Positions 1 to 34,874 of a stretch of DNA of 34,874 bases are shown here, piece after piece. The notes under the pieces were generated by a model. The model was not told the origin of the DNA and searched no databases. It saw only the letters and a list, made by a program, of their open reading frames with translations. The position numbers and the translations under genes were made by a program. Positions within the stretch are counted from its first letter, which is position 1; the number at the start of each line of letters is the position of its first letter. Origin of the DNA: a virus; IMG/VR virus record IMGVR_UViG_3300042485_000366, positions 1 through 34,874 of that record; one strand, 5' to 3'.

Positions 1-596
1 CCGTTGAATATTGTCTAAAATAAGAAGTAGCCGTTGAACTATTATTTCTAACTGCTATCTCCGAATAGTCAGTTGTGCTATTTGTTTGTAGTAAGAATGA
101 AGCAGCTGCACTTGCATTGTAAATATGCAACTGTGCCAATGCTGAACTTGGGTTCCCTATTGTTAAATTAGTTCCGTCAAATTTAAAGTTACTAGAACTT
201 GTTACGCTTGAAGTGCCGTTAAAATAAGTTACTTGTCCACTTGTCCCTGTGCCTGTTACCGGATTTGTTATTGTGCTTTGCTTTGAATTAAAAGTATTCC
301 AATCAGTAGAACTTAAATATCCATCTTGAGAAGTGTTAGCAACTTGAATGCTAAATGCTCCTGTTGTATTATTATAACTTAATGGAGTTGTAGCACTCAA
401 AGAAGTTAAACTAATACCACCTAAACCGGCTAAGGTATAAGTCGGTACGTTTAAAGTATTTGAAACTAAAGTAGCTGAACCACTATTCCCTGTTGTAGTT
501 AAACTTAAAGTGCTTTGTTTATTATTAAATGTTGTCCAATCTGCTGAACTTAAAGCTCCTCTATTTGTTGCACTTGCAGTAGGTACGTTTAAAGTA
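1..596. repeat. Left copy of a 596-bp diverged direct repeat shared by both window ends
   Basis: Bases 1-596 align without gaps to 34279-34874. I count 26 mismatches (about 95.6% identity); the first 127 bases are identical. Both copies lie in the same frame of the tail-fibre coding sequence. The likely explanation is assembly around a circular or permuted genome that ended on a second allele; a true second fibre gene is the alternative. Confidence 0.9.
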
Positions 597-1954
597 ATTA
601 CAGGAGTTGTAGTTCCGTTTGCAACAGTTGAACTAAAATCCGTTCCTGTTGTGCCTAATGTTAAAGCAGCTACGCTTGTAACTGTTCCTACTCCTGCACC
701 ACCTACTAAAGCAACCGTTCCACTTGCAGCAGGGAAAATTATACCATAATCATTTCCGGTAGTTAACCCACTAGGTCTAAATGAAACTGTTAATGAACCC
801 CCAAATTGTTTATCAACTAATTTAATATTATCTGCAAACATTCTTAAAGCAGAACCTGTTACTTCATTATTAAAATAATTTGTTAAATTACCCTTTACTG
901 AAATATTATTTGCTCCCATATCCAAAGCAGAAGTTGCTCCTGTATATGGAACGTAAGTTGAAGCAGCCGTTGCAGTACTTAATTTGTTATTAAAAGTTGT
1001 CCAATCAGCACTTGATAAAGCTCCTCTATTTGCAGCCGAAGCCGTAGGTAAATTAAAAGTATGCGTTGCAGTTGAACTTGATATAGCAAAGTCTGTTCCA
1101 CTCGTTCCTGTCGCTAAAAATTGTATTTGTCTTGTTAAGTTATTTAACGTAGTTAATCCCTTAGAAAATGTTGTAACTACTTGACACAAATGATTATTCT
1201 CTGTGTGTAAAGTAACTGTTTTTGTATCTACATTTGCATATATTCTAATTGCTAATCTATCTGTTATAGTTAAAACACTTGCAGTCACAGGGATAGCAAA
1301 ATAATAAGGACTTAATGTTGTTCCATTACTTAAATATTCAGGTACACTTTGACTGCTACCTAATAGCGTAAAAGTAGTGCCGTCATATTTATAAAGCTCT
1401 GCATATACATAAGGATTATGCGCATTAGAATTTACACTAAAATAAAACTCACAATTAAAGTTTCCTGCAGGCACTTCTAATAAAGCAGGGTCATTAGCAT
1501 CTGTTAAATAACTCGCTATATATCCATTTGCCGAAATACTAATATCTGTTCCTGCACCTGCAATTGGGTCTTTGCTTAATTCTTTATATGCAACTCCACC
1601 TATTGTACCTTGTGAAACACTTGAATTTAGATAATAAGAAACAGAACTTCCCCCACCTGTTGATGTTGGAAAATCTGCTAATGCTCCATCCCCTCTTACA
1701 TATTGAGTAGCATCCCCTGCAAAGCCTATATTAATTGTTCCTGCACTTGTTATTGGACTTCCGGTTATCGTTAAAGCATCCCCTGTTTCAGTAACACCTA
1801 CGCTTGTAACTGTTCCAATAGTTGAAAATAAATCAGCTATCTGTAATAATGTTACCTTTTTAGAAACACCTGTTATTGGGTCACCTATGATTGTTAAGTC
1901 AGTAGATGCCGGAGCCATCTCTGTCGCTAGTTGATTTATTTTTTTAGATTCCAT
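1..1954 (-). CDS. Tail fibre protein, N-terminal part (runs off the left edge)
   Basis: An uninterrupted minus-strand frame runs from an ATG at 1954 to the window edge (651 codons), although no long ORF is obvious because the stop lies outside. The protein starts MESKKINQLATEM and is rich in Thr, Ser, Gly and Asn, typical of Bacteroidetes phage fibres that begin with a short virion-binding segment followed by beta-rich repeats. The 15-residue motif GxLSSxDWxTFNxKQ recurs three times. The start overlaps the stop of the upstream gene by 11 bases. The frame at base 1 matches the frame at 34279 exactly, so on a circular molecule it would continue into the 32903 segment and end in a peptidase S74 chaperone, giving about 1,109 residues. 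Receptor binding is inferred from the family. The reading frame is seen directly; the circular joining is inference. Confidence 0.85.
   Translation of the reverse strand, partial: MESKKINQLATEMAPASTDLTIIGDPITGVSKKVTLLQIADLFSTIGTVTSVGVTETGDALTITGSPITSAGTINIGFAGDATQYVRGDGALADFPTSTGGGSSVSYYLNSSVSQGTIGGVAYKELSKDPIAGAGTDISISANGYIASYLTDANDPALLEVPAGNFNCEFYFSVNSNAHNPYVYAELYKYDGTTFTLLGSSQSVPEYLSNGTTLSPYYFAIPVTASVLTITDRLAIRIYANVDTKTVTLHTENNHLCQVVTTFSKGLTTLNNLTRQIQFLATGTSGTDFAISSSTATHTFNLPTASAANRGALSSADWTTFNNKLSTATAASTYVPYTGATSALDMGANNISVKGNLTNYFNNEVTGSALRMFADNIKLVDKQFGGSLTVSFRPSGLTTGNDYGIIFPAASGTVALVGGAGVGTVTSVAALTLGTTGTDFSSTVANGTTTPVITLNVPTASATNRGALSSADWTTFNNKQSTLSLTTTGNSGSATLVSNTLNVPTYTLAGLGGISLTSLSATTPLSYNNTTGAFSIQVANTSQDGYLSSTDWNTFNSKQSTITNPVTGTGTSGQVTYFNGTSSVTSSSNFKFDGTNLTIGNPSSALAQLHIYNASAAASFLLQTNSTTDYSEIAVRNNSSTATSYFRQYST
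278..1035 (-). repeat. Three copies of a GxLSSxDWxTFNxKQ-coding module
   Basis: Similar stretches of about 60 bases at about 981-1035, 513-573 and 278-339 each encode a version of the same 15-residue motif (RGALSSADWTTFNNK, RGALSSADWTTFNNK and DGYLSSTDWNTFNSK). They are fibre repeat modules and a likely substrate for recombination between fibre segments. Confidence 0.7.
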
Positions 1955-2384
1955 TAGTAGGTATTTGACAAGTGTCGTTTAATGAAGATAATGTTAATGT
2001 AAAGTCTATTTTAACACCTGCTAAATAATCAGGGTCTGATTCAGTATAAAATGATAATGTCATACTATCACTAGCAATCCAATTGTAAATAGGGTCTCTT
2101 AATTCAGCGACCATATCCTGACCAACTAAAGTCATATCACTTAATACCTCTGTCTCGTTTGTTTCTTCCATTAACATTCTATCCATAACATAGATAGAAA
2201 AATTATATTGTATTTGCTTTGCTAGTATCTGTGCATCTATTAAACTAAAAAACATAGCAGGATAAGTAACCTCACCATTGCTAAGTCTTTCCCACACATC
2301 ACCGAAATACACGAACTTAATTTGCTCGTGGTTGTTTCCGAATGTTGTTATTTGCTTTACTATTTGATTGAGTGTTAATCCCAT
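1944..2384 (-). CDS. Putative neck/tail-completion protein
   Basis: This 146-residue protein starts MGLTLNQIVKQITTFGNNHE and has no signal peptide or membrane segment. It lies between a connector-like gene (2453) and the tail fibre, where Bacteroidetes siphoviruses usually carry a small head-tail or tail-terminator protein. The predicted mix of an N-terminal helix and later strands fits tail-terminator folds, but I recognise no catalytic motif and base the call on position and general resemblance. Its last codons overlap the fibre start by 11 bases, which suggests coupled translation. Function is inferred; that it is a gene is well supported by length, spacing and start context. Confidence 0.6.
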   Translation of the reverse strand: MGLTLNQIVKQITTFGNNHEQIKFVYFGDVWERLSNGEVTYPAMFFSLIDAQILAKQIQYNFSIYVMDRMLMEETNETEVLSDMTLVGQDMVAELRDPIYNWIASDSMTLSFYTESDPDYLAGVKIDFTLTLSSLNDTCQIPTNGI

Positions 2385-2451
2385 TATTTTTTGTTTTTTC
2401 TAAATAAACTTTTAGCTTATTTTGATTTTTAATGTTTGCTTCTTTGCTCAT
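2317..2451 (-). CDS. Small possible ORF overlapping the neck-protein start
   Basis: A 44-residue frame starts at an ATG two bases after the stop of the connector-like gene (TAATATG) and overlaps the first 68 bases of the 146-residue neck gene in another frame. It is rich in Lys and Asn, with no motif. The coupled start favours a real product, but the low complexity and the overlap argue against it. Confidence 0.3.
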   Translation of the reverse strand: MSKEANIKNQNKLKVYLEKTKNNGINTQSNSKANNNIRKQPRAN

Positions 2452-2452
2452 A

Positions 2453-3025
2453 TTAACATCCTATTTTGCCCTGATACTTTTGTTCTAAGTTTTTATTCTC
2501 ATAAACATTATCATCTTCTAAATATAAAGATGAAGTATAACCCTCTAAATCAGGAATGATTGTATCTATCCCACTTGTAAAGTTTAAATATTCAGGGTAC
2601 AAAGTATTGTTTTGTCTTAAATACTTAATCAATCTTTGCTTGTAAAATTCTGCTCTTGTCCTGTATCTGTTAGCCACATCAATCATATCTTGCATTGATG
2701 GGTTTTCTGTATTGTCTCCTGACTTTCTTAATAAACCTTTGTTATAAAACTGATATGATAACCCCATAGGTAACTCACTCATAACATAATAAATCAAACA
2801 ATCGGCTATATAATTATTTAGTAATAAAGTTTCGTCTCCATTTAATGTTGAACCGTTTATTGCACTTTGCAATTTATTATATAATGTACTACCCAATGCA
2901 GGGAGTATATACATATCCTGTGCCGTTTTAATTTCCGGCAATATTAATTTCTCATCCACGTTTGCGTGTAAGCCGGTTCTATCTTTTATCCCTTGTACTG
3001 ATATGAATAATATATTTAATGACAT
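2453..3025 (-). CDS. Head-tail connector/adaptor-like protein (DUF6712-like)
   Basis: This 190-residue, mostly helical protein begins MSLNILFISVQGIKDRTGL, followed by a segment resembling NVDEKLILPEIKTAQDMYIL and LGSTLYNKL. This arrangement is familiar from a family of Bacteroidetes phage proteins (DUF6712 as I recall it) found beside portal genes and thought to act as head-tail adaptors. It lies four bases after the portal stop and upstream of the neck-type gene, in line with a role in the connector stack. No enzymatic residues are seen. The family assignment is from memory of the sequence pattern; the role is inferred from position. Confidence 0.6.
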   Translation of the reverse strand: MSLNILFISVQGIKDRTGLHANVDEKLILPEIKTAQDMYILPALGSTLYNKLQSAINGSTLNGDETLLLNNYIADCLIYYVMSELPMGLSYQFYNKGLLRKSGDNTENPSMQDMIDVANRYRTRAEFYKQRLIKYLRQNNTLYPEYLNFTSGIDTIIPDLEGYTSSLYLEDDNVYENKNLEQKYQGKIGC

Positions 3026-3028
3026 TTC

Positions 3029-5011
3029 TTATTTTTTTCTTGTTACTATGTTTGTTTTCCACTCGTGTCTGCAGGATTCACTTATAGTTCCGTTATCGTT
3101 CCACCATCCACCTCTCCTATCCCAAACAGAATATCCTAATCTTGCACTCATCATTTCAATATCACTTCTGCTATAAATTTTATTAGCATCTAGTAAAGCT
3201 ACACAAAAAGGTCTGCTATTAGTTTTATCAGAATTATTAAATCCTGCTATCCAATCATAAGAATACCTAACTAATATTTCAGTCGTTTCAGGTTTTACTT
3301 TACCTACTGTTTTAGATAATGGTTGCGTTAATTCTCTTGAAACAATTATATTGCTATTAATACCTTTACCTATTTTTGTTTCAGTAGTTTTTAGGATATT
3401 TCTATCTTCTAAATCTTTTAATATTGTATTGATAGTATCTACATCTTCATCTAAAACTTCTGCCAATACCTCAGGGGTTACATCTTTTTGTTTAGAAATT
3501 TGGTCTAATATATCTGATTCTAATTGTGTAACATCAGCGAACATATGAAAGTCGGATTCATCACTAAATCTTTTCTTAGATTTCCAAACATTAAACGCAT
3601 CCTTGCTTTCACCGAATTCATAAAATACACCAAAGTCTTGTGCTGCAAATTCAGCATCCATCTCATCCGAACCTAGCCAAGTATTTACTTCATCATCACT
3701 TAAAGCATATCCTGTTTTAAGCATTGCAGCAGCTTGTTCTCTATTGATTTTACCTTTAGTAAACTCACGAATGATACGCTGCATATTTTGCCACTCACGA
3801 CCTTTTAAACCTTTGATATGCTCGTTAACTGATAAGCCCTGTGCCGGAACTATTGCCTCAGCAGTAGGTGCGTATTTAGTCATATCAATACCAATCTTTT
3901 CTAATATCCATTCTTTAGGTGCTACTTCTTTAATAGTTTGCTCACTAAACTCAATTCCTATTGGTTCAGTAGGGATAATCTTTATTTCAGTTGTGACATT
4001 TTTATATTTAGCTAACATATTAAATACACTTTCTAAATGCATTTGTTTAGCATTTACATATGTGTTCTTAAATATCTCATAGCCATCACGCATTTCTGTT
4101 CTGCTGCCTAGCTTACCGGCTTCTGCAATACCCATAATTGATGGGGTCGTAACCTGATGACCACTAAATATGTTAGTCTGTATTAATTCATCTACTCTGC
4201 CAAAATCTTCTTTTGTTAAATCACTTGTACCCAAATCATCTACGACAGGCTTCCTAGATATATCATTGACAAAAGCAATCATATATTTTTTACCGTCTGC
4301 ACCACTATAAGTTTTTCTTAATCTGTTATCTACATTGCGCTTCTCCTCATCATTAGGCTCACCATTCGGTAAGGTAATAAGTTTACTAGCAGAAAACCCT
4401 GTCTGTGCATTTCCTAAGATATGCTTAGAAACTTCAATGTCAGATTCAATATAATTTAATGCAGCAAAATAACTAGGTAATCCATATATACCAATATTAG
4501 GTCTGTACTCTTTTATGTACAGAATTTGTTTGCCTGTTGGTTGCTTAGGGTTAAATGCAGCCACAACTAATGGCTTTATCTTATTGTCTTTCCAATCTTC
4601 CTTATACCAATACTGTGTATTGTCTTTGTTAGTTCTTATCTTAACATAATCACAATGCCATAACTCGGCAATGTTACCGGCTAAATCCCAAATAACTTCT
4701 AAGTAAGCACCACCAAATATTTCAACATCTAAAGATACTTTTCTAGTTAAATCGTTTAAAGATTCAACCCTGTTAGCTTTATCTATAAATGCCTGTGCAT
4801 CAGGTTCACCTGACCAACCATTGCCGGTAATATAATGCACCTTACTTTTAATAATGGCACTATGCTTTGATGACTTATTGTATAAGTCAACTATGTATTC
4901 CGGATAATCGTTATTTTCTCCGTATTTAATATATCCACCATCTACACCCTTTTTCTCTTTGAATTCAGGTTGCCTAGCCTCTGCGAATGTTAATACTCTT
5001 AAATCTATCAT
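3029..5011 (-). CDS. Phage portal protein with long C-terminal extension
   Basis: The protein has 660 residues. The first 370 or so look like a portal protein: an N-terminal segment with YGENNDYPEYIVDLYNKSSKH, a beta-rich middle containing FGGAYLEVIWD, and a region around residues 270-330 with TPSIMGIAEAGKLGSRTEM and then a long helix. Portals form the dodecameric DNA gate at one capsid vertex and bind terminase during packaging. The remaining 290 residues are unusual: a winged-helix-like segment at about 490-560 and an end domain with RPFCVALL, YSVWDRRGGWWN and CRHEW (Cys647, His649), resembling Cys/His-containing domains at the ends of phage head-morphogenesis proteins. The gene overlaps the upstream gene by ATGA, suggesting coupled translation. 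The portal call is good; the role of the extension is unknown. Confidence 0.85.
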   Translation of the reverse strand: MIDLRVLTFAEARQPEFKEKKGVDGGYIKYGENNDYPEYIVDLYNKSSKHSAIIKSKVHYITGNGWSGEPDAQAFIDKANRVESLNDLTRKVSLDVEIFGGAYLEVIWDLAGNIAELWHCDYVKIRTNKDNTQYWYKEDWKDNKIKPLVVAAFNPKQPTGKQILYIKEYRPNIGIYGLPSYFAALNYIESDIEVSKHILGNAQTGFSASKLITLPNGEPNDEEKRNVDNRLRKTYSGADGKKYMIAFVNDISRKPVVDDLGTSDLTKEDFGRVDELIQTNIFSGHQVTTPSIMGIAEAGKLGSRTEMRDGYEIFKNTYVNAKQMHLESVFNMLAKYKNVTTEIKIIPTEPIGIEFSEQTIKEVAPKEWILEKIGIDMTKYAPTAEAIVPAQGLSVNEHIKGLKGREWQNMQRIIREFTKGKINREQAAAMLKTGYALSDDEVNTWLGSDEMDAEFAAQDFGVFYEFGESKDAFNVWKSKKRFSDESDFHMFADVTQLESDILDQISKQKDVTPEVLAEVLDEDVDTINTILKDLEDRNILKTTETKIGKGINSNIIVSRELTQPLSKTVGKVKPETTEILVRYSYDWIAGFNNSDKTNSRPFCVALLDANKIYSRSDIEMMSARLGYSVWDRRGGWWNDNGTISESCRHEWKTNIVTRKK

Positions 5012-5382
5012 TGTCTAATTGTATAAGTGTCTGTTGTTGTATATTGGTTATATGTTAGGGTCGAACCTGAAAGCCACATAATACCTGTTTCTAGCTTGTT
5101 TAAGCCTGTTGGATTTAAGTTGCTAGTACTTGCTTGTTCGTACACTTCGTAGGTATATTGACCCTCTAATGCAGCACTAAAGCTAGTGTTAGTAACAATT
5201 GTAAATTCATTGTATCTATCCTTGTATAAACTTAAATCAGATGTATTTAAAACCACAAATTTAATAATGTTATTACTACTTCTATTTGTAAACACAAATA
5301 AATAGTTAGGTGTTATCAATAACTGCTTTTCAGTTAAAGTCATTATGATTGTATTGGTCTGTCCCTTAGTTAAATGTATCAT
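5008..5382 (-). CDS. Conserved phage structural protein, function unknown
   Basis: This 124-residue protein begins MIHLTKGQTNTIIMTLTEKQ and alternates hydrophobic and polar residues in a way that suggests an all-beta, immunoglobulin-like fold. Similar short proteins lie immediately before portal genes in Bacteroidetes phages, and virion decoration or tail association is usual guesswork. It is the first gene after a 363-base untranslated region and a terminator, so it should start a new transcript that continues through portal, connectors and fibre. It overlaps the portal start by four bases (ATGA). Confidence 0.6.
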   Translation of the reverse strand: MIHLTKGQTNTIIMTLTEKQLLITPNYLFVFTNRSSNNIIKFVVLNTSDLSLYKDRYNEFTIVTNTSFSAALEGQYTYEVYEQASTSNLNPTGLNKLETGIMWLSGSTLTYNQYTTTDTYTIRQ

Positions 5383-5489
5383 CTATTATAAATAGCAATA
5401 ATAATAATATTTACAAAACAAGTAGGTAAAGCTATTATTTGACTTATATATTAGCAATATGTTTCTAAAACTGCACTTTTTGATGTGCT

Positions 5490-5510
5490 TTTTGTGATAT
5501 TTTCACAAAA
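5490..5510. promoter_or_regulatory. Perfect inverted repeat, possible operator
   Basis: TTTTGTGA and TCACAAAA are separated by five bases. The dyad resembles the binding site of a dimeric regulator and lies about 110 bases upstream of the 5382 gene. No matching regulator can be named. Confidence 0.4.
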
Positions 5511-5564
5511 TTGGAACTTTAATTCTAATATCTTGTTGTACTAAAATTATAATAAGTGGTCATT

Positions 5565-5596
5565 AAAGTAACATTAGAATAGGCTTATGTTACTTT
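5565..5596. repeat. 10-bp perfect inverted repeat
   Basis: AAAGTAACAT at 5565-5574 and ATGTTACTTT at 5587-5596 are separated by 12 bases and can be extended by TTA/TAA with one bulged base. It could be an RNA hairpin in the untranslated leader or a protein-binding dyad. Confidence 0.5.
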
Positions 5597-5690
5597 TAAG
5601 GGACATTATCAGCATAAAGTAAAGCTAAGACTTGACTTGTCCACTTTTTTATGCTGTTTACGGAAACGTGAAAGGTGTAATATAGTGAAC

Positions 5691-5722
5691 AAAAAACCCC
5701 CACCTAGAAAACTAGGCAGGGG
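5691..5722 (-). terminator. Intrinsic terminator after the tail-tube gene
   Basis: On the minus strand the RNA reads CCCC-TG-CCTAG, loop TTTT, CTAGG-T-GGGG, then GTTTTTT. A GC-rich stem with a T tract directly after it, 24 bases beyond the stop of the 5746 gene, is a textbook rho-independent terminator. It should separate capsid/tail-tube transcription from portal and fibre transcription. Confidence 0.85.
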
Positions 5723-5745
5723 AACTAACTATGAAAAACTGTAAA

Positions 5746-6264
5746 CTATCCTGCAGTTGTAAGAGCAGCAGCTACTGTACTATTAACCTCAGGTGCTAAA
5801 GCAGGTTCAGCTCCTGTGAATGTTAATGTATAACCACTTCTGTCTCCCTCAGCAGTACCTGTTGCAGCACTACCGGCAGTCAAATCCAATGACCTTGTTT
5901 TACCTAGCATAAAGAACTTACCATTGTTGTCTTTAGCAACTGCTGTAAGACTATTTTGTGCTAATAAAAGAATTTCATTTCTCGTATTTGCTTGTAATTT
6001 ATTTAAGATTATTGTTAATTCAGGAGTGAAAAACAAGGTACCATTTTGAACATTCGATGCTACATTTTCAGTAAACATTGAAGTTCCTTTTGTTAACTCG
6101 TATTTATAAAACTTCTTACCTGCAGCTTTTACTAAAGCAGTAATAACACCACTAGCTTCTGTAGTTGAAGTAATATCCGAACTTGCAATAAAATAAACCT
6201 CTGTAATTCCACCTAGTGAATCACGACAATCAAGGGTATATCCTTGTGTTAATGCACACGCCAT
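5746..6264 (-). CDS. Probable major tail tube protein
   Basis: This 172-residue protein starts MACALTQGYTLDCRDSLGG and ends with a Gly/Ala/Thr-rich tail. The pattern (a TQGYTLDCRDSLGGI start, ELTKGTSMFTENV, LNKLQANTRNEILLLAQ, a VAKDNNGKFFMLG strand, then GDRSGYTLTFTG) is one I associate with the abundant tail-tube or virion protein encoded after the capsid gene in Bacteroidetes phages. Such proteins form hexameric rings stacked into the tail. It lies 57 bases after the capsid gene and ends at a strong terminator, consistent with a highly expressed pair. A minor capsid protein is the main alternative. Confidence 0.65.
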   Translation of the reverse strand: MACALTQGYTLDCRDSLGGITEVYFIASSDITSTTEASGVITALVKAAGKKFYKYELTKGTSMFTENVASNVQNGTLFFTPELTIILNKLQANTRNEILLLAQNSLTAVAKDNNGKFFMLGKTRSLDLTAGSAATGTAEGDRSGYTLTFTGAEPALAPEVNSTVAAALTTAG

Positions 6265-6320
6265 AATATTTATTTTATTTTATTTAAAAATGGGGAGTAT
6301 ATTTCAACTCCCCTTTATAA

Positions 6321-7271
6321 TTAGATAGCTACTTTTACAATCTCATCAGGGAATGCAATGTTCACACCCATTTTGAATTCTGCTGCAAAACGTACTTCAT
6401 CAGCCTCTTTAGCAAAGAAGATTTCAAATTTTTCTTCTTCGTTTAATAAGTCTGTACCTAAGAACAAATTGCTTAAACGCATTGCGTAAATATCATTTGT
6501 GCTATTTAAACCTTCTACTGCAACTACTTTAATTGGAGTACCCGGCAATACAAATTCGCTATCAGCTTTACCATCAAAAGAGTAGTTAAACATATTAGCA
6601 TTCTTCAATGCAATAGTGTAAGTACGGAAAGTATCTTGACCAACAAAGATAGTCATATCATCAGCAGCTACAACTTTAGCAGGGATTGCTTTGTAAACAC
6701 CATCTAATAAACTAACTACGTTAGCTGCAGTGATAGATGTTAATGGAGCACCTGAAACATATCCTGATACGTTAGCATCAACTACACCACTAGCAGCACC
6801 AATCAATTTGATTAAACCATCAAACTTGTTTAAGTTACCGTTTGCAGAAGCAGTATCACCTTGCCAAATAGAAGTCTCTAATTGAGAAGCAATTGTTTTA
6901 GCTTTTCTATCAGCATAATCTTGCTCGAAAGGAATTGAATCATACTGAGAACCTGTTGGTAAAGCCTTTTGTAAATACTTAGCTTCTAATGCCTTTGGAC
7001 ATAAAGCCTCTTGAACTTTGATTTTACCTACTGTTACAGTTCTTTGTGTGAAAGAAGTTGTACCTGATGCGTTCCAACCACAAGACCCACCTGCTTGGAA
7101 AAAAGCATCTGTGTCCATAATGTTAATGGTCTCTGCTGATTTAACTCCAACCATTACGTTGCCTGCACTCTTAATTAAAGCTGCAGTTTTTGCTCCTAAT
7201 ACAGAAGAAGAAACCAATAATGCTTCGTTCTCTTTTGTATAATTTGTTAATGTACTTACTGAAAATGACAT
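6321..7271 (-). CDS. Major capsid protein
   Basis: This 316-residue protein begins MSFSVSTLTNYTKENEALLV, lacks signal or membrane segments and is rich in Ala, Gly, Val and Thr. Features fit an HK97-fold phage capsid subunit of about the usual size: an N-terminal arm, a central segment with FEQDYADRKAKTIASQLETS (long spine-helix candidate), ADDMTIFVGQDTFRTY, and an end segment EVRFAAEFKMGVNIAFPDE. It follows the scaffold-like gene by 11 bases and precedes the tail-tube gene, the usual order. The HK97 fold cannot be proven from sequence by eye, but the position after protease and scaffold makes the call firm. Confidence 0.8.
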   Translation of the reverse strand: MSFSVSTLTNYTKENEALLVSSSVLGAKTAALIKSAGNVMVGVKSAETINIMDTDAFFQAGGSCGWNASGTTSFTQRTVTVGKIKVQEALCPKALEAKYLQKALPTGSQYDSIPFEQDYADRKAKTIASQLETSIWQGDTASANGNLNKFDGLIKLIGAASGVVDANVSGYVSGAPLTSITAANVVSLLDGVYKAIPAKVVAADDMTIFVGQDTFRTYTIALKNANMFNYSFDGKADSEFVLPGTPIKVVAVEGLNSTNDIYAMRLSNLFLGTDLLNEEEKFEIFFAKEADEVRFAAEFKMGVNIAFPDEIVKVAI

Positions 7272-7282
7272 TTGTTATAAAT

Positions 7283-7879
7283 TTATTTGTTTAAAATTGC
7301 GTTTCTATATTTCTCTAATCTTTCGTATTTACTATCATTAGTACTTACATAAGATTGAAATGCGTTTGCTGCTTTTTGAGTAGGTTCAGCAGTTGGGGTA
7401 TTTGAAAGTGCTTCTACTAATTCAGCTACTTGTGCAAATCCCTCTTTTACTTTGCTCTCTAATTTAGCAATCTTCGCATCTAATTCCATTTTTTTCTTCT
7501 CATAATCATCCTTTAACTCTTGAATCATTGCAGTTGTATCTTGCGCAGGTTCAACAGGTTCAGCCGGTGCAACAGGTTCTTCTTCGATAACATCTTCTTT
7601 AGGAGATGCTATTTCTACGATTACACCTAACTCATCAACTTGGATAATTGTGCCATCCATTAATTGATGCTCACCTTGTGGAGCAGGAGTGCCATCAGCC
7701 ATCTCTACCATACCACCAATTTCTAATGCAGAAATCATAACCTTAGTACCATCTACTAAAGAATATTCAGCCATTTCTACCTTTGTAACTGTAGGCTCTA
7801 CAGGTGCAACAGGCTCAACAACTTGTGGCATATCTTCGAATAATGCCTTGATTTGTTTTAATGCTTCTTTTGGATTCAT
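7283..7879 (-). CDS. Capsid scaffold-like protein
   Basis: This 198-residue acidic protein has three parts: residues 1-75 with two copies of a DGT-containing beta motif (LVDGTKVMISALE, LMDGTIIQVDELG), a low-complexity Pro/Glu/Val linker at about 95-115, and a predicted coiled coil (residues 120-160, DDYEKKKMELDAKIAKLESK). The end, SKYERLEKYRNAILNK, is basic. Acidic coiled-coil proteins encoded immediately before the capsid gene are typical scaffolds that shape the procapsid and are later removed by the head protease, which here is encoded upstream at 9476. The function is inferred from composition and position. It is the first minus-strand gene beyond the plus-strand cassette. Confidence 0.65.
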   Translation of the reverse strand: MNPKEALKQIKALFEDMPQVVEPVAPVEPTVTKVEMAEYSLVDGTKVMISALEIGGMVEMADGTPAPQGEHQLMDGTIIQVDELGVIVEIASPKEDVIEEEPVAPAEPVEPAQDTTAMIQELKDDYEKKKMELDAKIAKLESKVKEGFAQVAELVEALSNTPTAEPTQKAANAFQSYVSTNDSKYERLEKYRNAILNK

Positions 7880-7941
7880 TTTATTTTTCTTTAAATGTCA
7901 ATATATAGCCTAGTTTATCACTTAACCATTTATCCCTAATA

Positions 7942-8013
7942 TTTACCGTTCATCACATTTTTTAAAAAAGGTGCCTAATTGTTTGGAAGATGTACAAAAC
8001 CTGTGTACTTTCG
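7942..8013 (+). promoter_or_regulatory. Promoter with upstream 16-bp element, driving the plus-strand cassette
   Basis: TTTG at 7982-7985, a 20-base spacer and TACTTTCG at 8006-8013 match the Bacteroidetes promoter consensus TTTG-N20-TAnnTTTG with one mismatch. The start codon of the first cassette gene follows 25 bases later. The element TTTACCGTTCATCACA (7942-7957) ends exactly 24 bases before the -33 box, the same spacing as at the 28863-28934 promoter. Confidence 0.7.
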
Positions 8014-8037
8014 TTATGTAATCAAATGACAAACACT

Positions 8038-8139
8038 ATGAGCCACAAGATTCTCCCCCCTCCGATTGAAGTTAAGATGTTTCTGCTTTTAATCGTTTCT
8101 GCTATCGTTTCAGTATTTATCCAATCATTAATCAAATAA
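8038..8139 (+). CDS. 33-residue single-pass membrane peptide
   Basis: The frame starts at ATG 8038 in the context CAAACACTATG, nearly the same as the start of the next gene (ATAAACACTATG). It encodes a short polar N-terminus (MSHKILPPPIEVK) followed by about 18 hydrophobic residues (MFLLLIVSAIVSVFIQSL) and IK. It is first in the plus-strand cassette, 10 bases before the 191-residue gene. No family is recognised; a small inner-membrane peptide is the only supported description. Confidence 0.55.
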   Translation: MSHKILPPPIEVKMFLLLIVSAIVSVFIQSLIK

Positions 8140-8149
8140 AATAAACACT

Positions 8150-8725
8150 ATGAAAAATCTAATTGAAAAGTATGAAAGTTTGGGTTATTCTTTGAATGTT
8201 AAAGAAGAACCACTTATTATTGCTAACTGTATGAAACTTAAAAGTAAAGCAAGATTCCCTAAGCCTTTATTTAATTTCAGATTCAGAAGCATTGAAAGAA
8301 TGAATGAATTCTGTACTGAATGGATTGAAAGAGTAGAAACTAATATCAATTCACAAAATGAATTAAAAGCTAAAAAGAAAGAAGCACAAAAGGTAATGAA
8401 CCACAATTTTAAAGAAGGTATGATTCTTTACAATAGTTGGGGATATGACCAAACTAACATTGACTTCTATCAAATTGTTAAATCTAAAGAAAAATCAGTA
8501 ATTTTAAGAGAAATTGCTAGTAGCACTGTTGCAGGTTCAGAAGGTTTTATGAGTGCAAGTGTTAAGCCTGTTAAAGATTATTTTGTAGGCGAACCAATTC
8601 TTAAAAAAGTTAATCTTTCAGTAAATTATAATGGAAGCATTAGCTATCACATTGCAGCTAAATATGGTTGTTTCTGCGAGTATGCAAATGCAGAATCAGG
8701 AGTTTACTCTAGTTGGTACGCTTAA
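8150..8725 (+). CDS. Conserved hypothetical protein in the plus-strand cassette
   Basis: This 191-residue soluble protein has two parts. Residues 1-85 are basic and mostly helical (KYESLGYSLNVKEEPL, then FRSIERMNEFCTEWIERVE and a Lys-rich helix). Residues 88-190 contain FKEGMILYNSWGYDQTNIDF, YQIVKSKEKSVILREI and end CEYANAESGVYSSWYA. I have the impression that the second part (SWGYDQTN, followed by short strands) recurs in small proteins of plasmids and phages, but I cannot name a family. It sits six bases before the HD hydrolase and is expected to be co-transcribed with it. A role linked to the hydrolase is possible but unsupported. Confidence 0.7.
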   Translation: MKNLIEKYESLGYSLNVKEEPLIIANCMKLKSKARFPKPLFNFRFRSIERMNEFCTEWIERVETNINSQNELKAKKKEAQKVMNHNFKEGMILYNSWGYDQTNIDFYQIVKSKEKSVILREIASSTVAGSEGFMSASVKPVKDYFVGEPILKKVNLSVNYNGSISYHIAAKYGCFCEYANAESGVYSSWYA

Positions 8726-8731
8726 TTAAAT

Positions 8732-9256
8732 ATGAATAAAATAAAATATAACTCACTAGCCCTTGCTGCTGAATACCACAAGTATCAGCAGTATGGGGTT
8801 AAACCTTATCTGTATCATTTATTAGATGTATGGTTTGAAGCAGAAAGGTTTTGCAATCAAAATAATATTGTAGGGATAAAAATGGATGTAATTCTTTCTG
8901 TATCTGCATTACACGATATACTTGAAGATACTACCTTATTTGAAAGTAAACTTAAGCAAATAAGTAATAAAGTTTATACTAATGTTAAACTGTTAACTAA
9001 AAAACCACCATTAGATAGATACTATATTGAAATATCAAAAAGTGAAATAGCTTCAATAGTAAAATTATGTGACAGGATATGTAATGTTAGGGAATGCATA
9101 AAGAATAGAAACTACCATAAACTAAAAAAGTATATATCTGAATCAAATGAATTCAAGATTATATACTCTAATATTAATAAGCCTTTATCTAATAAGTTAG
9201 AAAGGCTTTATTTAAAAGGGAAGCTAATTAGTATTTTTCGTATTCAGCCTTACTAA
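8732..9256 (+). CDS. HD-domain alarmone hydrolase-like protein (RelA/SpoT hydrolase, MESH1-like)
   Basis: This 174-residue protein has the motif series of RelA/SpoT-type (p)ppGpp 3'-pyrophosphohydrolases: AAEYHKYQQYGVKPYLYHLLD (His29), SALHDILEDT (His61, Asp62, Glu65, Asp66) and KLCDRICNV (Asp114, Asn118). In this family the His, HD and later Asp bind Mn2+, and the ED pair and the Asn serve catalysis; all are present. No synthetase or regulatory domain follows, so it resembles small alarmone hydrolases. It is the last gene of the plus-strand cassette, and its 3' end overlaps the convergent 9228-9446 gene by 29 bases. The opposite-strand protease at 9476-10738 carries a synthetase-like domain, so hydrolysis of that domain's product is a plausible role. 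Another HD nucleotidase activity is possible. Confidence 0.8.
   Translation: MNKIKYNSLALAAEYHKYQQYGVKPYLYHLLDVWFEAERFCNQNNIVGIKMDVILSVSALHDILEDTTLFESKLKQISNKVYTNVKLLTKKPPLDRYYIEISKSEIASIVKLCDRICNVRECIKNRNYHKLKKYISESNEFKIIYSNINKPLSNKLERLYLKGKLISIFRIQPY
9179..9208. terminator. Possible bidirectional terminator hairpin at the convergent gene ends
   Basis: AAGCCTTT (9179-9186) and AAAGGCTT (9201-9208) enclose CTAA-TAAG-TTAG, giving a 12-bp stem with a two-base bulge. AT-rich sequence follows on both strands. It lies within the end of the hydrolase gene and just beyond the stop of the convergent small gene, where transcripts from both strands should end. The T tracts are weak. Confidence 0.4.
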
Positions 9257-9446
9257 TCATTTTGCCTTCTAAAATAGCATCAACCAATTTGTTAGGTGCA
9301 CCTTCTACTTTGTATGGGGTCGCACCTTTTTCTTTAGCTTCATAACCACCCTCAGGGATATTTCTAAAAGCAACTTCTTCAAAAGAATTCTCAAAGAATA
9401 CTTCTTTCCCATTGGCAATTTCACTAAGTAAGTTCTCATTTCTCAT
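9228..9446 (-). CDS. Small hypothetical protein next to the protease-synthetase fusion
   Basis: The ATG at 9446 gives 72 residues starting MRNENLLSEIANGKEV; an in-frame GTG two codons upstream is less likely. The protein is acidic and probably alpha/beta, with FFENSFEEVAFRNIPEGGYE and a C-terminal helix KLVDAILEGKMISKAEYEKY. No family is recognised. It follows the protease-synthetase gene by 29 bases on the same strand, so it should be co-expressed with it, and its 3' end overlaps the convergent hydrolase gene by 29 bases. An immunity or regulatory partner of the synthetase domain and an ordinary small virion protein are both possible; nothing in the sequence decides. Confidence 0.65.
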   Translation of the reverse strand: MRNENLLSEIANGKEVFFENSFEEVAFRNIPEGGYEAKEKGATPYKVEGAPNKLVDAILEGKMISKAEYEKY

Positions 9447-9475
9447 ATACACAATTTACTAATATTATTTGATTA

Positions 9476-10738
9476 TTACAAAAATTTACTGTAATATTTT
9501 TTAGATTCTTGCTCTATTTGTTTTCTTTGTTTATCATCCTTCCCAATTGTTAATACACGATACTTTTCGTATAAATCGTGACCTTTTCCACCTTCAATAC
9601 CAACTTGCTTTTTAATTTCATTATACTTCTTTTCACCTAGTATCAATTTCGCATTTTCAGGCTTTTCCTTAGCATAAATCATTTTAGGTGTATTTACCTG
9701 TATTTCTGCAGTTAGTCCATTAGAAGTCTTTATATTGATAAGATTGCCACTATAACCTAAAGGATTAGATTCGTGTGTCTGTGTTTTAATCCTGCCATTT
9801 CCATTAGCTACTCTAGGGTCATTACTTAAATCCTTTATAATGTTTTGCATTGCTACAGGGTCATCAGTAATAATAGTATTTCTTACAGAATCTTTAATGT
9901 TACCTAGATTCCCATTTTCTTCTGTATTAGTTTTTCTTACAATAGAATCTGCTGATTTCATATTGATTGGAGTTACAACTGCACCATATTTTTCTGCTAA
10001 ATCTTTACCTAATTTATCTACCTCAGGTGCTGCATCTTGTGCTTTAGAAACTAAGTCTTTTACATCTTCATCTTCAACAGATACGGTTTTGCCACCACCT
10101 GTTGATTCTTTATCACCACCACCCTCAGGTTGCCTACCACTTCCCGGCCCTCCTAATTCAACTCCTTCTAATATTTTATATATTTCACTCATTACCTGTT
10201 GTTCTTTTGAAACTTTAGGGGAGTAATTAAATATACCCTCAATTGAAAATCCGTTCACGTTCCCTTGCTTTACTTGATTCCATACATCCTCATTTTCAAC
10301 TAGCATAGAAACGAACCAACTGCCATCCGGTGCATCCTCAAATCCTTTCATTGGGTGTATGCCTCTTGTCTTATCACTAATAAAACTCTCAAACATTGTT
10401 ACCCCTGTTTCAATTTGGTTAGGGTCGTGCATTAGGTTCACATTGTTTTGATACCCTTTCTTAAAATACTTTTGCACAATCTTAACAATCGTGTCTTTAG
10501 AAAAAGCAACATAGTAGTCACCAAAATTAGCATCACTTCTAAAGATAGGAGTGTCAGCCAACATAGCGCAGCCACTAATAATATGCTTATCTTCACTAAC
10601 AATTTGAAACTTCTGTTCATTTTTAAATGCATTCCAATTCTTTTGAATTGCAGGTCTATCTACTAATGAAACGAATTGCACCTCTGCATCATCATTTAAA
10701 TCATCAGATATTTCCAACATATATAAAGGTAATTCCAT
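9476..10738 (-). CDS. XkdF/S78-type capsid protease fused to a RelA/SpoT-like synthetase domain
   Basis: The protein has 420 residues. Residues 1-175 match the XkdF-type prohead protease pattern: YMLEISDDLNDDAEVQFVSLV at the start, NLMHDP with the likely catalytic His104, and VNGFSIEG with the likely catalytic Ser165. A flexible linker follows (LGGPGSGRQPEGGG, residues 195-208). Residues 235-400 resemble RelA/SpoT synthetase domains: MKSADSIVRK (Arg268, Lys269), NIKDSVRNTII (Asp283), PLGYSGNLINIK (Tyr329), LTAEIQVNT (Glu345, Gln347) and GHDLYEKYR (His387). In the family the first Asp and the EIQ Glu act in Mg2+ binding and pyrophosphate transfer; both are present, while the usual Arg of EIQxRT is Asn349. 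The protease role in procapsid maturation is firm. The fused domain is probably a virion-borne effector, by analogy with toxin domains fused to phage head proteins. It lies between tape measure and scaffold genes. Confidence 0.8.
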   Translation of the reverse strand: MELPLYMLEISDDLNDDAEVQFVSLVDRPAIQKNWNAFKNEQKFQIVSEDKHIISGCAMLADTPIFRSDANFGDYYVAFSKDTIVKIVQKYFKKGYQNNVNLMHDPNQIETGVTMFESFISDKTRGIHPMKGFEDAPDGSWFVSMLVENEDVWNQVKQGNVNGFSIEGIFNYSPKVSKEQQVMSEIYKILEGVELGGPGSGRQPEGGGDKESTGGGKTVSVEDEDVKDLVSKAQDAAPEVDKLGKDLAEKYGAVVTPINMKSADSIVRKTNTEENGNLGNIKDSVRNTIITDDPVAMQNIIKDLSNDPRVANGNGRIKTQTHESNPLGYSGNLINIKTSNGLTAEIQVNTPKMIYAKEKPENAKLILGEKKYNEIKKQVGIEGGKGHDLYEKYRVLTIGKDDKQRKQIEQESKKYYSKFL

Positions 10739-10764
10739 AACTATAAATATATTTATTTTAAATA

Positions 10765-12840
10765 TTAACTAAATCGTGCCCTTTGTTTTATTGCTTCTAC
10801 TCTTTGTTGGTTGCTTGTAACATCAGTCTCAATCACATATGCCCTTACTGCTTGATTGCCCATTTGGTTAATTGACGCTTGACTTATGTTTGTAGTCTGT
10901 GCTTGTGGTGCAGCCGGTATAATAGGTGCAGAAGTTGATACGTTAGGCATACCACCACCACCACCACCACCTGCTGCTGCTGAATTTATTGATTGAATAC
11001 CTTGTGCTGATGCAGCAATAACTGATGCAATAGATAAAGCACCACCTATCCTTGCAGGGATAAAAGCAGGGTTAGGAATTCCGGGGGGTAGTATAGCAGG
11101 TACACTCATCATTTGTGTAACAATTTTAGCAATAGCCGCACCCTTTTCTATTAACAATCCTGCAATAGCTACTGCTTTACTTTTACCTGCAATTTGACCT
11201 ATTAAAGCACCTGCTTGTGCTGCAAAGTCAATATATTGTAATTGCAATGCCATTTTTGCATCCTGTGCTTTTTTCTCTGCTAATGCTTCTTCATCTATTA
11301 TTTTAATCCTTTCATCACCATACTTTTTATATATTTGTGTTTTTTCAAATTCAGTTAACTCTGTATTTTCAAGTTCAATAGCTTGTTGCTCTTTAAGCAA
11401 TTCTAACTTAGTTGAATACCTTTCCTTATCAGCTTCAAAATCTACATCATTTGCTGCTATTAATTTATTAATATCTTCAATCCTTTGTTGAACTCCTAGA
11501 GCCCTTATACCTCTTTCATCTTCTTGTTTTTTTAATAAGTCTTCTTTTTCTTTCTTAGCTTGTTCATCAGTTTGTTCTTTAGTTATTTTTGTTATTTCTG
11601 CATTAGCTTTATTCCCTAATTCAATAATTAAAGCAGTTTTAGTTGTAGCTTTTAATTTTTCGTTAGCATTAACTTGATTTATCTCTTGAAGAAGTTGGGC
11701 ATCTACTGCTGCTTTTTTTGCTTGGTATTCATCTGTAATACCTGCAATTTCAATTTCTGTCTTTAATTTTATTATTTTATCTTGCGCATCTAATTCAGCA
11801 TCATCTTTTTCTTTTTGTAATTGTTTTGCTTTTTCATTATTTTGTTTACTTATTTCAGATGCTTTTTTACCTGCATCTTCACTTTGCTTTTTTTGTTTTA
11901 ATTGAAAATCATTTTGTGCTGCAATTCCCTCTGCATTTATTTTATCAATTTCCTCTTTATCTTTTTGCCTAGCATCAGTATTATTTTCACCAACTTCTTT
12001 ATAATGTCTTTGTAAAGACCTTATCCTAGCTGCTCTTGCATTTTGTTCAATTTCAAAAATTTCTTTTTCACTCTTACCGGCTAGTTTTGCTTTTGAAAGG
12101 TTTATTTTTTCTTGATTTGATAAGAAGTCTTGTTCAGCTTTTAATCCTGCATCAGCAAATTTTAATACACTCGCATTTAATTCTCTTTGTGCTTCTGCAG
12201 CTTTTTCAGCAGAACTTTGGAAACTTTGAAATGCTGCTACTGCTTCACCTAATGCAATAATAAGTACACCAATACCTGTTGAAATAATTGCAGTTTTCAT
12301 TACCTTAAATGAAGTAGATGTAACCTCTGCTGAAATTCCTAATGCTTTTAAAGAAAATGCTGCAGCTTTATTAGCCATCTCATTTGCTTTTTGGAATATT
12401 GTAGTAGATTTTATTACTGCTCCTAATTGCTTAAATGAATCAATGCTTTCACCAACAGATTGCAACCCTTGTGAAATTGCCATCGCTGATTGAACCTTTA
12501 ATAATGTCTTTTGGACATCTTCTGATTCAACACCGAATAATGCCATAGCACCTTGTACTGCACCAAATCCACCGGCAACTCCTGATAGTGAAGCAGTTAA
12601 TGCCTTAAACTTTGCATCAGGATTAAAAGCCTCTGTTAATGCCTTAGCATCACCTATCGCATCTTTAAGTTCAGCAGCTCTTTTAGCTGCATTTATAGCT
12701 TCTTTTGATGTAGCACCAAACTTATCAGCCAATGCCGTTACCTCCTGTTGTGCTTCTCTTAATTGTTTTTTAAGTGAACCTACCGAGCTCGTAGCACCTG
12801 AGGTATCTACGTTTACATTTAAATTTAAATTCTCTGCCAT
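10765..12840 (-). CDS. Tail tape-measure protein
   Basis: The protein has 691 residues. The start (NVDTSGATSSVGSLKKQLRE) and the next 140 residues resemble tape-measure proteins that open with helix-forming repeats (LADKFGATSKEAINAAKRAA). Hydrophobic stretches lie at about 180-205 and 570-640, and a long Lys/Glu/Gln-rich coiled coil at about 230-540, followed by a Gly run (residues about 645-652). Tape-measure length sets tail length; at roughly 1.5 angstrom per residue this predicts about 100 nm. The start shares bases with the preceding stop (TAATG). No lysozyme or peptidase motif is visible. As the longest coiled-coil protein in the tail block the call is strong. Confidence 0.85.
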   Translation of the reverse strand: MAENLNLNVNVDTSGATSSVGSLKKQLREAQQEVTALADKFGATSKEAINAAKRAAELKDAIGDAKALTEAFNPDAKFKALTASLSGVAGGFGAVQGAMALFGVESEDVQKTLLKVQSAMAISQGLQSVGESIDSFKQLGAVIKSTTIFQKANEMANKAAAFSLKALGISAEVTSTSFKVMKTAIISTGIGVLIIALGEAVAAFQSFQSSAEKAAEAQRELNASVLKFADAGLKAEQDFLSNQEKINLSKAKLAGKSEKEIFEIEQNARAARIRSLQRHYKEVGENNTDARQKDKEEIDKINAEGIAAQNDFQLKQKKQSEDAGKKASEISKQNNEKAKQLQKEKDDAELDAQDKIIKLKTEIEIAGITDEYQAKKAAVDAQLLQEINQVNANEKLKATTKTALIIELGNKANAEITKITKEQTDEQAKKEKEDLLKKQEDERGIRALGVQQRIEDINKLIAANDVDFEADKERYSTKLELLKEQQAIELENTELTEFEKTQIYKKYGDERIKIIDEEALAEKKAQDAKMALQLQYIDFAAQAGALIGQIAGKSKAVAIAGLLIEKGAAIAKIVTQMMSVPAILPPGIPNPAFIPARIGGALSIASVIAASAQGIQSINSAAAGGGGGGGMPNVSTSAPIIPAAPQAQTTNISQASINQMGNQAVRAYVIETDVTSNQQRVEAIKQRARFS

Positions 12841-14855
12841 TAGTACGTTGTTTCAATTACTTTTAATAAACTTATTTTGGTCGTATTGTATTCCATTGGG
12901 TTATAACCCTCTACCTTATTTAATCTAAATAGTACACCATCTATCCAAATGTATTTGCTAAAGTCTAAATTAAATATATCGATAGTATTTAATAAAGCCG
13001 AACAGGTTAATAGCTTACTGTTCTTATCCGTTATCTCTGACATATATGTACTATGAAATACATTGAACACATTATTGCTAGTGAAATTATCTGAACTATA
13101 AAATATTTCTTTAGGTGCTCCAAAATTAACATCATTTTGTGGATTTGCAGGGTCGTCTAAATGTCCTGCATAACCGTATGAAGTTAATGTCAATAGCGTT
13201 GCTGATAAATTTTTAATAGACCACGAAGCTACTGATGCTATTTTCTTTACTTGCATTATTCTAATTATGCTATCCATACTATCCTCTGCACTATTGGCAT
13301 TAGACTTTTTATAAATAGCCGGATATACTTTATCAGTTCCAATAGCTTTAAATAAAACTGATGGTGCAAATATTACATCAACAGTCTCCGTATTCTTACT
13401 AAAGTCAAATGAAGTATCAAATATCCTGTCACCATAAGATTCCGAATATTTCTTTTTATAGTTGTCATTGTAAAAGTCGCTATCTTCTTTAAATTTAAAA
13501 TTGTAATACCTAGCATTCATTTCACTCATTGGCTTAATGCTTAAAGGCTTTGACCTGTCTATTTTATTAGACCAATCATTTGCGTTGGAACTGCTAACAT
13601 CATAAAAATCAATATAAGGTTTTATGATAATGTTATTCTCTTGATACCTGTCATCATATACATATAGATTAAACATTTTACAAATGCTTAAAAATAAGTC
13701 TCTTTGAAATATCCCTTTAGGAATACAATCATTCATTAATAAATTATCCCCTATTGATAATGCTACCGGTATTAAAGAAATAGCATTAAAGCTAACATCA
13801 CCATCATTTATTGTAACAGGATTGTCATTTTTATTATCTGCATCATTAGCAAATCTAAATTGTATGTAATCGTTTTGTATCATTAGTATCTCAAAAGTTC
13901 CACCAATAAAAAAGTCATCAGTAAAAAATTCGCTATAAACAGTAATGCCATTTTTTAGAATACTAAAAGTTCCCTCTTGTGAAGTCCCTGTAAAGTTATA
14001 ATCAAACTTTAGATTAAAAGAAGTAGCACCGGTATATGTGAATTTAGAATTAGCACTTGATGGAACTAACCCTGAACCGGTAACTGTTGTAAATCTAACA
14101 AAGGAAATATTTAATACCTCTTGTGGTGCAGTTAACAAAGCATTGTTTAAGTCACTTGTCGTTTTAGTTAACTGCTTTTGATTGTGTGGTATTACTAATC
14201 TTTTAAAGTAATCTGTTGAAAAGAAATCACACTCATAAGTATAGTCTATATTTTCAAACATCTTATCTATATATTCTTTGATATATATTGCCGGTCTAAA
14301 TGTAGTATATTGAAAATCTACTTTGTTTGTACTTACGTTTCCGTAATCTATCAATGGATAATAATAACCTACACCTCTTGCAGCATCCCAACTTGCAGTT
14401 ATATTAGTTGTATTGTAAACGTGGTCATAAGCACTGAAATCTAAATCTTCTAATTTCTTATTACCTATTGTATTCATAAGACCACCTAACTCACCAAAGA
14501 CGCTGCATTGATATTCAATAGTTTCCTTATCTACGACTATTTCCAAAATCCTTAATGTGCCTTTAAATATTTGTACCTTGTCAATATATATAATACACTT
14601 AGCAGATTTACTTGCATTGAAATTATAGTTTACATTTGCTTTAGTTTCATCAAATTCATTAGCATTCCCAATATCAAATACAAATCCAAATATTTGGTTA
14701 TTCCTAGCCGTACCGGATAAAGATATTGTTTTACTAAATGATGTGTTCTTAGTTCCAAAGTCTGTTATGTCATCTATGGTATAAGTAAATTCTGTACTTA
14801 TGTCCTGCAATAAATCTAGTCTGTTATCTTCTATATATATTTCTGTACTAATCAT
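12840..14855 (-). CDS. Large tail/baseplate structural protein
   Basis: This 671-residue protein begins MISTEIYIEDNRLDLLQDIS, followed by FTYTIDDITDFGTKNTSFSKT, a start familiar from large tail proteins of Bacteroidetes phages encoded beside the tape measure. It is beta-rich, aromatic-rich and lacks membrane segments. The position between the 408-residue tail protein and the tape measure fits a distal-tail or tail-associated hub component; no hydrolase motif is seen. Both ends overlap neighbours by one base (TAATG), consistent with a single polycistronic tail message. Confidence 0.65.
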   Translation of the reverse strand: MISTEIYIEDNRLDLLQDISTEFTYTIDDITDFGTKNTSFSKTISLSGTARNNQIFGFVFDIGNANEFDETKANVNYNFNASKSAKCIIYIDKVQIFKGTLRILEIVVDKETIEYQCSVFGELGGLMNTIGNKKLEDLDFSAYDHVYNTTNITASWDAARGVGYYYPLIDYGNVSTNKVDFQYTTFRPAIYIKEYIDKMFENIDYTYECDFFSTDYFKRLVIPHNQKQLTKTTSDLNNALLTAPQEVLNISFVRFTTVTGSGLVPSSANSKFTYTGATSFNLKFDYNFTGTSQEGTFSILKNGITVYSEFFTDDFFIGGTFEILMIQNDYIQFRFANDADNKNDNPVTINDGDVSFNAISLIPVALSIGDNLLMNDCIPKGIFQRDLFLSICKMFNLYVYDDRYQENNIIIKPYIDFYDVSSSNANDWSNKIDRSKPLSIKPMSEMNARYYNFKFKEDSDFYNDNYKKKYSESYGDRIFDTSFDFSKNTETVDVIFAPSVLFKAIGTDKVYPAIYKKSNANSAEDSMDSIIRIMQVKKIASVASWSIKNLSATLLTLTSYGYAGHLDDPANPQNDVNFGAPKEIFYSSDNFTSNNVFNVFHSTYMSEITDKNSKLLTCSALLNTIDIFNLDFSKYIWIDGVLFRLNKVEGYNPMEYNTTKISLLKVIETTY

Positions 14856-16081
14856 TATCTAAATTGACTTGTTAAATATTTACCAATTTCAATATCTATT
14901 TCAAAGTTAAATAACTTATCACTTGTTTCTAATTTATATTCATAGTTAGTGCTGCTAATTGTAACAGGGAAATAAGCACCTTGTACTTCCATATATACAA
15001 TCGTACTTGCGAATAACTGTGCCAACCATTCATAGTCCTGTTCACTTACCCAATCGGATATTAGATGGAATTTATCCTTATGCTGAATAGCATAGTTTAA
15101 AGTCGTTTCATTATACTTGTTATATGAATCAATGTTTGACATTGTATTGCCGGATAGCTGCCAATCGTTTCTTCTATACGAAGCCCTTTGTAATTCGGTT
15201 GACCTTTTATTAACCAATGCAAATTTCATAGTGTCCCAACCCCCTAGCCTATTAAGGAAATGCAAATTGTACTGCCTATATTTAGGATAGCACTTTTGTA
15301 TAAACTGCAGTTTCCTAGATACTGCCACCCCTCGTTTTATATAAACATTATAGCCATAAGTATCTTCTGTAACTAATGTCCTACCGGCAAAAGTATTTAT
15401 ATGCCCTGCCTGACAATTAAATAAATTCATTTCACCTGTGAATGTTATGCCACCACTTACTGTATCTATGACCGAACCTGCTTCGTTTAAAACATCAACG
15501 ATAGCATTATATGTACCGGCAGTAATCTTAAAATATGTGGCATAAAAATTATCCCCATACTCAATAGTAATCTTTTCCGTTTCCCTTTCCGTTATCCAAT
15601 CATCTGTAAAGTTTTCTAATAATAGATTGTCGTAGTAATCGGATAGTACTAATGGTGTATTGTTGTTTACAAATAATATATCTGCAAATAATGGTGGGTA
15701 ATAATTATATGCAGCTAATGCACCGGATGCAAGGTTTGATGTAGTTATTAAACTGCCACCACTTACATATTCCTCACCTACTCTAATTTGGCTATCTACT
15801 TTTATCTTATCATTAGATGCTACTAATATAGAACTGCCGGATGGTTCAAAGTAATTAGTTACATATGAACGTACCATTGGTGATGCATTAAACACTCCAT
15901 AACTGCCCTCTGCTGATGGGGATGGATATACCTTTGTCCTGCTCACTTGTGAACCGTTTACATATACATCATACACGAACTTAAATGCAGTTAACCCTAC
16001 ATTTGTTGAACTTGATACGAACCATAAGTCATCGTGCATACTTGAATAAGGTGCAGGGCTACTTTGTATTGTTATTGCCAT
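14855..16081 (-). CDS. Tail structural protein (minor tail/distal-tail type)
   Basis: This 408-residue beta-rich protein starts MAITIQSSPAPYSSMHDDLW and contains segments typical of Bacteroidetes phage tail proteins in this position: DLWFVSSSTN, FKFVYDVYVNG, the central VYIKRGVAVSRKLQFIQKCY and the C-terminal YFPVTISSTNYEYKLETSDK with a FEIDIEIGKY end. I know this arrangement as an uncharacterised virion protein encoded before the large tail protein. A baseplate or distal-tail role is inferred. It overlaps the preceding gene by 23 bases and shares TAATG with the next. Confidence 0.6.
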   Translation of the reverse strand: MAITIQSSPAPYSSMHDDLWFVSSSTNVGLTAFKFVYDVYVNGSQVSRTKVYPSPSAEGSYGVFNASPMVRSYVTNYFEPSGSSILVASNDKIKVDSQIRVGEEYVSGGSLITTSNLASGALAAYNYYPPLFADILFVNNNTPLVLSDYYDNLLLENFTDDWITERETEKITIEYGDNFYATYFKITAGTYNAIVDVLNEAGSVIDTVSGGITFTGEMNLFNCQAGHINTFAGRTLVTEDTYGYNVYIKRGVAVSRKLQFIQKCYPKYRQYNLHFLNRLGGWDTMKFALVNKRSTELQRASYRRNDWQLSGNTMSNIDSYNKYNETTLNYAIQHKDKFHLISDWVSEQDYEWLAQLFASTIVYMEVQGAYFPVTISSTNYEYKLETSDKLFNFEIDIEIGKYLTSQFR

Positions 16082-16727
16082 TTTTTATTTCTTTACCTAT
16101 TTGTCTAATTTTAATTTGAATATCTTTACCTAGTGCTGCCTCCATAACTTCATAGAAGTTTTTACCAAAGGTTTCTTTTTGTGCATTATCAAAATAATGC
16201 GTTGACCTTATTCCCTTTCTGTGGATTGACCTAGCCACCATAAATGCCAATGACTTTTTGCTATCTATTGCTTTTTCTTCTACACCTAATTTCTTATATT
16301 TCTTTACTGCAGTTACTTTCAATTTATTATAGCCAAGCCATTTTTGAGCAGCAGATATTGGAATAGCTTTTTTAGATGGGTTAAATTTATAAGGGGTGTT
16401 TCCGTCTGCCTTAACATTCTTAGTTCCCTTTACACCTTTGTTTATAAAGTCCCAATACTTAGAAGCCGGTTCACTTTTAGGATAACCCAATGAAATAGTA
16501 TATGCAGTATTAAACTTTGTAAACTGCATTCTAATATCATTAATAGCACCGGATGCAATAGATTTGTTTTTGTTTAAATTCTTTTGAGCAGTAGTAATAA
16601 AATCAGCACCAAAGTCTTTAAGCAACTTTTCAATAACAGGCATATCTCCCTCTTTCATAGGTTGCTCACCTAGTGTATTTAGGAACCCATCCCCTATTGC
16701 TTTTGCCTGTGCCTTGCTAATACTCAT
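16059..16727 (-). CDS. Head-tail joining/tail-completion protein (HK97 gp10-like)
   Basis: The ATG at 16727 (MSISKAQAKAIGDGFLN) is preferred over an upstream GTG that lies inside a terminator-like hairpin. The product has 222 residues, is basic, and ends with a segment (AFMVARSIHRKGIRSTHYFD, then a helix) that resembles the C-terminal region of HK97 gp10-type tail-completion proteins, where an R-G-I segment precedes a short loop and the last helix. Such proteins sit at the head-tail interface. The position between chaperone-like and tail genes agrees. The family call rests on this C-terminal similarity only. Confidence 0.55.
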   Translation of the reverse strand: MSISKAQAKAIGDGFLNTLGEQPMKEGDMPVIEKLLKDFGADFITTAQKNLNKNKSIASGAINDIRMQFTKFNTAYTISLGYPKSEPASKYWDFINKGVKGTKNVKADGNTPYKFNPSKKAIPISAAQKWLGYNKLKVTAVKKYKKLGVEEKAIDSKKSLAFMVARSIHRKGIRSTHYFDNAQKETFGKNFYEVMEAALGKDIQIKIRQIGKEIKNGNNNTK

Positions 16728-16761
16728 ACTAATAAATAGGGCAAAGGTATAAAAATAACTA

Positions 16762-16784
16762 ACCCCCACCTTTTTAGGGCAGGG
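16762..16784 (-). terminator. Terminator-like hairpin before the gp10-like gene
   Basis: On the minus strand CCCC-TGC-CCT, loop AAAA, AGG-T-GGGG forms a GC-rich stem followed by GTTAGTTATTTTTA. It closely resembles the 5691-5722 terminator (same CCCCTGCC and GGTGGGG arms), but its T tract is interrupted, so it may be a partial terminator that tunes expression between the chaperone and tail genes. Confidence 0.55.
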
Positions 16785-16807
16785 GTCAGCAAATCAAAAA
16801 ACACTAT

Positions 16808-17080
16808 CTATCTAACCTTCTTTATTTGCTCTTTGTCATAATCATTCTTAGCTTTTAAGTATGAAAGTATATTTAAACATTCTATTGTGCTAAGTTCATA
16901 CGCTTCCGTAACTGTGCAACTTTCGTATTCGGCAATAAGTTTGGTGGAATACTGCCATCCAAAGTAGTGCATAAATCTTGAACCACCTCTTTCGCTTTGT
17001 CCTGTGTCATCCCTGTTTGCATCAGTTTGCTCACCATATAATCCTGTGAAACTTCTATCCAATTTCTGTATACTTGATAA
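16808..17080 (-). CDS. -1 frame extension of the tail-assembly chaperone (or separate small ORF)
   Basis: An open frame in the -1 register overlaps the end of the 226-residue chaperone-like gene and runs 74 bases beyond its stop. Its last 55 residues look like a genuine folded domain (MHYFGWQYSTKL, TVTEAYELSTIECLNILSYL, KNDYDKEQIKKVR). Slippage at the nine-T run at 17079-17087 would join 161 upstream residues to 90 from this frame, giving a protein of about 251 residues. The first 35 residues after the slip look less convincing, so the alternatives are independent initiation at the in-frame ATG 16972 (54 residues) or a sequence error. The arrangement mirrors lambda gpG/gpGT. Confidence 0.55.
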   Translation of the reverse strand, partial: LSSIQKLDRSFTGLYGEQTDANRDDTGQSERGGSRFMHYFGWQYSTKLIAEYESCTVTEAYELSTIECLNILSYLKAKNDYDKEQIKKVR

Positions 17081-17562
17081 AAAAAAACAAGCGAATGGTA
17101 AACATCTATAAATCTTGCAGTCAGCATATCCTCTGAATATTGTTCGTGCTTACTAGCATCATACTTTTGTTTGAACCAAATACCCAATATCCTTTTCTGT
17201 GGGATAACCATTGTCGCTGCTAACTTGTGCAGGTTATTATATAAGTCCTCACTAAAGACCTTGCTTTCAATATACCTAGCAAATGGCATCTTGCTCACAT
17301 CATAGTTTATCTTATACCTTTTGGTTTTGTTAATTGATATATACTTAACCGGCTTACCGGCAATCGGTTGTGTTAAGAATAAGATGCTTTTCTTTAGCTT
17401 ATTAAATTGGGTTATTGTAAGGCTATCAACCTGTGCCTCTGTCATATCATTAACTATTGATACTAGCTTAGAATTGACTTCTATTTCAGTAAGGTATTTG
17501 TCCTTAGAATTATAGACATTATATATCTGCTGATATTGCCAAACATTTATTTTGTCCCACAT
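16882..17562 (-). CDS. Probable tail-assembly chaperone (gpG-like)
   Basis: The ATG at 17562 gives 226 residues starting MWDKINVWQYQQIYNVYN; an in-frame TTG further upstream is unlikely. The protein is helical with a basic middle (SINKTKRYKINYDVSKMP) and no membrane segment. It lies upstream of the tail genes and tape measure, and a second frame overlaps its 3' end in the -1 register with a slippery T run, the hallmark of phage tail-assembly chaperones that coat the tape measure before tube polymerisation. The sequence itself gives no family-defining motif, so the call rests on context and the frameshift arrangement. Confidence 0.55.
   Translation of the reverse strand: MWDKINVWQYQQIYNVYNSKDKYLTEIEVNSKLVSIVNDMTEAQVDSLTITQFNKLKKSILFLTQPIAGKPVKYISINKTKRYKINYDVSKMPFARYIESKVFSEDLYNNLHKLAATMVIPQKRILGIWFKQKYDASKHEQYSEDMLTARFIDVYHSLVFFYQVYRNWIEVSQDYMVSKLMQTGMTQDKAKEVVQDLCTTLDGSIPPNLLPNTKVAQLRKRMNLAQ
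17079..17087 (-). promoter_or_regulatory. Candidate -1 ribosomal frameshift slippery site
   Basis: Nine T residues on the coding strand read GTT TTT TTT TAT in the zero frame, which contains the canonical T TTT TTT heptamer in the correct register. Slippage back by one base enters the open -1 frame that ends at 16808. No strong downstream stem was identified by eye. A homopolymer length error is the alternative. Confidence 0.5.
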
Positions 17563-17651
17563 ATGCTTTTGATTTTGGATAAAGATAATGCAATTACATA
17601 TATTAAACAAGCTATTGGAATACTAATGATAAAAAATCTTATGTACTTCAT
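17547..17651 (-). CDS. 34-residue hydrophobic peptide
   Basis: ATG 17651 opens MKYIRFFIISIPIACLIYVI, one transmembrane segment, followed by a short basic end (SLSKIKSICGTK). It starts two bases after the preceding 23-residue frame stops (TAACAATG) and overlaps the chaperone-like gene by 16 bases. The spacing favours translation, but so short a frame may be chance. Confidence 0.35.
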   Translation of the reverse strand: MKYIRFFIISIPIACLIYVIALSLSKIKSICGTK

Positions 17652-17653
17652 TG

Positions 17654-17725
17654 TTAATCGTTTATGAATTTATAGAATATCCATTTGGCTAACTCCCATA
17701 AAATAATTGCTAATATTACTGTCAT
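17654..17725 (-). CDS. 23-residue hydrophobic peptide
   Basis: The frame starts at ATG 17725 two bases after the stop of the 54-residue coiled-coil gene and encodes MTVILAIILWELAKWIFYKF and three further residues. It would form a single membrane helix. No family can be named; tight packing between neighbours is the only support. Confidence 0.3.
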   Translation of the reverse strand: MTVILAIILWELAKWIFYKFIND

Positions 17726-17727
17726 AG

Positions 17728-17892
17728 TTATTCTTTATAAAAGTCCTCTTGCAATGATATTAATTCCCTAGTCATATTTTTAATTTCCAATTCCTTTTCA
17801 GCTAATTGCTTTTCAAGTCTTTGTATCTTTTGAATGAGACCCTCTATTTCCATTTTGTCTAATATGCCTTGTTTTAATTCGTAGTTATTCAT
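17728..17892 (-). CDS. 54-residue coiled-coil protein
   Basis: ATG 17892 starts MNNYELKQGILDKMEIEGLI, and the rest (QKIQRLEKQLAEKELEIKN) is a near-perfect heptad pattern ending in ISLQEDFYKE. A small dimeric or trimeric coiled coil is likely. It lies four bases after the stop of the 81-residue upstream gene (last base 17897). Function is unknown. Confidence 0.5.
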   Translation of the reverse strand: MNNYELKQGILDKMEIEGLIQKIQRLEKQLAEKELEIKNMTRELISLQEDFYKE

Positions 17893-17896
17893 AATG

Positions 17897-18139
17897 TTAT
17901 TTTATTTTATTATACATCTTTTCTGCTTTCTTAATTAATGTTATTAATGATTCAAGTGTATCAATATCTAATGTTATATGGGTATAACCCTCCGTATTTA
18001 TTTGTATATCTTCTGCTCCATTAAACTTACATTCATATTCATCTAATTCACAGTCTACTATTGTAGTAGTTATTTCATCATTATTAAGTATAAGTTTATT
18101 ATTATTAGGATATAATAAATCTTCAATGTTTTTATTCAT
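17897..18139 (-). CDS. Small acidic hypothetical protein
   Basis: The ATG at 18139, preceded by AAAACTATAACT like other starts here, gives 80 residues beginning MNKNIEDLLYPNNNKLILN; a longer form from 18169 is less likely. The sequence is acidic with strand-like segments (EITTTIVDCELDEYECKF) and a helical end (LESLITLIKKAEKMYNK). No family is recognised. Confidence 0.55.
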   Translation of the reverse strand: MNKNIEDLLYPNNNKLILNNDEITTTIVDCELDEYECKFNGAEDIQINTEGYTHITLDIDTLESLITLIKKAEKMYNKIK

Positions 18140-18234
18140 AGTTATAGTTTTTAAAATATCCCTGCCCATCTAGGAAACTAACCAACATCCCTATTGTTTA
18201 ATTTATTTGATTGTTTGTTGCAGGGATAGTATGT

Positions 18235-18318
18235 TTAATTATTTTGAATGTATGCAGTTGCTAAGATAGCTAGTATCATTATTACTACTGCCTCAAAGTT
18301 ATATTGTTTCTGTTTCAT
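18235..18318 (-). CDS. 27-residue membrane peptide
   Basis: ATG 18318 starts MKQKQYNFEAVVIMILAILA and ends TAYIQNN, with one hydrophobic segment. It lies alone between two small genes in a 190-base gap. It may be a real small membrane protein; support is limited to composition and a clean start/stop. Confidence 0.3.
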   Translation of the reverse strand: MKQKQYNFEAVVIMILAILATAYIQNN

Positions 18319-18360
18319 AATATATGTGCGTTGGTCAGTCGCACCCCTGACTTTAATTAG

Positions 18361-18588
18361 TTATTCATTTCCTTTTACTACATCATTATTTAGTAGCCAT
18401 AGACAATGTTTGATTGTTGCCTCGTGAATAGTTCCACATCCCATTGATTGACAGATATAACCTTCTTTAAGGCATATCCAGTAATCAGGTTTTCCATCTT
18501 CAATGTTTCCCATTTCGGAAAATGCATCAGATACTCTAATGTCTTTTTTTGCTTCTGCAAATGATTTTACTTTTTTAAACTTTTCCAT
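18361..18588 (-). CDS. 75-residue hypothetical protein, first gene after a promoter
   Basis: The protein begins MEKFKKVKSFAEAKKDIRVS and contains CLKEGYICQSMGCGTIHEAT with three Cys and one His in the middle, which could bind metal, then a helical end. No family is recognised. It starts about 32 bases downstream of a good Bacteroidetes-type promoter (18620-18713), so it should be the first translated product of that transcript, which runs on into the tiny genes and possibly the tail block. Confidence 0.6.
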   Translation of the reverse strand: MEKFKKVKSFAEAKKDIRVSDAFSEMGNIEDGKPDYWICLKEGYICQSMGCGTIHEATIKHCLWLLNNDVVKGNE

Positions 18589-18619
18589 AGTGTTTGTGTT
18601 TTTGGTTTGTTTGATAAAT

Positions 18620-18713
18620 CAAAGATATATAAACTTATATACTACTTCCAAACATATTGCTAACTATTTTTAGACTTTGTGATGAACGGTAAATATCAGG
18701 GATGAACGGTAAA
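18620..18713 (-). promoter_or_regulatory. Promoter with two copies of the 16-bp-type upstream element
   Basis: On the minus strand TTTG (18649-18652), a 21-base spacer and TATCTTTG (18620-18627) fit the Bacteroidetes consensus. The element TTTACCGTTCATCACA lies at 18678-18693, 25 bases from the -33 box, and a second copy of its core (TTTACCGTTCATC) lies exactly 20 bases further upstream at 18701-18713, about two helical turns away. It should drive the 18588 gene and those after it. Confidence 0.75.
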
Positions 18714-18775
18714 TGAGCCGGTTATCAATCAAATACGGCTCAAAGTTGCACTATAAAGCAACTTCTTATGATTGA

Positions 18776-19927
18776 TTAAACAAATGAGTATCTGCCGTTA
18801 CCCCTTTTCATACTGTAATTATTCCAAGCCAAAGCCAATGCCATAACACAGTCATCGTGGAATCCACTAGGTGCAGAGTACTTAACCCCATTGGCTGTGA
18901 ACTGATATTCAAAGACTTGTAACTCATTGGTAATTGCTCCCTCAGGGAAGCCTATCCTGCCCTGTTGAATGGCAGTAGCAAGACCCTCCATTAGCTGCTG
19001 CTTACTTGAACTTGTAAACTTCAATCCCTCAATGGCTATCCCCTCCCTTTGTAAGTCCTCTAGGATAGGGTCACCAACTCCGGTGCTATCGACTAATATA
19101 GGGCATCTAGGCAGCCTCTTTATGTTTTCCTTAGTATTATGCCAATCCATTTGATACCTGTCAAAATAAGCCACGTTACCCCCATTATCAAGCCCTATGA
19201 TTACGGTATGGTCAACAGACTTTGCAAGGTCAATACCAAATGCCACTATCGGCTGATTGCTCATAGGCTTAGTGCAATCCTGTATAAATTTGTTACCAAA
19301 TGGGTTCGCACTATTCTCACTAGGGTTTGCCATATACTCCTGCTCAAATACTACATTCGGCAATTGCATCCTAGCTTCATCTATTTCCTGTGGGTCTATG
19401 AATGGATTGTCATAGCTAGTAAACTTAAACGAAGCCCAATCATTCTCACCGGCTTTCATAAATAAACTATAAAAATAGTTCTTACCTCTAGGGGTTGAAA
19501 GGAATATAGCCTTACCCTTGTAATCGGTCAGCGTTGGTCTAATACTATTTTGCCATCCGGATTCTAACTCAGGGATAAATGATGCTTCATCTATTATAAC
19601 CAAATGAAACTTGCGACCTCTTAAGTTATCCAATCGTTCACCTGTAAAGAATTCCACCTGCCCACCGTTAGGGAAATCTATTTTAAGGTCAGACTTGTTT
19701 TTAGGCAGTTCTAGGGATTCAGTTAGCTTTGCAAAGAAAACCTTAGCCAATCCATAAGTAGGGGTTATATAAGCCACAGAAAGCCCTTTAACGGCATAGG
19801 CTACTGAAAGTATCTGTGATAGTTCTGACTTACCAAATCTACGACCACACATTACAACCCTAAAACGCTTGTCGCATTCTAATATTTTCTGTTGGTTTGC
19901 GTGTGGGTTAGGTAGAAATATCTGCAT
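18776..19927 (-). CDS. terL: Terminase large subunit
   Basis: This 383-residue packaging motor has an N-terminal ATPase: Walker A GRRFGKS (28-34), Walker B LVIIDE (Asp113, Glu114), a coupling motif FLSTPRGKN (about 137-145). The C-terminal RNase H-like nuclease has VAFGIDLAKSVDHTV (first acidic residue), DSTGVGDPI and FHDDCVMALALAW. It moves DNA into the procapsid through the portal and cuts it. It is somewhat shorter than many large terminases but has all the key residues. The start shares bases with the small-subunit stop (TAATG), so translation is likely coupled. The motif set resembles Terminase_6-type proteins. Confidence 0.95.
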   Translation of the reverse strand: MQIFLPNPHANQQKILECDKRFRVVMCGRRFGKSELSQILSVAYAVKGLSVAYITPTYGLAKVFFAKLTESLELPKNKSDLKIDFPNGGQVEFFTGERLDNLRGRKFHLVIIDEASFIPELESGWQNSIRPTLTDYKGKAIFLSTPRGKNYFYSLFMKAGENDWASFKFTSYDNPFIDPQEIDEARMQLPNVVFEQEYMANPSENSANPFGNKFIQDCTKPMSNQPIVAFGIDLAKSVDHTVIIGLDNGGNVAYFDRYQMDWHNTKENIKRLPRCPILVDSTGVGDPILEDLQREGIAIEGLKFTSSSKQQLMEGLATAIQQGRIGFPEGAITNELQVFEYQFTANGVKYSAPSGFHDDCVMALALAWNNYSMKRGNGRYSFV

Positions 19928-20292
19928 TATAAAATGGTTTTACCATCTACAAAGATTACCTCAATTTTATTATCTGACTTAATATCCATCTGCTCTTTAG
20001 GCTTACCGTACACTCTAGTCAATAAAGTGTCTAATGAGTATAAGCTGCCATTGCTCATAGACTTTAGGATTGCCTTAGCTACTGTCTTTTCTAATACTGT
20101 TGCTTTGTCATTTGTGCTAACTGTTCTAAGTTCTTCTTCATCCATTGACATCAAAGCCTGAATGCTATCATTAATTTCTGATAGCTTATAGCCTTGCTCT
20201 TTTAATAGGCTGACATATTTTCTAGGTCTGCCATTAGGGTTTGCGACTTCTCCCTTTTTAAATTGATGTTGTATTATATCTTGTGCTGCCAT
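19927..20292 (-). CDS. terS: Terminase small subunit
   Basis: This 121-residue protein opens MAAQDIIQHQFKKGEVANPN followed by GRPRKY; the NPNGRPRK signature is common in small proteins encoded immediately before phage large terminases (DUF5681-type). A helical region with LKEQGYKLSEINDSIQALMS could be the DNA-recognition helix-turn-helix, and the middle KATVLEKTVAKAILKSMSNG resembles an oligomerisation helix. Small terminases recognise phage DNA and regulate the large subunit. The TAATG overlap with terL supports the assignment. Confidence 0.8.
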   Translation of the reverse strand: MAAQDIIQHQFKKGEVANPNGRPRKYVSLLKEQGYKLSEINDSIQALMSMDEEELRTVSTNDKATVLEKTVAKAILKSMSNGSLYSLDTLLTRVYGKPKEQMDIKSDNKIEVIFVDGKTIL

Positions 20293-20311
20293 TGTGCTAT
20301 TATTGTGCTAT

Positions 20312-20665
20312 TTATTTATCTAATTTAGATTTAAAATGCTCACAAAGTTTATCCATTTTACCTATGTAGTAAGTCATAAAATCTTTGTAACCCTCGCTAT
20401 CTTGTTGATAGCTAATATATAAAATACCCCTCAATCTTTGTGATGGGGTCTTGTTTGTTTCTAGGTCTGTCTTAATGCTATCTATGTTATCAAGTTCATC
20501 CGGCTGAAAGGTTTCTTCTTTGATAGCTATATAGCAAAACTTTTGATTCAGTTGGAATATTTGTGCAGCATCATTTGGGGATAGTTCCTGTGTACCAAAT
20601 GTTACTTTGATGGTCTTATCTTTTCGTGATGTTAAGTTTTCTATTTGTGCCGGTATTAATATCAT
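20312..20665 (-). CDS. Conserved phage hypothetical protein before terminase
   Basis: This 117-residue protein opens with MILIPAQIENLTSRKDKTIK and VTFGTQELSPNDAAQIFQL, then a helical end. I know this beginning from uncharacterised genes next to terminases in Bacteroidetes phages. The beta-rich first half followed by a Lys-rich helix suggests a small nucleic-acid or protein-binding protein, but no function can be given. It ends 20 bases before the small terminase gene. Confidence 0.55.
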   Translation of the reverse strand: MILIPAQIENLTSRKDKTIKVTFGTQELSPNDAAQIFQLNQKFCYIAIKEETFQPDELDNIDSIKTDLETNKTPSQRLRGILYISYQQDSEGYKDFMTYYIGKMDKLCEHFKSKLDK

Positions 20666-20674
20666 AGTTATTTT

Positions 20675-20797
20675 TTATCTCCCCTGTCCCTTATAAGGTT
20701 TTGGTTTAGGTGAATGCTTGTTATAAGATTTCTTAGCCTGTCCTCTTTTGCGTTTGCCAAATGTTAATTTGGTTGAATCGTTTTTACCCTTTGCCAT
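20675..20797 (-). CDS. 40-residue highly basic protein
   Basis: ATG 20797 opens MAKGKNDSTKLTFGKRKRGQ and continues AKKSYNKHSPKPKPYKGQGR. More than a third of the residues are Lys or Arg, so it probably binds nucleic acid. Similar tiny basic proteins are, as I recall, found beside HNH genes in related phages. It overlaps the HNH gene by 14 bases and lies 10 bases before the 117-residue gene. Confidence 0.55.
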   Translation of the reverse strand: MAKGKNDSTKLTFGKRKRGQAKKSYNKHSPKPKPYKGQGR

Positions 20798-21041
20798 CTA
20801 ATTTCTCTTTATGTTTATTTTTTAAATATTCCATATGTGTTTTAGTATCACCCATAACTGTATGACAGTATCTGCATAATGCCATAAGGTTTTCTATCTT
20901 GTCTGCCTCTTTGCTTCCCCCCATTCCCCTAGCTTCGATATGATGTATGTCTTGTCCTTTTGCACCACAACTTTCACAAGGGATAAAATCTTCTATTCCA
21001 TATCCAAAATAGTCTAAGTATATTTTAGTGTGCTTTTTAAT
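20784..21041 (-). CDS. HNH endonuclease beside the terminase genes (start codon unclear)
   Basis: The frame encodes 85 residues with a full HNH module: IPCESCGAKGQDIHHIEARG (zinc-binding Cys pair and the HH active-site start), NLMALCRYCHTVMGD (Asn, second Cys pair and final His). Such HNH nucleases next to terminase genes assist DNA cleavage in packaging in some phages. No ATG, GTG or TTG lies in frame before the motif; the first codons after an in-frame TAG are GTA ATT AAA AAG CAC, so an ATT start at 21041, or translation coupled to the upstream stop region, must be assumed. The frame overlaps the 331-residue glycosyltransferase by 5 bases. Confidence 0.7.
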   Translation of the reverse strand: MKKHTKIYLDYFGYGIEDFIPCESCGAKGQDIHHIEARGMGGSKEADKIENLMALCRYCHTVMGDTKTHMEYLKNKHKEKLDGKG

Positions 21042-22032
21042 TACCTATCAATTTATTATAAATAGCAAATCTCTTGTTATTTATAGCGTCAAAGTTATAT
21101 ACCCTGTCACAGTATTCAAATAGCTTCTGACCGTATTCAATCCTTGCTGCATCATCAAATGTCAAAAGTTTAATCCAATAGTACCAATCCTTTTGATTAT
21201 TCACATAGCATACCGGCATATCTTTATAAGGATGTACGTTGCTAACAATAGCCGGATTTCTTTTGGATGCAGTTTCTAATACCTTTAAATTAGATTTCAT
21301 TGCGTTGAACTTATTATCTACTAAAGGGATAACACTAATATCTGAATCAGCATAAGCACCCATATATTTAGTTACACCTGCATAGTCATAGATAGTTGGA
21401 TTTAACTTTAATCCATTTGTAAACACTCCAATCATTCTATCCCAAATATGTTTCTCCCCTAAATTGTAACCGGCAATAACTGTCTTTATAGGGAAGTTAA
21501 TTTTTTTAATTGGGTTTCGTAATATATCCATATCCGGTGCGTGTGTGCCTGAACCTGACCAAAATAATCTAACCATATCCGAATCTATTTTGTCATCTTG
21601 GAATTGTTCTTTGCCATAAGGTAAAGCATTAGGCAGGATTTCTACATTGGTATTATACTTATATATTTCATCTGCCAACCTTTCGTGTGTGCAGGTGCAA
21701 AGGTCAGCCACTCGCATATATTCTGTTATGACTTCCGATATATTACTTTCCTTGTACCTTTCATATAAAACGTGAGACGGTGGCAAAATCCAATAGTCAT
21801 CATTATCTACTATTAATTTAAAATCATATTTTAATTTCATCTTAACTAATAGCTTTGCATCTGTGGATGTTAAAAACCTATTGAATATAACTATGTCATA
21901 ATTGTTATCAAATACTAATTCATTAATCGTATCTGTAATCATACAATAGTCTTTTTGCATATTAACTAAAGGCATCATTATTCTATGATAACCAACCCCA
22001 CTAAATTTGCTTGTTACTGCTAGTATTCTCAT
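21037..22032 (-). CDS. Glycosyltransferase, GT-B type
   Basis: This 331-residue protein starts MRILAVTSKFSGVGYHRIMM, the Gly-rich entry of GT4-type enzymes, then VDNDDYWILPPSHVLYERY and ILPNALPYG, the typical sugar-nucleotide-site neighbourhood, followed by a second Rossmann half with VRLFWSGSGTHAPD and SDISVIPLVDNKFNAMKSNL. It should transfer a sugar from an activated donor. With the next two genes it forms a sugar/acyl cassette just upstream of the packaging genes. Possible targets are the virion, phage DNA or host surface; the sequence does not decide. The start overlaps the preceding stop as ATGA. Confidence 0.75.
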   Translation of the reverse strand: MRILAVTSKFSGVGYHRIMMPLVNMQKDYCMITDTINELVFDNNYDIVIFNRFLTSTDAKLLVKMKLKYDFKLIVDNDDYWILPPSHVLYERYKESNISEVITEYMRVADLCTCTHERLADEIYKYNTNVEILPNALPYGKEQFQDDKIDSDMVRLFWSGSGTHAPDMDILRNPIKKINFPIKTVIAGYNLGEKHIWDRMIGVFTNGLKLNPTIYDYAGVTKYMGAYADSDISVIPLVDNKFNAMKSNLKVLETASKRNPAIVSNVHPYKDMPVCYVNNQKDWYYWIKLLTFDDAARIEYGQKLFEYCDRVYNFDAINNKRFAIYNKLIGN

Positions 22033-22616
22033 AGTGGTAGGTAGTATGCTTTATTTCCGTTTGAGTAATTACATACATTATCATTATGTAAATCCCAAGT
22101 CTTTTTAACTAAGTCCATTTTATTGTACCCATATTTGTCACTACCATTTTGGTCTATGTGCAAGGCTCTAGTAGATGGAATAAATTTAGTATGCAATCCG
22201 GCTGCTCTTACTCTTGTGCAATAATCTAAATCAATTGCACCATAGGGGTCTAACTCTTGATTGAATGCACCTACTCTTTTTATAGCCTCTTTTGTTATTG
22301 TGAAGTTACCAATCAAATCTAATGAATCACCTGAAAAGCCATCTAATGAAATTGAACAAATGCCTATTGTCTTATCCTGCAAAAATTCATTTCTCATTAA
22401 TAACCAATTGTCCGGTTCTAGTATATCATTGGCTAATAGTGTTACATATTCTATATTGCTAAAGTCTATTTTATTTAACCCTACATTAAGAGCATTGGCT
22501 ATCCCTTTTTCTTTAACTATAATAAGCTGCTGAATATCTGAACCGGCATTTATTAAGTTACTACCTAATGTAGCTACACTATCATTCTGATAGTTTAAAA
22601 ATATTACTGCGTTCAT
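22029..22616 (-). CDS. Glycosyltransferase family 2-like protein
   Basis: This 195-residue protein fits a compact GT-A fold: MNAVIFLNYQNDSVATLGSN at the start, the donor site IVKEKGIANALNVGLNKI, YVTLLANDILEPDNW (AND in place of DxD), and the acceptor-side motif AIDLDYCTRVRAAG followed by FIPSTRALHID. It should transfer a sugar to an unknown acceptor. It is short for GT2 but has the main elements. It overlaps both neighbours by four bases (ATGA-type). Confidence 0.75.
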   Translation of the reverse strand: MNAVIFLNYQNDSVATLGSNLINAGSDIQQLIIVKEKGIANALNVGLNKIDFSNIEYVTLLANDILEPDNWLLMRNEFLQDKTIGICSISLDGFSGDSLDLIGNFTITKEAIKRVGAFNQELDPYGAIDLDYCTRVRAAGLHTKFIPSTRALHIDQNGSDKYGYNKMDLVKKTWDLHNDNVCNYSNGNKAYYLPL

Positions 22617-23095
22617 CGTGGTTTATTTTCTCCTATTTTTTTTGCCGGTACACCTGCATACTTTGAATATGGTTCTGATTCCCCTTTAAAAAATGCACTT
22701 GCTCCAATCATACAACCTACTTTAATATTGCTGAATTGATGCAATACTGCATTTAATCCTATGTTTGATTTTTCACCTATTACAGAATGCCCACCTATCT
22801 TAGCACCACAACTTATTGTAACATTATTATTTATAGTGCAATCGTGACCTATATGGCAATGTTTGAGCAAAAAACAATTATCACCAATATAAGTTACTTG
22901 CTCTGTCCCTGCATCAATTGTAACCAATCCGGTAACAATATTATTATTCCCTATGATAACTTTTCCCTTAGGCTTATCCCAATACTTTTTATGCTCGGCA
23001 AGGTCTCCTATAATACAATATGCACCAATGTAATTGTTATCACCTAATATAACATTGTCACCAATGATTGCAGTTGGATGTATATAATTAGCCAT
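22613..23095 (-). CDS. Hexapeptide-repeat acyl/acetyltransferase (LpxA-like)
   Basis: ATG 23095 gives 160 residues starting MANYIHPTAIIGDNVILGDN; a GTG seven codons upstream is less likely. Repeated [IV]-G-x-x-x motifs (IIGDNVILGDNNYIG, HCHIGHDCTINNNVTISCGA, IGGHSVIGEKSNIGLNAVL) form a left-handed beta-helix, with GIGHD-type His in the centre as in LpxA/sugar O- or N-acyltransferases. The C-terminal YAGVPAKKIGENK resembles the end of acetyltransferases of this class. Acyl donor and acceptor are unknown, but the two glycosyltransferases downstream suggest sugar modification. It overlaps the AT-hook gene by 8 bases. Confidence 0.8.
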   Translation of the reverse strand: MANYIHPTAIIGDNVILGDNNYIGAYCIIGDLAEHKKYWDKPKGKVIIGNNNIVTGLVTIDAGTEQVTYIGDNCFLLKHCHIGHDCTINNNVTISCGAKIGGHSVIGEKSNIGLNAVLHQFSNIKVGCMIGASAFFKGESEPYSKYAGVPAKKIGENKPR

Positions 23096-23375
23096 TAGTC
23101 TTTGGTTTGCGACCACGCTTCTTTGGTTCAGTAATTTGTGTCATAGTCAAATCCTGTTCTAATGCTTTTTCATAATAAGCATATAATCTTAACACCATAT
23201 CCATCCGGCAGTTACCACACCAAATAGTTAAAATAAAACTAGGGTCAATATAAGTCCTATAAATATGCTCATACATTTTCATTATGCTCAAATCTAAATT
23301 CCTTACATAACCACTTAAAGCAGTTTCGTAATTATTATAATGCTCTTTTAAATATTGTCTGTGTTCTAATTCCAT
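23088..23375 (-). CDS. Small hypothetical protein with AT-hook-like C-terminus
   Basis: The 95 residues begin MELEHRQYLKEHYNNYETAL; the middle has YEHIYRTYIDPSFILTIWCG and NCRMDMVLRLYAYYEKAL, a pattern I recall from Bacteroidetes phage proteins of unknown role. The last residues, PKKRGRKPKTNG, contain an RGRKP AT-hook that should bind the minor groove of AT-rich DNA. A DNA-associated function is inferred. Confidence 0.6.
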   Translation of the reverse strand: MELEHRQYLKEHYNNYETALSGYVRNLDLSIMKMYEHIYRTYIDPSFILTIWCGNCRMDMVLRLYAYYEKALEQDLTMTQITEPKKRGRKPKTNG

Positions 23376-23605
23376 ATCTTATAAATTAATGTTTCTACAA
23401 TCGGTGCTAAAAATCCTGATATAAATAATACACTAGCTATGTTTACAATCAGTTCAGGTGTAAAGTATAGTATGACCCCAATCCACGCAGCCAAACAACT
23501 TCCACAATTGAAAGGTTTGAAATCGACTCCCCACTTACGGTGTAGGTTGTGTATAGTATTAAAAAATAATGATGCACATATGCTTGTTATAATTATTTGA
23601 ATCAT
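23366..23605 (-). CDS. Small membrane protein with CxxC motif
   Basis: This 79-residue protein has an N-terminal hydrophobic helix (MIQIIITSICASLFFNTIHN), a short loop RKWGVDFKPFNCGSCLAAW with a Cys pair, and two further hydrophobic stretches to residue 75. Similar small membrane proteins with PFNCGSCLAxW occur in Bacteroidetes phages and elements; their role is unknown. Ends overlap neighbours by 4-10 bases. Confidence 0.6.
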   Translation of the reverse strand: MIQIIITSICASLFFNTIHNLHRKWGVDFKPFNCGSCLAAWIGVILYFTPELIVNIASVLFISGFLAPIVETLIYKIWN

Positions 23606-24084
23606 TTTCTTATGTGTTTTTTCAGTTCAGTTTTTGTTTGTTTTAGTGTTCTAATGATTGACATATATGGTATGCCGGTATGTCTGCTTAACTCTTTAGC
23701 GTTCTTATTAAAATCAAAAGTATATAGTTTTAATATTTCCTTTTGATACCAATGCAGCTTTTCTATTCCTTTTTCCATCACATCAATAACACAATAATTT
23801 TCTACATCTGCTAATTCCTTTTCTTTATACTCTGTGTAATTCCTGTACTTCTTCCAAAACTGACTTCTATCTGATTTAATCATATTAAGCATAGTCCTTA
23901 CTATGTAAAACCTTATTTCATTCCTTTCATATAATCCAAACAATTTGCTTTCATCCATTTCAAGTAGCACTAAGAACACTTCCATCTTTAAATCATATTG
24001 CAATTCTTCCGGCTGCATCTTTGCAAATGCTTGATTGACTTCTTCGTTAAGCCAATATTGCTCTATAATTTTATTTTTGTCCAT
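23602..24084 (-). CDS. RNA polymerase sigma-factor-like protein
   Basis: This 160-residue protein has a sigma-like layout: residues 25-80 (DLKMEVFLVLLEMDESKLFG, then FYIVRTMLNMIKSDRSQFWKK) resemble region 2 helices, and residues 105-160 (GIEKLHWYQKEILKLYTFDF, AKELSRHTGIPYMSIIRTLK) form a region-4-like helix-turn-helix. Such small ECF-type proteins in Bacteroidetes phages are usually annotated as sigma factors. It could redirect host polymerase to phage promoters, perhaps for late genes. It may instead be a HTH regulator. It overlaps the VRR-NUC gene by 22 bases. Confidence 0.65.
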   Translation of the reverse strand: MDKNKIIEQYWLNEEVNQAFAKMQPEELQYDLKMEVFLVLLEMDESKLFGLYERNEIRFYIVRTMLNMIKSDRSQFWKKYRNYTEYKEKELADVENYCVIDVMEKGIEKLHWYQKEILKLYTFDFNKNAKELSRHTGIPYMSIIRTLKQTKTELKKHIRK

Positions 24085-24377
24085 TCAATTAATACCGGTT
24101 TGTTTTCCTTTTCGGTACAAATATAGACTATTCCGTTACAATTATGAATATCTTGCAACCTTTCTTTTTGTTCAGGGCTTAACCTGTCTCCTAATTTTTT
24201 AACTTCTACTGCTAAATATTTACCATCAGATGTGTAACCTTGCAAGTCTGCCCATCCTTTTTCAATCGTTCCTTTTCTTTTACCGTAAGGAATATTATTC
24301 ACTCTGTTTAACCGGCATCCAATAAATTCTAAATTTTTCTTTGCCCACTTTGTTAAATCGTTTGCTGATATGTCCAT
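24063..24377 (-). CDS. VRR-NUC-type nuclease
   Basis: This 104-residue protein has the compact PD-(D/E)xK pattern of VRR-NUC domains: KGWADLQGY (Asp44), LAVEVKKLGD (Glu58, Lys60) and LSPEQKERLQ (Gln70). Stand-alone proteins of this type act on branched or Holliday-like DNA and serve phage recombination or packaging. The N-terminal helix NDLTKWAKKNLEFIG fits the fold. The start shares TAATG with the preceding stop. Confidence 0.8.
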   Translation of the reverse strand: MDISANDLTKWAKKNLEFIGCRLNRVNNIPYGKRKGTIEKGWADLQGYTSDGKYLAVEVKKLGDRLSPEQKERLQDIHNCNGIVYICTEKENKPVLIEWTKIKL

Positions 24378-24598
24378 TATAAATTTTCTATTTCTTCTTT
24401 TACATCATTCCAATAATTCATTACTGAAAATTGTGATGAATCTAAATTTTTATCTAATGTATTTAATATCTCATCTACTGCTATTAATGCACATTTTTTA
24501 ACATACGGAATAGATGATACTCTATCTATTGGACTTTCAATTTTAATCATACTAAAATATTTATAGTACAATTCTTTTGCTTTTTCTTTTGGTGTCAT
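24377..24598 (-). CDS. 73-residue helical hypothetical protein
   Basis: The protein starts MTPKEKAKELYYKYFSMIKI and is mostly helical (KKCALIAVDEILNTLDKNLD). Related small proteins with the EKAKELYxKY opening are common in phages of this group. No function is known. It overlaps the 70-residue gene by four bases. Confidence 0.55.
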   Translation of the reverse strand: MTPKEKAKELYYKYFSMIKIESPIDRVSSIPYVKKCALIAVDEILNTLDKNLDSSQFSVMNYWNDVKEEIENL

Positions 24599-24807
24599 AG
24601 GTTATTGTTAAATTTATTTTCATAATATTCATCTGCTGATATATCCGTGTTTGTCATTCCATATACATAAGCATCAACAAATGCTTGTTTAATTGCTTCT
24701 TTTTCATTTTCAATGCATGAGTTTTTAAACATCTCCCAATGAATGCTATCTTTTTCAATATATAACATTTCAATTCTTGCTAATGCTAGTTCCATTGCTG
24801 TTTTCAT
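24595..24807 (-). CDS. 70-residue helical hypothetical protein
   Basis: The protein opens MKTAMELALARIEMLYIEKD and ends with DISADEYYENKFNNNL; the middle KEAIKQAFVDAYVYGMTNTD resembles small phage proteins of unknown role. No motif beyond helices is seen. Confidence 0.5.
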   Translation of the reverse strand: MKTAMELALARIEMLYIEKDSIHWEMFKNSCIENEKEAIKQAFVDAYVYGMTNTDISADEYYENKFNNNL

Positions 24808-24819
24808 ATTTGATTGTTT

Positions 24820-24984
24820 TTAAAATGCTATTATTGTTTCTTTAATTTTATTTCTATACTTTGTTTTTTCAATATGTCTATGACAGTCGGCACAAGTAAC
24901 TAAACTAAATCCTGTTAAATTGTTTTTCTCAATTTTAAATTCATTATACTTTTTTGTCATTCCACATTTTTTGCACTTCCTCAT
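24820..24984 (-). CDS. 54-residue zinc-ribbon-like protein
   Basis: ATG 24984 starts MRKCKKCGMTKKYNEFKIEK; CxxC at residues 4-7 and CADCHRH at 31-37 form a four-Cys plus His cluster typical of a small zinc ribbon. A DNA- or RNA-binding adaptor is plausible. It overlaps the 58-residue frame upstream by 41 bases and ends 12 bases before the next gene. Confidence 0.6.
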   Translation of the reverse strand: MRKCKKCGMTKKYNEFKIEKNNLTGFSLVTCADCHRHIEKTKYRNKIKETIIAF

Positions 24985-25120
24985 AAAATTCTTTTTTCTC
25001 TGTTATTAAATTTGTTTTTGTTTTTACGTCTTTATGTGATGCATAATAGTTTATAAAATCAGGAGTGTATGCATATTTTTGAATCCCCTGTTTTACATAT
25101 TTAACCTGATAGATTTTCAA
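24944..25120 (-). CDS. 58-residue possible small protein (TTG start)
   Basis: A frame starting at TTG 25120, inside the end of the 246-residue gene, encodes KIYQVKYVKQGIQKYAYTPD followed by a charged helix ending VQKMWNDKKV. The amino-acid pattern looks genuine, with evenly mixed residues and an aromatic-rich first half, but no ATG is available and both ends overlap other genes, so the start is uncertain. Confidence 0.45.
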   Translation of the reverse strand: MKIYQVKYVKQGIQKYAYTPDFINYYASHKDVKTKTNLITEKKEFYEEVQKMWNDKKV

Positions 25121-25841
25121 AATATTTTACTAAAGCTAGTTTTTTACATTGTGAATCAATAAAATTATCATCCTTTATCCTTTTACTAAATTCTTTAGCA
25201 TCTTGTCCGTATAACTTATTTAGTTTTAGCAGGTTATCCTCACGAACCATCCTAACAATTTGCAGCATTTCGCTAGGTTCAAATTTCATTTTTCCCTGTC
25301 TTAGCAATATGGCGAATACCTTATCAGCATTAAAAACCCTGTTAAAGTCATTTTTAGGCGATTGTAGCCACTCTTTTTGGGTGAATGATACTATGTCATC
25401 ATCCGTTAATTTGGGTGGCTCTATTGGGCTTAAAATCGGTTTTATCATTTTCCTAACTTCAATTGCCTTTTTTGTGTAGGCTGACATAACCTGCCCAATA
25501 AACTTAGGGCTGAACTTTTCATAGTGTTCGGTGCTGCAATCTAACTTACCCTGTACTGCCATTTTAAAAGCTATCCTAAACTCCTCAATGGTGTATAGTG
25601 GGTAGCTAGTCCTAATGAAATCCTCAATCACTACCATCTCATCCTTATCAGGATATTTGGTAAATCCTAGCAAAGTGAAGATGTAAGCTAAATTTTCCTT
25701 TAAAGTGACAGGTGAAATAAGATTTAACTTGCTGCCTTTGAAAGCATCAGCTATTTCATTATCAGCTATTGACCCACTCTTTAAGGGATGCCATTCGTTC
25801 CTGACTTGTGGCAGTTGGTTTAAATGTTTTTGTATTTCCAT
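25101..25841 (-). CDS. Hypothetical protein of the replication block
   Basis: This 246-residue soluble protein begins MEIQKHLNQLPQVRNEWHPL, with a helical middle (AYIFTLLGFTKYPDKDEMVV, FKMAVQGKLDCSTEHYEKFS) and the segment FSPKFIGQVMSAYTKKAIEV. The last pattern is one I associate with uncharacterised proteins next to replication initiators in Bacteroidetes phages and plasmids. It overlaps the initiator-like gene by 80 bases, so the two products are probably made together. A helicase-loader role is possible but not supported by any motif. Confidence 0.6.
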   Translation of the reverse strand: MEIQKHLNQLPQVRNEWHPLKSGSIADNEIADAFKGSKLNLISPVTLKENLAYIFTLLGFTKYPDKDEMVVIEDFIRTSYPLYTIEEFRIAFKMAVQGKLDCSTEHYEKFSPKFIGQVMSAYTKKAIEVRKMIKPILSPIEPPKLTDDDIVSFTQKEWLQSPKNDFNRVFNADKVFAILLRQGKMKFEPSEMLQIVRMVREDNLLKLNKLYGQDAKEFSKRIKDDNFIDSQCKKLALVKYFENLSG

Positions 25842-26436
25842 AACGTAGTTTATTTTTTATCCAAGTATTGACCCTTCTTTTTACATCGAAGAACTTTTCA
25901 AGTTCGTAGCGCAATTTACCATTTTTATCCGGCTCACACCAATATTCTAAAAATTCATCATAACAATCACCTAATAAAATTTTATATTCTTCTATGTTAG
26001 TTATTAATAATTCTTTATTATTTACTTTACTTTCATTTACTTTACTTTCATTTACTTTAGGTGTGTTACGAACACTTTTGTAATGCGTTACATTTTCGCT
26101 ATCTGTTTGATTTTCACGCCATTGTGAAATCCTTTCCAAGTTTTTTTCTTTTTTTATCTTGTACTTTTCACTAAAGTTTAGCAATTGTTTGTTGAAAGTT
26201 TCACCATTGTTTGATGAAATTATGTCAATACTTTCCATAAAGTTCCAACATTTTTCTAGCTTTTTACCAACGTTTAATTGCATTTTAAGCACCTTAGTAT
26301 TAATAGGCTTTTCCTGTTTAGCTAACTTTTCTAGTATAGTATAAAACAAACCAAGCCCTTCATAACCATACTCCATAAATAGCATAGAAACTTTTTCATC
26401 TTCAAATGAATTACTATCGTGTAAAAAATATTTCAT
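25762..26436 (-). CDS. Replication-initiator-like protein (Lin1244/DUF4373-like N-terminus)
   Basis: This 224-residue protein begins MKYFLHDSNSFEDEKVSMLF followed by EYGYEGLGLFYTILEKLAKQ, which is the N-terminal domain pattern of DUF4373/Lin1244-type proteins related to DnaD-like initiators. A low-complexity linker contains tandem VNESK units, and the C-terminal part has a basic helical region (RRVNTWIKNKLRYGNTKTFK). It should bind phage DNA during replication initiation. A 96-base leader with hairpins precedes the gene. Confidence 0.7.
   Translation of the reverse strand: MKYFLHDSNSFEDEKVSMLFMEYGYEGLGLFYTILEKLAKQEKPINTKVLKMQLNVGKKLEKCWNFMESIDIISSNNGETFNKQLLNFSEKYKIKKEKNLERISQWRENQTDSENVTHYKSVRNTPKVNESKVNESKVNNKELLITNIEEYKILLGDCYDEFLEYWCEPDKNGKLRYELEKFFDVKRRVNTWIKNKLRYGNTKTFKPTATSQERMASLKEWVNS
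26021..26059 (-). repeat. 2.6 copies of a 15-bp tandem repeat inside the initiator gene
   Basis: The unit TTTACTTTACTTTCA repeats at 26021-26035 and 26036-26050 with a partial third copy to 26059. On the minus strand it encodes VNESK repeats in the protein linker. Direct repeats inside an initiator gene could be iterons or merely a slippage-prone linker. Confidence 0.8.
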
Positions 26437-26445
26437 AAAATAAAA

Positions 26446-26494
26446 ATGGGGTTCAGATTCCCTGCTAGTCGTATTAGCAGTTCATCATCCCCCC
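26446..26494 (-). promoter_or_regulatory. Structured leader/terminator-like hairpin before the initiator gene
   Basis: On the minus strand GGGG, then CTGCTA-ATACGAC-TAGCAG, then CCCC, then ATTTTTATTTT form an outer GC clamp around a 6-bp inner stem followed by a T-rich run. It lies between the DnaA-like gene stop and the initiator start. It could act as an intrinsic terminator or attenuator or as a leader structure limiting initiator synthesis. Confidence 0.5.
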
Positions 26495-26532
26495 AATATT
26501 GGTTAATAAGATATATACGACATACCTTTGTT

Positions 26533-26895
26533 TTAATTAGATGACAAATATAAATTATATTCATCTAATTCTGTACTTATTTGTAAGATTTTTTCTTTGT
26601 ACCATACCTCTGTCTCCATTAAATCCTGACATTTTCTAATTGAATACAAGGTCGTGGTGTGATGACTAATCCCTACATAAGTAGCAATTTCAGATAGGCT
26701 TAACCTAGTGTAATTCCTTAATAAAAATGCAGCAGCCTGTCTGCCAAATACTGTGGTCTGTCTCCTGTTCTTAGCCTTTACATCAGTATTAAATAAATCT
26801 TCTACTAACTGTACTATTTTAACAGGCTTTACATTTTTACTTAACCGGTCATTACGCATTTTATTTGCCTCGTATATTTCCTTTTGTAGTGACAT
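26533..26895 (-). CDS. DnaA domain IV-like DNA-binding protein
   Basis: This 120-residue protein contains RQTTVFGRQAAAFLLRNYTR followed by LSLSEIATYVGISHHTTTLY, closely resembling the DnaA C-terminal domain in which a basic helix precedes a HTH ending in the DHTTV signature (here HHTT, 78-81). No AAA+ ATPase domain is present, so it is a stand-alone DNA-binding version, common in phages. It may bind DnaA-box-like sites to start phage replication or act as a regulator. It precedes the initiator-like gene. Confidence 0.75.
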   Translation of the reverse strand: MSLQKEIYEANKMRNDRLSKNVKPVKIVQLVEDLFNTDVKAKNRRQTTVFGRQAAAFLLRNYTRLSLSEIATYVGISHHTTTLYSIRKCQDLMETEVWYKEKILQISTELDEYNLYLSSN

Positions 26896-26897
26896 AA

Positions 26898-27095
26898 CTA
26901 AAACGGTAGATTTTCTTTGTCTTTTGCCGGTACAAAATTGTCCTCATAGATTTGATAATCAGGATGGTTAGCTTGTGTCTTATAGGTGTTAACCCACATT
27001 GAATACTTTTTATCCTCGATTGTAAAGCTAATCACTTCACCTTTAGCAGTCTGCTTTTTCCAAGCTCCATACTTCTTTTTTACTTCGCTATTCAT
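26898..27095 (-). CDS. 65-residue conserved hypothetical protein
   Basis: The protein begins MNSEVKKKYGAWKKQTAKGE; the middle KKYSMWVNTYKTQANHPDYQ and IYEDNFVPAKDKENLPF match a small protein pattern that I recall from Bacteroidetes phages beside ssDNA-handling genes. Beta-strand pairs and basic residues suggest nucleic-acid contact; no function is assigned. Its start lies directly after the HTH gene stop, sharing one base. Confidence 0.55.
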   Translation of the reverse strand: MNSEVKKKYGAWKKQTAKGEVISFTIEDKKYSMWVNTYKTQANHPDYQIYEDNFVPAKDKENLPF

Positions 27096-27307
27096 TAGTT
27101 TTTATTTTTTAAAAGTGAATATTTTGCAACATATTTAGTGTTACGTTTAGTTCCAACATTAACAATATCTGTTTTAATATTATGACCCTCATCTCTAAGG
27201 TTAAATACTATTGCAGCTAATCTTAATGTGCCATACTTTCTTAATGCCACCAATGGTGTTAGTGGTTCTTTTTTAAGGTGATTAAGCACCTGCGTTTGTT
27301 GTGTCAT
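27095..27307 (-). CDS. Small helix-turn-helix protein (HTH_39-like)
   Basis: This 70-residue basic protein has MTQQTQVLNHLKKEPLTPLV, ALRKYGTLRLAAIVFNLRDE and HNIKTDIV, which match the HTH_39 winged-helix pattern (LTpleAl..fG..rLaarI.dLR..Gh.I). It should bind DNA and may regulate the recombination/replication genes around it. The end is Lys/Asn-rich. It overlaps the 66-residue gene by 26 bases. Confidence 0.75.
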   Translation of the reverse strand: MTQQTQVLNHLKKEPLTPLVALRKYGTLRLAAIVFNLRDEGHNIKTDIVNVGTKRNTKYVAKYSLLKNKN

Positions 27308-27482
27308 TCTGTTTGTTTTTAATTAAAGAAAAATTATATTGACTGTTTAAAAAGTTTGCGTTATTAGTAGTATAACTCCGGTAATTGCTTGAAACATTTA
27401 ATGCTCTTACCCAATCATTAAAACTTAGTTTCTCTTTAGGTAAAGATATTCTACTAACTTTTATTCCCCAAATATTTTCCAT
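27282..27482 (-). CDS. 66-residue hypothetical protein
   Basis: The protein begins MENIWGIKVSRISLPKEKLS and is followed by FNDWVRALNVSSNYRSYTT; no motif is recognised. Start context (AAAACTAATATG) and position one base after the ERF gene support translation. The last 26 bases overlap the HTH gene. Confidence 0.5.
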   Translation of the reverse strand: MENIWGIKVSRISLPKEKLSFNDWVRALNVSSNYRSYTTNNANFLNSQYNFSLIKNKQNDTTNAGA

Positions 27483-27483
27483 A

Positions 27484-28026
27484 TTAGTTTTGATTTTGAT
27501 TAATAGTTCTTAATGCCTTTTCGTATTGCTCTGATGTAGTGATAGCACTTATCTTAATAGCTACCTTTTGTTTCATAGCTTCATCCCAAGTAGTCGTTTC
27601 TAGTTTGGTGATTAATTCCATCCTTTTAACTTCACCTACTTCGTCTTTATGCTCATTGGTTGCATCAGCATCCTTTGTGTCATCAATGGCAAATAAACCG
27701 TTCAATGCATATTTCCTAGCGTAGCTTGATGCGCTACCTGTTATCTGTGCAGCATCCATTCCCTTTTTTACTTCTTCTTCCCTAGCCCAACCGTTAACCG
27801 ATATATGATTGTCAGTATTATCTAAAAGGGTTGCAGTAGCCTTTATATAAATCCTATCCCCTACCTGCACCACTTCATCACTTACCACTAATGCAGTCTT
27901 GTATTTGTTTAAGATAGGTTTTACTGCTTCGATAATGTCCTCTGCACTTCGGTATTTATATTTACCAAATGCGTTCATTTGATTTTTTGGCACTTTTAAT
28001 TCTGCCTGAATGTTTACTAGGTTCAT
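27484..28026 (-). CDS. erf: ERF-type single-strand annealing recombinase
   Basis: This 180-residue protein has the ERF signature: MNLVNIQAELKVPKNQMNAF, KYKYRSAEDIIEAVKPIL, a central beta region and SYARKYALNGLFAIDD (101-116) followed by acidic residues. ERF proteins form rings on ssDNA and anneal complementary strands, supporting phage recombination and genome circularisation. The C-terminus is shorter than in P22 Erf and lacks a distinct second domain. It lies in the recombination block, three bases after the 139-residue gene. Confidence 0.9.
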   Translation of the reverse strand: MNLVNIQAELKVPKNQMNAFGKYKYRSAEDIIEAVKPILNKYKTALVVSDEVVQVGDRIYIKATATLLDNTDNHISVNGWAREEEVKKGMDAAQITGSASSYARKYALNGLFAIDDTKDADATNEHKDEVGEVKRMELITKLETTTWDEAMKQKVAIKISAITTSEQYEKALRTINQNQN

Positions 28027-28028
28027 AG

Positions 28029-28448
28029 TTATTTGTTTAAAGTTATTGTAAATGATTGCTTATAAGATTTTAAAGGTATTTGACCACGTTCAAACTTTTT
28101 GCCGGTCTCCTCTATTTCTTTTTGTTCTTCTTTTAAGACATCTATTTGTGCCTGTAATTCAGCCCATCTAGGGGAATAACTTGCATAGTCATAAGTCTGT
28201 GAATCTTTAAGGCTTAGACTTGCTCCTAGATAATCATACTTACCCTTAGGGCATTTATCTAAAAAGTCTATAATGTGTTCTTCACTTTTTGCTCTTAATG
28301 TTTTAGTAAAGTTTTCCATTACTGAAATCTTAATAGCTACATCTTCGGCTTTCATTGTGCCATCATTTAATTCATTAGCCACGTTCTGTGCTAATATTTC
28401 AATTTCGCTTTTAGACGGTGCGACTTCCCAAATTGCTAGTGTGTTCAT
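28029..28448 (-). CDS. Hypothetical protein paired with ERF
   Basis: This 139-residue protein begins MNTLAIWEVAPSKSEIEILA; the first 60 residues are helical and are followed by DFLDKCPKGKYDYLGASLSL, a short beta segment, and a coiled coil (WAELQAQIDVLKEEQKEIEE). Proteins like this often precede ERF or other annealing proteins in these phages and may assist them, but no activity is known. It starts after AATAAACTATG, a typical local start context. Confidence 0.55.
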   Translation of the reverse strand: MNTLAIWEVAPSKSEIEILAQNVANELNDGTMKAEDVAIKISVMENFTKTLRAKSEEHIIDFLDKCPKGKYDYLGASLSLKDSQTYDYASYSPRWAELQAQIDVLKEEQKEIEETGKKFERGQIPLKSYKQSFTITLNK

Positions 28449-28460
28449 AGTTTATTTTTT

Positions 28461-28682
28461 TTAAGTTAAGCAAATAAATATTTCTTTATTTTCTGATATA
28501 AGAAAATTATTTTTATTATCCCATATAAATTCATATCCAAGAGCTTGGCATAGTTTTACTATTTCAATACTATTATGACCCTGAAATTTTATATCAAAAT
28601 CAGTTATAGTAATATTATAAAAGTTTCCAATGCCTAATCCTGATTCTGCAACCTTTTTGTAGTTTTCGTAGATTTTACTCAT
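28461..28682 (-). CDS. 73-residue hypothetical protein
   Basis: The protein starts MSKIYENYKKVAESGLGIGN and continues with strand-like FYNITITDFDIKFQGHNSIE and a Cys-containing helix (IVKLCQALGYEFIWD). No family is recognised. It follows the 47-residue gene by three bases. Confidence 0.5.
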   Translation of the reverse strand: MSKIYENYKKVAESGLGIGNFYNITITDFDIKFQGHNSIEIVKLCQALGYEFIWDNKNNFLISENKEIFICLT

Positions 28683-28685
28683 AGT

Positions 28686-28829
28686 TTAAAGTTTTTGATT
28701 TTTGATTGCCTCAGCTAAATCTAATATAGATTTTAAGGTTTTGTAAACAATTAGTTCTGAATCGTTTACTACTAATAATTGGCTTTTAATAGCGTAAATT
28801 AGTAAATCAATTTTGGTGTTTTCTTGCAT
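28686..28829 (-). CDS. 47-residue helical protein, first after a promoter
   Basis: ATG 28829 (CAAAAAACTATG) opens MQENTKIDLLIYAIKSQLLV, and the rest is helical and ends AEAIKNQKL. It is the first gene downstream of a strong promoter and should lead the ERF/replication transcript. No family can be named. Confidence 0.5.
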   Translation of the reverse strand: MQENTKIDLLIYAIKSQLLVVNDSELIVYKTLKSILDLAEAIKNQKL

Positions 28830-28862
28830 AGTTTTTTGTTTTGATTATCAATTAATGACAAG

Positions 28863-28934
28863 CAAATATACACCTTATGTACATAATATTCAAATACTAT
28901 GCACTTATTTTTAAAAAATGTGATGAACGGTAAA
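28863..28934 (-). promoter_or_regulatory. Strong Bacteroidetes-type promoter with 16-bp upstream element
   Basis: On the minus strand TTTG (28891-28894), 20 bases, and TATATTTG (28863-28870) match the consensus exactly. The element TTTACCGTTCATCACA at 28919-28934 lies 24 bases from the -33 box. It should drive the recombination and replication genes from 28829 onward. Confidence 0.85.
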
Positions 28935-28950
28935 ATGTAAGGATAAGCGG

Positions 28951-29226
28951 CTACTTACTGCCATCCTGTAAGGGCAAAGACCTAGAATTGTCTACCCTCC
29001 TGTAGTGCTCCCCCCATATTGTATTGCAAAGGATAATGGCTTTAGATTCTACTTCTTCTTCCTCAGCCTCAGGAAAAAGAATATGCATAGATTCGTGTAT
29101 GATTAACTCCAAATGCTTTTTGGATTTTACACGACTGTCTATTTCAATTTGGTTAAAACCACAATGAGCAAAGCCATAGACTTTCTGTCTGCCTAGTTTT
29201 CTATATATGACTTTAATTTTCTTCAC
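28951..29226 (-). CDS. Small HExxH metallopeptidase-like protein
   Basis: The start is GTG, four bases overlapping the preceding stop (GTGA). This 91-residue protein has basic strands at the start (KKIKVIYRKLGRQKVYGFAH), a conserved loop and LIIHESMHILFPEAEEEEVE with HExxH (His44, Glu45, His48) and later acidic residues as a possible third ligand. It fits a minimal zinc peptidase seen in phages of this group. Substrate is unknown. It precedes the promoter of the ERF operon by 17 bases. Confidence 0.6.
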   Translation of the reverse strand: MKKIKVIYRKLGRQKVYGFAHCGFNQIEIDSRVKSKKHLELIIHESMHILFPEAEEEEVESKAIILCNTIWGEHYRRVDNSRSLPLQDGSK

Positions 29227-29408
29227 GACTTTAATAATAGTTCATCCGGTCTATCAACTTCTTTGACTTCGTATTTACTGCCACCTCTTACTTTTGCCAA
29301 TGCTTTTTTTATACTATTCTCCTCAGTATATAGTTCAGCTAACTTTTTAACTAGCCAAATCTCTTGCTCTACAATTGTCATCTTATTAAAGTTTTTAGGG
29401 TATCTCAT
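29223..29408 (-). CDS. 61-residue hypothetical protein
   Basis: The ATG at 29408 (two bases after the exonuclease stop) opens MRYPKNFNKMTIVEQEIWLV; a GTG 33 bases upstream inside the exonuclease gene is less likely. The rest is a charged helix and a basic end. No family is recognised. Confidence 0.5.
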   Translation of the reverse strand: MRYPKNFNKMTIVEQEIWLVKKLAELYTEENSIKKALAKVRGGSKYEVKEVDRPDELLLKS

Positions 29409-29409
29409 A

Positions 29410-30144
29410 TTATTTGTCAGTTTTATTGTGATATTTTCCACAGGTGTTGCAATGCAAAACTAATTTAATCACACCACTTGCTAAAATTCTTCTGTCTTTT
29501 CTTACTAAATCATCACTCCCACATTCAGGGCAACTGCCTCTGTCTGCGCCAAAGATAACTCCATAATGGGTCTTAGCCGGTATGTGATTGTTTAATTCTT
29601 TATGAACTTTCTCTAATAAAACCACATCTTGAATGCAATAATCAATCATTGTGTTCATTGCCTTTTTACAATTCTTTAGCATTATGTCTTTCCACAAATC
29701 AAAATTGGTATGGTTCTTTTGACCTAAGCCTAAGAACTTACCAATGTAATCAAGCCTGTTAGAATTAAACCTAAACTTAGACCTAGCTATTTTTAAAGTA
29801 TCTATTGTATTGTATGTCGGAAACATTTCAATCCTGTGAAATAAACACCTTGTCCTTATCCACGCTAAATCGAACTTGTCTCCATTGTGACCTACTAATT
29901 CATCAGCTTCATTTGCAACCTTAATAAAATCTTGCAATAGCTTTTTATCATCCTGTTTGCTATCCCATTGCAAATAATAGACATCTTTGTCATCTTCCCA
30001 TTTGTAACAAATACAAATGACTGCACGTTCTTTGATAATGTTCTCTGTGCCTATGTTCAATTTAAATCCGGAAGTCCAAAATAACCCTACGTTGGCACTT
30101 ACTTCAATATCGAAATAAAGCCTTCTTCGTTTGGTTTTTAGCAT
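29410..30144 (-). CDS. DEDDy-type exonuclease with C-terminal zinc ribbon
   Basis: This 244-residue protein has the PolB-type 3'-5' exonuclease pattern: LYFDIEVS (Asp12, Glu14), VGHNGDKFDLAWI (Asp92) and MIDYCIQDVVLLEKV (Tyr169, Asp173), followed by a zinc ribbon with CPECG (205/208) and CNTCG (232/235). It resembles RNase_H_2-type predicted exonucleases. No polymerase domain is attached or found elsewhere in the window. It may process DNA ends for the ERF pathway. The zinc ribbon probably adds nucleic-acid contact. Confidence 0.8.
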   Translation of the reverse strand: MLKTKRRRLYFDIEVSANVGLFWTSGFKLNIGTENIIKERAVICICYKWEDDKDVYYLQWDSKQDDKKLLQDFIKVANEADELVGHNGDKFDLAWIRTRCLFHRIEMFPTYNTIDTLKIARSKFRFNSNRLDYIGKFLGLGQKNHTNFDLWKDIMLKNCKKAMNTMIDYCIQDVVLLEKVHKELNNHIPAKTHYGVIFGADRGSCPECGSDDLVRKDRRILASGVIKLVLHCNTCGKYHNKTDK

Positions 30145-30148
30145 AAGT

Positions 30149-30655
30149 TTAAATTAGTACAAAGCCATTCTTATCAACTTTGTTGTTTTTATGTAGTGTT
30201 AATAGTTCGTTAACCGACTTACCAAATGTTTTTTGGAAGTGAGGAGCATCATTAAATTTCCAATCGCCACCCCACTCATATCCGTATCTTTTAAAGATAG
30301 CCACAATTTCCTGCCAATCACTTTTACCATCACCATCAAAGTCTGTTTTTAAATCCCAACTTGCAGTCTCAAATGTGCCATTCTTATCCTTATCTACTAA
30401 TAATACAATATCAATAGCTAATCCGTAATTATGGTAAGATTGTCCACCTTTAGCCTTTGTAACTATTGAACCTGCCTTTGTTCTGCCCTGTGCATATAAT
30501 GCATCCTGTTCAGCAAATGTTCTTAACGTATATGCAAAACGACAAATAGCCGTACCTGTTAAGGCAGCAACAATTTCATCATACATTACTAATGCTTCTT
30601 CTCTTAAATTAGGGTGAAGCAATTGAATCCTTTCTAAAGTTTTTTGGTCTTTCAT
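30149..30655 (-). CDS. Endolysin, M15-type peptidase
   Basis: This 168-residue protein has the M15/VanY-CwlK pattern: FAYTLRTFAEQDALYAQGR, then GQSYHNYGLAID (His75, Asp82) and DAPHFQ (His139), three zinc ligands. It should cleave the peptide stems of cell-wall peptidoglycan at the end of infection. A DFDGDGKSDW segment (105-114) resembles a calcium-binding loop and is unusual inside this family. It lacks a signal peptide, so it needs the holin encoded immediately upstream (shared base TAATG). Confidence 0.85.
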   Translation of the reverse strand: MKDQKTLERIQLLHPNLREEALVMYDEIVAALTGTAICRFAYTLRTFAEQDALYAQGRTKAGSIVTKAKGGQSYHNYGLAIDIVLLVDKDKNGTFETASWDLKTDFDGDGKSDWQEIVAIFKRYGYEWGGDWKFNDAPHFQKTFGKSVNELLTLHKNNKVDKNGFVLI

Positions 30656-30915
30656 TATTCTTCTTTTTTATTTTCTTTATATCCTTTAATAAGTGTTGTA
30701 ACTGATTCGACAGTAGTTAACCCTAATGCTACTGCACTTAATGCAAATGTAGCCCATACAAGGGAATCAGCAGGGTGAAAATCACCTTGTGTTTTTGAAT
30801 TGTCATACAAGGTATAAAATAGTGCAAATGCACCAACTATGCCCACTAACCTTTTACTTGATGTCCCACTTTCAGATGAAAAAAATCCACCTATCCATTT
30901 AAAAATTGTTTTCAT
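30655..30915 (-). CDS. Holin
   Basis: This 86-residue protein has a short amphipathic start (MKTIFKWIGGFFSSESGTSS), two hydrophobic segments (about residues 24-40 and 51-72) and a strongly charged end (KGYKENKKEE), a standard holin layout. It should form inner-membrane lesions that release the endolysin encoded next. The gene shares TAATG with the endolysin start and follows the spanin-like pair. Confidence 0.75.
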   Translation of the reverse strand: MKTIFKWIGGFFSSESGTSSKRLVGIVGAFALFYTLYDNSKTQGDFHPADSLVWATFALSAVALGLTTVESVTTLIKGYKENKKEE

Positions 30916-31263
30916 TTATTTATTATTTGTAGTGTCTGTTTTAGTCTTACCCCAAAAGTTTTTCTTTTCTTTAATTTGAATAGTATCGTGTATGTATATA
31001 GTGTCTATTCTAATTTTCATATCACTAATTTCCGTCTTTAAATCCAATACTTCTTCTTTTAAAGTTACAATTTTACTAATTGTTTGAGCAACTAATTTAT
31101 CTTCTTTTGCTTTTGCTTTCTTATGAACCTCTATAAAATTACTTTGGTTCTTTGTTGCATTAGCAATTAACTCATTGAATTTAGCATCTTTTTGTTGCTC
31201 TAAATTTTGCTTTTGAGCATTCAAAGTGCATCCTGTTAATAAAAGTAAAAACAAATATTTCAT
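30916..31263 (-). CDS. Outer-membrane lipoprotein with coiled coil (spanin-like)
   Basis: The protein begins MKYLFLLLLTGCTLNAQKQN with a lipobox (LLTGC, Cys12), so it is probably lipidated and exported. The rest of the 115 residues is a coiled coil (residues 20-85) ending in a Lys/Thr/Asn-rich tail. With the membrane-anchored neighbour at 31263 it resembles a two-component spanin that fuses inner and outer membranes in Gram-negative lysis. It is larger than many o-spanins, so the assignment is inferred from context. Confidence 0.6.
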   Translation of the reverse strand: MKYLFLLLLTGCTLNAQKQNLEQQKDAKFNELIANATKNQSNFIEVHKKAKAKEDKLVAQTISKIVTLKEEVLDLKTEISDMKIRIDTIYIHDTIQIKEKKNFWGKTKTDTTNNK

Positions 31264-31556
31264 TATTTAATGTTTTGTATTTTACCCAATTGCTCTAATG
31301 TACTTAATTTTGAAGTAGCTGCAGCCAATGATGAATCTGTTTTCCTAAGTGTATTTTGCATTACCTCAACCCTTACTTCTAGCTTTTCAACCTTTGCACT
31401 TTGTGAAACTATTTGCTCTTTAAATGTAGATTTAACATCTATATATAAATATGATATTGCTACTAATACTAAAAACAGGGTAGCTACAATTGGGTTTTTT
31501 GCGAATGATTTAAAATCCATTATGCCTGTTATTGGATTTAAGTTTTTTATTGCCAT
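31263..31556 (-). CDS. Inner-membrane coiled-coil protein (i-spanin-like)
   Basis: This 97-residue protein has a transmembrane segment at about 24-42 (NPIVATLFLVLVAISYLYID) followed by a coiled coil (VEKLEVRVEVMQNTLRKTDS). Type II topology with a periplasmic coiled coil fits an i-spanin. It overlaps the lipoprotein gene by one base (TAATG), the pairing expected for a spanin couple. Confidence 0.6.
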   Translation of the reverse strand: MAIKNLNPITGIMDFKSFAKNPIVATLFLVLVAISYLYIDVKSTFKEQIVSQSAKVEKLEVRVEVMQNTLRKTDSSLAAATSKLSTLEQLGKIQNIK

Positions 31557-31594
31557 TATTCTAATTTATTTTATATTCTAATATTACCTATTAT

Positions 31595-32122
31595 TTAAAA
31601 CAATTTTTTATAGTATCCAACTGAATATCCCTGTGTACCGTAATTCATCAATATAAGACCCTTGTTAGGCACTTTTAAGCCTACCCCTATACTCGCACCC
31701 AAAACATTATTAAAGTTCCTTAAATCGCCTCCTATTAAAAATTCACTTTTTGGTTTTATAGTCTTTGTAATATATATAGTTTTTTCTTGTAGTTTTGCTT
31801 GAAAACCCCTGCCTATTATTTTATTTTGTGCAATGGTATCATTAATATAGAACGTATTTGAATCTATTTTTATTGTATCATTATATGCTTTTGTCTGCAA
31901 ATATTCGTTAATTATACGAATTGTATCGTGGATTGGGATATATATTGAATCTTGTAAAAGTATATTATAAGGTATTGAATCCCCCTTTTTATATTTAGTC
32001 AATGTTTTAACATTGATTATAGTGTCTGTCTTTAAAACTATTTCATTTTTATTATAACTAGCTTTTGTCATTAATAAAATAATAACTATTGCTATTAAAA
32101 TAACTACTAAAGCATTTTTCAT
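31595..32122 (-). CDS. Membrane-anchored hypothetical protein with DTI repeats
   Basis: This 175-residue protein begins MKNALVVILIAIVIILLMTK, a clear signal anchor, followed by repeated short strands with DTI/DTIR/DTIKI and a beta-rich C-terminal part (GASIGVGLKVPNKGLILMNY) that could form a small barrel or stack. Similar proteins lie in lysis blocks of Bacteroidetes phages. Exposure to the periplasm is likely. Function is unknown. Confidence 0.55.
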   Translation of the reverse strand: MKNALVVILIAIVIILLMTKASYNKNEIVLKTDTIINVKTLTKYKKGDSIPYNILLQDSIYIPIHDTIRIINEYLQTKAYNDTIKIDSNTFYINDTIAQNKIIGRGFQAKLQEKTIYITKTIKPKSEFLIGGDLRNFNNVLGASIGVGLKVPNKGLILMNYGTQGYSVGYYKKLF

Positions 32123-32173
32123 TTTATCTTCTTAATTGCTGAAAGGAATATCTTAACCCAAGACCCATATATG

Positions 32174-32362
32174 CTATTTAGGAATTTCATCTTTTACTTT
32201 TTTAGTTGCATTGTAATAATAGCGAATAGCCATTACCCCTGAGATGATAGCAATCAAACCGGCAATTAATGTAATAATCGGTTGAACTGTTGAAATACTT
32301 ACGATAGCTGATAAAAGGCTTATACCTGTGCCTATGTCGGCTTGATTGCTATGTGGTGTCAT
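32174..32362 (-). CDS. Small two-helix membrane protein, possible second holin
   Basis: This 62-residue protein has two hydrophobic segments (about 11-22 and 29-46, TLIAGLIAIISGVMAI) and a basic end (YYYNATKKVKDEIPK). It looks like a class II holin or an antiholin. It lies at the upstream end of the lysis block; a holin call is tentative because a better holin is adjacent to the endolysin. Confidence 0.5.
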   Translation of the reverse strand: MTPHSNQADIGTGISLLSAIVSISTVQPIITLIAGLIAIISGVMAIRYYYNATKKVKDEIPK

Positions 32363-32373
32363 TATTTAAAAAA

Positions 32374-32553
32374 TTATCCTAACCCTGCGTTTGGGTCATT
32401 TGGATTGTTAGTAAAATCATTTGCTTCTGTTTGTGGATTCTGCTCCTGTGCTAATTTGCCTAAGAATTGTAATAATGGCAATCCATAAGCAGTAGGAATA
32501 GTGTTAATGAATTGTTCTAATTCTTTTACTTGTTGCTCGTTTAATGTAATCAT
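32374..32553 (-). CDS. 59-residue hypothetical protein, first after a promoter
   Basis: ATG 32553 opens MITLNEQQVKELEQFINTIP and the protein has a helical body (LPLLQFLGKLAQEQ) and a Asn/Pro-rich end. It lies directly after a candidate promoter at 32570-32602 and 11 bases before the membrane protein gene. No family is known. Confidence 0.55.
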   Translation of the reverse strand: MITLNEQQVKELEQFINTIPTAYGLPLLQFLGKLAQEQNPQTEANDFTNNPNDPNAGLG

Positions 32554-32569
32554 AATATTTATTTTTTTA

Positions 32570-32602
32570 CAAAGATATAATTAAATAGTTGGATTTGACC
32601 AA
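32570..32602 (-). promoter_or_regulatory. Candidate promoter for the lysis block
   Basis: On the minus strand TTGG (one mismatch from TTTG), 21 bases, and TATCTTTG fit the Bacteroidetes consensus. The ATG of the 59-residue gene is only about 16 bases from the -7 box, so the leader would be very short. Confidence 0.5.
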
Positions 32603-32901
32603 GGGAGCGGCAAAACGATAATCGGTGGATTGATAATGTTCTCTATTTGCTTGTCTAAGTTAGCGTCAATAGTTGGCACATCTAAACCGGCATCCAACCA
32701 ACTCTCAACTTGCGCCTGTGTTAAATCAGGGTAAGCAGTAAAGTCCGTTTCACTTGGAGTAGTGCAATTCATAGTACCGTAACTTGATACTACTATTTCA
32801 TCTTGCGTTGCTATCCTGTTCCAATGAATTACGCTTACCACATCTAGTAAGCCATCGGATTTTGGCTTTGTGTCCATTTGGTTTATTACCCAATTTTTCA
32901 T
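32581..32901 (-). CDS. Small phage protein after the fibre gene (DUF7936-like)
   Basis: This 106-residue protein begins MKNWVINQMDTKPKSDGLLD, has VVSVIHWNRIATQDEIVVSS, then YPDLTQAQVESWLDAGLDVP and a hydrophobic end. The pattern (a W-x-I-x-x-M/L-D start, VIHWR-like strand, QVESWLD helix) is known from small proteins that follow tail-fibre genes in many phages and may assist fibre assembly. The role is inferred; the stop of the fibre gene lies two bases upstream. Confidence 0.6.
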   Translation of the reverse strand: MKNWVINQMDTKPKSDGLLDVVSVIHWNRIATQDEIVVSSYGTMNCTTPSETDFTAYPDLTQAQVESWLDAGLDVPTIDANLDKQIENIINPPIIVLPLPWSNPTI

Positions 32902-32902
32902 A

Positions 32903-34874
32903 TTATTTATTTTCTATTTTTTTTAATCTTGCTTCTAATTCTTGTACTGCCTTTACTAAAGTTGCAGTTATTGCTTGATAATCTAAACCGATAAAATCTT
33001 CCTTTTGTCCTTTTGTTTGAACGTAAGCCTGTGGAATAAATTCTTTTATCTCTTGTGCAATAAATCCTAAATGCTTTTCACTACCTTCTTCATCTTTCAT
33101 TCGGTATAAAGTAGGCTTTAAACCTAATATTGCATTAAGTCCTATTGTGCTATCCTCAAAATCTTTCTTTTTATTTATATCCGATAAAGCAGTGTAAACT
33201 CCGGTTGTTTGATTTATATTAGCTTTATCAGTACTATCAAAAGCAAAGATTAAACTTGTTCCTAAATTATTATATATATCCCAAGCGTGAGATGGTGATT
33301 GTAATTTTATCATTGCATAACTACCAACTAATGCTAAATTATAGTTAGTATATCCTTGTGGAGCACTTGTTCCCCCAATTAATACATTACCCCCACTTGG
33401 TTGTAATATTAAATTATATGCTGTAGCATAATCATTTCTCATTTGCTGAATCCAACCATTACCATCTGCTGCATAACCTAAATACATACCAACAAGACCA
33501 TCATTTCTCCCAACAAAAAAAGCATTTGTAACATTAGTGCCTAAAGTTGGATATGCTCCAGTTCCTGCATTAATTTGTAATATTGTTTTTGGACTACTTG
33601 TTCCTATACCTACATTTCCTGTGGATGCTATGGTAACTTTTGCAGTAGATGAACTTCCTGTATAAATCTTTAAATTGTTTGCTGAATATATTGCAATATC
33701 AGTAGTCGCACTTCCTTCAACCCAAGCACCTGTACCAATGCCACCGGCAAATGCAGTTGAAGAATTATATAACCTTAATGCACCTTGGTCTAAATAGTTA
33801 TTTATATATCCATTTGTTGTTACACTACTAGAGAATGTAGCTGCTCCTGTGGATGCTAGAGTTAAAGCTAAAGTTCCGTTTGTACTTGTTACAAAATCCG
33901 AACTTGCATTAACATAAAATAATAATTGACCACCTGCTGCACTATTTCCACCTACTATGTAGTTAGGGCCATTATTACCAAATTGTAAAACTCCCTCTGC
34001 GCCTGTCCTTACTCCTAATAATGTTCTATAACTTCCTCCATAACTAGAAACGGTTAAAGTTATTTTAGGGGCAGATGAAGTTAAATCTAATAAAGAATAA
34101 GGATTGTTTGTTCCCAATCCTAAAAGACCTGTACTTGTTATCCTTGCCCTTTCAGTATCAGCCGTTCCTAATATTAAATCCCCACCGTTTCTAGTTCCTA
34201 TTGCAAAGTTTGTAGCATAGTTACTAAAGAACAAAGCTAAACCTGCTCTTGATATACCAAAGTCACTACCTGTTGCAGCCGTTGAATATTGTCTAAAATA
34301 AGAAGTAGCCGTTGAACTATTATTTCTAACTGCTATCTCCGAATAGTCAGTTGTGCTATTTGTTTGTAGTAAGAATGAAGCAGCTGCACTTGCATTGTAA
34401 ATATGTAACTGTGCTAATGCTGAACTTGGGTTCCCGATTGTTAAATTAGTACCATCAAATTTAAAGTTACTAGAACTTGTTACGCTTGAAGTACCGTTAA
34501 AATAAGTTACTTGTCCACTTGTCCCTGTGCCTGTTACCGGATTTGTTATTGTGTTTTGCTTACCGTTAAAAGTATTCCAATCCGTTGAACTTAAATAACC
34601 ATCTTGAGAAGTGTTAGCAACTTGAATGCTAAATGCTCCTGTTGTATTATTATAACTTAATGGAGTTGTAGCACTTAAAGAAGTTAAACTAATACCACCT
34701 AAACCGGCTAAGGTATAAGTCGGTACATTTAAAGTATTGGAAACTAAAGTAGCTGAACCACTATTCCCTGTTGTAGTTAAACTTAAAGTGCTTTGCTTAT
34801 TGTTAAATGTTGTCCAATCCGCACTTGCTAAAGCTCCTCTATTTGTTGCACTTGCAGTAGGTACGTTTAAAGTA
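32903..34874 (-). CDS. Tail fibre protein, C-terminal part with self-cleaving S74 chaperone (5' end outside the window)
   Basis: The frame is open from 34873 to the stop at 32903; a TTG at 34234 could be mistaken for a start, but the frame continues through NSSTATSYFRQYSTAATG and on to the right edge without a stop. The C-terminal 100 residues contain TALSDINKKKDFEDSTIGLN (cleavage Ser and catalytic Lys), LGLKPTLYRMK, LGFIAQEI and QAITATLVKAVQELEARLKK (trimeric coiled coil), the intramolecular chaperone of peptidase S74 that folds trimeric fibres and then cuts itself off. The rest is Gly/Ser/Thr-rich fibre repeats with NVGIGTSSP-type motifs. On a circle this is the downstream part of the gene starting at 1954. 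Confidence 0.9.
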   Translation of the reverse strand, partial: TLNVPTASATNRGALASADWTTFNNKQSTLSLTTTGNSGSATLVSNTLNVPTYTLAGLGGISLTSLSATTPLSYNNTTGAFSIQVANTSQDGYLSSTDWNTFNGKQNTITNPVTGTGTSGQVTYFNGTSSVTSSSNFKFDGTNLTIGNPSSALAQLHIYNASAAASFLLQTNSTTDYSEIAVRNNSSTATSYFRQYSTAATGSDFGISRAGLALFFSNYATNFAIGTRNGGDLILGTADTERARITSTGLLGLGTNNPYSLLDLTSSAPKITLTVSSYGGSYRTLLGVRTGAEGVLQFGNNGPNYIVGGNSAAGGQLLFYVNASSDFVTSTNGTLALTLASTGAATFSSSVTTNGYINNYLDQGALRLYNSSTAFAGGIGTGAWVEGSATTDIAIYSANNLKIYTGSSSTAKVTIASTGNVGIGTSSPKTILQINAGTGAYPTLGTNVTNAFFVGRNDGLVGMYLGYAADGNGWIQQMRNDYATAYNLILQPSGGNVLIGGTSAPQGYTNYNLALVGSYAMIKLQSPSHAWDIYNNLGTSLIFAFDSTDKANINQTTGVYTALSDINKKKDFEDSTIGLNAILGLKPTLYRMKDEEGSEKHLGFIAQEIKEFIPQAYVQTKGQKEDFIGLDYQAITATLVKAVQELEARLKKIENK
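34279..34874. repeat. Right copy of the 596-bp diverged direct repeat
   Basis: It aligns to 1-596 without gaps. The 26 base differences produce only three amino-acid changes (two Ser-to-Gly/Asn near 276-287 and one Ser-to-Ala near 541-550 in left-copy coordinates); all others are silent. This rules out random sequencing error and points to two functional alleles or paralogues. Confidence 0.9.

Follow-up and report, generated by a model that had tools for sequence, protein, structure and literature searches.

A 16-bp element stands at a fixed distance upstream of three promoters in the DNA of an uncultivated Bacteroidota phage, which raises the question of what kind of regulatory site it is and which protein recognizes it. 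The window analysed here is the whole stretch of 34,874 nucleotides of IMG/VR record IMGVR_UViG_3300042485_000366. We found the exact 16-mer TTTACCGTTCATCACA at 7942-7957 (+), 18678-18693 (-) and 28919-28934 (-) and nowhere else in the window, at the same coordinates as in a preliminary description of this DNA. When up to 3 mismatches were allowed, there were 4 matches, where 0.30 were expected, and none of 100 shuffles had as many; a copy with 2 mismatches lies at 18698-18713 (-). The preliminary description had also noticed a core copy 20 bp upstream at 18701-18713. That copy is present, but it is not peculiar to the 18.7-kb site, as the 16-mer has an upstream partner exactly 20 bp off at each of the three promoters. 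The partner is perfect at 18.7 kb (TTTACCGTTCATC at 18701-18713) and degenerate at 7.9 kb (TTAACCATTTATC at 7922) and 28.9 kb (GTAGCCGCTTATC ending at 28954). The 16-mer is one half, the one nearer the promoter, of a tandem direct repeat with the unit ACCGTTCAT N11 ACCGTTCAT, and the 9-nt cores lie 11 nt apart at 3 of 3 window sites. We annotated the three double sites as putative LytTR-type tandem operators: operator 1 at 7922..7957 (+; TTAACCATTTATC ... TTTACCGTTCATCACA, period 20), operator 2 at 18678..18713 (-; TTTACCGTTCATCCCTGATATTTACCGTTCATCACA, both half cores perfect) and operator 3 at 28919..28954 (-; GTAGCCGCTTATCCTTACATTTTACCGTTCATCACA). A 36-column operator profile, built from phages other than that of the window, scored operator 2 at 53.9, operator 1 at 47.1 and operator 3 at 36.2, while no score above 18.4 arose in 60 simulated windows, and the profile revealed no further strong operator site in the window.

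Downstream of each operator lies a predicted promoter of the Bacteroidota housekeeping type, with a -33 TTTG box and a -7 TAnnTTTG box. Promoter 1 (+) has its -33 box at 7982..7985 and an imperfect -7 box, TACTTTCG, at 8006..8013; promoter 2 (-) has its boxes at 18649..18652 and 18620..18627 (TATCTTTG), and promoter 3 (-) at 28891..28894 and 28863..28870 (TATATTTG). From the 16-mer to the TTTG we counted 24, 25 and 24 bases at sites 7942, 18678 and 28919, and from the TTTG to the -7 box 20, 21 and 20 bases, so that the distances first described (24-25, then 20-21) hold at all three sites. Promoter 1 is predicted to drive a cassette at 8038..9256 (+) that consists of a 33-aa ORF (8038-8139), an ORF of phrog_37844 (8150-8725) and an HD phosphohydrolase-like ORF (8732-9256; phrog_990). 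This cassette sits, on the opposite strand, within the presumed unit of promoter 2 (1944..18588, -; limits inferred), which runs from ORF 18361-18588 through the structural genes. The presumed unit of promoter 3 (18776..28829, -; limits inferred) begins with ORF 28686-28829 and includes genes for an ERF annealing protein (27484-28026), a DnaA-C-like protein (26533-26895), a VRR-NUC protein (24063-24377) and TerL (18776-19927).

Several other features of the window were recorded. A 74-aa ORF at 9228-9452 (-), which adjoins the HD hydrolase cassette on the opposite strand, shows weak similarity to the Tis1 immunity protein family (E 0.003). One acetyltransferase-like and two glycosyltransferase-like ORFs at 21037-23116 (-) lie within the replication-packaging operon and are conserved in the group of phages to which the window belongs (group A). 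Bases 1-596 recur at 34279-34874 with 570 identities (95.6%), within a tail-fibre-like ORF that is cut by both ends of the window. Because this near-repeat joins the two ends, the window is probably the whole genome, circularly permuted or terminally redundant; a fibre gene with an internal repeat is the alternative.

The preliminary description had proposed a motif search in related phages, and this search revealed many uncultivated phage contigs with the operator in conserved places. In IMG/VR, the 16-mer was found in at least 118 stretches and the perfect double site in 85, while in 50,697 annotated phage records no match to the double site extended over 80% of the query, the best E being 0.7. 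When redundancy was removed, there were 52 phage contexts of the exact 16-mer, and 43 of them had a partner at 20 bp with at most 3 core mismatches, a count in which some loci came from the double-site scan itself; most contexts lacking the partner look like chance matches in coding DNA. A tally of 88 of 89 pairs at spacing 20 was set aside as evidence, because part of its loci had been fetched by that same spacing, and the 43 of 52 is the fairer figure. Many of the operator-bearing records are fragments. Among the 30 larger genomes, window included, each carries 1-4 operators, and a hand count placed an operator directly after TerL (as at promoter 2) in 18 genomes, at the start of the ERF/replication operon (as at promoter 3) in about 16 and directly before ERF in 3 group-B genomes, and before the same 8150/HD cassette as at promoter 1 in 8-9. 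The nearest cultured relative found, by its portal protein (26% over 46%), was Nonlabens phage P12024S (Inhavirus), whose gene order (ERF, VRR-NUC, sigma-like, TerL) is similar to that of the window phage; however, no such operator was present in the 24.3 of its 35.7 kb that were scanned (about two thirds). We found nothing relevant in the literature on the operator sequence or on LytTR-controlled phage promoters.

The position of the operator relative to the promoter follows a strict pattern. Among 58 non-redundant phage operators, the -7 box TAnnTTTG begins 28-31 bp after the 16-mer at 22 sites, 38-39 bp at 5 and 48-51 bp at 17, with none at 32-37 or 40-47 bp, against a background rate of about 0.02 matches per position; four more apparent boxes, at 21 bp, are the -33 TTTG matched by the -7 pattern. 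The offsets gave a resultant of 0.88 at period 10, and 0 of 20000 random sets were as strong, indicating three classes one helical turn apart, upstream of the -35/-33 region. The window promoters, with offsets of 48, 50 and 48 bp, belong to the 48-51 class. The first T of the Bacteroidota -7 box lies at -12 (PMC6847099); when it was set there, the centre of the proximal half-site fell near -50, -60 or -70 according to class, and the two half-sites of the window operators had their centres near -70 and -90 relative to the inferred start. Start codons follow the phage operators at a median of 78 bp. Such whole-turn offsets are as expected of an activator that touches RNA polymerase. The element had originally been read as either an activator site or a UP-like element. 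It is not UP-like, because it is a tandem 20-bp repeat with a G/C-containing core: where a UP element would be an A/T tract just upstream of -35 without such a core, we found the conserved tandem ACCGTTCATC, followed by a separate A-rich stretch. The activator-type reading, by contrast, agrees with the conserved position, the helical phasing and the kinship to bacterial LytTR operators described below, and these also support well the earlier proposal that the three operons form one regulon.

We compared the half-sites with those of the LytTR family, for which Nikolskaya and Galperin (2002) reportedly gave the consensus [TA][AC][CA]GTTN[AG][TG]. The core ACCGTTCAT presumably fits this consensus. 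In the window the proximal half agrees with it at 3 of 3 sites and the distal half only at site 2, the upstream halves of operators 1 and 3 (ACCATTTAT and GCCGCTTAT) not being strict fits; among the 58 phage sites, 51 proximal halves, 44 distal halves and, at 38 sites, both halves agree. Sites of LytTR response regulators are repeats of 9-11 nt with spacers of 11-13 nt (PMC4847170), dimensions that recur at 3 of 3 window sites and in the 43 of 52 phage contexts. Operators of the AgrA, AlgR, YpdB, VirR and HdrR/BrsR type likewise consist of two direct repeats of 9-11 nt with an 11-nt spacer upstream of -35/-33. The proximal repeat of AgrA is centred near -60 (PMC4227749), which equals the phage 38-39 class. 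The phage sites differ in that their period of 20 is at the lower limit of the published range (20-24), that the proximal half-site precedes the start by about 50, 60 or 70 bp, and that they stand on phages without a regulator gene.

In bacterial genomes the operator is rare. The perfect double site gave 13 hits in 84,980 species genomes, chosen by motif only, 3 of which, in GC-rich DNA, look like chance. LytTR genes were present in 11 of the 13 hit genomes, and in 9 of these 11 the operator lay within 2.6 kb of a LytTR gene, for which chance is about 6e-17 under uniform placement. In three contigs (L171, L176 and L177) the operator stands directly before an operon of a hydrolase, a LytS-like histidine kinase and a LytTR response regulator, in L166 it lies between two small LytTR genes, and in L167 it comes after the gene for a LytTR regulator; a further genome of the same family (L304) has a one-mismatch copy 14 bp from a LytTR gene. 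Domain names other than LytTR at these loci are our own reading of the sequences. The arrangement resembles LytTR regulatory systems and autoregulated LytS/LytTR two-component operons (PMC6193735), whereas the phage operator has no accompanying kinase, membrane protein or LytTR gene. In the Bacteroidota and similar host copies, -7-like boxes follow at 29, 29, 29, 48, 50, 50 and 51 bp, phases that match those of the phages. Near-perfect double sites (at most 2 mismatches) occurred in 6 of 296 sampled Bacteroidota genomes, most of them probably by chance, and near-perfect copies in 7 of 248 genomes of one Bacteroidota family; given this rarity, either the sample does not include the true host or the host's own sites depart further from the motif. 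A Ruminococcus genome (L168; G053 contigs C52, C57, C77 and C121) carries several tandem operators with TCCC after the core (ACCGTTCATCCCTAAAATTA repeats), one of them before a large exported protein, and these apparently represent a clostridial LytTR regulon whose operators share the 20-bp period.

We then considered which protein reads the operator in the phages. No LytTR domain was found in any of 49 operator-bearing phage records, nor in the 92 ORFs of the window by unfiltered hmmsearch or profile-profile comparison, where the best LytTR probability was 2.6% against 96-99% for left-out true LytTRs; the gene that a phage-encoded LytTR regulon would contain was not detected. These searches argue against a highly diverged phage LytTR-like protein beyond sequence recognition, which we consider very improbable even though phage regulators diverge fast and many small window ORFs have no assignment. 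A conserved small family of 74 aa (MKYLLKTE...) in L094 (5875-6099), L144, L074, L025, L118 and L112 scores faintly with the LytTR profile (E about 0.1); these weak hits are one family restricted to other phages and absent from the window, and we judged them to be chance. The preliminary description had suggested the phage DnaA-like, HTH and sigma-like proteins as binders. The window does encode a stand-alone DnaA C-terminal (domain IV) protein of 120 aa (26533-26895, -), a winged helix protein (27095-27307) and a sigma-like protein (23602-24084), a Bac_DnaA_C protein is encoded in 28 of the 49 records, and some upstream operator halves read TTATCC, the start of the DnaA box. However, the group-B phages G010, G011, G034, G042 and G044 and the essentially unrelated G035 and G037 have the operator and none of these families, and a gene-family matrix revealed no protein family common to all operator-bearing phages surveyed; G015 is not an independent case, because it shares its operator neighbourhood with G010. 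This phylogenetic profile rules out a phage DnaA-C, HTH or sigma protein as the general binder, and a phage-internal regulon run by a non-LytTR phage protein, which would also leave unexplained the same operator beside LytTR genes in bacteria, is unlikely.

The binder thus appears host-encoded, and only the motif and its neighbourhood point to the LytTR family. We regard a host factor of another family that recognizes the same sequence as quite unlikely, since the LytTR reading agrees with the architecture of the site, with its sequence and with its linkage to LytTR genes. A host LytTR protein might instead repress the phage promoters, as a silencer or a signal-gated brake. This is hardly probable, as none of our results favours repression, the operator lies upstream of -33 and not over the promoter, its whole-turn phasing is typical of activators, and the phage keeps it at all major promoters. 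The simplest and most likely reading is a host-encoded LytTR activator, and we think it probable that each element is a LytTR-family operator through which such a factor activates the three phage transcription units together. A LytTR-domain transcription factor of the host would bind in tandem, on the same helix face, to the two directly repeated half-sites (core ACCGTTCAT) that precede a Bacteroidota housekeeping promoter with a period of 20 bp, and the bound factor would contact RNA polymerase, leading to joint activation of the HD cassette, the structural genes downstream of TerL and the ERF/replication operon. Phosphorylation or another host signal would gate the factor. We infer from the sequences that the binder is host-encoded, that it activates and does not repress, and that a host signal gates it.

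Coliphage promoters use host activators, for example CRP, IHF and DnaA, and the window promoters are likewise predicted to borrow a host DNA-binding protein; the difference is that here the predicted regulator is of the LytTR type and serves all three main units, in several phage lineages. Since the phage has no detectable LytTR gene and has LytTR-type sites at all three main promoters, its expression appears coupled to a host control protein. More tentatively, and with somewhat less than even confidence, we propose that several uncultivated Bacteroidota phage lineages may have wired all their main promoters to the output of a host LytTR two-component system, so that the lytic programme would be conditional on a host signal sensed through operators alone, without a receptor or regulator of their own. 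Little is known of gene control in Bacteroidota phages, and a recurrent operator that predicts its host regulator offers a connection from host two-component signalling to phage expression that can be tested. The operator also allows a large group of uncultivated phages to be recognized by sequence, and its phase classes show how the RNA polymerase of Bacteroidota is activated from upstream. If the proposed reading is true, infection could depend on the state of a host gene that it names, or on the loss of that gene.
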